This document shows, piece by piece, positions 1 through 64,000 of a stretch of DNA of 64,000 bases. The stretch is from IMG/VR virus record IMGVR_UViG_3300044679_000013, positions 1-64,000 of that record. One strand, 5' to 3'. The translations under genes were made by a program, and so were the position numbers. This stretch comes from a virus. How positions within the stretch are numbered: the first letter of the stretch is position 1; every line of letters starts with the position of its first letter. Below the pieces are notes generated by a model. It did not search any database, had not been told where the DNA came from, and saw only the letters and a program-made list of their open reading frames with translations.

Positions 1-48
1 GCCGAGCCGTAAGTGGGCCAATAATGTTTTGTTTCTACCGGGATCGCA

Positions 49-834
49 ATGGAGACGAGTGTGAGGCCTTATTACGATCACGCTGGAATCCGAATTTACC
101 ACGGAGACTGCCGAGAAGTGTTGCCGCAACTCGAGGGGATCGCTTGCGCCGTCACCAGCCCGCCGTATAACCAGAAAATTTCAGAGTTTGGCGAGAGTGG
201 GATGCACAAGGAAACATCGTGGGTTTCAAAGATTTCCAGGGGTTACGCCGATTCGTTGCCAGAGGTTGAGTATCAGAGATGGCAGCTCGAGGTAATAGGC
301 CTTGTCGCGGGATGCCTGACGGATGATGGGAGTTTGTTCTACAACCACAAGATTAGATGGCGTGATGGAATCATGCTTCATCCGGTCATTTGGCTGGCGT
401 CTGCGCCGATGCGGCTTCGCCAAGAGATTATCTGGGCAAGAAATGGCAGTGTCACACTAAATGCTCGTATGTTCGCCCCATCAGAGGAACGGATTCTCTG
501 GTTCGCAAAAGGCCCAACTACTAAGTGGAATCAGGATTCCGTGGGGCGCATGAGTGTTTGGCGCATTGACCAATACGGGACGTTTGGCGCGGCTAGAACT
601 GGCGTGGCGGGGCATCCATGCGCGTTCCCATCCGAACTGCCCAAGCGATGCATAAAGGCAGTGACGGACGAATCAGATACGGTCCTCGATCCATTCTCTG
701 GATCAGGTACAACGCTCGAGGCGGCCAAGATTCTCGGACGAAACGCCATCGGAATCGAGATTGAAGAGAAGTACTGCGAGATCGCCGCAAAACGGCTCAG
801 TCAAGAAGTATTTCAGTTTGATGAGGTCAAGTAG
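49..834 (+). CDS. Site-specific DNA methyltransferase (N4-cytosine or N6-adenine)
   Basis: The 261-residue protein has the two diagnostic motifs of amino-methyltransferases. The catalytic TSPPY motif is at residues 36-40 and the S-adenosylmethionine-binding DPFSGSGTT motif is at about 214-222. With the catalytic motif first and the cofactor motif last, this is the beta-class order. The length fits a stand-alone phage methyltransferase with no specificity subunit, and no restriction endonuclease lies beside it. It probably marks phage DNA against host restriction. The chemistry (N4 or N6) and the target site cannot be read from the sequence. Confidence 0.93.
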   Translation: METSVRPYYDHAGIRIYHGDCREVLPQLEGIACAVTSPPYNQKISEFGESGMHKETSWVSKISRGYADSLPEVEYQRWQLEVIGLVAGCLTDDGSLFYNHKIRWRDGIMLHPVIWLASAPMRLRQEIIWARNGSVTLNARMFAPSEERILWFAKGPTTKWNQDSVGRMSVWRIDQYGTFGAARTGVAGHPCAFPSELPKRCIKAVTDESDTVLDPFSGSGTTLEAAKILGRNAIGIEIEEKYCEIAAKRLSQEVFQFDEVK

Positions 835-1311
835 ATGCTAGTCGCCGAAAGGATTCTCAATGAGCATACGTTGTACGTACCCGGATTGGTTAGAGAAAGC
901 CTATGCGGAATTCAAAGAACGCCAGAAGGTCCTACAGAGACGCATTCGCCCGCCGAAATCAAAGCCCTTCGTGCGGAAAACGAACCTGACTACGATCTGG
1001 TCGCTTATGAGCGAGAGCCAAGATGGAAAGAAATCCTTGAAGAAAGTTTGAGGCCGATTCCGCGATCCAATAGGGGACTAAGTAAACGTCCAATCAGGTC
1101 GGCATTGGCGCACAAAGTATTACTGAATCTATTGGACAGGGAGGGTCACGGAATTACTAGCTTACAGAATCAGATGGCGAGAATGCGGCAAAGACGGCGT
1201 AGGGCAGGGCTATGCATTTGTGGGGCGCAGAGAACGCTGGAATTTAAGACCTGTTCGGTGTGTCGAGAGATTAACAGGTTGAACCAGGGGGATAGGAGAA
1301 GCAATGGGTGA
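835..1311 (+). CDS. Zinc-knuckle protein with uncertain start
   Basis: The frame stays open from an ATG directly after the methyltransferase stop to a TGA that overlaps the next gene as ATGGGTGA. The C-terminal third is convincing: a basic segment, then CICG and CSVC pairs that would bind one zinc ion. The N-terminal part overlaps another good-looking frame (860-1051), so the true start may be a TTG at 1048 that overlaps the stop of that gene, or the ATG at 1174. Function is unknown. Confidence 0.5.
   Translation: MLVAERILNEHTLYVPGLVRESLCGIQRTPEGPTETHSPAEIKALRAENEPDYDLVAYEREPRWKEILEESLRPIPRSNRGLSKRPIRSALAHKVLLNLLDREGHGITSLQNQMARMRQRRRRAGLCICGAQRTLEFKTCSVCREINRLNQGDRRSNG
860..1051 (+). CDS. 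Small charged hypothetical protein
   Basis: This 63-residue frame starts at an ATG preceded by AAAGGA with a six-base spacer, which is a better ribosome site than the one for the overlapping frame at 835. Its composition is rich in Lys, Arg and Glu with regular hydrophobics, as in a folded small protein. Either this gene or the N-terminal part of the 835 frame is real, or both overlap. Function is unknown. Confidence 0.45.
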   Translation: MSIRCTYPDWLEKAYAEFKERQKVLQRRIRPPKSKPFVRKTNLTTIWSLMSESQDGKKSLKKV

Positions 1312-1453
1312 GACTTTGCGGATTTGCCAGCACTTTTGGCGAACAGTAGAACGCAGTGGTAAGTGGGTTACGGAGTGCGAAACATGCGGTCAACCAGCTC
1401 CGCCAGAACTGCAAGGCGGCAATGTTCCGGCGGGAACATTAGCCCTATTATAG
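1304..1453 (+). CDS. 49-residue zinc-knuckle protein
   Basis: The ATG overlaps the stop of the preceding gene and is preceded by AGGAGAA. The product has a single CETC pair plus an upstream Cys and His (residues 8 and 10) that could complete a zinc site. It is one of many short CxxC proteins in this arm. Function is unknown. Confidence 0.6.
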   Translation: MGETLRICQHFWRTVERSGKWVTECETCGQPAPPELQGGNVPAGTLALL

Positions 1454-1472
1454 GCGATTTAAGAGGCACTGA

Positions 1473-1727
1473 ATGGCAAAGGCTCACTTAGTAGCTCGGG
1501 AGCAAAACTTGGTCAGTAACGCGCCCTGTGACGCGCTGTGTGGCATCCAGATTGAGAATTCCAAAGTGCTCTATCTCTGGGATGAGGCGGAAATGGGAAC
1601 CTTGCTTTCTCCGCCAAGGGGGATATGTGCCGAATGCGGGCGAATCCTGCCGAGTTTGAATGGGCCGAAATACTACATTTACGGCGTGGCTGAGGCTAAG
1701 AGGTTAAGGGTAGGAGAATCAGAATGA
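1473..1727 (+). CDS. Hypothetical protein with CAEC motif
   Basis: The 84-residue product contains two cysteines near residues 19-23 and a CAEC pair near 52-55, consistent with one zinc site. Its stop overlaps the ATG of the HAD gene in an ATGA junction, so the two are likely translationally coupled. No family is recognised. Confidence 0.7.
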   Translation: MAKAHLVAREQNLVSNAPCDALCGIQIENSKVLYLWDEAEMGTLLSPPRGICAECGRILPSLNGPKYYIYGVAEAKRLRVGESE

Positions 1728-2164
1728 TTTACATCTTCGATATTGACGGAACTTTGGCCGATTGTTCGCATCGGCTGCACTTCATTCAGCAAAAGCCTGC
1801 GGATTGGGACTCATTTTTCGCTGCCTGCGCTGCCGATATGCCTATTCCAGAAGTCACGGCTATTTTGCGATCTCTACGCTTGAATGGACATACGGTTGTC
1901 CTCTCATCAGGGCGGAGCGATGCTGTACGCGTTCAGACGCAGAAATGGATGCGTGACCTGAAAATCGAATTCAGCGGATTGTACATGCGAAAGGCGGGCG
2001 ACCACCGCGAGGATTGCGTGGTCAAAGCCGAATTGCTGGAGCAAATCCTGCTGGACTGGAGCAATCAAGATATTGGAGGAGTGTTCGAGGATCGCCAGCA
2101 AGTCGTGGATATGTACCGCGCTAAAGGACTCAGGGTGTTCCAAGTTGCGAAAGGTGATTTCTGA
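1724..2164 (+). CDS. HAD-family phosphatase, polynucleotide 3'-phosphatase-like
   Basis: The protein has the HAD motifs in order: DIDGT at residues 6-10 (nucleophile and general acid Asp), SGR near residue 62, a Lys near 100, and an EDR acidic motif near 122. The 146-residue length and sequence match the stand-alone phosphatase half of phage T4 polynucleotide kinase; the kinase domain is absent. A likely role is removing 3'-phosphates from nucleic acid ends or trimming nucleotides. The substrate assignment rests on resemblance, not on a substrate-specific motif. Confidence 0.85.
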   Translation: MIYIFDIDGTLADCSHRLHFIQQKPADWDSFFAACAADMPIPEVTAILRSLRLNGHTVVLSSGRSDAVRVQTQKWMRDLKIEFSGLYMRKAGDHREDCVVKAELLEQILLDWSNQDIGGVFEDRQQVVDMYRAKGLRVFQVAKGDF

Positions 2165-2165
2165 G

Positions 2166-2570
2166 ATGATCCGCCAACGGAAGCCCATCGCGAGAAGTCT
2201 TAAGCCTATCCGTAAGCGTAGAAAGGCCAAGAAATCGAGTCTGCGCTATGAAGTCATTGACGGTAAATATCGGAAGTATCCCGATGGGCGATTGGTCGCG
2301 CAGAACACGCCGAAGGGCGAACTATGGTACTGGGAGCAAACGGTTTTGATGGCAGATCGCCAAAAGTGGATATGCGGCATCTGCCAAAGTCCGGTCAGAA
2401 TGCACTACTGGACGCGAGATGGCGCCACGTTTCAACACGGCGATGGGCGAGGCATGGGCGGAGCACGAAGGAATGACGACATTAACGCGGCAGGAAATTG
2501 CGCTGCTCACTGGGACTGCAATTCAGAACTTGGAAGTAAACGACTTCAACTCACAAAGGAGACTCAATGA
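2166..2570 (+). CDS. HNH-endonuclease-like protein
   Basis: The start chosen is the ATG at 2166, four bases after AAAGGTGATT and the HAD stop; the frame is open further upstream, inside the HAD gene. After a very basic N-terminus (residues 1-30), the protein carries a CGIC pair, then a QHGDGRGMGGARR segment, and later AHWDCNSELGSKR. Together these resemble the His-Asn-zinc scaffold of phage HNH nucleases. No intron or intein context is seen. It could act as a free-standing nuclease. The canonical second zinc CxxC is not obvious. Confidence 0.7.
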   Translation: MIRQRKPIARSLKPIRKRRKAKKSSLRYEVIDGKYRKYPDGRLVAQNTPKGELWYWEQTVLMADRQKWICGICQSPVRMHYWTRDGATFQHGDGRGMGGARRNDDINAAGNCAAHWDCNSELGSKRLQLTKETQ

Positions 2571-2914
2571 AACTGAATAAGCTCTATCTCGGACTCGTCG
2601 CGCTAATCCTGATCGGCGGCGGGGCAGGATTTTATTACCACACTCATTCGGCGGCTCCAGCTTATCACTGCCTAGCTGGACCAAACGAACAATGCGCTAC
2701 TGAGGAGTGGTACTCAGAACTCCAAGACCTGCAAGCACTGAATAAGAAATACTCTCCGCCTGCCGACGTTCAAAAGCAGATGAAAGAAAAACTAGCTTTA
2801 CTTCAAAGCACCGTCCCAGCGGGATATGACTGGAACGATCAGAAGAAAGTATTTGTGAAGAGAGCTGCGCCGCCATCTTTAACTCAGCCAGTTCCTTCTC
2901 AGCCAGCGAAATAG
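2567..2914 (+). CDS. Membrane-anchored small protein
   Basis: The ATG overlaps the stop of the HNH gene (ATGA). Residues 6-24 form one hydrophobic transmembrane or signal segment, followed by an exported region with two Cys (35 and 43), a short helical stretch, and a Pro-rich C-terminus. It begins a run of envelope proteins up to 4419. Function is unknown. Confidence 0.7.
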   Translation: MKLNKLYLGLVALILIGGGAGFYYHTHSAAPAYHCLAGPNEQCATEEWYSELQDLQALNKKYSPPADVQKQMKEKLALLQSTVPAGYDWNDQKKVFVKRAAPPSLTQPVPSQPAK

Positions 2915-2922
2915 GAGCCAAA

Positions 2923-3087
2923 ATGAGTGAGCGGGAAAAAACTGCTGCGATGCTGTTAGTTGCTTGGGGTTATGGCGGATTGGCCGCGCTATTTGTGGCC
3001 CTACACGCTTTTGTTCCGTTCACATTCGTTTGCTTTAGTGGGCTAATTTTAGGCATGTGGATCGCCGCTCGAAAGACAAAGGACTGA
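2923..3087 (+). CDS. 54-residue two-pass membrane protein
   Basis: An ATG follows AGGAGCCAAA. The product has two hydrophobic segments (about residues 9-28 and 30-47) and a basic C-terminal tail, the layout of a small inner-membrane protein. The stop is one base before the next ATG. It could be holin-like but is far from the recognisable lysis genes. Confidence 0.6.
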   Translation: MSEREKTAAMLLVAWGYGGLAALFVALHAFVPFTFVCFSGLILGMWIAARKTKD

Positions 3088-3088
3088 C

Positions 3089-3427
3089 ATGAGAACTCTT
3101 TACTTACTTTTCTTCTCTCTGTTACTGGTGGGATGTGGGAGAACGAAGCCGAAGCCTCAGAAGAATGGGGTTGCTGGTTACGCTACAGGTAATGAATGGA
3201 TTTTAGTCAACCCAGTTCCGGCTGGCGAGTCTGGCTATCGGCATCTCATGGGACTCCTCGACAAACACTGCAAGCTCAATACATGTGAGCGACTGATCGA
3301 CAACTCAACCTGCTACACGATAAAGGGAGTGCCCAGCCCGCCTCCTCCTATCTGTGCGGCGACCCGTGATGGTGCGGCGGAACTAACTGCCGAATGGATC
3401 GATACACATCTACCCCAAACTAACTAA
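3089..3427 (+). CDS. Putative lipoprotein
   Basis: The N-terminus is a short hydrophobic segment ending in the lipobox LVGC at residues 13-16, so the mature protein should be lipid-anchored at Cys16. The remainder (to 112 residues) has four more Cys that may form disulphides in the periplasm. It sits among other envelope genes. Superinfection exclusion is one possible role, but nothing in the sequence proves it. Confidence 0.7.
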   Translation: MRTLYLLFFSLLLVGCGRTKPKPQKNGVAGYATGNEWILVNPVPAGESGYRHLMGLLDKHCKLNTCERLIDNSTCYTIKGVPSPPPPICAATRDGAAELTAEWIDTHLPQTN

Positions 3428-3446
3428 ATGGAAAAGGAGAAATGAG

Positions 3447-3725
3447 ATGAAGAAAGCATTAGTGATTCTGGGAGCGCTCGTATTTCTTGCGGCGGGGAAG
3501 GAGCCGACTGTGCGCGTCGAGAATTCGGGAATGCTGTTTATTGGCAGCACGAAGATAACGCTTCCACCCAACCTTGCGGTCTTTCAGGATTCCAAGACTG
3601 GCGACGTTAACCTGCAATTTGTGCCTGGCGGTCAATGCAACAAAGATACAGAAAAAATGATTGGCATTGATTGGGCGGGTAGGCCGATCTGCGTTCCCGA
3701 AGGCACGGCAGCCTTTACCAAGTAA
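3447..3725 (+). CDS. Small exported protein
   Basis: A strong AAAGGAGAAATGAG ribosome site precedes the ATG. Residues 1-17 form a signal peptide with probable cleavage near Ala-Gly-Lys, leaving a mature protein of about 75 residues with two Cys in the C-terminal half. No family is recognised. Confidence 0.7.
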   Translation: MKKALVILGALVFLAAGKEPTVRVENSGMLFIGSTKITLPPNLAVFQDSKTGDVNLQFVPGGQCNKDTEKMIGIDWAGRPICVPEGTAAFTK

Positions 3726-3765
3726 CTCGGAGATTTTGAAAGTAATCCATTAAAGGAGAAACAAA

Positions 3766-4419
3766 TTGAAACAAATCTGTCAGAATGTCAACTGGAAGCG
3801 TTTTATCCGCATCTTTGCCGTATTGGCAATGGCGGAAAGCTGTCTCCTTCTCGCTGGCTGCACTTCGGCCTGGATCGGCGCCGTCAGTGGGCTACTCCCT
3901 GGCGTATTAGGTGTTGTCGATGCTGTTGTAGCCTTCGTTGGCTCACTTGAAGGGAAAACAGTTTCCCCAGCAACTTATTCCACCATCCAGAAATGGCAGC
4001 AGAACATTGCCACGGAAATCGCCAACGCTCAAACCATTATTGCCTCCATCAAGCAGCAGGCGACGGCTGGATTGCTGACACAATTCCAAACGGCCATGCA
4101 GGCTGTCGTCCAGCAATTCAACAGCATTCTCAGCGGTGTAGACGTGACCGACTCGGCAACTGTGGCTAAACTGACTCAGTTCTTGGCCCTCGGAGTTGCA
4201 GCAGTGCAGGCTGTTCTCGCTCTGGTCCCGATGGCTGCGGCCAAACTGGCTGCCCACGCTTCCGACGAAGAAATGCAGCACTACGATAAACTGGCGGCCA
4301 AGAGCACAGAGAACGCCGTAAAGGTTATGAAAGAAACCTACGCGGACATCGTTTCCGAGCATACGGCCAGTGCAGACGTGAATGCAGCGTTAGACGCTTT
4401 GCCTAAAAAGCTGGCGTAA
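3766..4419 (+). CDS. Putative lipoprotein, helical, TTG start
   Basis: The start is a TTG eight bases after AAAGGAG, the only good initiation signal here. The lipobox LLAGC lies at about residues 28-32 after a hydrophobic segment. The mature part (about 185 residues) is Ala- and Gln-rich and mostly helical, with a further hydrophobic stretch near residues 35-55. It is the longest of the envelope proteins in this arm. Function is unknown. Confidence 0.7.
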   Translation: MKQICQNVNWKRFIRIFAVLAMAESCLLLAGCTSAWIGAVSGLLPGVLGVVDAVVAFVGSLEGKTVSPATYSTIQKWQQNIATEIANAQTIIASIKQQATAGLLTQFQTAMQAVVQQFNSILSGVDVTDSATVAKLTQFLALGVAAVQAVLALVPMAAAKLAAHASDEEMQHYDKLAAKSTENAVKVMKETYADIVSEHTASADVNAALDALPKKLA

Positions 4420-4427
4420 AAAGTTCG

Positions 4428-4667
4428 GTGCGGCGACGGTTTCACCCACAACCGGAGAGTAAAAGGGAATTGCCGGGTACTCTGATCGCCGCCGATAAGA
4501 GCGTGGAATATTCGCCGCACCGATTCAATTGGCACTATGCTCCTGTGCATGGTCCGATTTCTGGCGGTGATCGACCATATCAACGTTGGTGCCAATGGTG
4601 CGGAATGCGAGAAAGTTACCGTTACGATCCGCGCAAACCATTGAGCGGTCCGTTGAGTGTCAAGTAA
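4428..4667 (+). CDS. Small CxxC protein
   Basis: This 79-residue frame starts with GTG and has no clear Shine-Dalgarno; a TTG at 4470 is an alternative start. It has one CQWC pair near the C-terminus with nearby His residues, like other zinc-knuckle proteins in this arm. Confidence 0.5.
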   Translation: MRRRFHPQPESKRELPGTLIAADKSVEYSPHRFNWHYAPVHGPISGGDRPYQRWCQWCGMRESYRYDPRKPLSGPLSVK

Positions 4668-4778
4668 TTTATATTTCCTTTGCCTGCAACACGACATTGC
4701 TCGTAACCGCATGAACATTGGCTAAAACCATGATTCGGAAAAATTCGGATGAGAAAATAGATGCAGGAGGAAATACAA

Positions 4779-4886
4779 ATGCGCGACATGACAAAACGAC
4801 AATTCCGAGAGGCGCTGAAGCGGCATAGCATGGTCGAGGCCGGATTCATGGGCTACGTCAATGTCAATGTTCCCGGCCACCAATGA
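4779..4886 (+). CDS. 35-residue hypothetical protein
   Basis: CAGGAGGAAATACAA gives a very strong ribosome site before the ATG. The peptide is basic, begins with MTKRQFREALKRH after a second Met, and ends in a Gly-Tyr-Val motif. I recall similar tiny proteins in other phage accessory arms, but no function is known. Confidence 0.6.
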   Translation: MRDMTKRQFREALKRHSMVEAGFMGYVNVNVPGHQ

Positions 4887-4895
4887 GGAACAACC

Positions 4896-5123
4896 ATGAC
4901 TACAATCCATAATGAGGACTTCTCTCCAGCCTTGCGCCGACTCATGGAAGGGAAGGGACAGTCTAGCCCAACTACGGTTCTATGCGTCCAGCCAATTAAT
5001 AGAGGAGCCGCTTTGTGTTATGAGGAACTGAGCGAGAAGGGTGTATGTCCGGTACATGGGCGGCAATGGAAGTACGTTGGAGCAGTCAGAAGGAGAAAAC
5101 TTAGGGGGCTGACACATGGATAA
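4896..5123 (+). CDS. 75-residue hypothetical protein
   Basis: The ATG follows a GAGGAACAACC ribosome site only a few bases after the previous stop. Three Cys residues are scattered and do not form a classic CxxC pair. The C-terminus is basic. Its stop lies within the first of five 27-bp hairpin repeats. Confidence 0.6.
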   Translation: MTTIHNEDFSPALRRLMEGKGQSSPTTVLCVQPINRGAALCYEELSEKGVCPVHGRQWKYVGAVRRRKLRGLTHG

Positions 5124-5137
5124 CGATACCGCTGGTC
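5111..5137 (+). repeat. 27-bp hairpin repeat, copy 1 (degenerate left arm)
   Basis: This copy keeps the right arm ACCGCTGGTC exactly and the central ATAACGAT, but its left arm is GACACATGGA, so pairing is partial. It lies between the genes ending at 5123 and starting at 5178. The other copies are at 5446, 6036, 58003 and 59135. Confidence 0.6.
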
Positions 5138-5177
5138 ATTGCGAAAAAGTAGGCTAGTTTTTCTAAACGGAGGAAGC

Positions 5178-5447
5178 ATGGCAGAACGCGAATTGCAGTC
5201 TGTTCAGTATTGGCTTGCCGAGTTAGACCAGTACGGCAACCCTACGTTAATTGATGGAGCGCATTCGGACGCACAAGGCGCTAACCGCGCCGCATATCTC
5301 ATTACGGCAATGCGACTAGGGAAGCCTGACCGGGCCTTTGCCGTGGCGAAAGTGGAACTGTACACGTGCAAACCAAGCGCGGCGGGCGTAAATCTCGAAG
5401 CAGTCCGAACCATCAATCAAGCTAAGGGCCGTTACGCAGGCAAGTGA
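5178..5447 (+). CDS. Hypothetical protein
   Basis: The start is taken at the ATG preceded by ACGGAGGAAGC; the frame is open further upstream but without a ribosome site. The 89-residue product is an alpha/beta-looking soluble protein with one Cys. No family is recognised. Its last codon and stop touch hairpin repeat copy 2. Confidence 0.7.
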   Translation: MAERELQSVQYWLAELDQYGNPTLIDGAHSDAQGANRAAYLITAMRLGKPDRAFAVAKVELYTCKPSAAGVNLEAVRTINQAKGRYAGK

Positions 5448-5472
5448 CCAGCGGTTCACAAGACCGCTGGTC
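5446..5472 (+). repeat. 27-bp hairpin repeat, copy 2 (perfect 10-bp arms)
   Basis: GACCAGCGGT and ACCGCTGGTC are perfect inverted arms around a seven-base loop, TTCACAA with minor ambiguity at the arm edge. AAAAAGGAAAG follows directly, and then the ATG at 5486, so the hairpin would sit immediately upstream of the Shine-Dalgarno. Confidence 0.85.
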
Positions 5473-5485
5473 AAAAAGGAAAGTT

Positions 5486-5728
5486 ATGGAACTCCACGTC
5501 ACGCCCGACGAATTCAGTAGATTAAAGGATTGGTCATTGCTTCACGAGTCCGAGTTTTTGGGCAAAGTCTATTCTCGCTGGCCGTGGCTTCGCGATAATC
5601 CGATCGGGGCAACGGTTCAAATCATTGTGGATTGGCGTCGCCCACAACCGAAGCGTGTATTCGACAACTGGCCGGATGGCTCCATTGTCACCCCTCGCAA
5701 GAACGGGGATGGGACATGGCGCTACTGA
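5486..5728 (+). CDS. Hypothetical protein
   Basis: The ATG at 5486 follows AAAAAGGAAAGTT and is preferred to a GTG at 5444, which would put hairpin repeat copy 2 inside the coding region. The 80-residue product is Trp-rich (seven Trp) and acidic to neutral. Function is unknown. Confidence 0.7.
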   Translation: MELHVTPDEFSRLKDWSLLHESEFLGKVYSRWPWLRDNPIGATVQIIVDWRRPQPKRVFDNWPDGSIVTPRKNGDGTWRY

Positions 5729-5746
5729 TCCAAAAGGGAGAGATTA

Positions 5747-6037
5747 ATGCGAAACACAGGACGAACTTCCGCCATGCTTCACCGAGCAGTAGCGGCGGCG
5801 TTGGAAGGTAAGCGCGTGATGGTGGTTGCAGCAACTTGGGATCAGGCCAAGCAGATGTATGAACGAGTTGCAAACATGCAAACCCCCAAAGACGCCCACA
5901 GAGTAAAGTTGACACTCGATTACGGAGAAACAGGGCGTTTAGTATTCGTCGCAGATTCCCGCTGGCGAGACCATGAGCGCGGTTGGGCGGGAGACATTGT
6001 AGTAGATCACTACGCTTTCGAAAATAGCTGGCGCTGA
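5747..6037 (+). CDS. Short ATPase-like or helicase-fragment-like protein
   Basis: The 96-residue product starts with a GRTSAML segment, then EGKRVMVVAAT, and ends with GDIVVDHYAFE. The order resembles the first strand-loop-helix and the acidic strand of a P-loop ATPase squeezed into under 100 residues. A full GxxxxGK[ST] Walker A is absent, so catalysis is doubtful. I recall such short proteins from other phages. It could be a nucleotide-binding remnant. Confidence 0.6.
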   Translation: MRNTGRTSAMLHRAVAAALEGKRVMVVAATWDQAKQMYERVANMQTPKDAHRVKLTLDYGETGRLVFVADSRWRDHERGWAGDIVVDHYAFENSWR

Positions 6038-6062
6038 CGCGCGGTTAACGAGACCGCTGGTC
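6036..6062 (+). repeat. 27-bp hairpin repeat, copy 3
   Basis: The left arm GACGCGCGGT pairs with ACCGCTGGTC at 8 of 10 positions around TAACGAG. AAAGGAGG and the ATG at 6074 follow within 12 bases, so the element again abuts a ribosome site. Confidence 0.8.
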
Positions 6063-6073
6063 AAAGGAGGATT

Positions 6074-6436
6074 ATGGGCTACACGTTGCTATCTGAGACG
6101 CGACCGAAGGCACGCAAGGACCACCGCTGCATTTGGTGCGGTCAGAAGATAGTGAAAGGGGAGCACTACGTTGCTGAGCGTTCCGTGTTCGATGGTGATA
6201 TGCAGAACCACCACTGGCACAATGAGTGCTTGTCGGACGCCAGAAGTACCCAAGAAGATTATGAACGGATTTTTGTCTACGAAGCATCGCACGAAATAGT
6301 TCAACGAGGAGATGGTGGTTATGCAAATGAAGCTAAGGAAGTTTCGCCTATTCGCGGACGATGGCAGTACATCCATCAATATCAGTGTGACGGTCATGCC
6401 CAACGAAGGTTACGCTCTCGAAGAGCACGAACTTGA
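6074..6436 (+). CDS. Zinc-binding hypothetical protein
   Basis: AAAGGAGGATT precedes the ATG. The first 80 residues carry a CIWC pair, then a NHHWHNEC segment, which together look like one zinc site of the type found in many phage proteins. The last 35 residues overlap the next gene by about 115 bases and look like out-of-frame sequence, so the ancestral stop may have been lost. Confidence 0.65.
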   Translation: MGYTLLSETRPKARKDHRCIWCGQKIVKGEHYVAERSVFDGDMQNHHWHNECLSDARSTQEDYERIFVYEASHEIVQRGDGGYANEAKEVSPIRGRWQYIHQYQCDGHAQRRLRSRRART

Positions 6437-6566
6437 TCAGTTTGCAAAGGTAACTGCGCGGCGCATCGCGGAAGTGCTTCCCGGTTTGCCATTTTCAGAC
6501 TTTGGCATCGAAAATACGCGCATTGAACCTGCCGCGACCAAGCAAGCCGTGTCACCTAGAAAATAA
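6321..6566 (+). CDS. Hypothetical protein
   Basis: The start is placed at the ATG nine bases after GAGGAG; an ATG at 6312 is in frame but too close to that site. The 81-residue product has a regular strand-helix pattern without Cys. It overlaps the 3' end of the preceding gene. Function is unknown. Confidence 0.65.
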   Translation: MQMKLRKFRLFADDGSTSINISVTVMPNEGYALEEHELDQFAKVTARRIAEVLPGLPFSDFGIENTRIEPAATKQAVSPRK

Positions 6567-6590
6567 TGGGTCCGAGGAGGGCAAGAAGAG

Positions 6591-6824
6591 ATGACCACGA
6601 TTAAGTATCATCCTGATCCCGAAATCAACGAACAGGTAGTCAAGGATGCGGTAGCGGCGGAAGTATCCGATTTAGCTGCCGGGTTCCCGCCAAGGCGATG
6701 GATTTGCCAGTGCGGAGCCAGTCACTCTCGCGGATGGTTTATGTCGGAGGGCGTGCACCGATGCTTAAAATGCGGCTACGTCGGCGAAGGCGGAGTGATG
6801 GTTGACGCCGGGGAGCGCCCGTGA
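6591..6824 (+). CDS. Zinc-ribbon protein
   Basis: The 77-residue product has CQCG and CLKCG knuckles separated by 18 residues with a His just before the second pair, which is a clear zinc ribbon. It may bind nucleic acid or act as an adaptor. It is one of the best zinc motifs in this arm. Confidence 0.75.
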   Translation: MTTIKYHPDPEINEQVVKDAVAAEVSDLAAGFPPRRWICQCGASHSRGWFMSEGVHRCLKCGYVGEGGVMVDAGERP

Positions 6825-6827
6825 ATA

Positions 6828-6846
6828 GGAAGGGAGACTGAGATGA
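6828..6846 (+). repeat. 19-bp repeated translation-start cassette, copy 1
   Basis: The 19 bases GGAAGGGAGACTGAGATGA here are repeated exactly at 7221-7239. Each copy contains the ribosome site and the first bases of a gene (starts at 6843 and 7236), so a whole initiation region was duplicated. Confidence 0.8.
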
Positions 6847-7214
6847 GCTACCTAGAAGAGAACGGCCGCGCCATTCACATTCGAGCACAACGGGCTGGCG
6901 AAAAACCGGTTTATCGAAAGGTGTTTCTGATAGAGGAATTTCTTGACACTTCAACGCGCTGGACCTTTGACCCTACCTCGCACCCGTATGAATCTCGCGG
7001 CGAAGCAGAGAGGCGCAGGCAGCATCTCCAGAACGAGTATCCGTGGGCCGCATTCCGCGTCGTCTCGGGCGAGGTTAGCCACAAGAAAACGCCGGGCGGA
7101 ACATACGGAAGAAGGCGTCGCAGGGTCCCAGAATGTATCGCGTGCGGACAACCTCTGGCGGAGCATTCCAAAGAACAAAACGAACACTGTGCAGGCGCGT
7201 CTAGGAAGGGATAG
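6843..7214 (+). CDS. Hypothetical protein with C-terminal CxxC motif
   Basis: The 123-residue product has a basic middle (Arg run near 95-99) and a C-terminal CIACGQPLAEH segment followed by HC, a possible zinc site. Translation starts from the repeated cassette at 6828. No family is recognised. Confidence 0.7.
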   Translation: MSYLEENGRAIHIRAQRAGEKPVYRKVFLIEEFLDTSTRWTFDPTSHPYESRGEAERRRQHLQNEYPWAAFRVVSGEVSHKKTPGGTYGRRRRRVPECIACGQPLAEHSKEQNEHCAGASRKG

Positions 7215-7220
7215 AGACTC

Positions 7221-7239
7221 GGAAGGGAGACTGAGATGA
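7221..7239 (+). repeat. 19-bp repeated translation-start cassette, copy 2
   Basis: This is an exact copy of the cassette at 6828-6846 and ends in the start codon region of the gene at 7236. Confidence 0.8.
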
Positions 7240-7433
7240 CAACTTGGAACCATATGATCTGTCCGAGATGTGGACACGACTTTTATGTGGATGCCGCCTA
7301 CGGTCGTTGCGATGCCTGCCAGTGTACGTTTTACGCTGGGCAATCTGCGACTTCCATGAGGCGCACGCCTGCACCTGTCAATTCATTCAAGATCACGGCA
7401 CCTAATGCAAAGAACTGGTATTACACAGGATAA
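7236..7433 (+). CDS. Zinc-ribbon protein
   Basis: The 65-residue product has CPRCG and CDACQ knuckles 13 residues apart, a compact zinc ribbon, followed by a disordered-looking tail. It starts from the second repeated initiation cassette. Confidence 0.75.
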   Translation: MTTWNHMICPRCGHDFYVDAAYGRCDACQCTFYAGQSATSMRRTPAPVNSFKITAPNAKNWYYTG

Positions 7434-7447
7434 TCGTGGCTGCTCCC

Positions 7448-7464
7448 TCGGATCGGCCCACGGA
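7448..7464 (+). repeat. 17-bp direct repeat, copy 1
   Basis: TCGGATCGGCCCACGGA occurs here before the start at 7476 and again at 7740-7756 before the start at 7763. The second copy lies inside the end of the gene at 7476, so the duplication spans coding and initiation sequence. Confidence 0.75.
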
Positions 7465-7475
7465 CAAATAATTCA

Positions 7476-7766
7476 ATGGCTAAGAATCCTCCCAAATTTC
7501 GCGTCGGCCAGGTGGTCAGTGTCAAATCCTTCTATGGAAATTTCACACCGGGGAAAACTGGGCCTGGATTTAAGGGTAAGCGCGGTTGGCGGCATGGATT
7601 CCAGTTCGGGAAGATCGTAAAAATCTCGCCGACACCGAATAGGCCGCCATTCAGGCTAAGTGCTCCACACTGTTACTTTTTAGATGGCTGGATGTCGGCT
7701 CAGACGGAGGATGATCTTAGAGCGTTAACGAGGAAAGAATCGGATCGGCCCACGGAGGAAAAATGA
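7476..7766 (+). CDS. Hypothetical protein
   Basis: The 96-residue product is basic in its first half (Lys, Gly and aromatic residues, beta-rich) and charged at the C-terminus, where the last codons come from the 17-bp repeat. Its stop overlaps the next ATG (ATGA). Function is unknown; the first half resembles small SH3-like barrels only loosely. Confidence 0.65.
   Translation: MAKNPPKFRVGQVVSVKSFYGNFTPGKTGPGFKGKRGWRHGFQFGKIVKISPTPNRPPFRLSAPHCYFLDGWMSAQTEDDLRALTRKESDRPTEEK
7740..7756 (+). repeat. 17-bp direct repeat, copy 2
   Basis: This is the second exact copy of the repeat at 7448. It supplies GGAGGAAAA immediately after it as the ribosome site for the gene at 7763. Confidence 0.75.
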
Positions 7767-8032
7767 GCGTTGCACTGAGAACGATTTGCGTGCTTCTGTT
7801 GGCGGCGGTTGCGGCAAGAGAATACGTGCACCATCTCCCAAAGCAGCCGGAGGATATTCATGTGACTTCGGTTCAGGATGCCTACGGTCACGGATACTCG
7901 ATTGTTTACAGCACGCCTCACAAACAGATTTTCGCCGCGACTGACGGTGACCAGCGGATTGAGGTATGCGTGGAGTGGCACAAGGGCGAAACTCTGGACA
8001 ATCAGACGTGTAAATTCGAGGACCCTCAATGA
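7763..8032 (+). CDS. Small exported protein
   Basis: GGAGGAAAA precedes the ATG. Residues 4-18 form a signal peptide or signal anchor, followed by about 70 residues with two Cys near the C-terminus that may form a disulphide. Function is unknown. Confidence 0.65.
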   Translation: MSVALRTICVLLLAAVAAREYVHHLPKQPEDIHVTSVQDAYGHGYSIVYSTPHKQIFAATDGDQRIEVCVEWHKGETLDNQTCKFEDPQ

Positions 8033-8066
8033 CTCCATCCAGGATTCAGCGCAATAGGAGGAAGAG

Positions 8067-8153
8067 ATGAGCGGACAGGTATTCATACTGTGGATCGTTT
8101 TGGTGGTCATCCTAATAGCGGCGCTATCGAGAGGGGCTGATGGCAGAGGATAA
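8067..8153 (+). CDS. 28-residue membrane peptide
   Basis: AGGAGGAAGAG gives a strong ribosome site. The peptide is one hydrophobic helix (residues 5-20) with a short basic tail, a single-pass membrane microprotein. It overlaps the start of the next gene by 14 bases. Confidence 0.55.
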   Translation: MSGQVFILWIVLVVILIAALSRGADGRG

Positions 8154-8436
8154 GCAGAGCACGCCGCGCAACGTTAGCACAATAGACTTACTGAAACACT
8201 TGTGCGCACTGCCGGACTTTCGGCCTAAACGAGAACTCATCGGATGCCCACGCTGCGGCAGCAAATTACGCGCCTTCCGAGAGCAGCAGTGTTATGAATC
8301 GCCGCACAAATGGCACTATGAGAGACCGGGGCGGAAGGCACGTCGCAAATGGTCACGTCCAGCAGCAATGCCGATGAACCGTCTGAACTCGGGGAACCCC
8401 AACTACACGCCGTACCAAACAGGAGAATCGAAATGA
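8140..8436 (+). CDS. CxxC protein
   Basis: The 98-residue product contains CPRCGSK followed by a further Cys 12 residues later, and a basic Arg/Lys segment that could contact nucleic acid. The stop overlaps the next ATG (ATGA). Confidence 0.65.
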   Translation: MAEDKQSTPRNVSTIDLLKHLCALPDFRPKRELIGCPRCGSKLRAFREQQCYESPHKWHYERPGRKARRKWSRPAAMPMNRLNSGNPNYTPYQTGESK

Positions 8437-8867
8437 CGAAAGAAGAACTGGCAGCCCGGTTGAACGGTCGGCAGTATCAAGAGGAAATCCGCGAAGACGA
8501 AGAGTTGATTGCCAAGCGGGAAGGTTTGCTCGTGATCTTTGGAGCGTCGGACGATCTGTGCGAGTTGCGGGGAGCGATTAACGATGAGGTCTCGGCGTGG
8601 CAAGGCGCGGATATCCACATCAGCAAGGGCGGCCAACTACTCGCAACTATCGAGAAAGATGAAGCCGAAGTGCTGAAGAAATATGGAGTCCTGAAAGTCG
8701 TGGAAGACGCACAAAAAGCGGCTACGAAGGTAACGGCGCAATGGTGCAAAACGAAGGATTTTTCGTGGACCTTGGAAACTTCCGCGCCGCACGCAACTTT
8801 CGACATCATGGAAGACGAGGACGGCTACTGTCGCGGCGTCGTATTGGATTTGAAAGAATTACAGTAG
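8433..8867 (+). CDS. Conserved phage hypothetical protein
   Basis: The start is the ATG after AGGAGAATCGAA. The 144-residue product begins with a TKEELAARLNGR segment and has an FGASDDLCELRGAI segment. I recall this pattern from small phage proteins of unknown function. The second half holds Cys and Trp residues without a motif. It is acidic and soluble. Confidence 0.75.
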   Translation: MTKEELAARLNGRQYQEEIREDEELIAKREGLLVIFGASDDLCELRGAINDEVSAWQGADIHISKGGQLLATIEKDEAEVLKKYGVLKVVEDAQKAATKVTAQWCKTKDFSWTLETSAPHATFDIMEDEDGYCRGVVLDLKELQ

Positions 8868-8981
8868 CCACGGAGACAGGTGACGGTAGGTAGGTCCCTG
8901 TCCCAAAGCTGCCAGACGCGGAGACGTGCTTCGTAGAATAGAAAGGATTTTGAGAGCCAAGCGCAGGCCAGGAGGAATGAG

Positions 8982-9149
8982 ATGCTCAAGCTTATTGCGG
9001 GTTTCGTACTCGGTATAACCCTAGGTTCGCGTATACCCGTTAACTTTCAGGCGCCATGGATTAGCGTGGTTGTCGCCGCATGTTCCGTAGGCATTCTCAT
9101 TGGCGGGGCTGTCTCCAATCCAGGGAGTGCCGAGGAGCCAAGGAAATGA
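8982..9149 (+). CDS. 55-residue membrane protein
   Basis: AGGAGGAATGAG precedes the ATG. Two hydrophobic segments (about residues 3-15 and 26-45) suggest a two-pass membrane protein. The stop overlaps the start of the next gene. The 114 bases before it hold no gene. Confidence 0.6.
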   Translation: MLKLIAGFVLGITLGSRIPVNFQAPWISVVVAACSVGILIGGAVSNPGSAEEPRK

Positions 9150-9319
9150 TGCCCAACTCAATCGAGGACGTTCCGATGGTCTGCGACATTTGCGGCTCAA
9201 CCTTCCGGCTTGGCGACTGTGAAGCGAAAGACGCTTACGAGCACGACGGACCCTATGAAGGTGAGATTGGCTGCCCTGTCGCGGATTGCGGCGGAACGAT
9301 GCGCGAATTCGGACGATAA
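9146..9319 (+). CDS. 57-residue zinc-ribbon protein
   Basis: The start is the ATG after AAGGAA that overlaps the preceding stop. The product has CDIC, then a DGPYEGEIGCP turn and a second Cys, CPVADCG, giving a C4 zinc ribbon. Confidence 0.65.
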   Translation: MMPNSIEDVPMVCDICGSTFRLGDCEAKDAYEHDGPYEGEIGCPVADCGGTMREFGR

Positions 9320-9331
9320 ACGGAGGGCTGA

Positions 9332-9352
9332 ATGAAACGACTATTTTACTAG
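9332..9352 (+). other. Six-codon mini-ORF (possible leader peptide)
   Basis: ACGGAGGGCTGA, a strong ribosome site, precedes ATG and a six-residue frame (MKRLFY) that ends in TAG, 88 bases before the PEP-CTERM gene. It may be a regulatory leader or a truncated gene start. Confidence 0.35.
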
Positions 9353-9440
9353 AGTCTAAAGTCCTCTTGCGGTTCTGCCCATTTCAGAGTAAACCTTACG
9401 GTGTTTTTGGGCACCTAACCTCAGTTGAAAAGAGGCCCCA

Positions 9441-10049
9441 ATGCGCCGACTCTTGCTAGCCTTTCTCGTTCTCGCCAGCCCAGTTTTTGCCGACTCCATC
9501 CCGCAGCCAGTGACAAACCTGCCCATGACAGGAATGGAGGTCTTGGGATTCTTTAACTCTTCTACCAACTACGATTTGGGAGTAACGAATATTCCTCAAG
9601 GGACTACCATCTGCGGGGGGATTTGCGTATCCCTAGAGATGCAGGATGGAGTCACCACGGGTAGTTCCTCCCCTGCTGGGGAATTGAACTCTGCCTGGGT
9701 CTACGATTTCGGCCCTAATGGGTCCATAATGTTTGGCCATCTCGGAAAAGTCTCACTCATTGGCGATGAACTGACAGCCATTTTTAGCGGCAAGGAAGGT
9801 ATAACATCTGGAGGTATTCGGTCGTGGTATACCGTTCAGGGAACATATTCCGACAATATCTCCGGGTTATTAAAGGGAACAATTACCTACGGGACTGGGG
9901 GGATCGTCCTGAACCGAGAGCAGTATATTGGCACATCCCCAGTGCCAGAACCGGGAACGCTGGTTTTGCTTGGGACTGGGCTGCTGTTAGTCTACTTTGG
10001 CTTCTACAATGTTACTCGGAGCCGTAAGCACCTTTTTCCCCGCCACTAA
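9441..10049 (+). CDS. PEP-CTERM sorting-domain protein
   Basis: An N-terminal signal peptide (residues 1-18, ending VFA|DS) is followed by a beta-rich ectodomain. The C-terminus is a PEP-CTERM anchor: PVPEPGT at about residues 167-173, a hydrophobic helix, then a basic RSRK cluster. Exosortase of the host would cleave near the PEP motif and release or anchor the protein at the surface. Such proteins are typical of exopolysaccharide-making bacteria and very rare in phages. The 3' end overlaps the convergent tail gene by 63 bases. It is likely cargo acting on the host surface. Confidence 0.9.
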   Translation: MRRLLLAFLVLASPVFADSIPQPVTNLPMTGMEVLGFFNSSTNYDLGVTNIPQGTTICGGICVSLEMQDGVTTGSSSPAGELNSAWVYDFGPNGSIMFGHLGKVSLIGDELTAIFSGKEGITSGGIRSWYTVQGTYSDNISGLLKGTITYGTGGIVLNREQYIGTSPVPEPGTLVLLGTGLLLVYFGFYNVTRSRKHLFPRH

Positions 10050-10628
10050 ATCGTTGGCTCGGATGTCGAAGTAGCAGAGCTTATTCTTTCGAGTGCATGG
10101 GGCGGTAAAAGAGGTTGCGGTCACGGTCGCGACTTTGGGCGGCGCAGGACAGGTCGATTCCGCACAATCATAGACGTTATAAGACTCTACGGTAATTCCT
10201 GTCTGTGGTAAGGGCGGCTCCCATTGAAGCGGGACGTTCTCTGCCGTAATCGTTCCTACGGTCAGATTAATCGGTGCGTTCGGGATTGGGTTGGCAGGGA
10301 CTGCGGCAGAGACTTGAGAACTGTATCCGCTTTCGCCAGAAGAATCTACGGCGGTAGCCACATAGAAGTAAGTTTGGCTGAATCCCACGGTCGTATCCGT
10401 GTAGGCGCAGGTCGAGCTCATTGGACTTGTGCCGAGGATCGTATAAGGTCCGCCACTGGTTGTACTGCGGTAGAAATTGAATCCTGTGGCCGCTGCGCCT
10501 GTTGGGGAAGGCGTACAGGATAGGGCGACACTTGGACCCGTGCTGGAGGTTGCTGGAGTGACTTTGGCCTTTACCTGCCCAAATAAAGGCAGGCTAATAG
10601 CTAGGACGAAAGAGATCAGATAACGCAT
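9987..10628 (-). CDS. Exported protein with fibronectin type III-like domains
   Basis: AAGGAG precedes the ATG. A signal peptide (residues 1-17, LFG|QV) is followed by two fibronectin type III-like repeats: one with FNFYRSTTSGGPYT and TYFYVATAVD, the second starting near PINLTV and ending with a Cys-rich strand. It is the last gene of the exported tail-protein chain and overlaps both its upstream neighbour (35 bases) and the convergent PEP-CTERM gene. It probably binds surface polymers or joins tail parts. Confidence 0.8.
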   Translation of the reverse strand: MRYLISFVLAISLPLFGQVKAKVTPATSSTGPSVALSCTPSPTGAAATGFNFYRSTTSGGPYTILGTSPMSSTCAYTDTTVGFSQTYFYVATAVDSSGESGYSSQVSAAVPANPIPNAPINLTVGTITAENVPLQWEPPLPQTGITVESYNVYDCAESTCPAPPKVATVTATSFTAPCTRKNKLCYFDIRANDLVAGKKVLTAPSNIVEAKVD

Positions 10629-13600
10629 TGGGATTCTCCTTAAGTATGGAAGCTTTGATATTCGCGAACATTCCTAAAGGTGGGGCGGGGACTGCAATGA
10701 CTGGGATGCCCATATTCAGCATGAGTGAAAACGGTTCGGCGGCGGCGGCTAGACTTGTTGCGAGTCCCGTATTTCCCGGAAATCCGTAGTACATGTCCTC
10801 ATCGCAAATTGCGAATTGGGCGTCTGGAGACTCAGTACAGATTGTGTCTGTGCCTTCAAACTGTTCTCCGGCGTGGTTATTGCCGTTTTCGTAGTGATGG
10901 GCGTACCAAGTCGTTCCGCCTGTTTTCGCAACACTGAAAAGTGAGTTTTGGCCGAGGGCGCAAGTAAAGTTTGGCGGGTTGGTTTGTGTCGGCGTGCCTG
11001 CGGTATTGATTGAACTCGTAATTAAGATTGGTAGCGAGTCATCATTCAGAATTGTTGAGACGGCAGAGTGCATCTGCGCCCCACCGGGAGAAGTCGAGCA
11101 GTTTCCACCTGTTCCACCAGAGGGCAAGGTATAAAGCAATTGGCAGTCAGAAAGATTTGAGCAGCTTGGATCAGAGATTGCCGCGAGGAATTGGTTCAGA
11201 TAGTAGTTTGGATTCGAAGCCGTTCCGAGCCAATTAAACCCGCCAGAAGGATGGCCGTTTTGATTGCCTGAAGTCGTGCCTGTTAATGCCGGCGAATTTC
11301 CCACAGTCCAGATCACGTAATCACAACCAGAACACTGTCCCGGTTGGCCTGACGTTCCCCAGCCCGATAGCCATGTAAACGTCCCAGAGGAGAGCATTCC
11401 GCCAGCGTGAATCCCAAACGTGTAAATGCCCGTTGTAATCGGGACTTCACAGGTCAGGGTTGTTCCGGCTGGGCAAGAGGCTGAGGAAATTGGCGCGTAG
11501 AGAGTTGCGTAGGTTCCAATCGTCCCAATTCCCGTAACGTCGTATTCGAGTCCGGTTCCTGTGCCGCCTGTCGTGGCATGGCCTTGCCCGAGGCTGGCTC
11601 CCGTGCCTGCCGTGACTTGAGTTAGAGCCGTGACTACTCCGCCCGAGACTGTCGCGGTATAAGTATCTCCGTAAGCTCCCGTGATGGTGTCGCCGTTTGT
11701 GTAACCAGTCCCGCCGTGGCTAGCAGTCACACCGTAGGTATAGACTGCCGTTCCCGTCATTCCATCGGTGTCCAAGGTTTCGCAGGTTCCGTTAGCTAAG
11801 GACACAATGAACTGCATGTGGCGCCCCGGCCCACCTTGAGAACCTGAGCCGAGAATGAACTCTACTTTGTCGTCGTAGTTGTCCGTAATCATCGCGCCAG
11901 AGAAGGCGAGTCCAGTGCCAAGCGTCGTGTAGCCGAATCCGGGGCAAGTCGAGATATCATAGAGATTCGTTGTCAGCGAGCTTATGACGCAGTTTCCAGT
12001 TCCGCCTGGGCACAAAGCTCCGGTAGTGTAAGCGAGCACATCGCTTTTCAGCCAGAACGGAGAAGCATAAGGCGTAGAACTATAAAGTGAGTACCAGAGA
12101 GCTTCATTTGATCCGGGGCGCTTCGCCAAGCTTCTTGAAAACGCGCCATAATTCATCGGCGTGTGGTACCAAGCCTTACTGTCTGACGTCACATCTGGGA
12201 TAAAGCAGGGCACGTTATTGCAGAAACTGGAGTCAATATGGCCCGAGAAAATATCCTGTCGCCCCGAGGTCACGAGGACATACATATAATTCCCAAGGCC
12301 ATCGGGAAGAGAAATCCCATGATCGTAAGATTCGCCAGAGGCTGAAGGGCTAAGGGAATTCGTTGCAGTCGTGTAATCCGCCATCGCTACAAATGGCGAG
12401 CACGGAGCACTATCTGATCCACTGCATGGAATCGAGAAATCGTAGGCAAATGTCCCGACCGTTGAGGTGACGGCACAACCCGGAGCGCCATTGCAAAGCG
12501 GAAAAGGTGCGGTGACAAACGGCTGCCAGCCTTGCCCTTGGAGATAACCCGTGGTGTCTGAAGTTGTACTCAGATTCGATAGTGTCTGCGCGACCTTCTG
12601 CACGTTGTAGAGTGTGCCGACGACCTTCGTGCTATTCGTGGAGGAATTCGTCAGCAGAATCTGCCCGTTTAACTGTGTGCAGGTCGTGAAGCCAGAAAGC
12701 CCTATCCATGAATTTGCGGTGAAGGTATTGCTGGCTGTGATTGTGACGATGTTTGACGCGATGGAACAAGCTGTCGAAGTTGCGGTCAGATTGTTTGTTA
12801 GAACAGATGGCGTTCCGGTCTGCGAGAAAACGGCGTTTATGCTGAGTGCAGACGTGACATTGACCGTACAAGGCAAAGTTCCCGAACATCCCCCACCATA
12901 CCAACCGCTGAAAACATAAGAACCTGACGGAGCAGCATTTAACGTCACGCTGCCCGTAAATCCGACAGAGCACGTTCCGGGACAGTTGATTCCGATAGGG
13001 CTACTGGTCACAATCCCTGTACCCGAGACGGAAACGGAAATACTTCCACTACTCGCGGAAAATGTCGCGGACACGGAAGACGCGCCAGTTGCGGTGATTG
13101 AGCAAGTTCCCGTGCCCGAACAACCCGCCCCGGACCATCCTGTAAACGCATACCCAGAACTCGGAGTGGCCGTAAGCACAACTACTGTGCCACTCGCATA
13201 GGTTCCGACACAGGCACTCGGACAATTGATCTGACCTTGATTGTCAGCAACCGATCCGCCTGTCGGAGTGGTTACCGTGATGGTGGGGTTTTGCGAGAAT
13301 GTTAAGCTGGCCTCATCAAGGTTTGCTGTTAGGGTAGTTCCTGCGGAGCCTACGTCTAGCTCGAAATTTACACCGGAATTTTCGCCATAACTGCCGGGAA
13401 GGGCGCCGGAACTGTAGCAGTTGTTAATCGTGTGCTGTACGCCGTCAATCGTGATTGTGTCATAGCACTGTTTCGGATAGCCTCCGGTGCCTGAGGTGTC
13501 TCCGCAGGTCCAGTGGTCGTTCATCGTGATGTGATGCCAGGCCCCGGTAGCGAAGCCAGAAGCGCAAGAGATCGTCGGCGAGGTGTTGTGCCAAGCTTTC

Positions 13601-15672
13601 CCACCTTGATCCCAGATTTGCAGGTTTCCCGAAGAAGTTACGCATTGCGTGCCAAAATAAAACTCGGTATTATTCGCCAGACAAGATGGGTTCGAGGTCG
13701 CCTTGACATACTCATAAAGATCGAACTCATTAGCATTTCCTGAGCTGTTGGTCGAGCCCGAATAATATTCGAAGTCATTCGTGAGAACGGTTGCGAGGTC
13801 TTGCGGCCCAGCATTGTAAAACCATCCTACGCAACCTTCCGGCGCGCTAATGAGAGTAAACAGGCTTGAGAATCCATCTAGCGATGGGCTCGTGTTCCCG
13901 ATGGTGTGCGGATAACTTGAAGGCCCGGTGGGATCTCCGCATCCCGTATCAATGTAGGGAGGGGTGGCCCAACCGATTGCAGGACTGCCGCTGGAGGTTG
14001 GCGGGATATCATCAATATTTGAGGTAATTGTGCCTCCGACCGTAAAGCTTGCAGAGGCTACGGAACTGTTCGTATCTCCGCTGAGTGTTGCTAAGACTTT
14101 GACGGTTTCCGTTGCGCTTACATTGACCGTCCCGCCATTCGCTAGAGTGGTTCCGTGTGAGCAGGTTCCGGGAGTCGTCGCGGTTGGAGTTGAGCTGTCA
14201 GTCGTATAGCAGAGGGTTGCCCCGCTGGTCGAACTGGTAATCGTGACAATCTGTCCATTGGCAAATTGCGTTCCGGTTGGCGGGGTAAAGACAGGCGTGG
14301 AAGCAGTAGCGCCGGTAAATTGATAGGCTCCACGATCTGTGGTGAAGGTGACACCATTCACGTCCACAGTGTAAGGCGAACTGAGCGCGAGCCGGTTGTT
14401 CCAATCAGCATTGTCGGAAGCGAGATTGAAATTGCTGGAGGGCCAGTTGACGAAGGGGTTAGGTGCACCGGAGGTTACGTGTACATCGTGCGTCCCACTG
14501 CCAAAGCCGCTGCCAGAGTTTAGAAATGAGTTGTAGTCCGAAGTGACTGTCGTGCTGTTCGTGCTAAGTCCGATGGTGCCTGAATAATTCCCGTAATAGA
14601 GATTGTTCTCGATGGTGGCACTGCTACCCGTGTTTCCGTCTGCGAATCCGATGCCGCACGCCGATACCCCCAAACTCGTAGTCGATGGCTGAGGGCAGTT
14701 GATAATCGTATTTTGAACATAGGTAATGTTCGTACAAACTGAACTGTTGATACAGTCGAAAGCTGCGTCCGATGTGCTAGGCAGCCAAGACGCTTGCGGG
14801 GAGGAATAAACAACCGTGTTGTTATAGAACAACCAGTTATTTTTCGTACCTCCTTCCCCAAAGGTCCAGATGGCGGTTCCAGCTATGTCTCGATAAACAT
14901 TGTTGGAACGGACGCCGTTGTTGCTTGACGGGATGACGTACTCTGCCTGCCCGTGTGCATTATTCGTCGCACCGTTTACTTCTGTGCCCCAAAAATAAGT
15001 GTGATCAACCGTACTATTGCTGGGGATATTCTGCATAAATACGGTGCCGGAATTGTGTAGGTAAGAGAACCCTAAATAAAAGCCTGTGCCCCCTTGAAAA
15101 ATCTCATAGTTATTATCGTTGTTGTAACCTGAGGCCAACAGTTCGATATATTTGATGGTTACATTAGTCGAGCTTTCCAACTCGATGACCGTAGTTTCGG
15201 TCCCGGTTCCCACCAGCTTGAATCCGCAATCGGATGGGGTGGGGGGCGATGCGGTGACGGTGGAACCCGGCGCGCCTCCGCAACCCGAGGCCGTAGAAGT
15301 GCCGTTTCCGTTCAGGGTGAAGTAATTAGCATCCACCACAAGTGCGTTACCGCCACTGGTGAATATGGCTTGCGAGGAACCCATTGTGCTCGTATTCCAG
15401 CCCGTCGATGTGCAATTGTCGTAGCTCTGCGCCTTGCGAAATTCGACCGTCAAAGTACCGGAGGCGGCTTGGCTGAATTCATAAGAACCGTAAGTACCAT
15501 CAGCGAAGTAATAGATGTCGCCTCGCGTTAGTGTGCCAGGAGGCCCGGCATAGGAGTTGTTCCAGTCTGCCCCGGTTTTAGATCCTGCTCCAGATACGCT
15601 TACCGTATGGCACGCTCCGAAAGCCAACGGAGCACTAAATAAACACGCGAGTAATAGGAGTAAGCGTCTCAT
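10594..15672 (-). CDS. Giant exported tail-spike-like protein (1692 aa)
   Basis: The start is the ATG at 15672, in an ATGA overlap with the gene before it; it opens directly onto a signal peptide, MRRLLLLLACLFSAPLAFG. In order the protein shows a right-handed beta-helix of pectate-lyase type (roughly residues 100-460), a chitobiase C-terminal-type repeat (about 465-555), a LamG-like concanavalin segment (about 570-790), two divergent InlB-type repeats with GWSGAGC and GWYGGGC (about 795-960), and a long C-terminal region containing a GGTGYTNGD repeat typical of phage fibres. The architecture is that of a polysaccharide-binding or polysaccharide-degrading spike. Catalytic residues cannot be named. 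Confidence 0.8.
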   Translation of the reverse strand: MRRLLLLLACLFSAPLAFGACHTVSVSGAGSKTGADWNNSYAGPPGTLTRGDIYYFADGTYGSYEFSQAASGTLTVEFRKAQSYDNCTSTGWNTSTMGSSQAIFTSGGNALVVDANYFTLNGNGTSTASGCGGAPGSTVTASPPTPSDCGFKLVGTGTETTVIELESSTNVTIKYIELLASGYNNDNNYEIFQGGTGFYLGFSYLHNSGTVFMQNIPSNSTVDHTYFWGTEVNGATNNAHGQAEYVIPSSNNGVRSNNVYRDIAGTAIWTFGEGGTKNNWLFYNNTVVYSSPQASWLPSTSDAAFDCINSSVCTNITYVQNTIINCPQPSTTSLGVSACGIGFADGNTGSSATIENNLYYGNYSGTIGLSTNSTTVTSDYNSFLNSGSGFGSGTHDVHVTSGAPNPFVNWPSSNFNLASDNADWNNRLALSSPYTVDVNGVTFTTDRGAYQFTGATASTPVFTPPTGTQFANGQIVTITSSTSGATLCYTTDSSTPTATTPGTCSHGTTLANGGTVNVSATETVKVLATLSGDTNSSVASASFTVGGTITSNIDDIPPTSSGSPAIGWATPPYIDTGCGDPTGPSSYPHTIGNTSPSLDGFSSLFTLISAPEGCVGWFYNAGPQDLATVLTNDFEYYSGSTNSSGNANEFDLYEYVKATSNPSCLANNTEFYFGTQCVTSSGNLQIWDQGGKAWHNTSPTISCASGFATGAWHHITMNDHWTCGDTSGTGGYPKQCYDTITIDGVQHTINNCYSSGALPGSYGENSGVNFELDVGSAGTTLTANLDEASLTFSQNPTITVTTPTGGSVADNQGQINCPSACVGTYASGTVVVLTATPSSGYAFTGWSGAGCSGTGTCSITATGASSVSATFSASSGSISVSVSGTGIVTSSPIGINCPGTCSVGFTGSVTLNAAPSGSYVFSGWYGGGCSGTLPCTVNVTSALSINAVFSQTGTPSVLTNNLTATSTACSIASNIVTITASNTFTANSWIGLSGFTTCTQLNGQILLTNSSTNSTKVVGTLYNVQKVAQTLSNLSTTSDTTGYLQGQGWQPFVTAPFPLCNGAPGCAVTSTVGTFAYDFSIPCSGSDSAPCSPFVAMADYTTATNSLSPSASGESYDHGISLPDGLGNYMYVLVTSGRQDIFSGHIDSSFCNNVPCFIPDVTSDSKAWYHTPMNYGAFSRSLAKRPGSNEALWYSLYSSTPYASPFWLKSDVLAYTTGALCPGGTGNCVISSLTTNLYDISTCPGFGYTTLGTGLAFSGAMITDNYDDKVEFILGSGSQGGPGRHMQFIVSLANGTCETLDTDGMTGTAVYTYGVTASHGGTGYTNGDTITGAYGDTYTATVSGGVVTALTQVTAGTGASLGQGHATTGGTGTGLEYDVTGIGTIGTYATLYAPISSASCPAGTTLTCEVPITTGIYTFGIHAGGMLSSGTFTWLSGWGTSGQPGQCSGCDYVIWTVGNSPALTGTTSGNQNGHPSGGFNWLGTASNPNYYLNQFLAAISDPSCSNLSDCQLLYTLPSGGTGGNCSTSPGGAQMHSAVSTILNDDSLPILITSSINTAGTPTQTNPPNFTCALGQNSLFSVAKTGGTTWYAHHYENGNNHAGEQFEGTDTICTESPDAQFAICDEDMYYGFPGNTGLATSLAAAAEPFSLMLNMGIPVIAVPAPPLGMFANIKASILKENPNALSDLFRPSY

Positions 15673-16301
15673 TCTTGCGGACCCGGTGAAAGGATCCAAG
15701 TTAAAGGAATCCCCTTCCAAAACTGTTTATGCTGGTTCCATAACTGATTCGGAACGAACTTGCCATGTCGGACTAGCGCAGGGCTTGGCGGGACGAATTG
15801 CCTGAAGGCTCTACGTTTCTCCGTCGTACCTCCCAGCGGCGTAAGGTTGCCATAGTAAGTGCATTTCATAGGCTCATGAGTGCATACTTGCGCGCCAATG
15901 CCGAACGATGGTCCTCTGCCATCATTCCAACAGTACGAAGTTATGTGGGTCTGCGCCTTGTCCATGACCAGCGCATAATGGTCGCAGCCGAAAATGATCG
16001 TGTCGTCTACTTTGATTGCTGCAACCCATCCGGGCGCGTCATCAACTATCTGATGGCTCATATACGGCTTTGATGGGAGTGTTGCCCAATCTTTGACAGA
16101 TTGAAAATCTTGAGGATGAACGAGAGTCCACTGTACGGACACGCGCTGGGCAAACATCGGCAGCGAGAGCAATAAGAAGATAGCGAACTGGAGAAGTGCG
16201 TATGCCTGACCTTTATTGAGATTGGAGAAACTGCGGCCCACGATGAGGGTCAGGACCTCTGGTATCATGTACAGTGCGTCCCAGAATCGCGCTAGCTTCA
16301 T
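15669..16301 (-). CDS. Membrane-anchored or exported hypothetical protein
   Basis: The 210-residue product is coupled to both neighbours by 4-base overlaps. A hydrophobic segment at about residues 35-51 ends in a signal-peptidase-like MFAQ, so export could begin from an internal start or the first 34 residues could be cytoplasmic. The remainder is rich in His, Cys and Trp with no motif that I recognise. It lies inside the exported tail cluster. Confidence 0.6.
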   Translation of the reverse strand: MKLARFWDALYMIPEVLTLIVGRSFSNLNKGQAYALLQFAIFLLLSLPMFAQRVSVQWTLVHPQDFQSVKDWATLPSKPYMSHQIVDDAPGWVAAIKVDDTIIFGCDHYALVMDKAQTHITSYCWNDGRGPSFGIGAQVCTHEPMKCTYYGNLTPLGGTTEKRRAFRQFVPPSPALVRHGKFVPNQLWNQHKQFWKGIPLTWILSPGPQE

Positions 16302-17362
16302 TTAATCCCCAATTCGCTAGGTAATACGCCAGCCGTTCCAACGGATTTCGTAGAACTAACGGTTACCCCGGTCCCAGTTACGTTAATTGTGTCGGGGTTT
16401 CCTACGTTGTCGGGAACGGTTACCGTCGTGTTCTGCGCTCCGGCCACGGTCGGAGTGAAGGTGAGAGTAAATGTACACATAGTCCCGCCAGCGATATCCT
16501 CACTGGAGCAAGTGTCGGAAGAAATCACATAAGCCCCACTCCCGGAAGAAAGACTTCCTATATCCAGCGCCGAGCTTCCAGGATTCGAGATGGTTACCGT
16601 GAGGAAGGAGTTGTTTCCCACGCTCACACTTCCAAAAGCGACTGGCGAAGGAGAGTAAGAGAAAATCGGCCCAGCAGCATTAAGAGTGAGAATGGCCGAC
16701 CCCCACCCTTTTGGCGTGCTTGGGTTGTTGCAGGCATTGCTTCCTGAATCCGTCTCCGCCGTGATGGCTGTATTGGTGGTGTATAGGTAAGTTCCAACCG
16801 GATCGCCGCCAATGTCTAAGACATTTGAGAATGTGACGCTGCTGCCATTTAAGTTGATGGCATCCCCATAACAGGTGAATCCGACGATAGCTAGTCCATG
16901 AGAAGCTGTAGGAGTAACTGAGACCGCACTTGGCGCAGAAGTCCCCACGGCCTGATTAAACGCTGATGTACAGGAACTCGAAGGCAATCCCGAGACTTCA
17001 AAGAACACCATCTGAACCAATCCTTCATAGCTTCCTCCATCCAGCGAAATGGACGTGACGCCCCCCGCCCCACTGCAAATTACCGTGAAACAGGAATACG
17101 CATCCCCGCCCGCCCCACCGGTAACGATCCCGCTTTCGCTGGAACATTGCGGAGATGGCCAGGATTGGCCTTTGTTGTCGCTGAGCGTAAAGGGCTGATT
17201 TTCGGGATTGGTCAGCAGGATTTGCGCGTTCCCTGCCGTGGTGGAAGTTACTGCAAAAGGGAAACAGTTGTTGTCTCCCGCACCGCAATGGCTGATATGT
17301 GCGATGGTCTGCGCGTGGAGACAACCGGCGACAACGATCAGAAATAGAAGCAGTCTCTTCAT
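16298..17362 (-). CDS. Exported beta-sandwich protein with choice-of-anchor D domain
   Basis: The signal sequence ends in VAGCLHAQ, so either a lipobox (VAGC) or normal cleavage before Gln is possible. Residues about 25-230 form a beta-sandwich domain shared with the two genes upstream. Residues about 235-340 match the choice-of-anchor D domain (FGSVSVGNNSFLTVTISN and TVAGAQNTTVTV), common in Acidobacteriota and Planctomycetota secreted proteins. Both ends overlap neighbours by ATGA. Confidence 0.8.
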   Translation of the reverse strand: MKRLLLFLIVVAGCLHAQTIAHISHCGAGDNNCFPFAVTSTTAGNAQILLTNPENQPFTLSDNKGQSWPSPQCSSESGIVTGGAGGDAYSCFTVICSGAGGVTSISLDGGSYEGLVQMVFFEVSGLPSSSCTSAFNQAVGTSAPSAVSVTPTASHGLAIVGFTCYGDAINLNGSSVTFSNVLDIGGDPVGTYLYTTNTAITAETDSGSNACNNPSTPKGWGSAILTLNAAGPIFSYSPSPVAFGSVSVGNNSFLTVTISNPGSSALDIGSLSSGSGAYVISSDTCSSEDIAGGTMCTFTLTFTPTVAGAQNTTVTVPDNVGNPDTINVTGTGVTVSSTKSVGTAGVLPSELGIK

Positions 17363-18078
17363 GGTGTCAAAATCTTTTTTAGTTTCGCGCGCTTATTGGA
17401 GGTGGGAGTTGACCCTCCGCCTCCAGCAGCTTCAAAGCTCCAGATCGCGCCGACCACTCCCCCAGTCGTGCTGTTTCCGCAGGATGTATCCGAGGTTGCG
17501 GTTTCCGTGGCCGTAGAAGACACAATGGTGTTTCCGCCGACTTCGCCATTCGGTGTTGTCACATGGGAGAAGGTCGTCGGGCTGCCGGTGATCGCGGTTC
17601 CGGAACCAGCGCACGAATAAGCTGCGACAATAAATTCATTTGCCGTGCTGGGCGTAAGGGAGGCGGCACAGCTTGTCGAGCCAGTACAGGTCCCCACCTG
17701 ATCTGCGGGAGAAGACGTGTTCATCCCCGAGGCTTCAAATTCCCAGATAGCATTTACGGAAGTCCCACCTGTGGCTGTAATTGATGTCGCCAGAGACTTA
17801 CTGCTGAGGACAAGCCAGACGCAGACGGTGCTGACGGCAGAAGCACCGCCCGAGGGTGAACATGTACCCTGCTTGGTATATGTATTCGAACCTCCGGAGG
17901 CATTGTCGGCAAGACTGGTGGGCTGAGTCGTCTGATAGTCGGTGATGACATAGATGTTATTTCCCGTGCCAGTAGAAGTGATCGCGCATGGAAAGGTGGT
18001 GCAATTCGCACTATGAACGTAGGTCTGCGCCGAGACGAGCGAGGTACAAAACAACAGAAATAGAGCAAGTCGCTTCAC
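17359..18078 (-). CDS. Exported beta-sandwich protein, paralogue of neighbours
   Basis: The start is a GTG at 18078 that overlaps the upstream stop as TAGTG; this places a signal peptide (cleavage VSA|QT) at the very N-terminus. The domain has a GNNIYVIT strand, a NTYTKQ strand, then NEFIVAAYSC, the same order as in the flanking genes. The C-terminus is a Gly-rich then basic tail (KRAKLKK). It is probably a receptor-binding or decoration protein. Confidence 0.75.
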   Translation of the reverse strand: MKRLALFLLFCTSLVSAQTYVHSANCTTFPCAITSTGTGNNIYVITDYQTTQPTSLADNASGGSNTYTKQGTCSPSGGASAVSTVCVWLVLSSKSLATSITATGGTSVNAIWEFEASGMNTSSPADQVGTCTGSTSCAASLTPSTANEFIVAAYSCAGSGTAITGSPTTFSHVTTPNGEVGGNTIVSSTATETATSDTSCGNSTTGGVVGAIWSFEAAGGGGSTPTSNKRAKLKKILTP

Positions 18079-19736
18079 TAGGGTCGTTCCTGCCAATTCC
18101 AAGTCACGGTCAGATTGCCGCCAGTGATCGCGCCGCCGAAGTTCAGGGCCAAGATTTGCGCAGTGCCGCGCAGCACGATCGGTTTAAGACGAAGATCGAG
18201 AACGTAAATGTCATTGGGGCCTGTTGTGGTAGTTGCGTTGCAGCCAAATTGCGCGGTGTCCACGTTAGCAATTGGAGTGCCAACTGTTGGTCCAGTGCCC
18301 GTGTAACTGACTGGCGTGCTGGCGGCTGCGACATAGTTTGCATCATCCGGTACATCGGTAAAGTTGGCCGAAGTTCCTCCACTGCCCGCCGCAGAGCGCT
18401 TGACAACGCTGAGTGTCTGAATCCCCGCAGTCGTTGCGATGCAAGTGACAGTCACCTTCGTGACTAGAACCGTGGTTGTAGCATTGCCCGCAATTAAGGA
18501 ATTGTCTGTGGTCGAACTTGCGGCAAAAGATTTCGAGGCTGAATAACTAGCCGCTGAAATGTTTGGCTGGATCTCTGCTGTCTCGATATTTCTCGGAGCA
18601 AATGAGGCGGAGATCGTTCCCGCTGTTGGATAGGTTCCGCAAGCATAGGTAGCGACTAATTGATCGCCGGTCGCGATGGAGGGATTGACGAAATAATCAA
18701 TCGCCCCATTCGATGGAGCCACGGCAATCGTCGTGATGGCAGAGGTCGCAGTGCTGGCTGCGCTCGATTGATAAGCCAAGGCAATCGTGCAGGTCGCAGG
18801 CGATCCGGTAATTCCTGTCCAAACTACTTGCAAAGTTCCATAACCGGATAAGCCAGGAGGGCGAATCGCTGCGCTAGTAGCCGTAGCCGTTGCCGCCACG
18901 GTGGTAAACAGCGGAGCATATAGGCTGAGTGGAGAATTGCCGACATACGTGAGAGCGGTAGTCGTGGAAGAGGCTACCGAAACCGGCTTCACGGACACCA
19001 AGACCGCTGAATAAGTTTCCGAAGCTGACAAGGACACCGTCTGCGTAAAGTTCGGGATCGTACTGACATTCGCATGTGCAGAGTAGAAGACAGAAAGAGC
19101 CGAACCGCCCGATGGAGTGGTATTTGACTGATCAACTGTTGTTAAAGAGGACGGAACTCCAGCAATCGAAGGCGTAGCGTTGACGGTCCCGGCGCCCATG
19201 CCGACGGCAACGAAAGCTAATTCGTTCGGGAGGGTGGCTGTTTGCGTGGCAAAACTTAGCGTGGCCGAAGTGGCTTGCTGGCCGTTGACGTAATCCCATG
19301 CCTGCCCGACCGAAACTGATCCCTTAAGTTCGTGGCAGGAAAACGATGCCGCGCCAGAAGTCGTCGTTTCAGTGACGGTGTCCGTCGTTCCGCCAACAAT
19401 ATTTGTCGCCAGAGCGACGGCATAGCCGGGAGCGGTAGCCGAAGAGGCTGCAGTGATATAAGTGTTTGATTGGGCATCGGAAAATGTCGGAGCTGCTGCA
19501 GCGGACTCAAATCCGATACACAGGATAGAGTTTCCGGCAGTTGTGCTTGCTCCAAAGGCGTTGGTGATCGTTGTGCCAGAACCGCCCGACACCTTGGAGT
19601 TAACAGCCTGCGCCTCAAGTACGGGCTGGACAAAGGGACATGGCCCCCACTGCCCAGCAGAAGCTTGGCATTGAACGGTTTGTGCGTGCGAGATTCCGCA
19701 GAGTAGAAGTGGTAAGAGCCAGAAAAGTTTCTTCAT
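18078..19736 (-). CDS. Exported tail-type protein with repeated beta-sandwich
   Basis: A signal peptide ends at SHA|QT. Residues about 45-255 form the beta-sandwich domain also seen in the next two genes (TAGNSILCIGF, SNTYITAAS, NELAFVAVGM). The C-terminal half (about 260-552) is a different beta-rich region. Size and position beside the fibre gene fit a tail or receptor-binding protein. The stop is coupled to the next start. Confidence 0.75.
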   Translation of the reverse strand: MKKLFWLLPLLLCGISHAQTVQCQASAGQWGPCPFVQPVLEAQAVNSKVSGGSGTTITNAFGASTTAGNSILCIGFESAAAAPTFSDAQSNTYITAASSATAPGYAVALATNIVGGTTDTVTETTTSGAASFSCHELKGSVSVGQAWDYVNGQQATSATLSFATQTATLPNELAFVAVGMGAGTVNATPSIAGVPSSLTTVDQSNTTPSGGSALSVFYSAHANVSTIPNFTQTVSLSASETYSAVLVSVKPVSVASSTTTALTYVGNSPLSLYAPLFTTVAATATATSAAIRPPGLSGYGTLQVVWTGITGSPATCTIALAYQSSAASTATSAITTIAVAPSNGAIDYFVNPSIATGDQLVATYACGTYPTAGTISASFAPRNIETAEIQPNISAASYSASKSFAASSTTDNSLIAGNATTTVLVTKVTVTCIATTAGIQTLSVVKRSAAGSGGTSANFTDVPDDANYVAAASTPVSYTGTGPTVGTPIANVDTAQFGCNATTTTGPNDIYVLDLRLKPIVLRGTAQILALNFGGAITGGNLTVTWNWQERP

Positions 19737-19743
19737 AATTTCC

Positions 19744-22700
19744 TCAGTACATCCTCACAAACGCTGTGGCGCTGGAAACACTAGAAGCTGTTGCCTTGAC
19801 TACGCCAACACCTTCACCCGTGGCGCAAGCAGTTGCACCGTTATCGTGGGCGAGTCCCGCAGAAGATGACGCACAGAGATTGTCGCCAAAGGTCACATTG
19901 ATCGTGGCGTCGAGCGTTACAGTGGTTTCGCCGCTAGCAATCCAGGTCGTTGAAGAATTAAAAACACCGACAAAGTTATTGGACGGCGTGCCTGTACAAT
20001 TTCCGATGACGCTGGAGGATGTGTAGCAGGCGAGATGTCCGGCAGTGATGGTCCCTGCGGTATCGGTAAACCCAGTGCCGAGTCCGGTACCCAACCCGTT
20101 TACTGCTTGATTGGCAGTGGCTCCGGTAAGTCCACTGCCGATCGGTAAGCCGGTTTCATTCGTTAAAACGCCGGAGGTCGGAGTACCTAAAGCTGAAGTA
20201 ACGAGCGAGATGCTGGTCAGGGTTGTGCCGACCGACCAAGTACCCGACGACACTTGCGCTACACCAGTTGAGGAGTTGGTGTTAATCCCGGTTCCGCCAT
20301 ATTGGGCGCTGATGGCTGTCGCATTCCACACGCCAACATCAATCGCGCCATTGCCTAAGACTTCGAAAGCAAGCGTCCCGCCGCCATTGGTCGTATCTGT
20401 GGACGTTACTCCCGCGTAAGCTTGGATGAATTGGTATCCCGTGCCCGGAGCTGTGGCATTGTTCCAGCGGTTCATCGTACCAACGTAGGAAGTGCTTGGT
20501 GCCCACTCACGAATCGCTTGCAGGTTCGTTCCGTTGGCTTCTAGGATTACGTTTCCGGTTGCTGGTGAGCCAATTGAGGTACAAGGCACGACAGAGCCGA
20601 AGACGACAATTCCAGAGCCCTGAGCGCAGACGGAGAATTGAACATTGTTCGCTGTGCCCACAGTTAGAGCAGGTTGGACGGAAGCGGCGCCTGTGTTGAG
20701 TTTTAAGAGTGCGCCTGTGTCTGTTTCTGAAGCCGCGCCTAGCATATAGAACGTTGGCGTCGATCCGCCTACTGTGGTACTTGGGGCAATCTCCCATGCA
20801 CTAGTAGAAGTATTCGTATTCGGTGTCACGCCCGAGAACGGAACTGCAGTTGCCGTGATTGTGCCGCTTCCGGTCGCCCCGAGAGATGCACCCGTACCAA
20901 CCAGCATGGCCGCTGTCGTATTTGTTCCTGAAGTGATTGCACTGAAGGCCGAACTTCCGCCGCCAGAGATTGTGTTACACCCGAAAGCTCCCGTAGACGC
21001 TGTAAAGGTCACGGCATTGGTTGAACTGTGGCAGTCGGTAAATGCCGCAATCGTTGGCACGACTGGCATGTAGGTATTCGTGTTATTGGTGTAAGCAATC
21101 CCCCACCAGTTCGGCGGGATAAGTTGGGTTGATCCGCCGCCCGGATAAATCAAGCCCGAGGCCGGGGTGTAAGTGATCGCTCCTGTCCCTATTGGAAGGA
21201 ACGCAAAGGTATAGTTATTCGTGAGCATGTTGGTGCCAGCCCACGGAGTTGCGGAAGAGTAATTCCCAACGATTAAGTGGACATCATCAGTCGCTGGGAT
21301 TGTGTAAGTTGAGCCCGATGCCGATTGAAGATCAACTGGGATACCCGGAATTGACCACGCTGGTGCTGTGGCCGATCCGCCAGAGGGGGTGCTTGTATAC
21401 ACCTCTGCGATGCCACTAGGCCCAGTAGGTCCGTTTAAGGCGGTTGCTGATCCGCCCGAGCCTCCATAGATGGTGCAACCTAAGATCGTGCAAGGATTCG
21501 TAAAGGCGTTCTGTAAAACAAACTGATCTGTGGCGATTTTGGTCGAGCTGTCGCCGATGCTCTGAGTCGTGCCCGTCGTGCCATTTGCCAAGGCCGTGGA
21601 CGCCGAGAAAGTTCCCGAGACAACCTGTACGACACCCGTAGCAGAGCTAAAGCTTGCCCCTAATCCGCCAAGGGTATTCGGGATAATCGGGAGGTCGGTA
21701 GTCGCAATAGCTCTGAAGGCAGGTGCGCCTGCCGTAGCAAATAAGGCATAAGTCGTTACAGTTGCCGCCGAAATGGTCGAAGTAGCCTGTCCACCGCCGC
21801 CGATCACAACGGCGTTGTTTGTTAGCGAGGCTGCGCTAGTGACGCAAGTCGGACAAGCCAAAGCCGAAGAAACAAATGCCAACGGAGAAGTAACGCCGAA
21901 GTAAATCGGGACCGCATTGCTGCTGGTAGGGTTACCAAAGATCGTGTCGGCGTTCGAATTTGATAGGTTGAATGTAATTACAGCTGCACCAGTCGGGTTG
22001 GCAATGGATGTCGTGAAAATCGGGGCCATTGCATTTCCCGTAATACTGATGCTGCTAACCCCACTCCCGCCTGATCCGCACGTTCCCCAAGCTAAAGCCG
22101 CACCTGTGTAGGTAAGGCATTCTAGCGATACAGGAAGGCTTGGAATTGCCGCACCCAGTAAGTGACTCGCATTGTTTTCCCCACCAGAACTGAATGTTAT
22201 GATTCCGCCGCTGGCCACTGTGACCGTCGCACTATTCGGAATCGAAGCTCCGCCAGTAAAAGTTGCGAGTCCAGTTACGGCGAACGTCCCCGGCAGAGAC
22301 ATATCGCCAGAGGTGTCGAGCGTGGCTGTGGCCGAAGGAGTTTGAGAAACAGTTGTTCCACCTCCGGTCATTAGGGCATTGTTGGTTAGGCTCCCGGAAG
22401 ATTTGACCGTAACCGTACCCGTTCCGAGCGGACACCACGTCCAAGCAGACGGTTGGTAACACAAACTCGAAAGGCTTGCAGGGAGGGCGGCAAGGGGAGC
22501 CCCGAGCAGATTTGTGGCATTAATCGTACCGCTGCCCGTCACGCCGAGCGACCCGCCCGTACCGATGAGTAAGGTGTTGTCGTTTGTCCCTGATGTGATT
22601 GCACTGAAGCTTGGAGAGGCTAGTCCCGATCCGCAACCACTTCCATCACCCTTTAGATATTGTCCAGAGGTACAGAAGGCAAAGTTCGCACCGTTGGAAT

Positions 22701-24450
22701 TGAATTGGGCGAAGATCGTCCCATTCTGATAGAGTGCGATGTAGTTTCCGCTCGGAACGCCGATGTTTACGCCGGCGATATGGCTTACCGAACCAGAGGG
22801 CACGCCAGCGATGTAGTTTCCGAGAGTGTCGGTTACGTCCCAGACTTCTTGGCCCCCGCTAAGACTTGGCTGGCCGTGAACAATAACCTCGCCAATATCT
22901 GCGCTGTCATCGCCAACAATTTCTGCAATATGCCCGTTAGAAAAGAAGTACCCGTTTCCGGGAGAGCTGATATCTGCATACGACAGTGACCCAAGGTAGG
23001 TCGATTGGTCATTCAATGCCCCAAGTAATAACTGAGCATTTCCCGACCCAAGATTCGCGTTAAATTGCCCTGTACTTGGCAGCGTAATTGTGATTCCGGT
23101 TGAGCCACCATCCACAATCGGAGAGTTCCCTAGAGTGATGCTTGACCCGCTGAATTCTGCTATCGTTCCCGGTGTACCCGAGCCTCCGATTGATCCACTT
23201 CCCCCGCAATACCCATTGGCAGCCGTGCAGACATTTGAGCCGTTTAACTGAAGGATTCCGGCTGAAGTCGCTGTTAGTTGGGCATAGTGTGCGACATTTG
23301 AGCCGTCTAGTCCCGTGAGGGTAATTGGCGGTGATCCGCAAGGCCCAGAGGTGCAGTTAGAATTAATCCAGATCGCCGAACCGCTGCTGTTGATAGACTG
23401 GCTGGCAATGTAGATTCCGTTCAACCACTGTAGAGTCGAAGGAGAAGAACTTTGAATACTTAAGGCCGTCCCGTTATTCGCGGTTCCCGGCATCGTTCCC
23501 GAGACTCCATGCGCAGGACTCAGTGTCAGGTCCAGACAATGAACAAATGAAGGCGTTCCCGAGACTCCGCAATCAACTTCAACACCTTCAACGTTTGAAG
23601 TAATTCCCGGCTCATCGTTTACAACAAAGTTTGCTCCCCACTCCCCCGCTCCGTTTGCCGTGCCTACGGCTAATCCAAAGACTGCGACTCCATTGCAAGT
23701 AGTACGTGACAGGGAATTACATCCTGTCGTCATGTACCCAGCTACGCCATTCCCTTGCAACCCCGTCATGCCGGGAGGTAAGGCAATCCCAAAGCTCCCC
23801 GCTTCTGTGGCGTACCCAGGAAATCCCACATCGTTATAGATATGCGTGGAGATTCCGCCTACCCAGGAACCTAAATACTGATTCATTTGGGTATTCGTGA
23901 ATGTTCCTGACGCGATATTAGAAAGGCTGTCTGTGGTGTAGTTATAGAAGAGACTCGATTGTGCCCCGAAAGCTCCGGCTTTGTTGAATTGGATTTGAGT
24001 ATCAGAACCACCGGGGATTCCTCCGCCAGTTCCGGTGCCGGGAAACATCAGAGGCTCTACGTCGGTTACGAGAATCCCTTGCCCGTAAGCCTGGTAATAC
24101 ACATACCCTGCAGGGGAGCCGGAAGTAGAACTGATATACAGTCTTACCATCCCGAAGCCGTCTGCCAATCCGGGATTTGTGCAACCTACACCATAGGTAG
24201 GTCCGAGGATTAACGGGTTTAGAGTGCAATCGGTCGCCAATGTAATGTCTGAGTAGGTTTGGAGGACGCTCGATCCGCCGCAGGGCGTAGTGGCTGTTGG
24301 CAGACTGCTGCAAAGTGCAATATTGGCCCCAGCAACCGCTACGCCATTCGCCGTCAAGACTGGGAATGAAGTATAGGAAGCTTGCCCCAAGGCAACAGAA
24401 CTAAACATTGCCACGGTAGCGACTACGGCCAATTTGTGCATAAGTCTCAT
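19744..24450 (-). CDS. Giant exported tail-fibre-like protein (1568 aa)
   Basis: A signal peptide (to about residue 23, ALG|QA) precedes a beta-rich N-terminal domain. A very long Gly/Ser/Thr-rich shaft follows, with recurring blocks such as FSAITSGTN and SLTNNAVVIGGG and TLGGLG segments. The low-complexity repetitive shaft and the C-terminal VGVVKATASSVSSATAFVRMY knob resemble long phage tail fibres. Eight bases separate it from the next gene. The signal peptide is the odd part: tail fibres normally fold in the cytoplasm. Confidence 0.8.
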   Translation of the reverse strand: MRLMHKLAVVATVAMFSSVALGQASYTSFPVLTANGVAVAGANIALCSSLPTATTPCGGSSVLQTYSDITLATDCTLNPLILGPTYGVGCTNPGLADGFGMVRLYISSTSGSPAGYVYYQAYGQGILVTDVEPLMFPGTGTGGGIPGGSDTQIQFNKAGAFGAQSSLFYNYTTDSLSNIASGTFTNTQMNQYLGSWVGGISTHIYNDVGFPGYATEAGSFGIALPPGMTGLQGNGVAGYMTTGCNSLSRTTCNGVAVFGLAVGTANGAGEWGANFVVNDEPGITSNVEGVEVDCGVSGTPSFVHCLDLTLSPAHGVSGTMPGTANNGTALSIQSSSPSTLQWLNGIYIASQSINSSGSAIWINSNCTSGPCGSPPITLTGLDGSNVAHYAQLTATSAGILQLNGSNVCTAANGYCGGSGSIGGSGTPGTIAEFSGSSITLGNSPIVDGGSTGITITLPSTGQFNANLGSGNAQLLLGALNDQSTYLGSLSYADISSPGNGYFFSNGHIAEIVGDDSADIGEVIVHGQPSLSGGQEVWDVTDTLGNYIAGVPSGSVSHIAGVNIGVPSGNYIALYQNGTIFAQFNSNGANFAFCTSGQYLKGDGSGCGSGLASPSFSAITSGTNDNTLLIGTGGSLGVTGSGTINATNLLGAPLAALPASLSSLCYQPSAWTWCPLGTGTVTVKSSGSLTNNALMTGGGTTVSQTPSATATLDTSGDMSLPGTFAVTGLATFTGGASIPNSATVTVASGGIITFSSGGENNASHLLGAAIPSLPVSLECLTYTGAALAWGTCGSGGSGVSSISITGNAMAPIFTTSIANPTGAAVITFNLSNSNADTIFGNPTSSNAVPIYFGVTSPLAFVSSALACPTCVTSAASLTNNAVVIGGGGQATSTISAATVTTYALFATAGAPAFRAIATTDLPIIPNTLGGLGASFSSATGVVQVVSGTFSASTALANGTTGTTQSIGDSSTKIATDQFVLQNAFTNPCTILGCTIYGGSGGSATALNGPTGPSGIAEVYTSTPSGGSATAPAWSIPGIPVDLQSASGSTYTIPATDDVHLIVGNYSSATPWAGTNMLTNNYTFAFLPIGTGAITYTPASGLIYPGGGSTQLIPPNWWGIAYTNNTNTYMPVVPTIAAFTDCHSSTNAVTFTASTGAFGCNTISGGGSSAFSAITSGTNTTAAMLVGTGASLGATGSGTITATAVPFSGVTPNTNTSTSAWEIAPSTTVGGSTPTFYMLGAASETDTGALLKLNTGAASVQPALTVGTANNVQFSVCAQGSGIVVFGSVVPCTSIGSPATGNVILEANGTNLQAIREWAPSTSYVGTMNRWNNATAPGTGYQFIQAYAGVTSTDTTNGGGTLAFEVLGNGAIDVGVWNATAISAQYGGTGINTNSSTGVAQVSSGTWSVGTTLTSISLVTSALGTPTSGVLTNETGLPIGSGLTGATANQAVNGLGTGLGTGFTDTAGTITAGHLACYTSSSVIGNCTGTPSNNFVGVFNSSTTWIASGETTVTLDATINVTFGDNLCASSSAGLAHDNGATACATGEGVGVVKATASSVSSATAFVRMY

Positions 24451-24458
24451 AAGAGCCT

Positions 24459-25010
24459 TTAGTCAATAATCTGAAACATAGGGCACGTTTGGCCCGTCGT
24501 AGAAGCCAAGGTAATCGTGAAACTAACCCCTGCAGAAATCGCAGAAATCGTCGGCTCCGAGGTTATTGCCGGAGCAACACATGTAGGCGTGCTCGGCAAA
24601 TTCGAAGCAAAACTCAGCCAGGTAAGCTGTATCCTGCTGCTTGCCGTCACCGCGCTTGTATTAATCGTATAAGTCGTTGTAGTTGTCGGAATGACAACAG
24701 CACCCGCCGCCGCTGAACCGCAAGCCGCCGGAGAAGCAGAATTCACCGCACAATTGGAACTTGTCGAGTACGTTGCCGAGGTCACGCCAGTAAACGTTGG
24801 CGAACCCGATCCAGTACAACTGATTCCGAATACCCCGGTAGCGAATGAGGCTGTACAGCCAGCGGTGAAGTTCAGAGTAATTTGCCCAGTCTTTGTGCCA
24901 ACAGCAGTCCCGCTATTCTGCAATGTGACACGCGATAATCCAGCTACTCCTTGAGCAAAAGCCGGGAGCGATAGAAGCACAAAGACAGCAAATTGGCGAA
25001 TCGTTTTCAT
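24459..25010 (-). CDS. Exported short tail protein with phage C-terminal knob domain
   Basis: A signal peptide ends AFA|QG. The C-terminal half carries the pattern INTSAVTASSRIQLTW followed by PTISAISAGVSFTI, which is the common phage spike C-terminal domain involved in trimerisation or receptor contact. It comes immediately before the giant fibre gene in transcription. Confidence 0.75.
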   Translation of the reverse strand: MKTIRQFAVFVLLSLPAFAQGVAGLSRVTLQNSGTAVGTKTGQITLNFTAGCTASFATGVFGISCTGSGSPTFTGVTSATYSTSSNCAVNSASPAACGSAAAGAVVIPTTTTTYTINTSAVTASSRIQLTWLSFASNLPSTPTCVAPAITSEPTISAISAGVSFTITLASTTGQTCPMFQIID

Positions 25011-25011
25011 A

Positions 25012-25494
25012 TCAGTTCACCGATGGTTCGGGATCATTTCTTATTTCTTCAAGACGCATTTGCACATCGCAGTCTTGGAGTAAAAGTGTTGGTTCGGCTT
25101 CCCCGCTCGAATTCAGCAGAGGAAAGACTTGACCGATCGCTGCGTAGCGATCAAACAGAATCAAGTCGCCCTCTTTGAGGCCCCAGCCGGGAAGTTTCGA
25201 ATCGGCGGCAAAGGCGAGAATTCGTCCGACTTCGCTTTTCTCTTTTGCGGAGTCTGGGATGATGATCGAGGAGTTGGATTTCATCTCAACGCGAGTTACG
25301 AGCACGCGCTGATTGAAGGGCTGGCCCTTGTAGAAAACGGATGGGCGTTTTGGTGCAAAGAGGGCCGAATTGTCTACGACGCTTGGGACATCCTCTTCTG
25401 CGGCGACGGATGGCTTTAATTCCCCCGGACCGTAACCCCCTTGAAATGTTGCTTTTGCATCGCCCCTAGCTAATCTGTCTCCCTTTCCCTGCAT
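25012..25494 (-). CDS. GroES-like co-chaperonin
   Basis: After a disordered N-terminus of about 55 residues, the protein matches the Cpn10 fold: QRVLVTRVEMK at about residue 62, a SSIIIPDSAKEK segment, GRILAF, then GLKEGDLILFDRYAA and a final LLLQDCDVQMRLEEI. The roof loop and mobile loop are present. Phages such as T4 (gp31) encode co-chaperonins so that host GroEL can fold the capsid protein. The position between ejection proteins and the tail genes is compatible with a late folding role for capsid or spike proteins. Confidence 0.85.
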   Translation of the reverse strand: MQGKGDRLARGDAKATFQGGYGPGELKPSVAAEEDVPSVVDNSALFAPKRPSVFYKGQPFNQRVLVTRVEMKSNSSIIIPDSAKEKSEVGRILAFAADSKLPGWGLKEGDLILFDRYAAIGQVFPLLNSSGEAEPTLLLQDCDVQMRLEEIRNDPEPSVN

Positions 25495-25533
25495 TCCTTT
25501 TCTCCTTAATGTGTGGTATAGTTCTTAACCGTT

Positions 25534-25680
25534 ATGATGGTTTTGCTTTTAGCCATCCTTGCCGCTTCCACTGGCGCACTCTCTGTGGCTGAAGCTTGGG
25601 CCGAGCGCGATATTCCGTGGCACTGCGGAAAATATTTCTTACTGTTCTTTACCGGCCTCCTCTTTTTCCTCTTCCGGTGA
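25534..25680 (+). CDS. Possible 48-residue membrane protein on the opposite strand
   Basis: The frame reads two Met codons, a hydrophobic helix (residues 3-19), an acidic turn, and a second hydrophobic helix (about 33-47). It fills the only gap between two minus-strand genes and overlaps the end of one by 42 bases. There is no Shine-Dalgarno, so it may be chance. Confidence 0.25.
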   Translation: MMVLLLAILAASTGALSVAEAWAERDIPWHCGKYFLLFFTGLLFFLFR

Positions 25681-27036
25681 TCGGTCCAACTGCAAAGCAA
25701 TTGCTTTCCCTAGTTGCGGCGTGTAACCAGATTTCATAACTCGAGCCGCAGACATTTGTGCCGTTGGTGAAGCTATTAGCTCTGGCACCGCAATTCCCAT
25801 CGTTCCGCCGACAATGGCTCCCGGAATTCCGCCTCGTTGATAGCCAAGGCCTCCGCCGATTCCGGCACCCGCCAGTGCTCCGGTATGCGCCGACATGCGG
25901 TGCATGATTCGTTGTGCGGTTGGAGCACCATTTGCCAAGATTGAGGCGCGTTGCTTGACGGGAATTAAGCTAGAAATTCTCTGATTTAACTCTTGCGACT
26001 CTGGTACAGCCTTATCGAGTTCACTATCCAAAGCACCATAGACTCGCTGAATAATAGCTTTAGTCTTATCCTTCTGACCTTCTGTCCAGTTGTCTACTAA
26101 ATCACCAATGCCCCGCTTCATCTCCAAGATGTTTTCTGCTGACATCTGCGAAGGGATAGCCTTGCCCGTATAGCGATTTTTAGTTAACTGGTCCTTGACC
26201 TCCTGAAGATTCTCGGCTATTGGACTATTTCTCTTCTGGAATGTGGCGATCTGTGCATCTAAGTCTTGAATTGCTTTGCTGCTGCTGGTCGGGATGGCAG
26301 ATTTCGCCGCAGCTTGCTCCAGTTGTCCAGTAAGTGCATGCGCCTTGGCTCCAGCCTCATCGAAAACCGATGCGGGGCGGACACTCTTTAGTTCGTTCAG
26401 TGCAGCATCGCCGATAGTTCTGCCATGCCCACGCATCCGATTCGTAACGCCCAAAGCAGATTCAGCGATAATCGGCGCTACCTTTTGTAAACCTTGATTG
26501 ACGAGTTCTCCACCTGCTCCCGCTTCGGCGCCAGTCTTGAAATTGCCGCCCTGAGTCATATTTCTGACGCCACTTTCGACGGCTTGCGTGCCGAGTTTCG
26601 CCAGCGGGATTGCTTTCCCAGCCTTCGGCAACAAGGCTGCTAAATGCTCTTCTGCGCCAGTGGGGGCAAGCCACTCACCAACTTGCTCACCGCCGTACCC
26701 AAGCTGCTGCGCGAATCCATGCGGCACCATCGGAGCGGCAGGCGCATTGTTAGCTCCGACGCCAGTTCCAGATAGATATGGCGGGGTAGCGTGCTCTCCG
26801 AGAACACCCGCGGTGTGCATCAAGCCCTTAGCCGCACCTTTGGCAAAATCTTTTGCCGTATCCCAGCCCTGCTCTAGAAGAGAAGGTTCTGGAGCGGCAG
26901 TAGAAACAGTGGGAGTTGAGTTCTTGCTTTTAGCCGCCTCTTCCCACGGATCATTCTCAGCAGGCGCAGTTGTGTTAGTAGCAGTTTGTGCCGCTGCTGG
27001 CCGTGAAGCTGCCGCGTCCTCCCAGGGATCGCCCAT
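25639..27036 (-). CDS. Internal virion or ejection-type protein
   Basis: The start is the ATG at 27036, which overlaps the upstream stop as TAATG and begins MGDPWEDAA; a DPWEEAA copy occurs near residue 30. The 465-residue product is long, Ala-rich and helical, with a Gly-rich hydrophobic stretch near residues 385-420 that could cross a membrane. The N-terminal DPWE motif and the position after the nozzle-like gene are typical of podovirus ejection proteins. This is by context. Confidence 0.65.
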   Translation of the reverse strand: MGDPWEDAAASRPAAAQTATNTTAPAENDPWEEAAKSKNSTPTVSTAAPEPSLLEQGWDTAKDFAKGAAKGLMHTAGVLGEHATPPYLSGTGVGANNAPAAPMVPHGFAQQLGYGGEQVGEWLAPTGAEEHLAALLPKAGKAIPLAKLGTQAVESGVRNMTQGGNFKTGAEAGAGGELVNQGLQKVAPIIAESALGVTNRMRGHGRTIGDAALNELKSVRPASVFDEAGAKAHALTGQLEQAAAKSAIPTSSSKAIQDLDAQIATFQKRNSPIAENLQEVKDQLTKNRYTGKAIPSQMSAENILEMKRGIGDLVDNWTEGQKDKTKAIIQRVYGALDSELDKAVPESQELNQRISSLIPVKQRASILANGAPTAQRIMHRMSAHTGALAGAGIGGGLGYQRGGIPGAIVGGTMGIAVPELIASPTAQMSAARVMKSGYTPQLGKAIALQLDRSPEEEKEEAGKEQ

Positions 27037-28514
27037 TACTTTTTCTCCGCAACGGTCCAACCGTCTTCCGCCGCTAGTTTCTTAGCTTTAGGTACATCAT
27101 TCCCTGCTAGGTCCAAGTAGTAGTGCATAGTAGAAGTGCTAGGCACTCGGTCTGGACCGTCATCTTCCGCGCCTGCGTATTTAGCCAAGCTTCGGGCTTT
27201 TACTACGTCTTGAGCGAAGCGATCTCGTGCGAGATTGACCATCGACTTCATTTGCTCTGGCCCAAGAGTTACGCCTGACAGATAGCCGTCTTTGTCGAAC
27301 TTCGCCTTTATATTGGCTAGCCAAGGCTGGGATTTTTGCGCCTCATCTAGGATGGCCTGAGTGATCCTTGCTCCTTTTTGCAAGCCCATAGTCATGCCGA
27401 TATGATTAGTTAGAAGGTTAAGCATGGCCTGCTGATCGTGGTTCTTGAGAGCAGTGTCGAGGCTGCTAGTCATTACGTTGTAGCGTTCGGCAGACGCTAG
27501 CGGGTCTGCGTAAATCTTGGCTACTTCTTGGCGAGCCTTGATATTTTCCGCTTTGCTCCCTCTGTCTTGGCCTAAGTCGATCTTGACTCCAGCCTGAGTT
27601 TTCCCCGTCGCATTATTCAATTGCCCAGCAAGTTCCTTGGCGTCGGCATCACTCATGCCTTCCTTGAATACGTCCGTTGGCAAGTGATTTTTAGTCAGAA
27701 TCGGATTCCAGATAGCGTTGCGTTGTGAAGCTTGGTCCGCGCTCAGTGGTGGAACCTTGGTTCCCGCAGGTTCTTTCTGGAGACTTGTGATTGTGTCCGA
27801 TACTTGCCCCACTCGTGGATCGTCGCTAGGATTTACGTGCTTATCGAGGTCTTCGCTGACGATCCCGGCGAGCACCTGTTGAGGAGTTTCTGGTTTATCA
27901 GGCTTGGGATTCTGCAAAGCAGCCGTCTGCGCTTCTTTCAATCCTGTTTCAGCAGGAATCGCTCCAGTCTGCGCCTGTTCGTGCGCAGTCGTGGCTTCTT
28001 TCCCGGCTAGTTCTGCCTGTTGCGCTTCTTGTTTCTCAGCCTGTCTTTCCTTGGCTTCCGCATTCATCGTTGTTCCGGGAATGGCCGACTCTACTGCTCC
28101 TACTGCTGGGATAACTTTGCCAACTGCCTGCCCAGCGGTATCTAGCGCTCTCGCGCCACCAGCGCCAATTTCTCCCAATACCCTAAGAATCGGATTGTGG
28201 ATGTTTTCCGCTTTCGACCACAGCGAAGCGACTCCGGTTTGAATCGGGGCCGATTTCGGATGTTCGGCGTGCTGCAAGCTTCTATCTTCTAAGTCCTCTG
28301 TACTTCCCGGAGTGATAGGAATCGCTCTGCCTGAGGGCAAGGGACGTGGGGCAACGCGAGACTCCAAATCTTCCGTGGAACCTACTGGTATCGGGCGTGC
28401 GGTCGGTGCTGGAGCTACAGGCTCTGAGTAGGCAGGGATAGCCCTCCGCTTTAAATCCTCTGGGGGATTCTCATCTTCTACATCTGCTACCGGGATTGGG
28501 GTATCGTCTGCCAT
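27036..28514 (-). CDS. Internal virion or ejection-type protein with STEDLE repeats
   Basis: The ATG at 28514 overlaps the upstream stop (TAATG). The N-terminal 100 residues are disordered, Pro-rich and contain two GSTEDLE repeats each followed by a basic PSGRAIPI-like segment. The middle is helical and Gln/Glu-rich, and the C-terminal half is a long helical region. It lies between two other internal-protein candidates. Confidence 0.65.
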   Translation of the reverse strand: MADDTPIPVADVEDENPPEDLKRRAIPAYSEPVAPAPTARPIPVGSTEDLESRVAPRPLPSGRAIPITPGSTEDLEDRSLQHAEHPKSAPIQTGVASLWSKAENIHNPILRVLGEIGAGGARALDTAGQAVGKVIPAVGAVESAIPGTTMNAEAKERQAEKQEAQQAELAGKEATTAHEQAQTGAIPAETGLKEAQTAALQNPKPDKPETPQQVLAGIVSEDLDKHVNPSDDPRVGQVSDTITSLQKEPAGTKVPPLSADQASQRNAIWNPILTKNHLPTDVFKEGMSDADAKELAGQLNNATGKTQAGVKIDLGQDRGSKAENIKARQEVAKIYADPLASAERYNVMTSSLDTALKNHDQQAMLNLLTNHIGMTMGLQKGARITQAILDEAQKSQPWLANIKAKFDKDGYLSGVTLGPEQMKSMVNLARDRFAQDVVKARSLAKYAGAEDDGPDRVPSTSTMHYYLDLAGNDVPKAKKLAAEDGWTVAEKK

Positions 28515-29071
28515 TACATTGCCGCGATCTTTGCTCCAGTCAGAGCGCCCTGATTGGCCGCGTTGTACCAGCCGAGGTCTGCGTTCTGTACTGCGCTCTG
28601 TGCTCCGGTCCAATCCTGAATTGCGTTGTTTGAAAGTCCAAGCGCCTGCAGTGCCGCGCTTACATCTGTCCCGTACATCTTTTCCAAGCCTTGCGAACCT
28701 TCCTGCTGCTGCTGTTGTTTCAATTGCTCATTCGCCATGTCTGTATTCAGGACGTTGTTTGATTGCTGCTGCATGGCGTTTCTAGTCGTCGCGTCGATTA
28801 CCCCCGGAACTGCCGCAGTGTTGCCTGTACGCGAAGCGTTCAGAGTCGCCGCTTCTTTTCCTGCACCCAATGCGCCTGCAGTAGCCTGACCGCCCTGCGT
28901 CTGCATCTGCGACAAGTCTTGCTGTCCGAATCCTTGCGGATTGGTTAACTCGTTCTGGAGAAATGGCAATTCGGTTGAGGCAATCTGTCCACCTTGACCC
29001 TGATAGCCTTCCGAATAGTTACGAGCTATGCCTTGATTTGTTTGGGCCGCAGTGCTAGAGCCTTTCGACAT
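28514..29071 (-). CDS. Gln-rich internal virion-type protein
   Basis: The 185-residue product is rich in Gln, Asn and Ala, includes a run of six Gln residues, and ends with a NAANQGALTGAKIAAM helix. Similar small Gln-rich proteins are the first of the ejection set in many podoviruses. The assignment is by composition and place. Confidence 0.6.
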   Translation of the reverse strand: MSKGSSTAAQTNQGIARNYSEGYQGQGGQIASTELPFLQNELTNPQGFGQQDLSQMQTQGGQATAGALGAGKEAATLNASRTGNTAAVPGVIDATTRNAMQQQSNNVLNTDMANEQLKQQQQQEGSQGLEKMYGTDVSAALQALGLSNNAIQDWTGAQSAVQNADLGWYNAANQGALTGAKIAAM

Positions 29072-29530
29072 TTACCTAGCCGCCTTTCCACGAAAACGCG
29101 AGAGGCATTCACCGACATTGAGCCAGTAATGAACCCAGAGCGCTTTTCTCCATCCCAAACTCATCAAGCGCCGCCCAAATGCAGGAAATTTGGGGTCGAG
29201 AGCTACATAGGCCTCTTGCACTCCGCTTTTCTTTAGTTTTTCGGCTATGGGGCGGTGTAGATCGGCAAACATTCGCATTCGTTCGCCAGGAGTTCCCCAC
29301 GTAGGGTCGAAGACTCCGAAAAGCTGCGCTTCCAGTTGGGCTGCCACCATTCCCACTACTTTCCCCTCTTCCTCAATGACCAGCGCGGCTCTTTTCTTCT
29401 GTAATTGGCCCTTTTTCCGGCCGTGTTTGTGAAACATGTATGACAAATCAGGAAAATCGAACCCGTATCCGGTTCTGCTATAGATTTCTCGCAAAATCGG
29501 CACGTCTGAGGCTCGTAAGTCCCTGATCAC
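29072..29530 (-). CDS. GNAT-family N-acetyltransferase
   Basis: A GTG at 29530 is used; CAGGATAC before it is a weak ribosome site. The protein begins with the GNAT beta1-alpha1 pattern (IRDLRASDVPILREIYSR), followed by a central VIEEEGKVVGMVAAQL strand pair and a C-terminal helix-strand. It lies alone among virion genes with its own late-type promoter 10 bases upstream. Phage acetyltransferases in this position are common and their targets are unknown. Confidence 0.8.
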   Translation of the reverse strand: MIRDLRASDVPILREIYSRTGYGFDFPDLSYMFHKHGRKKGQLQKKRAALVIEEEGKVVGMVAAQLEAQLFGVFDPTWGTPGERMRMFADLHRPIAEKLKKSGVQEAYVALDPKFPAFGRRLMSLGWRKALWVHYWLNVGECLSRFRGKAAR

Positions 29531-29540
29531 ACGTATCCTG

Positions 29541-29558
29541 TCTGGATTATCTAAACTG
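29541..29558 (-). promoter_or_regulatory. Late-promoter-type element, copy A
   Basis: On the minus strand this reads CAGTTTAGATAATCCAGA. It is one of seven copies with core GTTTARATAATC. It lies 10 bases before the GTG of the acetyltransferase gene. There is no TTGACA-like box at the usual -35 distance. Confidence 0.6.
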
Positions 29559-29575
29559 TTTTTGAAGTTTGGAGA

Positions 29576-30100
29576 TTAGCGGGTGATGGTTTTCCCGGCG
29601 CCGGCCCCGCCGCCCGTGTTTGGCTTGCCCGTTCCTGATCCCTGAGATACGGAAAGCGGTTGAGTGGCGCTTCCTGTCACAACTACGGGGATCTGGGCGT
29701 TAACCGGAGAACTTGGAGGGCCGCCAGTCCTGATTTGGCTATAGCCTCGCACGTAATATGTGCCGTTCGGGAGGGTAAATTGACCATTTCGCCACGGTCC
29801 TAACGTTTGGCCGCGCGGATTCGTGAATGCTGGCGAAGTATCGTACTCAACGTGGTAATCAATCGCTCTTGGCACATTGGAATTGTCTGTGATCGCAACG
29901 TCTACTAGCCCGTTTCCGAGGTGTTGGGCTTGAACCTGGGCGACGTTTGCAGGAATTACATCGGCTCCGTTCGGATCGGCCCCGAGTTGGTTGGCGAGAC
30001 TATTTATTCCACTCGAAACATCGTCAAAAGCTTCGCCCTGCCTCACAGTCTGAGGATTTTGCTTGATAACGCTCAGGGATTTGACGAGGAGCTTAGGCAT
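29576..30100 (-). CDS. Virion structural protein with fibronectin-like fold
   Basis: After about 60 helical residues, the protein shows a beta-sandwich with FTLPNGTYYVRGYSQ, typical of Fn3-like virion domains, and ends in a Gly-rich tail. It overlaps the stop/start of the nozzle-like gene. The role is inferred from position in the tail module. Confidence 0.6.
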   Translation of the reverse strand: MPKLLVKSLSVIKQNPQTVRQGEAFDDVSSGINSLANQLGADPNGADVIPANVAQVQAQHLGNGLVDVAITDNSNVPRAIDYHVEYDTSPAFTNPRGQTLGPWRNGQFTLPNGTYYVRGYSQIRTGGPPSSPVNAQIPVVVTGSATQPLSVSQGSGTGKPNTGGGAGAGKTITR

Positions 30101-33100
30101 TAAAGTGCTCCCCTGATTGGTATTATGGCTTCGTGCGAACTCAAAACCATATGTGTCAACTGAAATGCCGCATCAGTCTGACCGGCCAACGGAACTGGGT
30201 ACCATTTGATTGCCATCCTTGCCCCAGAATTCACGTTCAACCCCCACTCCAGATCGTTCAAAAGCACTCCGTTTGTAAGGTTGTAGGCTGGGATAGGGTT
30301 TTGTGGGCTTCCGCTCGTTCCCCACGCTTGCGTTAAGGGGTTCCAGACAGTCTGCGTCGTCATCCACGGATTGTTGAGGTTGTTAACCAATGCAAGCGGC
30401 TGAATTTGCCCTACGCCAGTGACGTAGGCTGTCAGATAAGTATTGATCTTCTGGTGCAGACCGAGGCCGGGTGCCATCGATTCCGTATCATGATTGAAGA
30501 AGAAATACGTTACGTAATAACTGGAAATCTGCCCGAAATCATCGTCTGTGTACTTGGCGGAATTCAGGTAGTAGAGATTCCCGGAGAACGTTTTTTGGGG
30601 GCCGCCGAAGAACATCTGGCGCTGCAGTCCAGGTCTTGTCAGAATTGCTCCGCAGCACATTGGCAGATTCCATCGTGTCCACTTCCGGCATAGATCAGTA
30701 GCAATCAACTTCCCTGAATAGGATGTATGTAAGGGGTCAGGAACGTTGTAAACCGCATCCACCGATCGATAACTCATCGGCAATACGAGGTTTGGAAGTG
30801 AACCAGAGCCAATCGGGACGCCAATATAAACAATTCGCTCAATGGGATCGTCACAGACCCAAACCTGTGTCGGAGCGTTTTGATTGATCGTTTCCCAAGT
30901 CGGTTGGATTTCCTGAGAGATTTTCTTGGGCTGCGATCCGAGGAATAACCGGAATCCGCTTCGCCCAGCCCACCAGGCCACATCTTCTGTCGTATCTACG
31001 GCATTCGGCCCAAAACAATCACATGCGTCCGCAAAGTCTGTAAACGACCAATCATCCGGCTCAGTTTGACCATTGTTCTGCGTTTGGAATAACGGTCCAT
31101 CAGTGAGAGCATAGAGATAGCTTCGTTGCTTGAAAGCCGCTGTGATTTTCGCCGATCCATCTAGCCCCAAGAGTCCGGTTTCGTCGTCGTATCCAAATTC
31201 ATTGTCAAAATAACTGAGGCGCATCTGTTGGAATAAAACTGGCTGGCTGGCGTCAATGAATTCGAGTTCGTCTATGATTAAGGTGTTTGCTGTGGCTCCG
31301 CCTGCGCCGATAAAACCGATCTTGATATAAGCATCTTGGGGAACCGTCGCAAGTGCTGGAAATGTTCCAGTAACCCAGCCTTGAGAACTTGGGATCGTGT
31401 TGATAAACGCTCCAGCAAGGAATCCGGTCGAGGCAGAAAAGATACTGGCACTCAGTAAAACGCTTCCACTCGGTCCAGACACCGATGCGAGACACCTGAA
31501 AACGTAAGGAGTGTTGGGTGCGATAATCGGCCCGCCATAATAATCCTGATAACAGGGTTGGGTCATGTAGACTTCGGTGTCTTGGCTCACCATCTGCACC
31601 GCGAAGCCTAGCGACTGATCTGTTTGCGCTGTAAGGGTAACCGCTCCCGAAGTCGTCCAATTCGGAGGGTCGCCATAGACAGACAGGACATAGAAAGGAA
31701 CGCCCGTTTGTGTTCCCGCTCCAACTCCTGAAAGAACTAGCGCTGTTCCGCTGGTCACAGATGCAATCGGGTACGGCAACCCATTGATATAGATCGTCGC
31801 GCCGGCAAAGCCCGAAAGAAATTCATTTCCGCCAACGAGCGTTACATTGTCCCCGGAAACATTCACAATCCCGCTGGCTGGCGTGTAGCCACCATCCAAT
31901 CCTGAGTTAAGAATATTTTTGACGTTGTTGATTTCGCCCCACCATCCCATTCTCCCTTCGTACTCAATACATCCTAAACATGGTGCGAGTACGACTTGAT
32001 TGAATAGATTATTGCCTTGAATATCAATCTCGGTCCCTGCGGTCAATTGGGCATCAGAGAAGTCAAGGATTCCAGCGATGGTCGTATTGTCGTTGATAAT
32101 TGTTCCGAGAGAGAGAACGGGAGAAAGACCGGCAGTCGAAGGGATATATGCGGGCGTGACGTAGAAATAAGACGATCCGTAGGCTGGAGTAAATGCAATA
32201 ATTCGTTTGGCTGTTCCGGGAGGGCCGATCAGGAGGTTGCTGTAAGAAAGAAGGTTTGTTCCTCCATCCACGGAGATTTGAATCGGAACGGACGGCGCCG
32301 TTTGCGCTCCATCCTCTGATTCGAATATCAGCACAGCATTTCTTGGCCCTGGCGGAATCTGTGCCTGAAGTTGAGCCTGTGGAGTTCCACCTGTAGAGGT
32401 TAGACTGATGTCTGGGCCGAGTTGGAAGTAGGTAAAATAGTTGTTTCCGTTCGCGTCTACTCCAACCGAAAGGATCTGAAAGATTCCACTCCATTGCTGA
32501 TAGACCGAACCCCCCGAAGAAGATGTTATCGCCCCGCTGCCCCATGTCGGATTACTGATGGTGAAAACAGTTGTGCCCCCAGAGGCAGACAGAACCTGAT
32601 ATACCGTCTGTGATCCTACGGGAAAGTCAGTTGTGTCTGAGGCGTTGATATACAGCACACTTCCCGAGGAAAGGTTTGTGAGTTGCGTGGAAATCGTGAC
32701 CGTAACGAGGCCAGTAGAATCCCGAACAATGGAAGCTATTGTCCAGTTTGGCCCGTTAATCTGCGAGCCGTTGGAATTGATGATTTGGGCATAGAAGCCA
32801 GCTTGAAATTGGCTTGGTGGAGTTCCACCCGTATAGGCTGTGACAATGCTTGCTTGACGAGAGAAATAGTTTCCCGAAAGAGTGGCTACTCCACTTTGTC
32901 CAGTAAGATCGACAAAGGTACTTCCAGTACCGACATTGAGGATAAAACCGCCTGCAATAATTTCTACGAGAATCCCAGTCACGTTGACCAAGGAAGCATT
33001 GGCTCCAGTTAATCCAGTGATTGTAACTTGGGTATTGAGCCATGATGCGGGTGGCCCCGATGCGGTCATGTAGGTGATTGTCGCGTAAACCGTAGTAACA

Positions 33101-33732
33101 ATTGGGGATTCGCCTCCTGGGTTGGGATTGAGAATCCGATGCATCCCGCTACTAATTGCCGAGGTAACAAGTTCCGTGCCAGATGGACTCGTCGTAACTA
33201 ATGGGATCGGCGATGTCGGAACATTTGCGAAGGTCGGAGCGAATCCTGGCGCATCTTGTGTAACTCTCCATACATTTTTCCCATCGTAGTATCTCGGGAC
33301 ATCGCAACCAACAAATGGGCTATCGGTAAAGATGCTGGTTTCACTCGGATTAAAGAATGCGAAAAATTGTTTATCAAAGGCGGTGACTGAACGGAATTGC
33401 GATCCCGGCGTAATGGCTACTGTACCGATCTGAGCTATCGCTAGACTTGCGGCATCCTGCTGCCAGAGACTTCCGTTGGACGATAGCCAGATGTCGAGAT
33501 TGTCTCCTGTTGGTTGGGCGTACTCTGTGAGAGATAGCTTGCTACCTGTATCGGTTGGACTTGTCAGAGCTCGATTGACGGCAGGGCGCGTACCTACTTG
33601 GCCGGGAAGGAATACTACATCGGCGCAGTCAGGCGACAATCCCGCAGGCAAATCAGTCGGGAACATGTCTTCATAAAGTGAACTGAATAATTCAAGTGCC
33701 TGGTTGAAGGCATTGGCAGCGTTGATTGTCAA
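30100..33732 (-). CDS. Large tail protein, possible tail nozzle (T7 gp12-like)
   Basis: The 1210-residue product is beta-rich throughout. The first 160 residues include DVVFLPGQVGTRP, LTEYAQ and ITPGSQFRSVTAFDKQFFAF, a pattern I associate with tail-tubular B-like proteins; the C-terminal 350 residues alternate strands around WWAGRSGFRLFLGSQPKK. It follows the adaptor-type gene directly, which is the order of the two tail-tubular genes in podoviruses. The assignment depends on order and composition. Confidence 0.6.
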   Translation of the reverse strand: MTINAANAFNQALELFSSLYEDMFPTDLPAGLSPDCADVVFLPGQVGTRPAVNRALTSPTDTGSKLSLTEYAQPTGDNLDIWLSSNGSLWQQDAASLAIAQIGTVAITPGSQFRSVTAFDKQFFAFFNPSETSIFTDSPFVGCDVPRYYDGKNVWRVTQDAPGFAPTFANVPTSPIPLVTTSPSGTELVTSAISSGMHRILNPNPGGESPIVTTVYATITYMTASGPPASWLNTQVTITGLTGANASLVNVTGILVEIIAGGFILNVGTGSTFVDLTGQSGVATLSGNYFSRQASIVTAYTGGTPPSQFQAGFYAQIINSNGSQINGPNWTIASIVRDSTGLVTVTISTQLTNLSSGSVLYINASDTTDFPVGSQTVYQVLSASGGTTVFTISNPTWGSGAITSSSGGSVYQQWSGIFQILSVGVDANGNNYFTYFQLGPDISLTSTGGTPQAQLQAQIPPGPRNAVLIFESEDGAQTAPSVPIQISVDGGTNLLSYSNLLIGPPGTAKRIIAFTPAYGSSYFYVTPAYIPSTAGLSPVLSLGTIINDNTTIAGILDFSDAQLTAGTEIDIQGNNLFNQVVLAPCLGCIEYEGRMGWWGEINNVKNILNSGLDGGYTPASGIVNVSGDNVTLVGGNEFLSGFAGATIYINGLPYPIASVTSGTALVLSGVGAGTQTGVPFYVLSVYGDPPNWTTSGAVTLTAQTDQSLGFAVQMVSQDTEVYMTQPCYQDYYGGPIIAPNTPYVFRCLASVSGPSGSVLLSASIFSASTGFLAGAFINTIPSSQGWVTGTFPALATVPQDAYIKIGFIGAGGATANTLIIDELEFIDASQPVLFQQMRLSYFDNEFGYDDETGLLGLDGSAKITAAFKQRSYLYALTDGPLFQTQNNGQTEPDDWSFTDFADACDCFGPNAVDTTEDVAWWAGRSGFRLFLGSQPKKISQEIQPTWETINQNAPTQVWVCDDPIERIVYIGVPIGSGSLPNLVLPMSYRSVDAVYNVPDPLHTSYSGKLIATDLCRKWTRWNLPMCCGAILTRPGLQRQMFFGGPQKTFSGNLYYLNSAKYTDDDFGQISSYYVTYFFFNHDTESMAPGLGLHQKINTYLTAYVTGVGQIQPLALVNNLNNPWMTTQTVWNPLTQAWGTSGSPQNPIPAYNLTNGVLLNDLEWGLNVNSGARMAIKWYPVPLAGQTDAAFQLTHMVLSSHEAIIPIRGAL

Positions 33733-34503
33733 CTATCGCCGCCTTCCTGCCCGCGTTCCCCTGAAAGGCTTCCTGTTATACGCCCCGTATTGCTCCTTGC
33801 GATCTGTGGGCGAGACCATGAGCATCACTTCCGCCTCGGCTCTAGCATGGAATTGTGCCGTAGCTTCTGCCCCGCCGCGCCCCATAGAAAGCAACTCGGC
33901 AATCAAAGATCCCATCGCCACTTCACAATCTAGAATTGGGACTTGCTGAGTGACCGAGGTAAGTCTTGGCGTGGCCACCAGATACTTCATCTTCACATCG
34001 TTGGATTGTGATGCGGGAGGGAGATAAAGAATATCGCTCTCGTAATCCCAGATGCCAAAGCGAGACGTAATCGTTCTTGTGGAAATAGAGTCGGATGCTT
34101 GCTTCATCGGAACCCAGGAACCCGTGTTTGTTCCTGACGTGACGGTCGCACGCTCCCAGAGTTCTAGTGGCTCAATCAGATCAGATGGCAGGGTAGGAGT
34201 TGAGGAATTCGAGACGCCGTTAAAGTACCCTGAGTACATCAACTGCATCTGTACGGTCGGATCGGTAGTTGCCGAAGCTCCCAAACCAACCGCTGTACCA
34301 TATTTGCTGTAAGTATTGACTCCTGCCTTTGTTAGCATCTTTCGCAGAGTCTTGTGCGCCAAATCAGCCATGGGGAGAGAAAACGGCTGAGTATCCGCAA
34401 GCAGGTTTCCGAGAATAGATTGGGCTGCATCGTTACAGATGACGCGCGCGGCCTGCAAACAATTCTCGACTTGTGGATACGGCGCTGAACTTACTACTGG
34501 CAT
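33733..34503 (-). CDS. Head-tail adaptor-type protein (T7 gp11-like)
   Basis: The 256-residue product has a helical N-terminus, then LIEPLELWERATV and FGIWDYESDILYLPPAS, a pattern that I associate with podovirus adaptor or tail-tubular A proteins. The C-terminal helix is Arg-rich. It stands just before the nozzle-like protein. A P22 gp4-type adaptor is an alternative. Confidence 0.6.
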   Translation of the reverse strand: MPVVSSAPYPQVENCLQAARVICNDAAQSILGNLLADTQPFSLPMADLAHKTLRKMLTKAGVNTYSKYGTAVGLGASATTDPTVQMQLMYSGYFNGVSNSSTPTLPSDLIEPLELWERATVTSGTNTGSWVPMKQASDSISTRTITSRFGIWDYESDILYLPPASQSNDVKMKYLVATPRLTSVTQQVPILDCEVAMGSLIAELLSMGRGGAEATAQFHARAEAEVMLMVSPTDRKEQYGAYNRKPFRGTRAGRRR

Positions 34504-34506
34504 TGG

Positions 34507-35391
34507 TTAAGCCTTTTTCGGACGTGTCGCGATTTCTTCTTTCATCTGTTCATAAGCTGCCGGGTTCAAGACGTTCTTGCAATTCGGACAGACAATCAAA
34601 TTTGGCTTAATCATCGTGCCGCAGAATCCGCAGGCTTCCAGAGTCTCCTCAATCATGATCGAGGCCCATGGGCGCGTTTCCTTTTTCCCCGTAATGTGAT
34701 TGAAGGCTCTCAAGCATTCGCGGTGCCATGGGCCGATATATCGGCGCTGCTGTGGATCGCCCATGTACCAGTCGTCTGCCTCGCGAATTCTGGACTGAAG
34801 ATCACCTAATAGCTTGGCCGTGGCCTCGGCAATCATCTTCTTTTGCTCATGCTTTGGAACAAGATATTCGAGCAGGAGTCGCTCTGCTTCGGTTTTGCTG
34901 GCGTGGGCTAATTGTTTGCGCCTTAGCTCAGGGAGATATTCGGGATCGAACGGCCGCTTGCTGATGAAAACGCCGAAGTTGGTTAACTGCGCGCTAGGGT
35001 GACTCTCCACTCCATCCGAGATTCCGCACACATCCATCGCGATATCCATCCCGCCCTCGATGAATGGTTGCTGTCTGCCGAGACCATTATTGTGCCAGCG
35101 AACGATAGCTCCCTTGATCGGGAAGGGTATGGATACAGGCTTGTCCCAGTCGCGAGGCGGGATAACGATGGTCCCCAGTTGCCCTTGCGGTTTCTCCCAC
35201 TTATGAATCGGGCTGACGTTGTAGATATAGACCATATTCAACTCGCCATCGGCAAGCTGCTGAGCTTCATATGGCATTAGTGGCCTACGCCCCTTCTTGT
35301 TGTGGGCCGCCATAACCTTCTGAACAACATCGTTTCGTGACTGACTGCCTGCACCAAACAAACTTGGGTCTGTGCTGAGTAACTCTGGCAT
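34507..35391 (-). CDS. Hypothetical virion-region protein with C-terminal zinc ribbon
   Basis: The 294-residue product has a mixed alpha/beta body and a C-terminal zinc ribbon, CGFCG then CPNCK, separated by 13 residues. It overlaps no gene and follows the 35392 gene by one base. A zinc ribbon in the middle of the capsid-tail module is uncommon. Function is unknown. Confidence 0.65.
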   Translation of the reverse strand: MPELLSTDPSLFGAGSQSRNDVVQKVMAAHNKKGRRPLMPYEAQQLADGELNMVYIYNVSPIHKWEKPQGQLGTIVIPPRDWDKPVSIPFPIKGAIVRWHNNGLGRQQPFIEGGMDIAMDVCGISDGVESHPSAQLTNFGVFISKRPFDPEYLPELRRKQLAHASKTEAERLLLEYLVPKHEQKKMIAEATAKLLGDLQSRIREADDWYMGDPQQRRYIGPWHRECLRAFNHITGKKETRPWASIMIEETLEACGFCGTMIKPNLIVCPNCKNVLNPAAYEQMKEEIATRPKKA

Positions 35392-36075
35392 TTATCCTGT
35401 CCTCTTTTGTCGGAATCCGGCGCGGAACTTGTTGGCATTGATGTAAGCTCCAACTCGCTCAATCTTCCGCGCCATATCTTCAATCTCTTGTGCTTTATTG
35501 ACCGATCTACCACCGTAGCCGATAGTCAGGCCTTCGCGCGTAGCTTGCTGTTCAGCCCATCGCTCATCGAATAACTGGTCTTTGCGGCGCTCTTTTTCTA
35601 GTTCTTCATCTCTCAGGGCAATTCGAATGTCTGAGTAGGAGTTGACTCTTCCCATCCAAACGGCACGCGCGGCCAATTCAACCAATCCAGGTTCCAGTGG
35701 AACAAATCCATCCCAGCCTTTAATTGGCTTGCCATCTTGATCTTTCAACTGAAACACTTCGCAGGATTCGTACTCACCGTGAACTGGAAATGGCCCACAA
35801 GAATAGAATCCGTCTGCGGTCACCGTGTTTCGTTCCCACGCTTCAGGATTTCCGTATCTTGACGCCGCCATCCATCGTTCGAGAATCCACTTCGGACTAA
35901 CTCCGTACTTTGGAACTACTCGATATTCGTGTACTGCTCGGTCTTCCCAAAACCCTCCCATGATCCGCGTGCGCGACGGTGCCCAGACAACTCGGAAGTT
36001 TCTCTCTCCATAGGGATTTCGGCCAAACTTCTCTAGGCCCTCCGTCATGCGTTCTGGGGCGAGGATTAGGCGCAT
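35392..36075 (-). CDS. Hypothetical protein next to capsid gene
   Basis: The 227-residue product begins MRLILAPERMTEGLEKFG and is Arg/Glu-rich with a long helical C-terminus. Its first 16 codons are duplicated 380 bases upstream (36413-36457). The ATG overlaps the stop of the gene before it by 10 bases. No family is recognised. Confidence 0.65.
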   Translation of the reverse strand: MRLILAPERMTEGLEKFGRNPYGERNFRVVWAPSRTRIMGGFWEDRAVHEYRVVPKYGVSPKWILERWMAASRYGNPEAWERNTVTADGFYSCGPFPVHGEYESCEVFQLKDQDGKPIKGWDGFVPLEPGLVELAARAVWMGRVNSYSDIRIALRDEELEKERRKDQLFDERWAEQQATREGLTIGYGGRSVNKAQEIEDMARKIERVGAYINANKFRAGFRQKRTG

Positions 36076-36344
36076 GGCACGCTCGAAACGACCAATAAAT
36101 CAGTGGGCTGCATATCGGAAGGCAGTTGGTCAAGATAGATGCGTTTGAGCTTTATACTAACGGCCATCACCGTGACGGCTCCACGATGCACGTTTCCGTC
36201 ATTTGAATAGACTTCTATTCTGCTTCCCTCTGCGAATGATTTAGGTGCGCAGACTTCAATCCAATCCTTGCGGCGGCAGAAATCGAGCGCCGTATCAAGT
36301 ACACCTGCACCATCCAGCGGGTAGGCATCGTTTTCTAATGGCAT
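36066..36344 (-). CDS. Hypothetical protein, probably leaderless message
   Basis: The 92-residue product starts one base after a late-promoter element and has no ribosome site, so its message would begin at or next to the ATG. The product is a small alpha/beta protein ending SVPCA. It could be a head completion or decoration protein, by place only. Confidence 0.6.
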   Translation of the reverse strand: MPLENDAYPLDGAGVLDTALDFCRRKDWIEVCAPKSFAEGSRIEVYSNDGNVHRGAVTVMAVSIKLKRIYLDQLPSDMQPTDLLVVSSVPCA

Positions 36345-36345
36345 C

Positions 36346-36363
36346 TCTGGATTATCTAAACTG
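36346..36363 (-). promoter_or_regulatory. Late-promoter-type element, copy B
   Basis: CAGTTTAGATAATCCAGA on the minus strand, identical to copy A, ends one base before the ATG at 36344. It follows a terminator hairpin directly. Confidence 0.65.
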
Positions 36364-36457
36364 AAAAAAGGGCTGCGATTCGTGAAAATCGCAGCCCGTG
36401 AAGAGGGTTCTTCTCTAGGCCTTGCGTCATGTGCTCGGGAGCTAGAATCAGGCGCAT
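36356..36457 (-). pseudogene. Remnant duplicate of a gene start
   Basis: The 33-codon frame begins MRLILAPEHMTQGLEK, 14 of 16 residues identical to the start of the protein at 35392-36075. It then runs through the terminator hairpin and stops inside promoter B. The DNA matches 36031-36075 closely. It is best read as the scar of a segment duplication. Translation is possible. Confidence 0.6.
36364..36397 (-). terminator. Rho-independent terminator
   Basis: On the minus strand a perfect 11-bp stem (GGGCTGCGATT with AATCGCAGCCC, six-base loop) is followed by six T residues at 36369-36364. It ends the transcript carrying the 36448 gene and the small remnant ORF, and abuts promoter copy B. Confidence 0.85.
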
Positions 36458-36798
36458 GAAAGATTCACAATCTTGGCAATAATCTCGCCTTCGCGCGCAA
36501 AGCATACCTGCGAGTCGGCCACCTCACTCACGAGTTCAATAGGAATACCCGCGAGAGTACGCGGGAAATGTTTATAGCGAACGCGCGCCTCCATTTCGCT
36601 CGTCAATATGGATACCGCCACAAAGCCCGAATTAATCTCGAACGAATCACATTGTCGGCGGGTCATCCAAACGCAATCTGGTTGTCCGTGGTTCTCGTGA
36701 CACCTGTCCAAATGCAGAAGTACTTGCTGCACCATAACTGGAGACAGATTGGCTCCTTCTGCGTTCAGGACGTAAGCGTTCGCAGCCAGCAATGTCAT
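36448..36798 (-). CDS. Hypothetical protein downstream of capsid gene
   Basis: The 116-residue product starts two bases after promoter copy C without a ribosome site. The C-terminal part (RTLAGIPIELVSEVADSQVC) loosely resembles the E-loop and A-domain end of HK97-type capsid proteins, but this is weak. It lies between two copies of a 40-bp terminator repeat, suggesting insertion by duplication. Confidence 0.55.
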   Translation of the reverse strand: MTLLAANAYVLNAEGANLSPVMVQQVLLHLDRCHENHGQPDCVWMTRRQCDSFEINSGFVAVSILTSEMEARVRYKHFPRTLAGIPIELVSEVADSQVCFAREGEIIAKIVNLSCA

Positions 36799-36800
36799 TG

Positions 36801-36818
36801 TCGGGATTATTTAAACGA
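36801..36818 (-). promoter_or_regulatory. Late-promoter-type element, copy C
   Basis: TCGTTTAAATAATCCCGA on the minus strand ends two bases before the ATG at 36798, again predicting a leaderless message. Confidence 0.65.
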
Positions 36819-36824
36819 AAGAAT

Positions 36825-36852
36825 GGGCTGCGATTCGTGAAAATCGCAGCCC
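36825..36852 (-). terminator. Terminator hairpin behind the capsid gene
   Basis: This is an exact copy of the 11-bp-stem hairpin at 36370-36397. The following tract is ATTCTTTCGTTT rather than a T run, so termination may be partial. Forty bases (36825-36864 and 36370-36409) are identical between the copies. Confidence 0.7.
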
Positions 36853-36864
36853 GTGAAGAGGGTT
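36825..36864. repeat. 40-bp direct repeat, second copy of 36370-36409
   Basis: The repeat contains the terminator hairpin plus 12 flanking bases and is identical in both copies. Each is joined to a late-promoter element, so terminator and promoter moved as one module. Confidence 0.85.
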
Positions 36865-36874
36865 AACCAGCTAA

Positions 36875-38179
36875 CTAAAAGTTGCTGGGTTTAGACAACG
36901 TATCCGAGTACGCGCCAGACCTTGCACGACTTGTGGCCACTTGAAATCCACAGACGAAGTAGAAAGCCTGCGCCGTTGCGACTCCACCATCCCCGCCATA
37001 GAGCGGAAATACGGTGATGCCGTCCACATCAAACAGAGCACAAGGCTTCGATTCGACGCGGAACCAATACTTCATGCAAACCAAGTCAAGGCGCGCTGGT
37101 AGGGCGTGGATGTTGGTAATCAATTCACGTCCAGCGATGGTCTTGATGCGCTTTTTCTTCAGATAATCCATGCGCTCATCGCCGCCCTTCTGACCTTCCT
37201 GCATGGTGAATGCAGTCTGACCAGAGCCAGAAGAGAAGCCGCCGGCGGAAGTGCTCACAAGTCCAAGCAACTCCCAAGAAGTGACCTGATCCACATTGCA
37301 GTGGGCAATGATTTCGTCCAAATCCTCAGTGTCAACGCCAGTAGCACGCTGCATGTAGGATTCGAGCGTCTGAATAATCAGCGGCGTCAAGGGACCCGAA
37401 GAGCCGCTAACGTAAGGCGTCGAGAGAATGCCAGGATAGCTCGCCCGAGGTACGCCAAACCAGTTACCTGTCGTGGATGACAGGTTAATGGCCGGAATAC
37501 CGTTCAGGGAGGTATTGGCAGTTCCCGAAGAGCCGTTGACCAAGAGCAAGTCGCCAGAGGTTGTTCCACCCGGTGCGGCTGCCTGCAGATAGAGAATGTT
37601 ATTGACCGAATCGACTGTCAGCACGGTAATGGTGCCACGATTCGTTCCGCCCAGAGCCGACCAGACTTGGTAGGTATTCTGAGACTGGAAGTTATTCGCG
37701 TTGGTGACCGTCAACTGGCCGGCAGTCGAAGCACTGGAAACCGTTGCCAAAGTACCGGAGCCATCCGAGGAGGCCACAAGGCCTTCCAGATTAGTGCGGA
37801 ACTGGCGAAGGTTCAGTTTGAAGGAATCTTTGAATACATCGACAACAGACTTCTCTTTCGAGTCAGTCTCCCACTCGGCTTCTTTCGTGATCTGAACAGC
37901 CTGGTTGAAATAAACCGGAGTGGTAGTGCCGTTGTCGTACTTCTCGCCAGCTCCCGGACCCATTGAAGTGCCGTCAGGGGTGAACTGGTTAAAGAGTGAT
38001 CCTGGGTAGGGAAGGAATGGAATACGGGCCAAACGTCCGCCGACTTCGAGTAGGTCAGTGCGAACGGAAAGGCGCGTCAGGAACGTGTCATCTTGCTGAA
38101 ATTGCGGGTAAACTGAGTCGCGAACTTTTTCCAGTTCGACGCCAATAGATGCCGCTGCATTTAGTGCTGGCTGAGCCAT
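36875..38179 (-). CDS. Major capsid protein (HK97-fold type)
   Basis: The 434-residue product has the expected order for this fold: helical N-arm, an extended region with FNQAVQITKEAEWETDSKEK, the long helix VDVFKDSFKLNLRQFRTNLEG, a beta insertion, and a C-terminal half with DELDE-like acidic helix and MDYLKKKRIKTIAG. It stands after the scaffold-like gene and behind a late promoter with a 115-base leader; GAGGTG gives the ribosome site. It is the best capsid candidate in the window. Confidence 0.8.
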   Translation of the reverse strand: MAQPALNAAASIGVELEKVRDSVYPQFQQDDTFLTRLSVRTDLLEVGGRLARIPFLPYPGSLFNQFTPDGTSMGPGAGEKYDNGTTTPVYFNQAVQITKEAEWETDSKEKSVVDVFKDSFKLNLRQFRTNLEGLVASSDGSGTLATVSSASTAGQLTVTNANNFQSQNTYQVWSALGGTNRGTITVLTVDSVNNILYLQAAAPGGTTSGDLLLVNGSSGTANTSLNGIPAINLSSTTGNWFGVPRASYPGILSTPYVSGSSGPLTPLIIQTLESYMQRATGVDTEDLDEIIAHCNVDQVTSWELLGLVSTSAGGFSSGSGQTAFTMQEGQKGGDERMDYLKKKRIKTIAGRELITNIHALPARLDLVCMKYWFRVESKPCALFDVDGITVFPLYGGDGGVATAQAFYFVCGFQVATSRARSGAYSDTLSKPSNF

Positions 38180-38473
38180 AAATTACACCTCAAAGAAAAT
38201 GAAATGAAGTTCACTTCCCTTGTCTTCGAGGCATCGGCTCGTTTTATGCGGGTTACGGTCCCGGTTGACGCTGCCAGTTAGAACAATGGGGTCTCGGGAT
38301 TATCTAAACTGAATCTGGAGTTTTGAGGGGTGGGGCCGATTTTCCTTGTCCCGCGCCTTCTGGGGCTTTCGCCTTAGGTAAGCATTCACCCGCTCGTGAA
38401 TGGAAGAATGATTTCTCCGTCCGCCGCTCGATCAGCCCCTTTATTTCCGAGCGGTTCTTTCGGGATCAGGATG
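38180..38473 (-). other. Capsid leader and intergenic region
   Basis: These 294 bases hold no convincing gene. The minus strand has late-promoter copy D (38294-38311) and then an untranslated leader of about 115 bases with a seven-codon mini-ORF (MPRRQGK) before the capsid ATG. Between 38312 and 38473 there is GC-rich sequence with a small GGC-GAAA-GCC hairpin. Confidence 0.6.
38294..38311 (-). promoter_or_regulatory. Late-promoter-type element, copy D (capsid gene)
   Basis: CAGTTTAGATAATCCCGA on the minus strand, 115 bases before the capsid start. This copy is the only one with a long leader and probably drives the most abundant late message. Confidence 0.65.
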
Positions 38474-39913
38474 TCAGTACCAGTAAGTCTTTCCAGTTCC
38501 TTTTTCGATCCAGATTTTCTTATTTCCTGTTTCCTTCGTTCCAAATAAGAAGGCGTCGTCTGCAGCATTGCGACTGCCGAACTTGCGAATCATGGCATCT
38601 CGATCTACCTGGCGCCCGTCGCCCGGATGTTTTTGTTCTGGTGCTCCGGTAGTAGTCGCTCCTGCTCCAGATTCCTGCCTGGATTGGCCTTCTGCCTTGC
38701 GCTCTTGCTTCTGAGTGGCGGAGAGGCCAGAGATACCAGCGTACTTTCTCCAGACTAAGCGAGCGGCTTCGGGCATTAACCGTTCTGCGACAGCCTTAGA
38801 CATCTTGAGCCATTGGTCATGCTGCCCAGCCGCGAGAAGCTTTTGACGTTTCGCTTTGCCATCTGGGTCGCGCTTCTCAACTACTTTCGCGAATGCGGCC
38901 TGAATATCATTCAGAAGATCAGTCTTGATCTGGGGCGAGAGCTTACGGGAACCCGCGACTAGCTTTAGGGCATTCTCGGCGGCGGTTGTCAGGATTGGAG
39001 TTGCTTTCCCGGCTAAAGCTTGCCGTTGTAAGTTCCATTCCTGTTGCTTGAGTTGCTGTTCGCGCTGAGAGAGCTTCGCTTCATCCGGTCCCTTGGCTGC
39101 AGGTTTGGCCGGCGCATTCTTGGCCGTTGCCTGCACGCCTTTAATCAGCTTCATTACCGCTTTGTACTCAGCCGAATCTGCGATCTCTGGTTTTTCGCCA
39201 AGCTTCGTCAATGCGAGCATGGCTGACATGCCCGACTCGTCTTGCTGCATCATCGTCGCCATGAACGTGCCAGCGGCGTCGTGCGCCCAGCCTTGCGGAT
39301 CGGCCTTTTGCCAGCGGTCGAGAATTGTGGGCATGTTCTTTGTCAGCCCATCGCCATTCTCATCCAGCCATTTATTGATGACTTCGCCATCTCCTGCATT
39401 CCAGCCATTCAGGAATGTGGCAGTTTCGCCTATTTCCTGTTTGACGGAATCCCATCCACCGAACGTATTGAGATCAGTCAAGAGCTCGCCAGCCACCTCA
39501 GGAGATTCAAAGTGCTCCTGATAGCGCTTGACCATCGAGACAGCTTTTTTGACTTGCTTAAAGACTTCCGGTTGAGCCTTTAGCGCTTCTTTGACGGTTT
39601 TATAGACATCAGGGCCGAACTCTTCAGCACTTGATTTATCTGTCGATTCGGTTTCGCCGGCATCAAAGTCTCCGAAGTCTCCAAAGTCCTCATCGCCCTC
39701 CGCTGAAATTCCCGCTTCCGCACGAACGGGTCCAGCATCTCCTTTTCCGTCAGTCGCATCGCTACCTCCAGGAATAGCTTTCCCGCCAGAACCTAAATCT
39801 CCACCCGTAGGAGGCGGAGTCGCGACGGAAGCTCCGCCTCCACCCACGGCAGGCGCACCAGCGGCAAACATCGTTCCACAAAAAAGTAAGTGGTTAAGAA
39901 GCCAATTCAGCAT
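38474..39913 (-). CDS. Scaffold-type protein
   Basis: The 479-residue product is acidic and disordered at the N-terminus (Gly/Pro then GDEDFGDFGDFDAGE), then a long helical coiled-coil region (about 90-430), and a basic C-terminus. That is the classic layout of a capsid scaffold, and it is directly upstream of the capsid gene. AAGGGGAAAC is the ribosome site. A protease role is not supported by any motif. Confidence 0.75.
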   Translation of the reverse strand: MLNWLLNHLLFCGTMFAAGAPAVGGGGASVATPPPTGGDLGSGGKAIPGGSDATDGKGDAGPVRAEAGISAEGDEDFGDFGDFDAGETESTDKSSAEEFGPDVYKTVKEALKAQPEVFKQVKKAVSMVKRYQEHFESPEVAGELLTDLNTFGGWDSVKQEIGETATFLNGWNAGDGEVINKWLDENGDGLTKNMPTILDRWQKADPQGWAHDAAGTFMATMMQQDESGMSAMLALTKLGEKPEIADSAEYKAVMKLIKGVQATAKNAPAKPAAKGPDEAKLSQREQQLKQQEWNLQRQALAGKATPILTTAAENALKLVAGSRKLSPQIKTDLLNDIQAAFAKVVEKRDPDGKAKRQKLLAAGQHDQWLKMSKAVAERLMPEAARLVWRKYAGISGLSATQKQERKAEGQSRQESGAGATTTGAPEQKHPGDGRQVDRDAMIRKFGSRNAADDAFLFGTKETGNKKIWIEKGTGKTYWY

Positions 39914-39925
39914 GTTTCCCCTTCA

Positions 39926-40135
39926 TCACTTCCCGCATGTTGGGCAATGTCGCTTAAATCTAGACCAAAATGGGCTGCATTCGGCGAGGGATGCCACGTA
40001 CTCAGGGTCCAATCTGGCCATTGCGTTTTTGCCGGTGTCGTTCATATCGAAGCTATCGCGCTTGATGGCGTACAGTTGCTCAAGAACGATAACGATGTCT
40101 CGTAACTTTTGCTCTACCGTCTGATCTGTAAGCAT
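39926..40135 (-). CDS. Small protein with C-terminal CPTC motif
   Basis: The ATG at 40135 follows GAGGATCA. A GTG at 40201 is in frame but lacks a good ribosome site. The 69-residue product is helical with a C-terminal HCPTCGK knuckle and one more Cys. It sits between the head genes and the XRE gene. Function is unknown. Confidence 0.55.
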   Translation of the reverse strand: MLTDQTVEQKLRDIVIVLEQLYAIKRDSFDMNDTGKNAMARLDPEYVASLAECSPFWSRFKRHCPTCGK

Positions 40136-40292
40136 TGATCCTCGTATGGCATAAGAGCAGTTCAGTTCTTCCCGAGAGGGAGCGGGTATCTGGTCCCGCA
40201 CTGCATCGGTTGTTACATAACTGGAGTAAGCAACCTGATTAATGCTTCCTGAGGGTCGAGATAGTCTCTATTCCGCTATCCGCTCCAGTTAT

Positions 40293-40310
40293 TCGGGATT
40301 ATTTAAACGG
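40293..40310 (-). promoter_or_regulatory. Late-promoter-type element, copy E, with half-copy
   Basis: CCGTTTAAATAATCCCGA on the minus strand. A second, partial copy at 40316-40333 keeps AAATAATCCCGA but has CAC in place of GTTT, 23 bases upstream. They precede the 39926 and scaffold genes. Confidence 0.6.
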
Positions 40311-40372
40311 AATTGTCGGGATTATTTGTGGAGTTTTTGAGGCTGCCAATGCTCTCCCTCGAAAGCAGTTGA

Positions 40373-40609
40373 CTAAGCTGAGCGTTGCGTGACCTCACTG
40401 GTTCGTGCGGGCGGTTCTACTGTCTGGAATAGCCACGTAGTGGGGTATCCCAGGCACTTCGCTATCTTCACTTTTTCCTCTTGGGTAAACTCGAATCGCC
40501 CGCTCAAGCAACGTGAAAATCGGCTTTCGCTGATCTCCGCCTCCGCCGCTACTTCGTAATTGGCGCGCCGAGCCTGACTGCAGGCCCAACACAAATTTGG
40601 AAATATCAT
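40373..40609 (-). CDS. XRE-family helix-turn-helix regulator
   Basis: The 78-residue product has the helix-turn-helix order of Cro/CI-type proteins: YEVAAEAEISESRFSRCLSG then EEKVKIAKCLGYPTTWLF. It is short, without an oligomerisation domain. It sits between portal and scaffold genes with its own late-type promoter (copy F), an unusual place for a regulator, so it may act late in infection. An ATG at 40625 in another frame is not preferred. Confidence 0.75.
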   Translation of the reverse strand: MIFPNLCWACSQARRANYEVAAEAEISESRFSRCLSGRFEFTQEEKVKIAKCLGYPTTWLFQTVEPPARTSEVTQRSA

Positions 40610-40647
40610 TTGATCCTTCCTCCACTGTGCAGCAGCAAGATATCCTG

Positions 40648-40665
40648 TCGAGATTATTTAAACGA
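40648..40665 (-). promoter_or_regulatory. Late-promoter-type element, copy F
   Basis: TCGTTTAAATAATCTCGA on the minus strand, 38 bases before the XRE gene and directly after the portal stop codon. It differs from copy G at one base. Confidence 0.6.
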
Positions 40666-40667
40666 GA

Positions 40668-43148
40668 TTACTGGACGGTTTTCGGGGAAATCTGCGGTGG
40701 ATGCTGTTTTCCTGAGGCCATATGAGTCTGAGCGAGTTCGGCTCCCACGTCTGCAGTGAGGTCTAATCCAGCCTGCTTGCCGACTTGCAATTTCCCTGAC
40801 GGACCCAAATCGGCGAAATTTATAGTCTCCGAGGGTGATTTAGGGGGCTTCGGTACTTTTGCCAGTTCCTTTGCTTGCTCAGATGCCGCGAAGCTTTGTA
40901 ACTGCTGTTGCTGTTGTGCGGCCTGATCTTTCTGCATTTGCGCTTTGTGGGCCAGCATGTGAAGCTTAACATTCAAGTAGCCCTCTGGCGTATCTCGTTT
41001 CGCCTGTTGGCCGGTTGGGGAATTCAGCCAGTTCTTGCAGACTGTGAATTCCGCCGTTGAATCGTCTACCTCAGGATCAATTGGCACTGAAGGTTCATAC
41101 ATCTGTTCTGGTGCCGGAGGCGGAGGAGGAGCTTGGCCTGTCAACTGTGCCGCTGCTGCCTGAAGTTTCGCTTGTTGCATGACTTGCACGTTCGGAATTG
41201 GCGGCTCTTCCAAGAGCTGCTTAATTTCGCCCATCTGCTTTTCGTCGGAATCCGCGCCAGGTATTTCCAAATCCTGTAAGCCTAAAAGGTCTTTCGCCAC
41301 AGCCATATTCTTCGGCAGACTCATTAGCGGGGCAGCGAAGGGCATCTGGAGAACTTCGTTGAGCGCTTCTTTGCGTTCTGCATGGGTATTTGGATAAGAC
41401 TCGTCGCCATCCGGCACACACGCCCAGTTTCCGTCGTGTAAATCTTCGAGGTCTACCAGTTTGTCGTCAACTCTGATCTTCCCATCTTCATCCGCTTCTG
41501 AAGCACGGTAATAAGCCCCGATCCGAATTAACTGCATCATGGACTTCGCGTAGCCTTCGCGAAACGCAGACCACGCAATTCCCGATTGGCCCTTGGACGC
41601 AGCTTGTAACAATTTAATTCCGCCTAGCGTAGAATTCGAAGGATCAGACTCACCAATCGCAGCGGGATATAGGCCTGTAAGAGATTGCGGAATTGACCCC
41701 AGAAGGGCTTGCCACATCGCATCTTCATCGACAGGAACCTGAGGCTGAGGTTCGACAAAGAACATATTCGCCGCATTGCCGCCTTGAGCAATGGTCATCG
41801 GGTAATGAGCGCCCGGACCTGCCTTTTCTTTCGCAATGGCTTGAAGATTTACCGTATCCTTGTCGCAGTAAATCGCTGGAATGGACTTCATCGCCCGTTC
41901 CATCTTTAAGTCTGTCAGATCGAGTAGGGCATCCTGTACGGGCATAATCAAATACCCGCACGAAGGCGTAGCCTGCCCGTCTCCCGGAAGAGGGTGAATG
42001 TCATTCCAGTGATCGTCCATCGACTCATTGCGCGATCGGCAATACGTTTCTCCAACCCACTCGACTAAACATCCGTCTGGGTAGTTATCCTCCATCCACA
42101 AGCGGTCTTGCTCATTGTCAATTTCTGCGAAGAATGATGGCCTAATCCAGTCACGCTCCCACGTCCCGAGCTGTCCTACAGTATCCCCGGTCTGCTGTAA
42201 CATCCTGAGACCTTGGGTTACGGCGATCCTCGTCGTGCGATCAAACGCGTATTCTCCCGGCCCCGGCTGCCCACCTTTTAACTGCTTGGCGCGCCATGGG
42301 AACATCGACTTCAATTTCCCCATCCCACACTCAAAAGCTAGTTGCCGGAAGTCTTTTGGCGAGGTTCTTTGTGCGGTGATCGGGACTTTACATTCCAGGA
42401 CTCCATAGGCGTCGATAACTTCCCCGCCTTTCGGCTGTCGCGGTTTCTTTTCTGGCGGATTACCGCCTTCCCCAATTCCTTCGTCTGACTCTTCGTCGTG
42501 AGCCTCATCTTCATAGCCAAAGCGAGCGCCATCCGTTACCCAACGGGAATAAAACGATGTTCTGCCATCCGTAAAAGACAGTCTGGCGGCGTCCATGCGA
42601 AAGTCTTTGATAGAATTTTGTGCTTCGATCTTCTCTCGCATTGTATCGGCGGCGGATGAAACCCTCAGAGCGTTTGGGGCATCAACTTTCTTTGCCTCCA
42701 TCCTGATCTTCCACGGCTCCGAGACGACCGTAATGTGTCCTCTGCCGAATGATTGGAAGATGTTCAGCGGATAATGAAGGGAAACGTCACCCGCATCAGC
42801 TTCCGTGGAGCTTGTGTTTCCACCTAGTAAACTGGGTTGCTCCCAAGTGTTCTGCTGTTCGTTCCAGCAAACATCGAACATCCCACGCCAGTAAAATCTC
42901 TGCTCCGCAGCCCGCTTGACTTCCTCGATCCGCGCGAACTGATCCTGTTGTGCGATCTTTCTGCAAAGCTCTTTAATGACTGCCTGATACCTTTCAGGGA
43001 TAAGCTGGGTCGTCTCTGGAGTCTTGCCGTATTTCTCCTTGAATGGCTTGTGGCCTTCGACAGACGTAGCTTCGCCAGGCGCGAATTTCTGCGTCAGGTC
43101 TTCCATCCCTTCTTGTTTATCGGGTTGGTCAGGCGTCATGTCTGGCAT
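40668..43148 (-). CDS. Portal protein
   Basis: At 826 residues this is larger than average and of P22-type size. The N-terminal third includes YWRGMFDVCWNEQQ and DVSLHYPLNIFQSFGRGHITV, the centre has GTWERDWIRPSFFAEID, and the C-terminal part has helical KQMGEIKQLLEE then Gln-rich helices. This arrangement fits podovirus portal proteins; the long Gln-rich C-terminal tail would be the barrel. Its place between terminase and scaffold supports the call. Confidence 0.85.
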   Translation of the reverse strand: MPDMTPDQPDKQEGMEDLTQKFAPGEATSVEGHKPFKEKYGKTPETTQLIPERYQAVIKELCRKIAQQDQFARIEEVKRAAEQRFYWRGMFDVCWNEQQNTWEQPSLLGGNTSSTEADAGDVSLHYPLNIFQSFGRGHITVVSEPWKIRMEAKKVDAPNALRVSSAADTMREKIEAQNSIKDFRMDAARLSFTDGRTSFYSRWVTDGARFGYEDEAHDEESDEGIGEGGNPPEKKPRQPKGGEVIDAYGVLECKVPITAQRTSPKDFRQLAFECGMGKLKSMFPWRAKQLKGGQPGPGEYAFDRTTRIAVTQGLRMLQQTGDTVGQLGTWERDWIRPSFFAEIDNEQDRLWMEDNYPDGCLVEWVGETYCRSRNESMDDHWNDIHPLPGDGQATPSCGYLIMPVQDALLDLTDLKMERAMKSIPAIYCDKDTVNLQAIAKEKAGPGAHYPMTIAQGGNAANMFFVEPQPQVPVDEDAMWQALLGSIPQSLTGLYPAAIGESDPSNSTLGGIKLLQAASKGQSGIAWSAFREGYAKSMMQLIRIGAYYRASEADEDGKIRVDDKLVDLEDLHDGNWACVPDGDESYPNTHAERKEALNEVLQMPFAAPLMSLPKNMAVAKDLLGLQDLEIPGADSDEKQMGEIKQLLEEPPIPNVQVMQQAKLQAAAAQLTGQAPPPPPAPEQMYEPSVPIDPEVDDSTAEFTVCKNWLNSPTGQQAKRDTPEGYLNVKLHMLAHKAQMQKDQAAQQQQQLQSFAASEQAKELAKVPKPPKSPSETINFADLGPSGKLQVGKQAGLDLTADVGAELAQTHMASGKQHPPQISPKTVQ

Positions 43149-43157
43149 GAGCGCCTC

Positions 43158-43568
43158 TTATCTCTTGAATGTCGCTGTGGTGGTAACCGCGTTGGCAGGC
43201 TTGGAGGAAACGTAGAGCGCAACAAATCGCGCATTCGTGTAGGGCATGTCAAGATGAACAGATGTTCCCGTGACTGGATCGAGTTGGGCTTGTGTAACCT
43301 GATAAGTCGTATCTGGCATCGAGTAGCCAGCCGACCCCAGAGAATCTTTGGCCGAAAAGACAACATTGAAGGTAAAGTTTCCCGGAGCCGCACTGAACTC
43401 AAGGTCAAGGCTGATCGGGTTCCCACTGCCCAGAGGATAGTTACTCAGAGCCAGCGCTTGAGAGTATTCGCCGTTCGTAACAGCTTCGGCGCTGAACACG
43501 TCTACAGATGCACCCGGAAACAGGGTGGCGAGAGAAAGTGTCGCCGAACTTTGGACGTAGGCTGGCAT
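43158..43568 (-). CDS. Small beta-rich virion protein
   Basis: The 136-residue product has no Cys, is beta-rich, and is coupled to its upstream neighbour (ATG overlaps). It resembles head decoration or minor structural proteins by composition only. Confidence 0.6.
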   Translation of the reverse strand: MPAYVQSSATLSLATLFPGASVDVFSAEAVTNGEYSQALALSNYPLGSGNPISLDLEFSAAPGNFTFNVVFSAKDSLGSAGYSMPDTTYQVTQAQLDPVTGTSVHLDMPYTNARFVALYVSSKPANAVTTTATFKR

Positions 43569-43882
43569 TAGTGTTTCGCTGACATAAACGCTAGTGCAAG
43601 TCGTGCGCGTTTCCCGGTCTTGCCGGGAGCAGATTTCTTTTCTTCGGCATACTCGCGGGTTGATTTCCCCGCTCTTGCGGCGGCGCCGGAAAACACGCCC
43701 TTAGTCCCAGCGTGCTTCTCGCGTTCCGATTCGTCCTGCATCCACTTATCAGCCATCTTGTGCTCCGGCAAACCGCTAAAGTCGGTTGCGTGATTCCACT
43801 CGTCTACGTTCACGCCTTGCTTCTCAAGCTTGGCGCGGTTGGCATTGAAGTAAGCCGCTTGCGCTTTGCTCTTGTACGGCAC
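43568..43882 (-). CDS. Conserved phage hypothetical protein
   Basis: The start MPYKSKAQAAYFNANRAKLE matches a widespread small phage protein that begins with an MPYKSKAQ motif. The 104-residue product is very basic, and a VDEWNHATDFSGLPEHK segment is diagnostic of that group. Function is not known to me. Confidence 0.75.
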   Translation of the reverse strand: MPYKSKAQAAYFNANRAKLEKQGVNVDEWNHATDFSGLPEHKMADKWMQDESEREKHAGTKGVFSGAAARAGKSTREYAEEKKSAPGKTGKRARLALAFMSAKH

Positions 43883-44196
43883 TACGCCCCCGAGTCAGTC
43901 ACGTCCAGAATGAAGGTTCCTGAGCCAGCCGCCTGCGGAGTTCCTGAGACCGTTACATTACCGCTGGCGTCGATAGCAAATGTAAGGCCGGGAGGCAAAG
44001 GGCTGGGACTCGCCGGATCAACTACGGGATTCTGATAAGGCGGCGTTCCCCCGGTGATTACTGCTACGGGAGTTGCCGCAACAGCCACGCCCACAGTCTC
44101 TTCAGGAAGAGTCACCGAGGCAGGAGTAGCAACTAACGGTGCGGGCGGGGCCGCTGCGATGGTGAGAGTTACGCTAATCTGTACTGTCTGCGGCAT
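43882..44196 (-). CDS. Small protein with Ig-like (He_PIG) domain
   Basis: TTAGGAGAATTC precedes the ATG at 44196. Residues about 45-104 match the putative Ig (He_PIG) domain: GGTPPY, then LPPGLTFAIDASGNVTVSGTP and GSGTFILDVTD. Such domains decorate virions and bind carbohydrates. Its neighbours are portal-region genes. Confidence 0.7.
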   Translation of the reverse strand: MPQTVQISVTLTIAAAPPAPLVATPASVTLPEETVGVAVAATPVAVITGGTPPYQNPVVDPASPSPLPPGLTFAIDASGNVTVSGTPQAAGSGTFILDVTDSGA

Positions 44197-44234
44197 GAAT
44201 TCTCCTAATAACTCGATCAGTTCAAACAGAAGCC

Positions 44235-44576
44235 TTACTGCTTCTTGGTGCTTGCACTCTTTCCCCATGCAGCACTCTTTTTCTCCGTAGCCTCTTTGGC
44301 TTTCAGTTCATCGGCCAAGGCGTCCAAATCTTCTGCGCTCGGCTTATTGTGCTCGGCCATGATCTTCTCTGCGCCGTGCTTGTCCACGTAAGCCTTGGCC
44401 TCATCAAACATCTTGGGGCCATCTTTCATCGGATCTTTCCCGGTATAGGCTGCGTGAATCCTGGCTAACGTGATCCGCATCGCGGACTTCAGTGTTTCTT
44501 CCGCCTCAGCCGCTGCTATGTGCAACGGGTTCGGCTTCGGTCGTGTACTCGGTACTCCAGCAGCATTCTCTGGCAT
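44235..44576 (-). CDS. Helical charged hypothetical protein
   Basis: The 113-residue product is Lys/Glu/Ala-rich and helical, with a basic Ser-rich C-terminus. It has no Cys. It may be a small structural or internal protein. Its place is just before the portal genes. Confidence 0.6.
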   Translation of the reverse strand: MPENAAGVPSTRPKPNPLHIAAAEAEETLKSAMRITLARIHAAYTGKDPMKDGPKMFDEAKAYVDKHGAEKIMAEHNKPSAEDLDALADELKAKEATEKKSAAWGKSASTKKQ

Positions 44577-44584
44577 AGGTATCC

Positions 44585-45433
44585 TTAGAAGCTAGACTGT
44601 GCCTGCGAAACGCCCCACACCTTGATATGTGCGGCTCCAGCTCCTGCCGTACCACCCGCCGCAGTAATGAGCAAGTCGCCCGTCCCAGCTCCACCATTTA
44701 CATTGGTTGGCGTCACCTGGAAACCAGCGCAACCCAACCCAGCGGTTAAGCTCGTACAAGCTGAGATATAGGAAGCGGTTGCACCCGAGATACCGACGCT
44801 GTAACTCGTGGAGGTGGTAATGGTGGTTGTGACGTGGACCGAAGCTCCCATATTCGTGAAGTCTTTCGGGATCAGGCAGCTTGAGGTCGTGGTCGCGCCC
44901 GCGGTGCTCAGGGTAATCACGCCGCAATCAATCTGGTATGCGACTGGCCCACCGCCGTTGTTCGAGGCGTCATTCATTGCCTCCTGCCAACCACTGTCAG
45001 CAGAAGTAATGAGGTCACCACGGCCATGTGCATAAGTAAACGTAGCGCTGATCTGGCAAGTCCCTTGCTGTGCCGCACCCTGATTCGGGTTGCTGCAGCC
45101 AGAGACAGTATAAGACGTCACTGTCTCCTGATTGCCAGAGCCGAGACTGCCAATGACAAACGGAGGCAAGGCAACGTTCTCGGTCGCCACTGCCGTATTG
45201 CCAAAGATGCTTACCTGGCGATGGTTTGGGAGCGTGATCGAGCCATTGTAAAGAGTGATCGTGTACGCTCCAGTGCCAGTCGATCCACTGTAGACCATGA
45301 TCGGCGCGTAATTGTAGTCTTGGGCATTCCAGAGCGCCGGAGTAGTTCCGGGTTGGCTGAGATAGCCTTGGCCGAATACCGAGATACTCAGGATTGTCAG
45401 GGCAAAGCCCAGAATCAGATTGCGAAGTTTCAT
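44585..45433 (-). CDS. Exported beta-rich protein near portal
   Basis: A signal peptide (residues 1-20, SVFG|QG) precedes a 260-residue Gly/Ser/Thr-rich beta protein with seven Cys. It is separated from the main exported tail cluster by 20 kb but shares its style, including the Gln after the cleavage site. Function is unknown; it could be a head fibre or a surface factor. Confidence 0.65.
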   Translation of the reverse strand: MKLRNLILGFALTILSISVFGQGYLSQPGTTPALWNAQDYNYAPIMVYSGSTGTGAYTITLYNGSITLPNHRQVSIFGNTAVATENVALPPFVIGSLGSGNQETVTSYTVSGCSNPNQGAAQQGTCQISATFTYAHGRGDLITSADSGWQEAMNDASNNGGGPVAYQIDCGVITLSTAGATTTSSCLIPKDFTNMGASVHVTTTITTSTSYSVGISGATASYISACTSLTAGLGCAGFQVTPTNVNGGAGTGDLLITAAGGTAGAGAAHIKVWGVSQAQSSF

Positions 45434-45457
45434 AGTCTCCTGTCCTTTACCGAGAAA

Positions 45458-45805
45458 TTACCCTAACAAACTGTCTAATGCCTGCTTGGAACCTTCAGAA
45501 CCGTAATCCGAATCCATGTCCTCGTTTTCCATGTCGCCGCCGCCCAGATGCTCGTGCATGTGGCTCATCAACTCTTCTTTCGAGTCCATCGGGCCATGCT
45601 TTGAGCCGTCTGCGTGTTTGACGTGAAACGGAGGTGCGGGAGCTTCTTTCGTCCCACCGTGCTTAATCATCATCACGTTTTTGCCAGAATCCACTTCGTT
45701 GCCACCTTCGGAGTTGTCGGTCTTTTCTTCTGCCATGGGTTTCTTGCCGAATCGTTCGGCCTGTCCATAAGTCCGGTAGTGCTTGCCGTCTGCTCCAGGA
45801 GGCAT
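45458..45805 (-). CDS. His- and Asp-rich hypothetical protein
   Basis: The 115-residue product is acidic with repeated His (HMHEHLG and MMIKHGG), perhaps metal-binding or disordered. It lies 23 bases downstream of late-promoter copy G. No family is recognised. Confidence 0.6.
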   Translation of the reverse strand: MPPGADGKHYRTYGQAERFGKKPMAEEKTDNSEGGNEVDSGKNVMMIKHGGTKEAPAPPFHVKHADGSKHGPMDSKEELMSHMHEHLGGGDMENEDMDSDYGSEGSKQALDSLLG

Positions 45806-45828
45806 AGGTGTATTACCTTTCTGCGTTG

Positions 45829-45846
45829 TCGGGATTATTTAAACGA
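45829..45846 (-). promoter_or_regulatory. Late-promoter-type element, copy G
   Basis: TCGTTTAAATAATCCCGA on the minus strand, 23 bases before the gene at 45458-45805. It is the copy closest to the terminase and would open the portal-to-tail region. Confidence 0.6.
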
Positions 45847-45880
45847 GATTCTTGCTTTGGAGGGTAACGGTTAGGTGGGG

Positions 45881-46249
45881 TTATTCGGCCTTGCGGGTTC
45901 CTGAGGAGATCAGCCTGTGATTCTCCTCGATCTGCTTGCCTGTTTCGGTGGTCAAGGGCACTCGTTTGGAGGCTTCGTACTTCCGTTTACGGTCACTAAA
46001 GCGTATATGCCCAGAGAGGATAGTAGAGCGATCTGGCTCGGCTGGCTTGGGCTTGGCCAAAGGGCTGTCGATAGATTGTAGGCTGTCGATCTGGTCTTGG
46101 AGATTCTGGATTGCCGTGCTGTAATCCGGCGTGGAGTGCGATTCCAACTGCCTGAGCATTTTCAGCAGTTCATCGTGTCTCCGCGTAGCTATCTGGTAGT
46201 CGTCGGTCAGGCCCAATAGGTTGCGGAGCCAGTTACGAAGCTTATCCAT
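45881..46249 (-). CDS. Coiled-coil protein, paralogue of next gene
   Basis: The start is the ATG after GGGAGGTATGCA. It begins MDKLRNWLRNLLG, the same as the 46306 gene, and shares AIQNLQDQIDSLQSIDSPLAK. The N-terminus looks like an amphipathic membrane or lipid-contact helix, and the middle is a coiled coil. The pair arose by tandem duplication; the C-terminal half here is extended. Confidence 0.65.
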   Translation of the reverse strand: MDKLRNWLRNLLGLTDDYQIATRRHDELLKMLRQLESHSTPDYSTAIQNLQDQIDSLQSIDSPLAKPKPAEPDRSTILSGHIRFSDRKRKYEASKRVPLTTETGKQIEENHRLISSGTRKAE

Positions 46250-46305
46250 TGCATACCTCCCGAAGAATCTCGTCCGCCGCTTTTCGCAATCGCTCTCTGG
46301 TTCGC

Positions 46306-46659
46306 TCATCTCCGTCTCGGCCCCTTTCTTCTGGCTGGCTTGGATTTGGCGAGCGGGCTGTCTATGGATTGCAGGGATGTGATTTGATCTTGAAGATTTT
46401 GGACCGCAGTTGATAACTCTTCGTGTTTTCGCCTAAACTCCTGAATTGCCCCACCCATTGCAGCGTCTACCTTGGAACATAACGCCTCGGCTTCTAGCCT
46501 ACCCGTTTGGGCCAAGACATTTACTTTATTGACACGATCCTCGATGCGCTTGAAGTCGTTTCTCGACTTCTCTTCAAGGGCCAAGTGTCGGTCTGTTACT
46601 TCTGCGCCAAGGGCAACTATCCCTAGCCAGTTGCGGAGCCAGTTACGAAGCTTGGTCAT
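46306..46659 (-). CDS. Coiled-coil protein, paralogue of previous gene
   Basis: MTKLRNWLRNWLG opens the protein, then a Glu/Arg-rich coiled coil, then AVQNLQDQITSLQSIDSPLAK and a basic C-terminus RRKGPRRR that is nearly the same as the C-terminus of the large terminase (GRRGPRRR). The ATG overlaps the zinc-knuckle gene. The DNA at the gene starts is identical to the paralogue over 20 or more bases. Confidence 0.65.
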   Translation of the reverse strand: MTKLRNWLRNWLGIVALGAEVTDRHLALEEKSRNDFKRIEDRVNKVNVLAQTGRLEAEALCSKVDAAMGGAIQEFRRKHEELSTAVQNLQDQITSLQSIDSPLAKSKPARRKGPRRR

Positions 46660-46811
46660 AGTCCTCTCGCCTTAATAGTGTCCGCCAGACTTCGGAAGCA
46701 CTGCATACAAATATCGTGATGCGGCCTATTGGCTACCTTACCACGACGGCTAGACTTAGCAGGGCGTTTGCCACACTGCTTGCACATGTTGTCGTGTTTT
46801 GGAAGTTTCAT
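46656..46811 (-). CDS. 51-residue zinc-knuckle protein
   Basis: The ATG overlaps the terminase stop (ATGA), and the TGA overlaps the next ATG (ATGA). The product has CKQC and CMQC pairs 22 residues apart with an HH between them, a compact zinc site, and is very basic. It exactly fills the space between the two genes. Function is unknown. Confidence 0.75.
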   Translation of the reverse strand: MKLPKHDNMCKQCGKRPAKSSRRGKVANRPHHDICMQCFRSLADTIKARGL

Positions 46812-48520
46812 CGTCGTCTTGGGCCGCGCCGTCCTAGGTAAAACACTCCACTATTCGTCTCGCGCTCTTTTTTGTTCAGTTGCAGATGCTTAATATACCT
46901 GTCCGCGCCTTCTATCGGCGTATCCTTCAGCGCCTCAGCTAATCTCACCTGAAATGGCTTATCATTCGGTCTGCCAATTCGCCCATAAATCGCGTGCCCA
47001 GCTCCGTCAATCATATCTAAGCCCGGAAACTGTGCGATCTTCTCTCGATTCAGGATTGAGTCGGTATCTCTTGGCGCTAGTGGGATGTTCTGAATCAGAC
47101 GTTTACATGATCTGGCAATCTGTAACGCGGGTATCTCAATTGGATAGCCTTCGTGTGTTTCGCCAATGTGAATCCGGTTCTTTAAGAGCTGGTAGAAAAG
47201 CTGTTCGCGACCGACTTTGTCTGTGCCGGCGTTCGTCGGATAAGGCAATCCTGCCGCTCGAAGCTTGTTGCCCATCCTGAGTGCAATCGTGTTTGCGTCC
47301 GACTTCTGATGAAAGGCATCGTGAGAGTAGTAGAAGTGCTCAAACTTTGGCAGTTTGCCGTCTTCGTCATAACTGTTCTGAATAATGGATTCGGCTAAGG
47401 TCTCTGGAGGCTCCTGTCGCGTCACGTATTCTTTGTAGACTCTGACAACTCCGAAGTCGTCCATAAAGCACCAATAGCAGGTAGACCAGTGATCGAATCC
47501 CCAATCGCCGCCCATCCAGCGTTTATGCCAGGGTTTGATGATTGAGGCTGAATCGAAGTCTTTGGAATAAAGGTCATCTTCGTAGGTGTTAACCGCCGCA
47601 TCCCATGCACCTGAGAAGTACCCGCCAGCCACGCCCCATTCGCCCAACATTAGGGCGCGACGTTCTGACTCAGGGTAGTTCTGGAGGCTGGCTATGTATT
47701 CAGGATCATTGGCGTAAATCGGATTATCGGTATAAGTGAATGGGAAGTATTCGTAGTCCTCGGGCTTGTATTCCCGACGCTGCGAATCGTCCATTTCTTC
47801 ATAGGGAACTTTATCGACAAATACAGCCTTACACCATCCGGCCCCCGGCCCAATGGGGTTACCTGCCCCGCCCTTCGTCGCATAGGGACTGACCGGACAA
47901 CGATTCCATGCTGAGATCGCGGTCCACTGCTTAAATGTGAATTCGCAAATCTCGTCAAAGTCAACCTTCAGCCATTGGCCCTGCCAGCCATAAGCGTCGT
48001 GCTCATATTGCATTGAACCAAAGTGAGTTTGTGCTCCATTGTGCCAGGTAACGACTTTCTTCTGCTCGTTGTATTCTTTATAAACTTCGCGGGGAAACTT
48101 CTCGCGAAATCGCGTGACGACCGTAGCCTCAAGTTTCGGATGAGTTCGGCGCAGTAAGAGTGTATGGACTTGCTTGGCCTCTGCCGGATCAGAAAAGGAG
48201 TTGGCCTCCATCATGTGATCCATGAGAAGGCCTAGAGTCTTGCCACCGCCTGCCGCTCCGCCAGCTAATCTATGTTTAGCGCGGCAACGGTGATAGCTAA
48301 GGAGTTTTGGGTAGGGAGCGTAGAGAAGGACTGGCTTGCCGGTTTTGGGGTCGGCGTAATAAAGATTATCTTCTTGGCAATCTTCGGCAAAGCGTTCATA
48401 GCCTGCCTGACCTACAGAAGTGGTCATCGGTGAATCACGGCCACTCTGTCCACTGGTTACAAGGTCGCTGGCAACAACAGGTTTCACCGTTTGGACAGTT
48501 CCGAATGTCGTCGCCATCAA
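46808..48520 (-). CDS. terL: Terminase large subunit
   Basis: The ATPase has Walker A GGAAGGGKT at about residues 86-95 and a Walker B strand ending VDFDE with the catalytic Glu at its end. The nuclease part has GGDWGFDH and SHDAFH acidic centres. The 570-residue size is normal. Alternative starts are the TTG at 48520, ATG at 48517, or ATG at 48427, which would avoid overlap with the upstream gene; the motif region is unaffected. It packages DNA into the capsid through the portal. Confidence 0.92.
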   Translation of the reverse strand: MMATTFGTVQTVKPVVASDLVTSGQSGRDSPMTTSVGQAGYERFAEDCQEDNLYYADPKTGKPVLLYAPYPKLLSYHRCRAKHRLAGGAAGGGKTLGLLMDHMMEANSFSDPAEAKQVHTLLLRRTHPKLEATVVTRFREKFPREVYKEYNEQKKVVTWHNGAQTHFGSMQYEHDAYGWQGQWLKVDFDEICEFTFKQWTAISAWNRCPVSPYATKGGAGNPIGPGAGWCKAVFVDKVPYEEMDDSQRREYKPEDYEYFPFTYTDNPIYANDPEYIASLQNYPESERRALMLGEWGVAGGYFSGAWDAAVNTYEDDLYSKDFDSASIIKPWHKRWMGGDWGFDHWSTCYWCFMDDFGVVRVYKEYVTRQEPPETLAESIIQNSYDEDGKLPKFEHFYYSHDAFHQKSDANTIALRMGNKLRAAGLPYPTNAGTDKVGREQLFYQLLKNRIHIGETHEGYPIEIPALQIARSCKRLIQNIPLAPRDTDSILNREKIAQFPGLDMIDGAGHAIYGRIGRPNDKPFQVRLAEALKDTPIEGADRYIKHLQLNKKERETNSGVFYLGRRGPRRR

Positions 48521-48713
48521 TGCCTATAAAGTGCTCAGAGCGCGGGCAACCGCAAGACTTGCAGCGAACAGCCATCAGTGCGTTCTGCTCGCGGTCGTAC
48601 TCTGCGATTTCCTCTTCTGCCCGAGTCCTTATCGTAGGAGTACACAGTCTTCCGGGATACCGAGACGATAAACTCAGATCCGCCCATGTTCCTGATTTAC
48701 TGGAGGGCAACAT
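48435..48713 (-). CDS. Zinc-binding hypothetical protein
   Basis: The ATG overlaps the stop of the gene upstream (TAATG). The second half holds MAVRCKSCGCPRSEHF and CPNGETCCC, a typical zinc or iron-sulphur-like cluster of Cys. It overlaps the terminase N-terminus, so an internal start at the MAVR Met is also possible. Confidence 0.6.
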   Translation of the reverse strand: MLPSSKSGTWADLSLSSRYPGRLCTPTIRTRAEEEIAEYDREQNALMAVRCKSCGCPRSEHFIGIDGDDIRNCPNGETCCCQRPCNQWTEWP

Positions 48714-48991
48714 TACTGGATTCCGGGTCGGTCCTCAAGCTTCGGCTGCTTCACTACAATCGCTTTGTACATCTGCCGATTGTCTGGCGCAAATGGAATG
48801 GAGAACTTCAGAACGAGTTCAATCTGCCCGTTAACCGGAAAGTTGCCCTCGGGCCCACCATTAATGACAGATGCGCCTTCTACTTTCAGGATGTAGAACA
48901 GGGCGTAGGGATCATCCAGTTTGAGCTGAACCATATCGCCTTCGCGGATCTCGTTTCCGAGTTTGTCGAGAGGCCAGAGTTTAGCGGACAT
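48713..48991 (-). CDS. Hypothetical protein
   Basis: The ATG at 48991 follows AAAGGAGCCTA. The 92-residue product is a beta-rich small fold beginning MSAKLWPLDKLGNEIREGDMVQLKL, an SH3-like start seen in several phage proteins. Function is unknown. Confidence 0.65.
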   Translation of the reverse strand: MSAKLWPLDKLGNEIREGDMVQLKLDDPYALFYILKVEGASVINGGPEGNFPVNGQIELVLKFSIPFAPDNRQMYKAIVVKQPKLEDRPGIQ

Positions 48992-49347
48992 TAGGCTCCT
49001 TTGATTGCGGCACACATTCCACATCGGTAGACGCGGCAGGTTTTGGGGTTGTGGGCATAACTAGATCCGCAAGGTACTCTAGCCCCTTCCCCATCCCGCC
49101 TTCGTCTACTAGGCGCTGTAGTTCGACCCGTTGCATGACCGGGAGATTCCTTACTATTTCGTTGTAGCAGTCTGCCACTTTCTTGTGTTCCAGATTGCTC
49201 GGGTCTATTGGAACGATCTCCATCGCTATTCGTACCGTTCCAGTTCCGACATTTACGCTTGGCGCATCGCTTCGGGAGTTCTCTTGTGATCCACTCATGC
49301 CCACATACCTCGCATTGGCACCATAGTGCCGGAATCTCTTTGTACAT
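48981..49347 (-). pseudogene. Zinc-ribbon gene with probable frameshift
   Basis: Frame one from the ATG at 49347 encodes a good zinc ribbon (CEVCG, then CAKRKC and NWNGT). It loses its coding character near 49231. A second frame, entered near that point, continues with VRIAMEIVPIDPSNLEHKKV and ends at 48981. The neighbouring gene (49375) has both parts in one frame, with NWDTM following directly. This indicates one gene with a one-base shift, real or from sequencing. Confidence 0.55.
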
Positions 49348-49374
49348 GGCACCATAGTACCACGCTAATCTCTC

Positions 49375-49620
49375 TTAGGTTTCGTGATTCCATTTATCAG
49401 CGTGAATCCGGGCAAGTTTGGCAGATTCGACACTGTATTCGATTACGTGGTTGATCGTGTCTATCTTAGAAATTGTGGTGGCTGCTTCGGCGACTACCAC
49501 CATAGTGTCCCAATTCCGACTCTTGCACTTGGCGCACGCTTTGGGCTTCCGTGCTGCCAACCACACATGGCCGCATTTTGACCGGTCGCACTTAAACGCT
49601 TCTACTTTGATTTGGCTCAT
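49375..49620 (-). CDS. Zinc-ribbon protein, intact paralogue
   Basis: The 81-residue product has CDRSKCGHVW followed by CAKCKSRNWDT, a C4 ribbon with the usual His-Trp between, then a helical tail. It matches the broken neighbour at 48981-49347 in its first half. Confidence 0.75.
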   Translation of the reverse strand: MSQIKVEAFKCDRSKCGHVWLAARKPKACAKCKSRNWDTMVVVAEAATTISKIDTINHVIEYSVESAKLARIHADKWNHET

Positions 49621-49988
49621 CTAGTGTTCAGCCATCTTGCCTTTAGCCTTGCGATGGCTCGGCGAATCCTCAGCCATAGCGTCAGTTTTTTCGGCCACCA
49701 CGCTTGACCCTGGAAGTAAGGCTCTAGAAACTTTGTTTGTCTCTGGAATTCTTCCTTTCTCGCATTTAGGTCCACTTGATGATATTCCAGTGCCAAGCTT
49801 TTAAGAGCGGCCTTTACATCGGGAGCAAGCTCGGGGAGTTGTGTAGGAACGCCAGATGTGTCAACATTTTTCACGGTCGCACTTCCATGCCAAAATTTGA
49901 ATCCTGCCCAGATACTACCATCAGTAGCAGAACACTCCGCCGATTGCAACCAAAAGTAGCTAATCTCTCTTCGGCCTTGTAATCCCAT
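49617..49988 (-). CDS. Hypothetical basic protein
   Basis: The 123-residue product has a basic, Trp-rich C-terminus (WWPKKLTLWLRIRRAIARLKARWL), probably an amphipathic helix. It overlaps the terminase small subunit by 29 bases. It may be a membrane or DNA-contact protein. The start is uncertain. Confidence 0.5.
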   Translation of the reverse strand: MGLQGRREISYFWLQSAECSATDGSIWAGFKFWHGSATVKNVDTSGVPTQLPELAPDVKAALKSLALEYHQVDLNARKEEFQRQTKFLEPYFQGQAWWPKKLTLWLRIRRAIARLKARWLNTR

Positions 49989-50385
49989 TAATCAGCGTGA
50001 AGCCCACAGCCACGTTCACGTCTCCGCCTTTTGCCTCAGGCTCAACATATTGCCCGTACTCAGCGGCTAATTTAGCGAACGTTGCTCTCGGTCCCCACGC
50101 GATAACATCTCTCGAATCAGTGACTTTTCCTTCGTGCTGAAAGAACTTGGTTTCGCAGGCTTGAACCCCTTCTGCGATGGACTTAGCTAGAACGTGAGCT
50201 GGAGTGTACTGACGAACGAGGCGAGCGAATGCAGCCTTTACGGACTGATTCTCGATTGCGACGGTAGAAGTGTTAGCCGAATATCCTGCAATTGCCTTAG
50301 CTTCTTTCTTGATCTTGCCTTCGCTAACTGCTTGAATATAGCGGCGTTGCTTCGGTGTGAGTGCGGTAAATCCGGGTGCTCCCAT
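49960..50385 (-). CDS. Terminase small subunit-like protein
   Basis: The 141-residue product begins with a helix-turn-helix of the type found in small terminases (LTPKQRRYIQAVSEGKIKKE then AIAGYS), followed by a coiled-coil oligomerisation region and a disordered end. It is 1.5 kb before the large subunit in the transcription direction. The sequence is diverged, so this rests on motif and position. Confidence 0.7.
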   Translation of the reverse strand: MGAPGFTALTPKQRRYIQAVSEGKIKKEAKAIAGYSANTSTVAIENQSVKAAFARLVRQYTPAHVLAKSIAEGVQACETKFFQHEGKVTDSRDVIAWGPRATFAKLAAEYGQYVEPEAKGGDVNVAVGFTLINGITRPKRD

Positions 50386-50400
50386 ATCTTATTAATGCGC

Positions 50401-51054
50401 TCATACACTTACAGGCTGTCCAAGTTGGCGCCGGATGTTATTCAATCCTGACTTGAGCCGACGTTCTACCCAGCCTTGATCTCGTCCTAACTTGGCAGCA
50501 ATCTTGTATTCGCGGATCGGATTATCCGTATACAGGCCGAAATAGAGTTCCACTACCAAGCGCTCGGCTTGAGAAAGAGAAGTCATGGCCCGAGTGATCT
50601 TTTCGCCATCAAACTTTACGCGGGTTGCTTCGGCGAGACCGTCGCGACCTGGTTGTGTATCGAACCAATCGTGGTACTCCCTGACTGGGTGACTATAATT
50701 ACTGAATTCTGGGCTTTGCCATTCATTCTGGAATATCTTCTGCTGCACCTTCTGTTCATCAATAATGGCGTTTACTATCAAGCGCTTAACATAGTAGGGC
50801 TGGTTCCAGTAGCGCTCTGGGCATTTCATTAACTTAATCAGCGCAGCTCCGGCTAAATCCTCAGCTTTGCATTGAAGTGTTCGCGTTGCCGGAAAGCCGC
50901 TGCGAAGGAAATAGGTTTCCTCGACACTCCCACCGCCTGCATTAATCAGTTTCCGGCGCCACTTGGCAACGAAGCTTCGCGCAATATGTCCGCAGAGTCG
51001 GCGGTACTGCTCAATGAACTGCTCTTTGGTCTCAACGTGTGGAACGGGCTGCAT
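50401..51054 (-). CDS. Sigma-70-family-like transcription initiation factor
   Basis: The start at 51054 overlaps the upstream stop (TAATG). Residues about 60-105 fit a sigma region 2: AEDLAGAALIKLM, then PYYVKRLIVNAIIDEQKVQQK. Residues about 155-215 fit region 4: TSLSQAERLVVELYFGL then IREYKIAAKLGRDQGWVERRLKSGLNNIRRQLG. There is no region 1 or 3, so it is ECF-like in size (217 aa). It stands upstream of the head and tail genes that carry seven copies of a promoter-like motif and is a candidate to recognise them. Confidence 0.8.
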   Translation of the reverse strand: MQPVPHVETKEQFIEQYRRLCGHIARSFVAKWRRKLINAGGGSVEETYFLRSGFPATRTLQCKAEDLAGAALIKLMKCPERYWNQPYYVKRLIVNAIIDEQKVQQKIFQNEWQSPEFSNYSHPVREYHDWFDTQPGRDGLAEATRVKFDGEKITRAMTSLSQAERLVVELYFGLYTDNPIREYKIAAKLGRDQGWVERRLKSGLNNIRRQLGQPVSV

Positions 51055-51467
51055 TAGTCTTTCCCATTCCGCTTCTCTAAATTCTCCCGAGTATCGCAGT
51101 CCACTTCTTTCTGGTGGGCGCGCCAAATATCTAAGCTGTCTGAATCCAGATACTTAACTTGGCAGGTGAGTTCTGTTTGGCCGTGCATCAATTTGACTGG
51201 CCAGTACATGAAATTGCTGTCGATCCAATCAATTGCCTGTTGGCGCGTGCGGAACGATCTCTGGGCGGTTTCGTAAATTGCTTTTCCGTCGATACACACT
51301 GCCGAATAGCCGTCGAAGATAACCTGAGCGCAATCTTGGCGATTCTCAGTTTCTTGGCAAACATCTTCCTTTAGGTCGCCCCATCCTGAGTCACAAGAGT
51401 ATTCCAGAATGTAAGGGACTTTTGGCGCGTGAATTGTCAGCAGAAGTAGAGCTATTGCTGGAACCAC
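51054..51467 (-). CDS. Cys-rich exported protein
   Basis: A GTG after GGAGAAGAT starts a 137-residue product with a short hydrophobic segment (residues 3-12) as signal or anchor and six Cys, probably disulphide-bonded outside the cytoplasm. It overlaps the small membrane gene before it and is coupled to the sigma-like gene after it. Function is unknown. Confidence 0.6.
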   Translation of the reverse strand: MVPAIALLLLTIHAPKVPYILEYSCDSGWGDLKEDVCQETENRQDCAQVIFDGYSAVCIDGKAIYETAQRSFRTRQQAIDWIDSNFMYWPVKLMHGQTELTCQVKYLDSDSLDIWRAHQKEVDCDTRENLEKRNGKD

Positions 51468-51589
51468 ATCTTCTCCAACTCATCCACCGGCAATTGGCGT
51501 TTGCCGCGCTCGTAACCTACTTGATAGATCACGCCGCCGATTAAAACCGTTAGCCCTATGCCCCAGCAGACTCCTATGAGCACTGACAC
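51452..51589 (-). CDS. 45-residue single-pass membrane protein
   Basis: The best start is the GTG at 51589 preceded by GGAGTCCATT; the frame is open further. The product is one hydrophobic helix (about residues 2-22) and a charged tail ending WFQQ. It could be a holin-like or spanin-like component but there is no proof. Confidence 0.5.
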   Translation of the reverse strand: MSVLIGVCWGIGLTVLIGGVIYQVGYERGKRQLPVDELEKMWFQQ

Positions 51590-51780
51590 AATGGACTCCA
51601 ACGAACTCCTAGAGCATGTAAACGGATCTCGTCTTGCTTCAGCAATGCACTGGGATTGGCCACGATTTCGTAAGCTTCGTAGACTTTGGTCGAGCGGCGA
51701 ATACACCATTCTTCACAGCGAATGATTCCGCTACAGAAAACGCAGGCCGCTGAGGCGATGTATTTATTTTCGTAATGCAC
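51574..51780 (-). CDS. Small CxxC protein
   Basis: A GTG starts a 68-residue product with a CVFC pair, then CEEWC, giving a possible zinc site. It is the last minus-strand gene before the plus-strand cassette, and its start faces that cassette's promoter. Confidence 0.5.
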   Translation of the reverse strand: MHYENKYIASAACVFCSGIIRCEEWCIRRSTKVYEAYEIVANPSALLKQDEIRLHALGVRWSPLCQCS

Positions 51781-51791
51781 GCCGATTTCTC

Positions 51792-51820
51792 TTGACAGGA
51801 TACCTAACGTTTGCTATATT
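51792..51820 (+). promoter_or_regulatory. Sigma-70 promoter
   Basis: TTGACA at 51792-51797 and TATATT at 51815-51820 are separated by 17 bases, a near-consensus host promoter. It is the only strong one I found and drives three plus-strand genes inside an otherwise minus-strand region. Confidence 0.85.
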
Positions 51821-51839
51821 CATTACATCAGGAGGCGTT

Positions 51840-52184
51840 ATGACAAAGACAATCAGCAAGAATCGCAAGGCCGCCATCGAAGAGATTTTCAATCAGGCCA
51901 CGAAATGCGTTGTTTACTCCGACTCGAACTCCTACCAAGGGCGCGAGTGCGACAAGGCCTATGCCAAGAAAGAACTCTTTCAGTTCAGCTCTGCCAAGCT
52001 TTACAAAGGCAGCGATACCGCTTATTGTGTGCATGTTACGAGCACTTGCTGGTACGATCTGACACTGCCAGAGAATCCAACCCTTCCGACTCGGCGCAAC
52101 AGCGGGGCCGTGAATTGCTATTGCTCCAGCTTGCCGGGACGCGAGGCTTGCGACTTTTGCAATGGCTATCGCGTTGCGGTCTAA
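51840..52184 (+). CDS. Hypothetical protein of the plus-strand cassette
   Basis: AGGAGGCGTT precedes the ATG. The 114-residue product has a basic helical N-terminus and a Cys-rich C-terminus with CYCSS and CDFCNG, a possible zinc site. It has its own strong promoter, which suggests moron-type expression from a prophage or early expression. Function is unknown. Confidence 0.7.
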   Translation: MTKTISKNRKAAIEEIFNQATKCVVYSDSNSYQGRECDKAYAKKELFQFSSAKLYKGSDTAYCVHVTSTCWYDLTLPENPTLPTRRNSGAVNCYCSSLPGREACDFCNGYRVAV

Positions 52185-52314
52185 GCTGGTATTCCGCCCC
52201 TTCCCAACAGATTTTGCAGACTGGATCATTGTCAATTAGGCCGAATGTCTTGTAGTTACAGTGTTTGCACGGTTGCTCTGTACGATTTGCATCCCACGTC
52301 CACTTGGAGGCTTT
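52185..52314 (-). other. Gap with a zinc-ribbon-like remnant on the minus strand
   Basis: The plus strand has no gene here. The minus strand encodes CKHCNYKTFGL and CKICWEGAEY in one frame, a zinc ribbon without a proper start or stop of its own. It looks like part of an older minus-strand gene cut by the plus-strand cassette. Confidence 0.3.
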
Positions 52315-52647
52315 ATGGCTATGAATCACACAATGGCTTGCGGTTGCGCCGTTGTCCAACAGAAGATCGGTAAAACAACTTGGAACGTCATGAAGATGTG
52401 CGAGATGCACGATACGGCACCCAAGTTACTTATGGTCGCTAACCAAATCGCCAATTCCGGTTGTGATCTCGGAAGTTCTGAACTTCGCATTCGGTTATAC
52501 TCGGCTGTTACCAAAGCTGGTGGCATACTGTCGCGGTCCGCAGGCCCGAAAGAAATCGCCGAGCATCCAGAGAATCCGATCCTTTTGGCTGCAGGCCCGA
52601 AAGAGATTGCCAAGCATATGGAAATGCGAAATCGGGGAGAGGTTTAA
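52315..52647 (+). CDS. Hypothetical protein with duplicated GPKEIA block
   Basis: The ATG follows TTGGAGGCTTT. The 110-residue product starts MAMNHTMACGCAV and carries two copies of AGPKEIA (about residues 76-82 and 93-99), encoded by near-identical bases, so a short internal duplication took place. Function is unknown. Confidence 0.6.
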   Translation: MAMNHTMACGCAVVQQKIGKTTWNVMKMCEMHDTAPKLLMVANQIANSGCDLGSSELRIRLYSAVTKAGGILSRSAGPKEIAEHPENPILLAAGPKEIAKHMEMRNRGEV

Positions 52648-52650
52648 TTT

Positions 52651-52833
52651 ATGAAATGTCCTAAATGCGGTCACGAAATCTCCCCTGAACTAGCAGCTAA
52701 GGCCTTAGGCTCCATAAAGTCTGAGGCCAAAACTGCGTCTAGTCGCGAAAATGCCAAGCTGGGCGGCTGGCCCAAAGGTCGCAAGCGCACTAAGGCAGCT
52801 CCAAAAAGTTCACATCTCGCACATACTCAGTAA
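52651..52833 (+). CDS. 60-residue zinc-knuckle protein
   Basis: The product begins CPKCGHEIS, followed by a basic tail with SSRENAKLGGWPKGRKR, a pattern known in many small phage and soil-bacterial proteins. It overlaps the convergent truncated HicB-like gene by 7 bases. Confidence 0.7.
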   Translation: MKCPKCGHEISPELAAKALGSIKSEAKTASSRENAKLGGWPKGRKRTKAAPKSSHLAHTQ

Positions 52834-52940
52834 TCACCTGTGGCCTCTTCTTTGGTCTGCCCGTATGCCATGACTCCGGGCATATCCATTACATCCGCGA
52901 TCCAGCGGCCATCGACTTCGCGCTCAGTCTCAATTATCAC
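52827..52940 (-). CDS. Truncated HicB-like protein
   Basis: A GTG overlaps the upstream stop. The 37-residue product keeps the first half of a HicB-type domain: IETEREVDGRWIADV then PGVMAYGQTKEEA, and then stops after TGDY, before the last helix and any DNA-binding domain. No HicA partner is present. The stop coincides with the border of the plus-strand cassette, so the gene was probably cut by that insertion. It is short, so a real mini-protein is not excluded. Confidence 0.6.
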   Translation of the reverse strand: MIIETEREVDGRWIADVMDMPGVMAYGQTKEEATGDY

Positions 52941-53100
52941 GCTTGGCAACTTTCATAAATCTCGGGAACTCATAGCCCATCTTCAAATTCCGTCGTAATA
53001 CGTCTGCGGCGTCGGCCTGAGTCTTAAACTTGTAGGGCATGGCTTGGGAGTTATCGAGTTTCCAAACAACCAGCCAAGTATCAGTACGGCCACGAGCCAT
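52930..53100 (-). CDS. Hypothetical protein
   Basis: The start is the ATG at 53100 giving a 56-residue, basic product beginning MARGRTDTWLVVWKLD. No motif is recognised. It is coupled to the HicB-like frame. Confidence 0.55.
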   Translation of the reverse strand: MARGRTDTWLVVWKLDNSQAMPYKFKTQADAADVLRRNLKMGYEFPRFMKVAKRDN

Positions 53101-53281
53101 CGGGATTCCGCGTCGGTCCAGCATTGCAGCTCAGGGTATATTGTCGAAGTTCGTTGCAGCGATAACACATGCCCGTAACGGTCTCTCCCTCTTCTCCAGT
53201 GGGCACGACATCCACCCACTTGTGGCCCATTAGGTAACAAACAAACTGAAGTCCCCAATTCACAATGCCGCCCTGTGACAT
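53081..53281 (-). CDS. Hypothetical CxxC protein
   Basis: The likely start is the ATG at 53281. The 66-residue product has a hydrophobic patch with GHKWVDVVP and a CYRC pair later, with another Cys, giving a possible zinc site. Confidence 0.55.
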   Translation of the reverse strand: MSQGGIVNWGLQFVCYLMGHKWVDVVPTGEEGETVTGMCYRCNELRQYTLSCNAGPTRNPDGSWPY

Positions 53282-53487
53282 CTCTGCCGATCTCTCTGGC
53301 GAATCGCTTGCCCAAACAAATCCTCTGCTCCCCATGCTCCGCAAGGCTCGTAAATCGTATAAGTTGCGCCGCTTGGCAAAATCGTTCTCATCTTCGCCGG
53401 CACGCTAACCTTCTGATCGAGGAATCTTCGTGGCTGCGGAAGATAACCGCCTGCTTCGGTTGCTTGGCTGTAGGCTAGACGTTCCAT
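53260..53487 (-). CDS. Hypothetical protein
   Basis: The 75-residue frame starts with MERLAYSQ after a weak GGAA site and has a mixed composition ending in an Arg-rich stretch. It overlaps the next gene by 22 bases. Function is unknown. Confidence 0.5.
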   Translation of the reverse strand: MERLAYSQATEAGGYLPQPRRFLDQKVSVPAKMRTILPSGATYTIYEPCGAWGAEDLFGQAIRQRDRQRCHRAAL

Positions 53488-53508
53488 ATTCCAGAATCCG
53501 GAATAACG

Positions 53509-53622
53509 CTAGAACTCGATTCTTTCCTGAAAGTAGCAAGTCCATCCACGCTGATCCGCGAATCGGGCAATAAACCGCCAACCTGTGAAATCATGGAATA
53601 GGCGTATGGAAATCGGAATCAC
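53509..53622 (-). CDS. 37-residue hypothetical protein
   Basis: A GTG overlaps the stop of the gene before it (GTGA), and the product has a folded-looking aromatic-rich sequence (FHDFTGWRFIARFADQ). It fills the gap to the next gene. No family is recognised. Confidence 0.5.
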   Translation of the reverse strand: MIPISIRLFHDFTGWRFIARFADQRGWTCYFQERIEF

Positions 53623-53816
53623 GACTGGCACAAGGCTTTCACTTCCTCGGTATCATGGACGTGTTTCGCCCAAGCATTCAGTTCTGAGACTCTGTGTTGG
53701 GCATCTTCATTGGAAACGCATTTAATCACAGTCCAATTGCCCGAGCGACCTGTAAGAACCACGTCGCAATCTTTCGCCAACAATGCCGTCCAGCGCGGCC
53801 CTTCATCCTTAGACAT
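53619..53816 (-). CDS. Hypothetical protein
   Basis: The 65-residue product is a small alpha/beta protein with GRSGNWTVIKCVSNEDAQ. It overlaps an alternative frame (53726-53893). Function is unknown. Confidence 0.6.
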   Translation of the reverse strand: MSKDEGPRWTALLAKDCDVVLTGRSGNWTVIKCVSNEDAQHRVSELNAWAKHVHDTEEVKALCQS

Positions 53817-53893
53817 GATTCATTCCAGAACTCTCTAGCAGTAATTTCATCACTTGCGAGATCGCCTAAAACGGCTTTCCAGATTTCCCGCAT
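53726..53893 (-). CDS. Possible small protein in an alternative frame
   Basis: The first 28 residues (MREIWKAVLGDLASDEI and on) look like a real helix-rich protein, but the second half lies under the 53619 gene and looks random. It may be a gene truncated or overlapping by 91 bases. Confidence 0.3.
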   Translation of the reverse strand: MREIWKAVLGDLASDEITAREFWNESCLRMKGRAGRHCWRKIATWFLQVARAIGL

Positions 53894-53900
53894 GGGTTAC

Positions 53901-54188
53901 TCATTCCGGCGTGACGCGCATATAGTAAGAGGTCTTCCCGTGGCCGAACCGCTTCATCTTGCCAGCACTTTGCAACACCTGGAGTTTGCGGTTGGCTTGA
54001 TTAATTGTTAAGCCAAACCGCTCCATGAGTTCTTTAACTCTAAAAGCTCCCTCTGGAAGCGGCGCCGGAGCAGCCAGTGCAGCCATGTCAGATTCAATCT
54101 GTTCCCACAAGTCAGGCGGCGGCACAGGCTTTACAGCGACGTTACCTTTACGGCTGGAAGAGGGTAAAGCTCCTTTAGGATTCGGCAT
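53901..54188 (-). CDS. Winged-helix DNA-binding-like protein
   Basis: The 95-residue product has a disordered N-terminus and a C-terminal winged-helix: FRVKELMERFGLTINQANRKLQVLQ then KMKRFGHGKTSYYM. It overlaps the phosphoesterase gene by 58 bases. It may regulate middle genes. No target site is known. Confidence 0.65.
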   Translation of the reverse strand: MPNPKGALPSSSRKGNVAVKPVPPPDLWEQIESDMAALAAPAPLPEGAFRVKELMERFGLTINQANRKLQVLQSAGKMKRFGHGKTSYYMRVTPE

Positions 54189-54967
54189 GGCGGCTTTCCT
54201 TGCTCCTTGGCTTTGCCATCAATCTCAATGAATACTCCACCGACATCAGGCAGCATTCTGTAGGTGCTGTTCTTTCTCATGAACGAGGTTTGCAACTGCC
54301 AGCACGGGGTAACAAGCCCCTGTTTTGAGGCATGTTCCGCGTGCTGGAAGTTGTGGACGTGCGAGCGAATCAGCAGATCGGCCTTGGGAATTCCCTTTGT
54401 CCTATCTTTCGCCGCCATCGCAGACCATTGCATTTCTTTATCGAGTTGAGTTAAACGATAGAAGCCCTGAGATACACCAATGTGGTGCGCGGCCTCAATG
54501 GTAACGCCTTCGACATCCAACCAGAGCACTTCCCGAACATATACGCCAGTTCCAACGCTTGAGTATTTCTCTGCACCAAGTTGCTTTGCGATCTCTTCTT
54601 CATACTGTCCAGCTTGGCCGACGTGGTAAGCCGTGCCGCGCGTGAAATACCATTTCGCATTCGGTGCTCGCTTCTTGGGGATCATCAGGCATTCGACTGC
54701 CGCCCTGATCTGATCGGCGAGTAAATTGAGACTTAGCTCTGAGCCTTCCTGTTTTCTCTGGTTCCCGTCATTCGCATCGCCATTCATAATGATGGCGTCG
54801 GGCTTGAACTCTCTCAGTCGATCATTGAAGTCAATCCAGCACTCCCAGAGATATTTTTGTCCAGCATTTTGAAGTTTGGGAATCCCCTCCGAAGTAACGA
54901 AGTTCGGCGGAAGCATCCCGAAGATAGAACCGCATTGAAGGTCCGATATAACTGCGAGTCGCTTCAT
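54131..54967 (-). CDS. Metallophosphoesterase (calcineurin-like)
   Basis: The 278-residue product has the order of a dimetal phosphoesterase: VISDLQ at the N-terminus (Asp9), MNGDAND, then TRGTAYH in place of the usual GNHD, and RSHVHNF near the end. The first motif has Gln where His is common. It resembles phage-type calcineurin-like phosphoesterases; the substrate cannot be named. Confidence 0.8.
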   Translation of the reverse strand: MKRLAVISDLQCGSIFGMLPPNFVTSEGIPKLQNAGQKYLWECWIDFNDRLREFKPDAIIMNGDANDGNQRKQEGSELSLNLLADQIRAAVECLMIPKKRAPNAKWYFTRGTAYHVGQAGQYEEEIAKQLGAEKYSSVGTGVYVREVLWLDVEGVTIEAAHHIGVSQGFYRLTQLDKEMQWSAMAAKDRTKGIPKADLLIRSHVHNFQHAEHASKQGLVTPCWQLQTSFMRKNSTYRMLPDVGGVFIEIDGKAKEQGKPPCRILKELYPLPAVKVTSL

Positions 54968-54977
54968 CTAGGCTTTC

Positions 54978-55397
54978 TTACCCGACGTACGCGATCATAA
55001 TTCCTTCAGGATCGGAGGGGACCGTAGGCTCCCCCAAAGCTACATCTGAGATTTGCCGCATCAAGTTGTCAAAGGTTGCGCGACTCACTCCAATAAAGTC
55101 TGTTCCTTTTTGCGCGCCCACCATCAAGCAGCCTTCCGTGTCATTTGGATAGTTTCCCCAATGAATTTCAATCGCTTCGAACCCAGGTACATCTTGAAGG
55201 TGGGGTGTGACCGTCCGAAAATTCTTTGACATCTGGAGTAGGACTGTATAAATGCCATTCGGAATGCAGTAGGGCTTGCCTTCGGACTGATCTTTGCGCG
55301 GCTCCATGCAGTAGGAGAAGAATCCGCCATTCAGAAACAACTCGCCAATCGTGCTATTTGGCGAATAAACCTCCCTTCTGACAAGAAGGTTTATCAC
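54978..55397 (-). CDS. DUF5675-family protein
   Basis: The 139-residue product has the DUF5675 pattern: GELFLNGGFFSYCMEPRKD, a CIPNGIYTV segment, FEAIEIHWGN and EGCLMVG. Such proteins are frequent next to phage lysis genes and may act on the cell wall or envelope. No catalytic motif is proved. Confidence 0.75.
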   Translation of the reverse strand: MINLLVRREVYSPNSTIGELFLNGGFFSYCMEPRKDQSEGKPYCIPNGIYTVLLQMSKNFRTVTPHLQDVPGFEAIEIHWGNYPNDTEGCLMVGAQKGTDFIGVSRATFDNLMRQISDVALGEPTVPSDPEGIMIAYVG

Positions 55398-55625
55398 TCA
55401 ATCCCCGTGATACCAGTGTGGTTTCGGCGGAACTATCGGATCAGTTCCATTCTCAACAGGTTGGTAAGGATCTTCCCTCAGGCCGCAACGGTCGTACCAC
55501 AACGAATTCAGCCGCTCTTTTGCCTTGATGATCAATCTATGATTCTTCAGGAAAACCGTGCAGACCGCACAAATAAAGGCGAAACTGACATGATGCTCGA
55601 CTTGAGCGATCCATGACGTATCCAC
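55398..55625 (-). CDS. Single-pass membrane protein
   Basis: A GTG directly after the previous stop starts a 75-residue product with one hydrophobic helix (about residues 12-26), two Cys inside it, a basic loop, and a Pro-rich end. It sits in a probable lysis region. Confidence 0.55.
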   Translation of the reverse strand: MDTSWIAQVEHHVSFAFICAVCTVFLKNHRLIIKAKERLNSLWYDRCGLREDPYQPVENGTDPIVPPKPHWYHGD

Positions 55626-55787
55626 TTACTCACTAACCGCCTTGCCTACTGGTTTCAGTACATGGTGGTACAAAGGTAAAGTCGTATGATGATGTACTGC
55701 TTTCAGGACGTGGACGACAGCATGTACGTTTTGCCCTGTATCTACTCCGGTATTGAACAATGTGAGCACGAGCAAAAACGTCGTCAC
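55626..55787 (-). CDS. 53-residue small exported protein
   Basis: A GTG overlaps the protease stop (GTGA). Residues 1-15 are hydrophobic, probably a signal peptide or anchor, and the remainder is His-rich (HHH and YHHVLK). It precisely fills the gap to the next GTG. Function is unknown. Confidence 0.5.
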   Translation of the reverse strand: MTTFLLVLTLFNTGVDTGQNVHAVVHVLKAVHHHTTLPLYHHVLKPVGKAVSE

Positions 55788-56575
55788 ACTGTAACCCAAG
55801 GATGGCCGGAATGAATGATCTTAAGATCGGTCTGCGGATCATCCAGAACACTGAGCGCCATCCAGAAGAAGCCTTTTAGTCCCCAGGTCGCGGCCCAACT
55901 ATTTTGCACCAATACAGCAGGTGGGCAGGTCGCAGGACGTAAGGTAGGAGTCGGTCCAACGTCGCAACCTAGAATCAGAACTTCGTGCCCTTCGTTGGCA
56001 GATTTCCCGCTGGGAACATAGACGCCAGTTAGCGCTACTTCTTCGCTCTCGAAGTTATCGTCTACGGTAAAACCAATCTCTACTGGCCAGGGCGTCGGGT
56101 CGGCAATTACCGAGAGTGCAGTCTGTGACCCTACTAGGCCGTGATACGCTCCCATGCGATACTCGGCCGCGTTCGCATCCATTGCCGCCGTAGGTTGCTG
56201 AATCTTCTGAGATGAATCCGGATAAAGCGAATCTTCGCAGCAACCGTTTGCAATCGAGACATTCGATCCTGTCACACCTTCTGAGCCGTCATCGTTTGGG
56301 AAGTTTCCATCTGCAATAAGTTCTTTGGCGTAAAGATACAGCGGACTGAGGACAGGTTGCTTGGCGAAATATTTGCGGAATATCCACTCCATCGCAGACG
56401 AAAAGGCATGGCCCGTACACGATCCAAGTTCGCCTTGGTCTTTGATCGGCCCGCACCATGGGCGAAGATCGACAACTGGAGGCAGACTAGGACTTGTCCG
56501 CGAAAGCATCCGATGGGCGGGAAGTGGTGCGGGGATTTTGCGACCGTATCTTCGAATCACTGCTTGTCTACCCAT
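55784..56575 (-). CDS. Papain-like C1A cysteine protease
   Basis: The 263-residue product has all catalytic elements: oxyanion Gln47 and nucleophile Cys53 in KDQGELGSCTGHAF, His197 in NEGHEVL and Asn225 in QNSWAATWG. The N-terminal part (VDLRPWCGP) is the usual start of the mature C1 domain; there is no signal peptide and no long propeptide. Papain-fold proteases of this kind are rare in phages. Possible roles are host protein degradation or processing of virion or exported proteins. Confidence 0.88.
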   Translation of the reverse strand: MGRQAVIRRYGRKIPAPLPAHRMLSRTSPSLPPVVDLRPWCGPIKDQGELGSCTGHAFSSAMEWIFRKYFAKQPVLSPLYLYAKELIADGNFPNDDGSEGVTGSNVSIANGCCEDSLYPDSSQKIQQPTAAMDANAAEYRMGAYHGLVGSQTALSVIADPTPWPVEIGFTVDDNFESEEVALTGVYVPSGKSANEGHEVLILGCDVGPTPTLRPATCPPAVLVQNSWAATWGLKGFFWMALSVLDDPQTDLKIIHSGHPWVTV

Positions 56576-56880
56576 GTCGAGCTTTGCTCAATCTGAAGAA
56601 TATTTTCTGCTCGCTCAACATCCCCGGCTTGTGCTTTCGGCCCATGATCTGCTTGGAACCAATCGAGAAATCGGCTCATAGCCCTCCCCCAAGTTTTGCC
56701 CTGTTCTGCCGCTCTGGCCGCATGACTGGAAATCGTCTCGTCTGGCTGGCCTCTGAGAACTATAACGTTCGCCATAATGTCTACTGCAACTAAGCTTCTG
56801 TGCAGCCAGCCTTCTTTCGCAGCTTGAGCTTCCTGAATTTGGGCTTCTTGCGGAGTTAGGGGAGTAATGGGGTCTGACAT
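56557..56880 (-). CDS. Hypothetical helical protein
   Basis: The ATG at 56880 starts a 107-residue helical product; the frame is open upstream but without support. It begins MSDPITPLTPQEAQIQEAQA. A plus-strand promoter and a possible small RNA lie over its leader. Function is unknown. Confidence 0.6.
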   Translation of the reverse strand: MSDPITPLTPQEAQIQEAQAAKEGWLHRSLVAVDIMANVIVLRGQPDETISSHAARAAEQGKTWGRAMSRFLDWFQADHGPKAQAGDVERAENILQIEQSSTWVDKQ

Positions 56881-56888
56881 GCTATAAT
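56880..56888 (+). promoter_or_regulatory. Extended -10 promoter of a possible small RNA
   Basis: TGCTATAAT is a perfect extended -10 (TGnTATAAT). No -35 box is visible. It reads away from the gene at 56557 toward the terminator at 56956. Confidence 0.45.
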
Positions 56889-56894
56889 CTTTGT

Positions 56895-56956
56895 TGACAG
56901 ATCCGCCACGCCTCTCCTTCGATGTTGAAGTGATGCGCATAGCTGGCGGATTTTTT
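56895..56956 (+). ncRNA. Candidate small RNA ending in a terminator
   Basis: Transcription from the promoter at 56880 would give about 62 bases that end in ATCCGCCA paired with TGGCGGAT (56901-56908 and 56944-56951) followed by TTTTTT. No plus-strand gene exists nearby. The RNA would be antisense to the 5' leader of the minus-strand gene at 56557. It is a sequence-only prediction. Confidence 0.35.
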
Positions 56957-57051
56957 ATGGAATTATGAGGGGATTTAATTTGGCCAGATTGTGATCCGCC
57001 CGCGAATTACCGCTATCCCCTCGTGGCCTCAGTAATGCCGAGGCGCAAACT

Positions 57052-57273
57052 TTATCTCGAATACAAACTTGACTTCATATACAGCCCTGCCACTGCCGCA
57101 ATTCCTGTCGAGAGTCCTGCTTTGAAGTAATGGCCGATACAGCTTAGACTCGTGCAGGCTCCCGGCTGATTAATTGCATTCGCCACAGAGCCCGCAGCGG
57201 TCGCCGCAAAAAGCACGATGACCGCTTGAGCGGCGTGCGGCAAACTGTTCCAGAAGGCTTTAAGTTTGTTCAT
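57052..57273 (-). CDS. Holin-like membrane protein
   Basis: GAGGAGTCTA precedes the ATG at 57273. The 73-residue product has two hydrophobic helices (about 14-30 and 50-66) joined by a Cys-containing loop with a short N-terminal amphipathic stretch, as in small two-pass holins. It is coupled to a 34-residue membrane peptide. The lysis role is inferred from form and place. Confidence 0.65.
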   Translation of the reverse strand: MNKLKAFWNSLPHAAQAVIVLFAATAAGSVANAINQPGACTSLSCIGHYFKAGLSTGIAAVAGLYMKSSLYSR

Positions 57274-57281
57274 TAGACTCC

Positions 57282-57386
57282 TCAATAAGAGAACCAAGCT
57301 AAATAAATCAGTAGCGCCAAATTCACTACGCTCATAATGAATCCGCAGGCAGCCAATGTCTCAAATAGCGGGAATTTCTCGCTCAT
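57282..57386 (-). CDS. 34-residue membrane peptide
   Basis: The ATG overlaps the stop of the gene before it (ATGA). The peptide has an acidic and aromatic N-terminus and one hydrophobic helix (about residues 11-31). It lies immediately before the holin-like gene and may be a holin partner or an antiholin. Confidence 0.55.
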   Translation of the reverse strand: MSEKFPLFETLAACGFIMSVVNLALLIYLAWFSY

Positions 57387-57712
57387 GCGAATTGACTCCG
57401 TTGGTCCTTGGCCGGCCACGGCGCAAATCCATACTCTGCGCCATCAGGGAAGGCTATCCTAGCCCTATGCTGATTCATGCGGTCCTGAGCCTCAAGAACT
57501 TGCTGTTCGGCTCTCTGGCGCTGTGCCTGCGTCTGCTGGAGCCATCCCTTGACGACGTTCCAACCGTGCGCGACGATAAGTTTTATCTTGGTCGGCGAAA
57601 CACGAACAGCCACACGCAATTCTTCCACGAGGCGACGAGCTTTTGCCCCAGTGATGAAGTGCTTAGGCTGCTCTGAAGGGTCTTGAGGAAATTCCAGAAG
57701 GCCGATTTTCAT
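57383..57712 (-). CDS. Helical hypothetical protein
   Basis: The 109-residue product has a helical middle with WNVVKGWLQQTQAQRQRAEQ and ends in Trp/Pro-rich sequence. It begins an operon of lysis-like genes. A 315-base leader lies upstream. Function is unknown. Confidence 0.6.
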   Translation of the reverse strand: MKIGLLEFPQDPSEQPKHFITGAKARRLVEELRVAVRVSPTKIKLIVAHGWNVVKGWLQQTQAQRQRAEQQVLEAQDRMNQHRARIAFPDGAEYGFAPWPAKDQRSQFA

Positions 57713-58027
57713 TTTGGGAGCGTACTAGGCCGTCTACGATCATTCGGGCTTCGGGACTACTCGCCGCCCTGTGGCCAGACTACTTTTAGTGCTCTGTCGG
57801 GAAACAGAGACTTGATGAGGTGATCTACAAAGCGATAGTAGACCTACTGTCGGTGAAATTGCAAGAGAAATCTACAGGAATCTTGGTAGGAGGCTCAGAA
57901 TTTCACCCTAGTTGGGGGCTAGGGTATTTCCTGATTCGCCAGATTTGCGTCTTATTAGGGCCATGTCGGAATCCAACTAACTACGCTCATATTCCTCCTT
58001 TTGACAAGTGGTGTCGTGAACCGCTGG
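57713..58027 (-). other. Long structured leader with 11-codon mini-ORF
   Basis: No gene of normal size was found. From the hairpin repeat at 58003-58029 the minus strand has AAAAGGAGGAAT and a start codon for an 11-residue frame (57955-57990, MSVVSWIPTWP), then a stem ACCCTAG with CTAGGGT (57907-57928) and a stem CTCTGT with ACAGAG (about 57797-57813). It could be a regulatory leader or a degraded gene. Confidence 0.4.
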
Positions 58028-58029
58028 TC
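58003..58029 (-). repeat. 27-bp hairpin repeat, copy 4
   Basis: On the minus strand the arms are GACCAGCGGT and ACCACTTGTC, 8 of 10 pairing, with the same seven-base centre TCACGAC. AAAAGGAGGAAT and an ATG follow, as at the left-arm copies. Confidence 0.8.
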
Positions 58030-58777
58030 AGATTGCTTCGGTTTGTGACTCGGTTACACAAATCACGCCGCATTCAATGTTCCGTTCCTTGCGCCGATCA
58101 GTTATAACCAGAGGCAGTTCGTCCAAGAATATCCGCTTGCCGTGATACTCAACTAGGCGACAGCCGATCTTTCTGCTCTGCTTGCAGCGTTTCTCAAAAA
58201 TCGCTGGGAAGTAAGTTCGCACTCTGTCCCAATATGTCGGGGACGTAGACTTCACGCATCCGATGCAGTTATTGTTCTTGAATCCGAGCGTGTACATCAC
58301 CGGGAGTTCAATGCCTGCATCCCTAATCATCTGATAGCAATGGTCCTTGGTTAGCTGCCAGTCGCGCAAAATCCACTCAAATTCCAGGTCCGGGTTCTGC
58401 TCTTCAAATCGTGCTATGCGTCCCACTTCGTCGAATGTCAGCCCGAAAATATGAAGATCGTTCGGCTGTTGGTAGTCGCAACGCGGCACCTTCTTCATCT
58501 CGCGGGTGCATGGCGCTCCATGGACGCCGGACATATATCTAGTCTTCTCGAATACTTCGTCAATGTCGGCGTATTTCTTGGACGCAATAAACCCGACGCT
58601 CTTACCTATCCACTTTTCCACGTCAGTCACAAACCGCAGGTTGTCTGGATGTTCGGATGCGGACGTGTCGCAGTACACCACGTGTGCGTCCGGGTACTTT
58701 TCAACCGCCAGTTTCGCCGCGCAAGCTGACGCCGCACCGCACGAGAACCAGACAATTACGCGCCCGTTAGCGTCCAT
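58028..58777 (-). CDS. PAPS-reductase-like (adenosine phosphosulphate reductase fold) protein
   Basis: The 249-residue product has a P-loop-type start (VWFSCGAASACAA), a strand VVYCDT, and Cys at APCTREMKK, NCIGC and CGVIC. It resembles the phage PAPS reductase-like group of adenine-nucleotide alpha-hydrolases. These may take part in sulphur-modified DNA or RNA, but the substrate is not known. It is in the recombination region. Confidence 0.8.
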   Translation of the reverse strand: MDANGRVIVWFSCGAASACAAKLAVEKYPDAHVVYCDTSASEHPDNLRFVTDVEKWIGKSVGFIASKKYADIDEVFEKTRYMSGVHGAPCTREMKKVPRCDYQQPNDLHIFGLTFDEVGRIARFEEQNPDLEFEWILRDWQLTKDHCYQMIRDAGIELPVMYTLGFKNNNCIGCVKSTSPTYWDRVRTYFPAIFEKRCKQSRKIGCRLVEYHGKRIFLDELPLVITDRRKERNIECGVICVTESQTEAI

Positions 58778-59117
58778 CGGTTTCCTTTTCCAGCATTACG
58801 GTTTCGTTGGGGAAAACCACAGACACTTTCATCTGGCGGTATTCGGTCATCAAACGTTCTGCCAGTGCCAAAGCTTTATGACGTATGCTTGCAATCTCTT
58901 CTGGGAAGCGCGGGTAGTTGATGAGACCAACAGCGATGCCCGGTTCACTTCCGTTCTTGTAAATGAACCGCGTGGCGGTCACGGTGACGCACAAACCACC
59001 ATCGTTGGCGTAGGTCTGTAACAGGTTGTACGCCATGTCAATAGATCGAATTTCGCTGGTGTACGACTCCCGACAACCGACGTAGATGGTAGCCGTGTAT
59101 GTGTCAACTGTTTTCAT
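58767..59117 (-). CDS. Hypothetical protein
   Basis: AAAGGACTT precedes the ATG at 59117. The 116-residue product is a small alpha/beta protein with two Cys and overlaps the next gene by 11 bases. The hairpin repeat copy 5 is 18 bases upstream. Confidence 0.65.
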   Translation of the reverse strand: MKTVDTYTATIYVGCRESYTSEIRSIDMAYNLLQTYANDGGLCVTVTATRFIYKNGSEPGIAVGLINYPRFPEEIASIRHKALALAERLMTEYRQMKVSVVFPNETVMLEKETDGR

Positions 59118-59134
59118 AAGTCCTTTAGAACGGT

Positions 59135-59161
59135 GACCAGTGGTCTCGTTAACCACTCGTC
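59135..59161 (-). repeat. 27-bp hairpin repeat, copy 5
   Basis: Minus-strand arms GACGAGTGGT and ACCACTGGTC pair at 9 of 10 positions around TAACGAG, the same centre as copy 3. AAAGGACTTATG follows. Confidence 0.8.
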
Positions 59162-59210
59162 TTTCTTCCGTTCCCCTGCAACTTCCTCAACAAAAGATTC
59201 CAAGCCGCTC

Positions 59211-59513
59211 TCACTTGCTCTTGAACGCATTCTTTATAAATTTAGCGATGGCGCGTTTGTTGGCCAGATATTGCTTCGGCCCCAAATATTCGCGCCGCGA
59301 TGATTCGAACTGCCTTTCGAGTTTCTTGAGAACACGCACGCTGTAATCGTGGAGATCGGCGATATTCCCGTGATTGCGCCCGTACTTTTCTATGGTTTCC
59401 CGATCCTGAAGAATTGAATTCCAGAGAGATTGATAGAGATAGTTGTAATCCTTCCACGTCACTTCGAGGCGCACCTTGAACGGTTTTTTCATGCTAATTG
59501 GCGAATCCCCCAT
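59211..59513 (-). CDS. Hypothetical protein
   Basis: AAAGGAGCAACCC precedes the ATG at 59513, so this start is preferred to the internal ATG at 59492. The 100-residue product is basic and helical with many Arg, Lys and Tyr. It overlaps the YqaJ gene by 25 bases and may be a partner of the recombination proteins. Confidence 0.65.
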   Translation of the reverse strand: MGDSPISMKKPFKVRLEVTWKDYNYLYQSLWNSILQDRETIEKYGRNHGNIADLHDYSVRVLKKLERQFESSRREYLGPKQYLANKRAIAKFIKNAFKSK

Positions 59514-60148
59514 GGGTTGCTCCTTTCAAACTCTCGAACTTGTTTTTCCATGGCCTCGACTTCGGTCAGGAATTGGCGGATTTCGGTTTCCATGATGGCA
59601 ATGAGTTCATCGTTGCGCTCGAATCGCTTCACGAATAACTGGAGGCCGGGAGGGAATCGCGGATCGAAGGAAACGAAGTCCACATACTCCCGTTCGCTGC
59701 AGGCCATTTCTGCTAGCATCTGTGGCTGGTATTCAATTGGTACGACGTTCTCTATCAGGTAGCGAAGGTGGGTTCTGGAAGTGGGGCATTTCACTTCCAA
59801 GAGGCCGTTTTCTCCGATTCGCCGATCTGGGGACGCACCGAACCATTTAATCTCGGGGTGCATGGCGAATCCGCCAGGTTCCAGCATTACGTCGCGCTCA
59901 ATCTCATAGGCAGCTACGGCGAATTGTTCGTTGTCGATGCCCCACTGCATTGCCGGGGAAACGTAGTTGTCGGCGTTCAGCCCAGTCAGGCGCTCGACTA
60001 CTAATTCCATGAGATAGTCTTGGCGTGCCGCACAATAGCCGCCCTTTTTGAGCTTGGTAACTACGTCGATGATGCGTGAGCCCGTACACATGCCCACACG
60101 CATTTTTAGCCAGTCTGCCGAGCCTTGTTCCACTTCTATGACAGGCAT
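59489..60148 (-). CDS. YqaJ-family exonuclease (lambda exonuclease-like)
   Basis: The 219-residue product matches YqaJ-type nucleases: QGSADWLKMRVGMCTGSR, MQWGIDNEQFAVAAYE, then GASPDRRI and LLEVKCP, the PD-(D/E)XK catalytic centre, and YQPQMLAEMACS. The size is typical. It makes 3' single strands for annealing by the ERF protein encoded just upstream. Confidence 0.9.
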   Translation of the reverse strand: MPVIEVEQGSADWLKMRVGMCTGSRIIDVVTKLKKGGYCAARQDYLMELVVERLTGLNADNYVSPAMQWGIDNEQFAVAAYEIERDVMLEPGGFAMHPEIKWFGASPDRRIGENGLLEVKCPTSRTHLRYLIENVVPIEYQPQMLAEMACSEREYVDFVSFDPRFPPGLQLFVKRFERNDELIAIMETEIRQFLTEVEAMEKQVREFERSNPWGIRQLA

Positions 60149-60213
60149 TAGAGTTCCGCCTTCCTGACTGGATGGCTAATAGCTCTTTCCAATCGCCAAT
60201 TCGCACCTATCAT
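60148..60213 (-). CDS. Possible 21-residue peptide
   Basis: The ATG follows the ERF stop directly, and the stop overlaps the YqaJ start (TAATG). The frame is basic with no motif. It may be a coupling peptide only. Confidence 0.25.
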   Translation of the reverse strand: MIGANWRLERAISHPVRKAEL

Positions 60214-60927
60214 TTACAGCTCCGATTTGCGCTTATCCTTCGCCGCGATGATTTGCGCTTTGGCATTTTTGTTGCTGTCGAATTTCTTGATGGCTTGGGT
60301 GTACATGGCCTTCAATTCCTCGACATTGCGCGAGTTCTCAATCCATTCAATTGCCTCAGTTAGATCGGCATTTGTAGCTCCCGCCCCGTTGCCATCGTCA
60401 TCCACATTGCCATCTGTCGAAGCCAGTCCGCAGATTGACTCGAACGTGCAAGCCTTCGCGTAGGTGATGGCAGACTTGATCTGCTGGATAGGATTCTTCG
60501 CCCCGGAGGTATCTGGCGGCACTGTCATGGAAACGGTTTCAAAGTGTCCGGCAATGTGAGTCACAATGCACGAAACCTTGATGCCGTTGGACTGATCCTG
60601 ATCCCATCGAATGCTCAATCCATGCTGGCTGAGATAGGGCGTGACCGTGGCAACCAATTTCCCGAGAGAAACGTACTTCGAGTCATACTGCTTATTCGTC
60701 TTGTCTCGGACAATCTTGATGGCGTGCGCCTTGAATGCACTCATCGCCTGCACGAAGGCTTTTCGAGCTTCGTTACGGTCGTGCCGCTCTTTCAGTTCCA
60801 ACAGTGATTGAAGTTTGGCAACATCAAACTCAGGCGACATAACCGCCCGTTCAATGATGTCCAATAGCGAATCAGGCTCCCTATTCGCCAATATCGGTGG
60901 TGGTGTCAAAACCAGTTCTTGCTCCAT
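60214..60927 (-). CDS. erf: ERF-family single-strand annealing protein
   Basis: The 237-residue product has the ERF pattern: FDVAKLQSLLELKERH, KAFVQAMSAFKAH, KYVSLGKLVATVTPYLSQHGLS, then the GAKNPIQQIKSAITYAKAC block. The C-terminal part is helical. With the YqaJ exonuclease next to it, it forms a recombination pair comparable to the lambda Red or P22 systems. Confidence 0.9.
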   Translation of the reverse strand: MEQELVLTPPPILANREPDSLLDIIERAVMSPEFDVAKLQSLLELKERHDRNEARKAFVQAMSAFKAHAIKIVRDKTNKQYDSKYVSLGKLVATVTPYLSQHGLSIRWDQDQSNGIKVSCIVTHIAGHFETVSMTVPPDTSGAKNPIQQIKSAITYAKACTFESICGLASTDGNVDDDGNGAGATNADLTEAIEWIENSRNVEELKAMYTQAIKKFDSNKNAKAQIIAAKDKRKSEL

Positions 60928-60956
60928 GTTGTCGGCCCCTCCCTAGGCCGAAAAAG

Positions 60957-61238
60957 TCACTTGCAAAGAATCTTTAAAGCCTCTTCGGTTGTCTCCACTA
61001 CGTCTACTTGGCCCTGCCAGTTATCGTGAAAGTCCTTTTCGTCGTTGGTTAGGCGGCGTTTACTTGGCGATTGATTTCCGTCCTTAATCTCGAAAAAGTA
61101 GTTATGGTTGCGCCAACCTACAGCGATGTCGGGTTTTCCAGAACCAAGGTCCGCCATGCTAAAAACTGTCGCGCCCATCTTCCGCAGATCGCGGACTATT
61201 TGGCTGTGATTGGCGTCTACTCTGCCGCGTATTCTCAT
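60957..61238 (-). CDS. VRR-NUC-type nuclease
   Basis: The 93-residue product has the small PD-(D/E)XK core: GKPDIAVGWRNHNYFFEIKDG, with a basic helix after it (SPSKRRLTNDE). It could be a Holliday-junction resolvase-like nuclease for recombination. It overlaps the next zinc gene by four bases. Confidence 0.85.
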   Translation of the reverse strand: MRIRGRVDANHSQIVRDLRKMGATVFSMADLGSGKPDIAVGWRNHNYFFEIKDGNQSPSKRRLTNDEKDFHDNWQGQVDVVETTEEALKILCK

Positions 61239-61492
61239 ACCAACTTCTTTCCTGACAGCAGTTGACTCTGCAATTTGTTAAGACAACTCTCGCCGCACAC
61301 TGGAAACTCGTTCGCTCGTCGCGGCGGCACATCTGGATTCAACGAAGTAATCGCGTACAGGATCGGCACTCCGTAACGGGTCCAAGCCATCTCATCTTCG
61401 GGTTGAACCACCAAGCAGAACCAGTGGTTGGCTTCGCCTTTGACGATTCCGCATCCGGCGCACGCTACTCGAACTGTGACGAAAGAGTTCAC
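61235..61492 (-). CDS. Zinc-binding protein
   Basis: The 85-residue product has CAGCG, a Cys-free middle with HWF, then CGESC, a C4 zinc site. It is coupled to both neighbours by 4-base overlaps. Confidence 0.7.
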   Translation of the reverse strand: MNSFVTVRVACAGCGIVKGEANHWFCLVVQPEDEMAWTRYGVPILYAITSLNPDVPPRRANEFPVCGESCLNKLQSQLLSGKKLV

Positions 61493-61737
61493 ACATCACC
61501 GCCGCTCATAATCGAGAATCCTTTCATCAATCGACATCCGATGCTGTACCGAGACTGCTCCACCGCGTCACGCTGCGGATTCTGCGGAAGAGAAACACGC
61601 CTAGTAGTTCGGAGTTGTAGTCCATTGGCTGTTCCCGTATTGCTAGAACCGCAAAATGGGCAATCCTCGAACACAAGTAGGCCACCGCCAAATTCCGTTT
61701 CGCCGTAAATATGGTGGCAAGCGCGGCAGTAGTTCAC
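61489..61737 (-). CDS. Zinc-ribbon protein
   Basis: A GTG overlaps the upstream stop (GTGA). The 82-residue product begins with CRACHHIYG and then has CPFCGS, a zinc ribbon. The frame is open further upstream but not as protein. Confidence 0.65.
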   Translation of the reverse strand: MNYCRACHHIYGETEFGGGLLVFEDCPFCGSSNTGTANGLQLRTTRRVSLPQNPQRDAVEQSRYSIGCRLMKGFSIMSGGDV

Positions 61738-61982
61738 AGTCCCAGCACCCCGTAAATCGCATTCACTACCCGGTTCACGTAAAAATGGCCGTTCAAAGCC
61801 ATCCACCAAAAGCAGTAGCCGCCGCCGATCCATGCTGCGACGTATCCGAGAATGGCGAGAAATGCCGAGTAGTTCATCTCCCGGCGCGGTTGCAAAGTTC
61901 GTTCCTGAATCGCTGGCTTCATAAAGAGTTCCTCCAGTTCTTCGTTTGACATGATTGGCGATCGATCCCACACGTAGCTCAC
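61734..61982 (-). CDS. Two-pass membrane protein
   Basis: A GTG after GGAGGCAGC overlaps the upstream stop. The 82-residue product has hydrophobic helices at about 40-58 and 62-80 and an acidic N-terminus. It may be a membrane-associated early factor. Confidence 0.6.
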   Translation of the reverse strand: MSYVWDRSPIMSNEELEELFMKPAIQERTLQPRREMNYSAFLAILGYVAAWIGGGYCFWWMALNGHFYVNRVVNAIYGVLGL

Positions 61983-62863
61983 GCTGCCTCCTTCGCCTTG
62001 ACGGGCTTGCCGAAAATATCTACTTCCCAAGTGGGGGCACAGACTCTCGGCGCTTTGATTTTGGTTGGATACTGTGGGTTCTTATGGACGACGATTTCTG
62101 AAACCTTGACGGGGCAGGCTACGAACTTGGTTCCCATCGAATCGAACTGCACGCACAGGGCTGGGTCAGGGCAGAAGTGCAAGCCGCCGCCGCATTCCGC
62201 TACGCCGTTATCCCAATCGTCAGCTTTAGCTGTTGTACCAGGTGCGTAAGACGTTCCGTGTTGGCTCTTGAAATCATCGCGGACGATCTTGTAAAGAGTG
62301 ACGACACCTTTAACGGACTTGACACCGTAATTATCGAGCCATTGTTTGGCGGTTGTCGGCCCCTTGTACTTGATCTGGACGCCGCCAGTAACCTTCGGAT
62401 TGCCCATGATTGTCACAGCTACTTGCTTTGAGGCCGTGACTTGCGAGGAATCGCAGGCCCTGACTTGCGAGGAACCGTAGGCCGTGACTTGCGAGGAACC
62501 GTAGGCCCTGACTTGCGAGTAATCGCAGGCCCTGACTTGCGAGGAATCGCAGGCCGTGACTTGCGAGTAATCGTAGGCCCTGACTTGCGAGGAATCGCAG
62601 GCCGTGACTTGCGAGGAATCGTAGGCCCTGACTTGCGAGGAATCGTAGGCCCTGACTTGCGAGGAATCGCAGGCCGTGACTTGCGAGGAACCGTAGGCCG
62701 TGACTTGCGAGGAACCGTAGGCCGTGACTTGCGAGTAATCGCAGGCCCTGACTTGCGAGGAATCGTAGACTTCGTAGGCGCCTTCGCGGACAACCGCGAT
62801 ATCTCCCTTGGTGCACACATCGTTCAGTTCCTGCTGTGATTTAACCTCGACCTCTTTCTTCAC
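61979..62863 (-). CDS. Octapeptide-repeat protein with C-terminal phage domain
   Basis: A GTG after GGAGGCTGC starts a 294-residue product. After about 35 residues, 14 copies of an eight-residue unit (SQV[TR]A[YC][DG][SY]) run to about residue 150, a probable beta-helix-like repeat. The C-terminal 110 residues have YKIVRDDFKSQHGTSYAPGT, ECGGGLHFCPDP and VCAPTWEVDI, a domain found beside such repeats in other phages. Function is unknown; a binding or sensor scaffold is possible. Confidence 0.75.
   Translation of the reverse strand: MKKEVEVKSQQELNDVCTKGDIAVVREGAYEVYDSSQVRACDYSQVTAYGSSQVTAYGSSQVTACDSSQVRAYDSSQVRAYDSSQVTACDSSQVRAYDYSQVTACDSSQVRACDYSQVRAYGSSQVTAYGSSQVRACDSSQVTASKQVAVTIMGNPKVTGGVQIKYKGPTTAKQWLDNYGVKSVKGVVTLYKIVRDDFKSQHGTSYAPGTTAKADDWDNGVAECGGGLHFCPDPALCVQFDSMGTKFVACPVKVSEIVVHKNPQYPTKIKAPRVCAPTWEVDIFGKPVKAKEAA
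62431..62770 (-). repeat. Tandem 24-bp repeat (14 units)
   Basis: The unit is 24 bases and repeats 14 times. Only four positions vary, each with two alternatives (Thr/Arg, Tyr/Cys, Gly/Asp, Ser/Tyr), each by a single base change. All three frames on both strands stay open because the unit length is divisible by three. Confidence 0.9.
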
Positions 62864-63018
62864 GCAGCCTCCTTCTTCACCTGCCGCAAATAGTCCTGAA
62901 TTGCTTCCTGCTCTGTCGTGCCCCAGCCGATGATTAAGACGTTCTCTCCGTAAGCAATCCAAACTCGGCCATCGGAATCTACTGGCGGGTAAACGTAAGC
63001 TGTGTTGACTTCGGTCAT
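62860..63018 (-). CDS. 52-residue hypothetical protein
   Basis: The ATG follows GAGGAGCAATGAGCA. The small product has a GRVWIAYGENVLIIGWG strand pair and a GTTEQEA helix, loosely HicB-like. Its C-terminal KEAA codons contain the GGAGG site for the next gene, and the stop overlaps that gene's GTG. Confidence 0.6.
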   Translation of the reverse strand: MTEVNTAYVYPPVDSDGRVWIAYGENVLIIGWGTTEQEAIQDYLRQVKKEAA

Positions 63019-63021
63019 TGC

Positions 63022-63474
63022 TCATTGCTCCTCTTGTTCGCACTGTTCGCATAGCGACCGAACGTGGCCGTGAATGCACTCACGCTCCTGCCAATCATCA
63101 GGAAGTTGGCACGGGCAAAGGCAACCCTGTCCAATGCAGTGATGGTGGATTCCGTGGATGCATTCTGCACAAACCGTTACTGCGACCCTGTTTACTCTGT
63201 GCATGTCAGTCAGGATGGCCTTCATTGTTTGCTTGGAAACGTCGCCTATTCTGATCGCTTCCAATTCAGTCACGGGCAAAGTCACCAGCTTCTTGATGCC
63301 CATTTCACGAACGTAGCAGCGCGGGTGAACGTAGCGGCGGTCTCGCTTCGGTACGGCATCCCCATGCACACAGATGAGCAGTGGGATCGCGGTAGTAGGA
63401 TCGGAAGGTTTGTAGATTCCAACCTTAGAACACAGGAGACACACGCGAAGCTTCCTAACCTCGTGGACGTTCAC
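63022..63474 (-). CDS. Zinc-rich hypothetical protein
   Basis: The 150-residue product has 13 Cys, with CLLC near the start, CAECIHG and CLCPC in the middle and CEQC at the end, together with several His. It probably binds two or more zinc ions. Function is unknown. Confidence 0.7.
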   Translation of the reverse strand: MNVHEVRKLRVCLLCSKVGIYKPSDPTTAIPLLICVHGDAVPKRDRRYVHPRCYVREMGIKKLVTLPVTELEAIRIGDVSKQTMKAILTDMHRVNRVAVTVCAECIHGIHHHCIGQGCLCPCQLPDDWQERECIHGHVRSLCEQCEQEEQ

Positions 63475-63580
63475 GCTTTGCCTTCTTTCTCTTCCGTGGC
63501 TTTGGCTGTTTCGACTTCGGGCGATAATTCAGAACTACATCGGCGATCTGCTCAAGAGCTTTCGGAGGTTTGCTCATCAT
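63455..63580 (-). CDS. 41-residue basic protein
   Basis: The ATG at 63580 is chosen over a longer open frame. The product ends in a run of Lys and Arg (PKPRKRKKAKRERPR), possibly nucleic acid-binding. It overlaps the next gene by 20 bases. Confidence 0.5.
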   Translation of the reverse strand: MMSKPPKALEQIADVVLNYRPKSKQPKPRKRKKAKRERPRG

Positions 63581-63593
63581 TGGGACACCGCCT

Positions 63594-63812
63594 CTAATTG
63601 TCGTAATACGAATCCCATCGCATTTGCGCGAAACTCTCTTGTTCTCGGTCGGCTCGACGCTCTTCTCGGTCACATTCGGACTGCAGCATTCGCCGATAGC
63701 GCGTTACGCACTTCATAGCCTCATCGCGAGTCCGGTAGAAGCGTGCCCGGAAACGGTTAACCTGCAACTCCCACAGACCAAACTTGCCGATAAAGTTAAG
63801 GGTGTAAGTCAT
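63594..63812 (-). CDS. Hypothetical protein
   Basis: The 72-residue product is Arg-rich with a helical middle and many Tyr. It overlaps the stop of the partial gene before it (ATGA). Function is unknown. Confidence 0.6.
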   Translation of the reverse strand: MTYTLNFIGKFGLWELQVNRFRARFYRTRDEAMKCVTRYRRMLQSECDREERRADREQESFAQMRWDSYYDN

Positions 63813-64000
63813 TGCCGCACCTCGCTATGCCGCAGACATCGAACAGATTCGCCCACAATGACTACTCCCGCCGAATGGCAATGATCCCCTGATCCTTCCC
63901 GGCTTCGCGGATCGACAAAATCGCAAAACAATGGCGAGAACTTTCGTTGGCCCATCGGCTCCGGCCAAGACTCAGGACACCAGCTGCCAAACTCAGAATG
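63809..64000 (-). CDS. Partial gene cut by the window edge
   Basis: An open frame runs from the right edge to a TGA that overlaps the next ATG. The sequence (SWCPESWPEPMGQRKF then FCDFVDPRS) looks like a real protein and has four Cys and three His. Its N-terminus is outside the window, showing that the genome continues. Confidence 0.55.
   Translation of the reverse strand, partial: HSEFGSWCPESWPEPMGQRKFSPLFCDFVDPRSREGSGDHCHSAGVVIVGESVRCLRHSEVRQ

Follow-up and report, generated by a model that had tools for sequence, protein, structure and literature searches.

Textbook tailed phages assemble themselves in the cytoplasm. The locus described here lies in a 64,000-nucleotide stretch of the IMG/VR virus record IMGVR_UViG_3300044679_000013 (the window), and it raises the question of why a phage would place Sec signal peptides (SPs) on its tail proteins. 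The original prediction described a tail module with Sec SPs and offered two readings, in which the proteins either form a free surface or exclusion layer or are spikes assembled outside the cytoplasm. The analysis supports the description and widens it to cultured acidobacterial phages and to spikes within the virion operon.

The module consists of eight packed, adjacent genes on the minus strand (25010 down to 9987), and all of the predicted open reading frames are present. Starting at the GroES-like gene and going down, the intergenic gaps measure +1, +8, +7, −1, −4, −4, −4, and −35 nt, and the module looks like one operon because the gaps are so short. SPs were sought with a rule-based scan (n-region charge, h-region, and an A-x-A-type site), which is other than SignalP. 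The scan confirmed Sec/signal-peptidase-I-like SPs at seven of the eight starts, where a positive n-region, an h-region, small residues at −3/−1, and an upstream start codon are present. Two of the predicted starts were corrected, to a GTG at 18078 and to an ATG at 15672. SPs were called in 7/8 module genes versus 0/14 of the window's remaining virion genes (Fisher p = 4.7e-5). The same scan called 0/44 wrong-frame decoys, 0/10 T7 virion genes, and 0/13 P22 virion genes. Shuffling a gene's own residues gave a chance call rate of 0.5–4% per gene. The rule misses long c-regions and called 6/42 in the IMG/VR contig set. The module also has a Cys content of 2.5% versus 0.8% for the other virion genes (p = 1.7e-4).

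The first gene (24459..25010, minus strand, as are all those below) encodes a short protein with an SP (MKTIRQFAVFVLLSLPAFA, cut before Q). Over its last 106 aa it shares 75% identity with the C-terminal end of a 1239-aa spike in L003 that has an SP as well, and its match to Pfam K1-lyase_C is sub-threshold only. The second gene (19744..24450) encodes an SP (MRLMHKLAVVATVAMFSSVALG, before Q) and a 1568-aa tail-fibre-like protein, the only one in the window with a clear fibre likeness by homology, linked through L002. Its first 145 aa share 49% identity with an SP gene of contig G001 that is sited between the MCP and gp11-like genes. The third gene (18078..19736) encodes an SP (MKKLFWLLPLLLCGISHA, before Q) and a 552-aa secreted-type repeat protein, whose domain resemblance to the next two products was judged by eye only. 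These two are encoded at 17359..18078, with an SP read from the GTG start at 18078 (VKRLALFLLFCTSLVSA, before Q), and at 16298..17362, with an SP (MKRLLLFLIVVAGCLHA, before Q) and a C-terminal ASH domain; they are 31% identical across 236 aa and, judged by sequence, are paralogues.

The sixth gene (15669..16301) encodes a 210-aa protein in which no SP was called. The internal hydrophobic segment predicted for it was confirmed at residues ~32–51 (…LLQFAIFLLLSLPMFAQ), and 18 of its residues match the SP region of the 24459 protein at 72% identity. The sole plausible internal start is the GTG at codon 21, whose ribosome-binding site is weak. The seventh gene (10594..15672) starts at the ATG at 15672 and encodes an SP (MRRLLLLLACLFSAPLAFG, cut before A) and a 1692-aa protein that features CHB_HEX_C and two InlB B-repeat domains; across 115 aa it shares 51% identity with a virion protein of the cultured phage Tunturi 1 that has an SP too. 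The last gene (9987..10628) encodes an SP (MRYLISFVLAISLPLFG, before Q) and a sub-threshold fn3-like domain. A phage-family match is absent or merely weak for five of the eight proteins, and six of the eight have no PHROGs match. AlphaFold models of the 19744 N-domain and of the gp11-like protein, built from two-sequence alignments, gave a pLDDT of 35–38 and were discarded.

The genes around the module are those of a podovirus, an assignment based on gene order and HMM homology among relatives. Gp11/gp12-like tail genes and internal virion proteins are present and long-tail genes are not. A GroES/Cpn10-like gene without an SP heads the module (25012..25494) and is conserved in L002 immediately ahead of an SP fibre. 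Upstream, SP-less virion genes in T7-like order (25639..36075), with T7 roles assigned from that order, encode gp16-, gp15-, gp14-like, GNAT-like, fn3-like, gp12-like, gp11-like, zinc ribbon, and 227-aa proteins. The MCP, scaffold-like, portal, and terminase genes follow (36875..48520) and are SP-less, unlike the capsid proteins of a membrane-assembled, filamentous-type phage. The exception within this block is a ninth SP gene (44585..45433, MKLRNLILGFALTILSISVFG, before Q) between terminase and portal, so that the module as first drawn was slightly too small. Its G001 homologue retains the SP, and its homologues in L009, L195, and L198 have N-terminal SP-like segments, of which that of L195 is uncalled by the rule. 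The order portal-scaffold-MCP-gp11-gp12-gp13..16-like-fibre is shared with T7; however, T7 has one SP-less fibre gene where the window has eight genes, seven of them SP-bearing, and the GroES-like gene ahead of the fibre module is a further difference. The module is additionally neighboured by a PEP-CTERM gene, so the phage also codes for a sorted surface protein.

The SP trait is more than a quirk of one contig, as relatives and cultured phages carry SPs too. SP-bearing spikes lie inside the virion operon in related podovirus contigs and in about 20 Terriglobia chromosomal elements. The SP spike is found beside the MCP and the 227-aa gene family in 40 of 42 IMG/VR contigs, and in G001 and G002 internal-virion genes are followed by SP spikes, as in the window. 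A first homologue scan of genome contigs gave no matches, and viral-contig scans with single window proteins matched only G001 and G002; the productive scan took as its query an alignment of the chromosomal spikes' mature N-domain. The window portal and gp12-like proteins had no tblastn match in 50,697 phages. A residue-feature test of the upstream segments replaced the SP rule for 56 distinct homologues, since long c-regions defeat the rule. All 56 have K/R followed by a hydrophobic core and A or G at −1, and position −3 is small or aliphatic in all. Among other virion families, used as a control, 13/229 N-termini reach the hydrophobicity cut-off. Pairwise identity among the homologues is 0.23 in the SP, ahead of the cut, compared with 0.71 in the mature protein, and cleaved SPs diverge in this way. 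Outside Terriglobia (class of G407, 190 genomes), one weak match was found, SP-less and Cys-less, which serves as a soft control. A match in G406 with an SP-like start and a Cys pair was set aside, as this genome is labelled Verrucomicrobia yet has an acidobacterial 16S pattern.

A homologue search in other acidobacterial phages, proposed with the original prediction, found SP tail genes in Tunturi 1, 2, and 4. Tunturi 1 and 2 are cultured, plaque-forming isolates (PMC11924767), and a term search of that paper found no mention of SPs on Tunturi tail proteins. These two podoviruses (PP887698 and PP885685) each have five consecutive SP genes in the tail module, sited between gp11-like and lysis genes. 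Their SP tail genes resemble those of the window in raised Cys (2.1% vs. 0.5%), but their sequences are largely unrelated to the window module. Tunturi 4 is a siphovirus whose tail genes also carry SPs. The SP proteins in the cultured phages are annotated as tail spike or virion structural proteins. The host of Tunturi 1 is Tunturiibacter psychrotolerans X5P2, a harmless soil strain. Tunturi 3 infects the same strain as Tunturi 1 and 2 yet has no SPs; a phage can therefore do without export in this host, and host-imposed export was rejected.

The boundary between SP and mature protein is a clean one. In SP-less homologues with the same N-domain, the initiator Met lies between −1 and +3 relative to the predicted cleavage site, as seen in the spikes of Xanthomonas PBR31, Shewanella X14, and Rhodoferax P26218 and in L192; the Granulicella prophage pair L272/L146 also places the SP-less Met there. 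The PBR31 and X14 spikes share the tail-module position of the SP-bearing spikes and are ~45–55% identical to the N-domain of the SP-bearing acidobacterial L279, but they begin directly at the N-domain, with no SP and no cysteine pair there. The cysteine pair occurs in 61/62 SP versions and, at the same place, in most of the divergent ones, and is absent from the SP-less versions seen. L279, which like L277 is a relative that matches known tailspikes, has an SP and no pair, and a strict rule that an SP always implies the pair was dropped. The co-occurrence is nevertheless strong, and the pair probably forms a disulfide.

The computed features, namely SP presence and conservation, the clean boundary, operon position, cysteine co-variation, and occurrence in infectious isolates, indicate that this soil phage fits nearly every one of its host-binding tail proteins with an export tag, as cultured Acidobacteriota phages do, and suggest that these proteins leave the cytoplasm and join the particle late. 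The module would comprise receptor-binding tail spikes or fibres and accessory adhesins at the T7 gene-17 position, and each N-terminal extension would be a genuine cleavable Sec SP just ahead of an ordinary virion-binding N-domain. SecYEG would secrete the spike proteins during infection, with cleavage after A/G; they would fold and be oxidised in the periplasm, where the conserved cysteines may form a disulfide, and would remain separate from the cytoplasmic heads and tails. Lysis would then breach the envelope, and the ready-made spikes would encounter the released particles and dock. We infer the export, disulfides, and docking, and we give about an even chance to Sec-exported, trimmed, probably disulfide-bonded spikes or fibres that join the tails at lysis. 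That Acidobacteriota podo- and siphoviruses generally share such split-compartment assembly, with Sec-precursor receptor-binding proteins oxidised in the periplasm and docked at lysis, is a tentative extension with a chance just short of even. Extracytoplasmic spike assembly is favoured over a surface layer because the mature N-domain aligns collinearly with the N-terminus by which ordinary SP-less podovirus tailspikes bind the virion, and because no SP-less receptor-binding candidate was found in the window; the choice stays tentative, and the exclusion-layer idea, for which no specific support was found, is the less likely one. P22/Sf6-like tailspikes feature a beta-rich virion-binding N-domain (PMC10975493), and for T4 it is documented that prefabricated fibres join late and that extracts can complement (PMC9576892).

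A mixed module is unlikely but deserves weight. One or two large spikes (19744 and 10594) would be exported virion parts, and the small 9987, 16298, 17359, 18078, and 24459 proteins would be secreted accessories, with possible roles as adhesins, chaperones, or exclusion factors. The heterogeneous sizes and domains, the paralogy of 17359 and 16298, and the adjoining phage-encoded PEP-CTERM protein agree with this; however, the C-terminal domain that 24459 shares with the 1239-aa spike favours a tail role. It is rather improbable that all of the proteins are exported non-virion enzymes or adhesins (a depolymerase, an exclusion layer, or a decoy for competitors) that merely share tail-spike domains. 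ASH, InlB B-repeat, and chitobiase-C domains, present on 16298 and 10594, are known mainly from bacterial secreted proteins. A bacterial enzyme with a tailspike fold is also known (PMC7949094). Against this stand the canonical virion-binding N-domain straight after the SP, the location within the virion operon, the annotation of the proteins in the cultured phages, and the failure to find a receptor-binding candidate that lacks an SP in the window, in G002, or in Tunturi 1/2. It is less likely still that the hydrophobic N-terminus is unused in export, as a buried virion anchor or through late or inefficient reading that keeps the protein cytoplasmic. Cytoplasmic assembly is normal for virion proteins and the segment is internal in the 15669 gene, but a structural anchor should be conserved in sequence, whereas the SPs drift freely with their cleavage-site chemistry preserved, and SP-less homologues begin at the predicted cut without the Cys pair. 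Mis-assembled or mis-binned bacterial surface genes, or chance hydrophobic N-termini, are scarcely credible: the source is a linear contig, yet the arrangement recurs in two other viral contigs, in dozens more contigs, and in the complete genomes of three cultured phages, and shuffled residues gave chance calls at 0.5–4% per gene.

To our knowledge, export and late joining of tagged host-binding tail proteins are not described for any tailed phage. Sec export is established for phage lysis proteins, such as the fOg44 endolysin Lys44, whose SP is cleaved, and SAR endolysins (PMC6116005); these also use the host Sec system but are lysis enzymes, in contrast to the virion adhesins proposed here. 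Phage adhesins targeted by diversity-generating retroelements are reported to be SP-less, unlike surface-displayed bacterial ones, and the authors took the absence of SPs as support for phage origin (PMC6199706); the window's putative adhesins are the opposite. Export, if real, would also explain why annotation may take such genes for those of host secreted proteins. Depolymerases and adhesins could then be secreted by the phage before lysis, and disulfide-stabilised adhesins would be suited to soil. The trait carriers Tunturi 1, 2, and 4 and the trait-free Tunturi 3, which infects the same strain as Tunturi 1 and 2, make the proposal directly testable. Real export would give tail assembly a second route, outside the cytoplasm, and split-compartment assembly, if shared across these phages, would be a general way of building tailed phages that has gone unrecognised.

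The virion genes of the window, which is part of a linear IMG/VR virus record of 65.8 kb, are arranged as in T7 on the minus strand: terminase, portal, scaffold-like, major capsid protein (MCP), a 227-aa gene, a zinc-ribbon gene, gp11-like, gp12-like, fn3-like, GNAT-like, gp14-, gp15-, and gp16-like, and GroES-like. The GroES/Cpn10-like gene (25012-25494, minus strand) separates the internal virion genes from the tail module and is conserved in the related IMG/VR contig G001; T4 gp31 is a precedent for such a phage-borne GroES substitute. The module follows directly (25010 to 9987, minus strand). As the original prediction held, its eight genes are adjacent and closely packed, with gaps of +8, +7, -1, -4, -4, -4, and -35 nt, and seven of them begin with a Sec/signal-peptidase-I-like signal peptide (SP), versus 0/14 of the other virion genes in the window (Fisher p=4.7e-5). 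These SP calls are rule-based, and the same rule called an SP in 0/44 wrong-frame decoys and in none of the control virion genes of T7 (0/10) and P22 (0/13). The eighth gene (15669-16301, minus strand) features an SP-like segment that is internal, also as predicted, and is without a convincing start. This hydrophobic segment and the SP region of 24459-25010 (minus strand) share 72% identity over 18 aa, a likeness that hints at signal-peptide duplication or shuffling. An extra SP gene, conserved in G001, is located between the terminase and the portal (44585-45433, minus strand).

A convergent gene (9441-10049, plus strand) overlaps the module end by 63 nt. Its product, a phage-encoded exosortase-type substrate, starts with a signal peptide and has at its C-terminus a PEP-CTERM sorting motif, which is barely over the Pfam cut-off. 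Two neighboring plus-strand genes, for a small protein with a single membrane segment (2567-2914) and a small lipoprotein-like protein with an LVGC lipobox (3089-3427), are a possible spanin pair.

The virion gene order is common to two IMG/VR contigs, G001 and G002. In G001 an SP fiber of ~2400 aa comes after the GroES-like gene, and a second SP gene, which lies between the MCP and the 227-aa gene, encodes 715 aa and shares 49% identity with the start of window gene 19744. In G002 the gp16-like gene is followed by three SP spikes, and a weak match of the pectate-lyase type was found for one of them. The first of the three and window gene 24459 have C-terminal domains that share 75% identity.

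Portal profile matches were found in 61/399 Terriglobia genomes, and homologues of the MCP, 227-aa, zinc-ribbon, gp11, and gp12 genes surround about 30 of the matched portals. Inside the virion operon of about 20 is a 930-1720-aa protein with an SP and ...AQGSRKDDIVFN..G.PLAGATVRVC..G.PC.PLA.IYSD. An IMG/VR scan with the AQGSRKDDIVFN-type spike domain found 42 further contigs, and the MCP and 227-aa gene adjoin the spike gene in 40/42. The relatives include MAGs, some of which may share recent ancestry with IMG/VR contigs. The properties of the SP are conserved in a selection-like manner: among 56 distinct sequences, the -1 position, just preceding the conserved Gln, holds A in 39 and G in 17, the -3 residue is small or aliphatic in all, and all have a hydrophobic segment with K/R ahead, with a sequence identity of 0.23 for the SP versus 0.71 for the mature part. 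Among the elements' other virion families, an SP was called in 2/292 sequences, both gp12-like.

T7-like virion clusters are present in many Terriglobia chromosomes (G024, G207, G151, G225, and G015; loci L150-L162, L201, and L202), and gp15/16-like genes were not detected in these clusters. Because some flanking host genes are common to several genomes (the NAD synthase side in G024/G207/G151, the isopropylmalate-dehydrogenase-like side in G207/G225/G015), the data suggest vertically inherited elements, possibly domesticated or gene-transfer-agent-like.

The SP is an add-on before an otherwise ordinary spike, because SP-less spikes start at or near the cut and stay colinear after it. The Granulicella prophage spike L272 has an SP (...LHA|QGVRYDSNV...SVCSSPAVGTPCTNL), whereas L146, also from a Granulicella prophage, has none (MAGIRYDSNV...AVYIYGAPPETL); the two are colinear from the cut onward and the Met of L146 is position -1. 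Two conserved N-domain cysteines are found in the SP form only, and the L192/L283 pair shows the same pattern. This cysteine pair tends to accompany the SP, with the exception of L279, which features an SP without it. Podovirus spikes from Proteobacteria have N-termini 44-63% identical to the N-domain of L279, with the initiator Met at +2 to +3 from the acidobacterial cleavage site. In Xanthomonas phage PBR31, the N-terminal spike part is apparently the virion-binding domain (PMC10975493).

SPs also occur in infectious phages. Among other acidobacterial phages, in which the original prediction had proposed a homologue search, the cultured Tunturi 1, 2, and 4 have SP tail genes. Tunturi 1 and 2 are podoviruses isolated on Tunturiibacter (PMC11924767), and no SP gene was found in the podovirus Tunturi 3 from the same host strain. 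The tail modules of Tunturi 1 and 2 feature five SP genes each, among them the genes whose annotations read tail spike/pectin lyase and virion structural protein, and the cysteine content of their SP genes is 2.06% versus 0.49% for other virion genes. The siphovirus Tunturi 4 has SPs on tail genes, and the product of one of these genes shares 47% identity over 751 aa with an SP protein of Tunturi 1. Tunturi 4 ORF111 (L208 30076-33171) appears to be annotated with too late a start; reading from an in-frame TTG further upstream yields LNRISKAIGLCALALSVGSSYG|Q, which is a signal peptide resembling that of the neighboring tail gene.

Phage lysis proteins are known to use Sec (PMC6116005), and phage DGR adhesins were reported without SPs, an absence read as support for phage origin (PMC6199706). 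No description of SP-bearing tail modules was found in the non-subscription literature searched, and the term "signal peptide" is absent from the Tunturi paper (PMC11924767). The main rival explanation is a mixed module in which the small SP genes encode secreted accessories. A purely secreted, non-virion role for the SP proteins ranks after it. In the proposed mechanism, the spikes would be exported via the SP, which would be cleaved off, disulfides would form, and the spikes would dock at lysis. The precedent of T4 makes docking of the spikes after prefabrication reasonable: its fibers are made beforehand and added late, and complementation between extracts works in vitro (PMC9576892).
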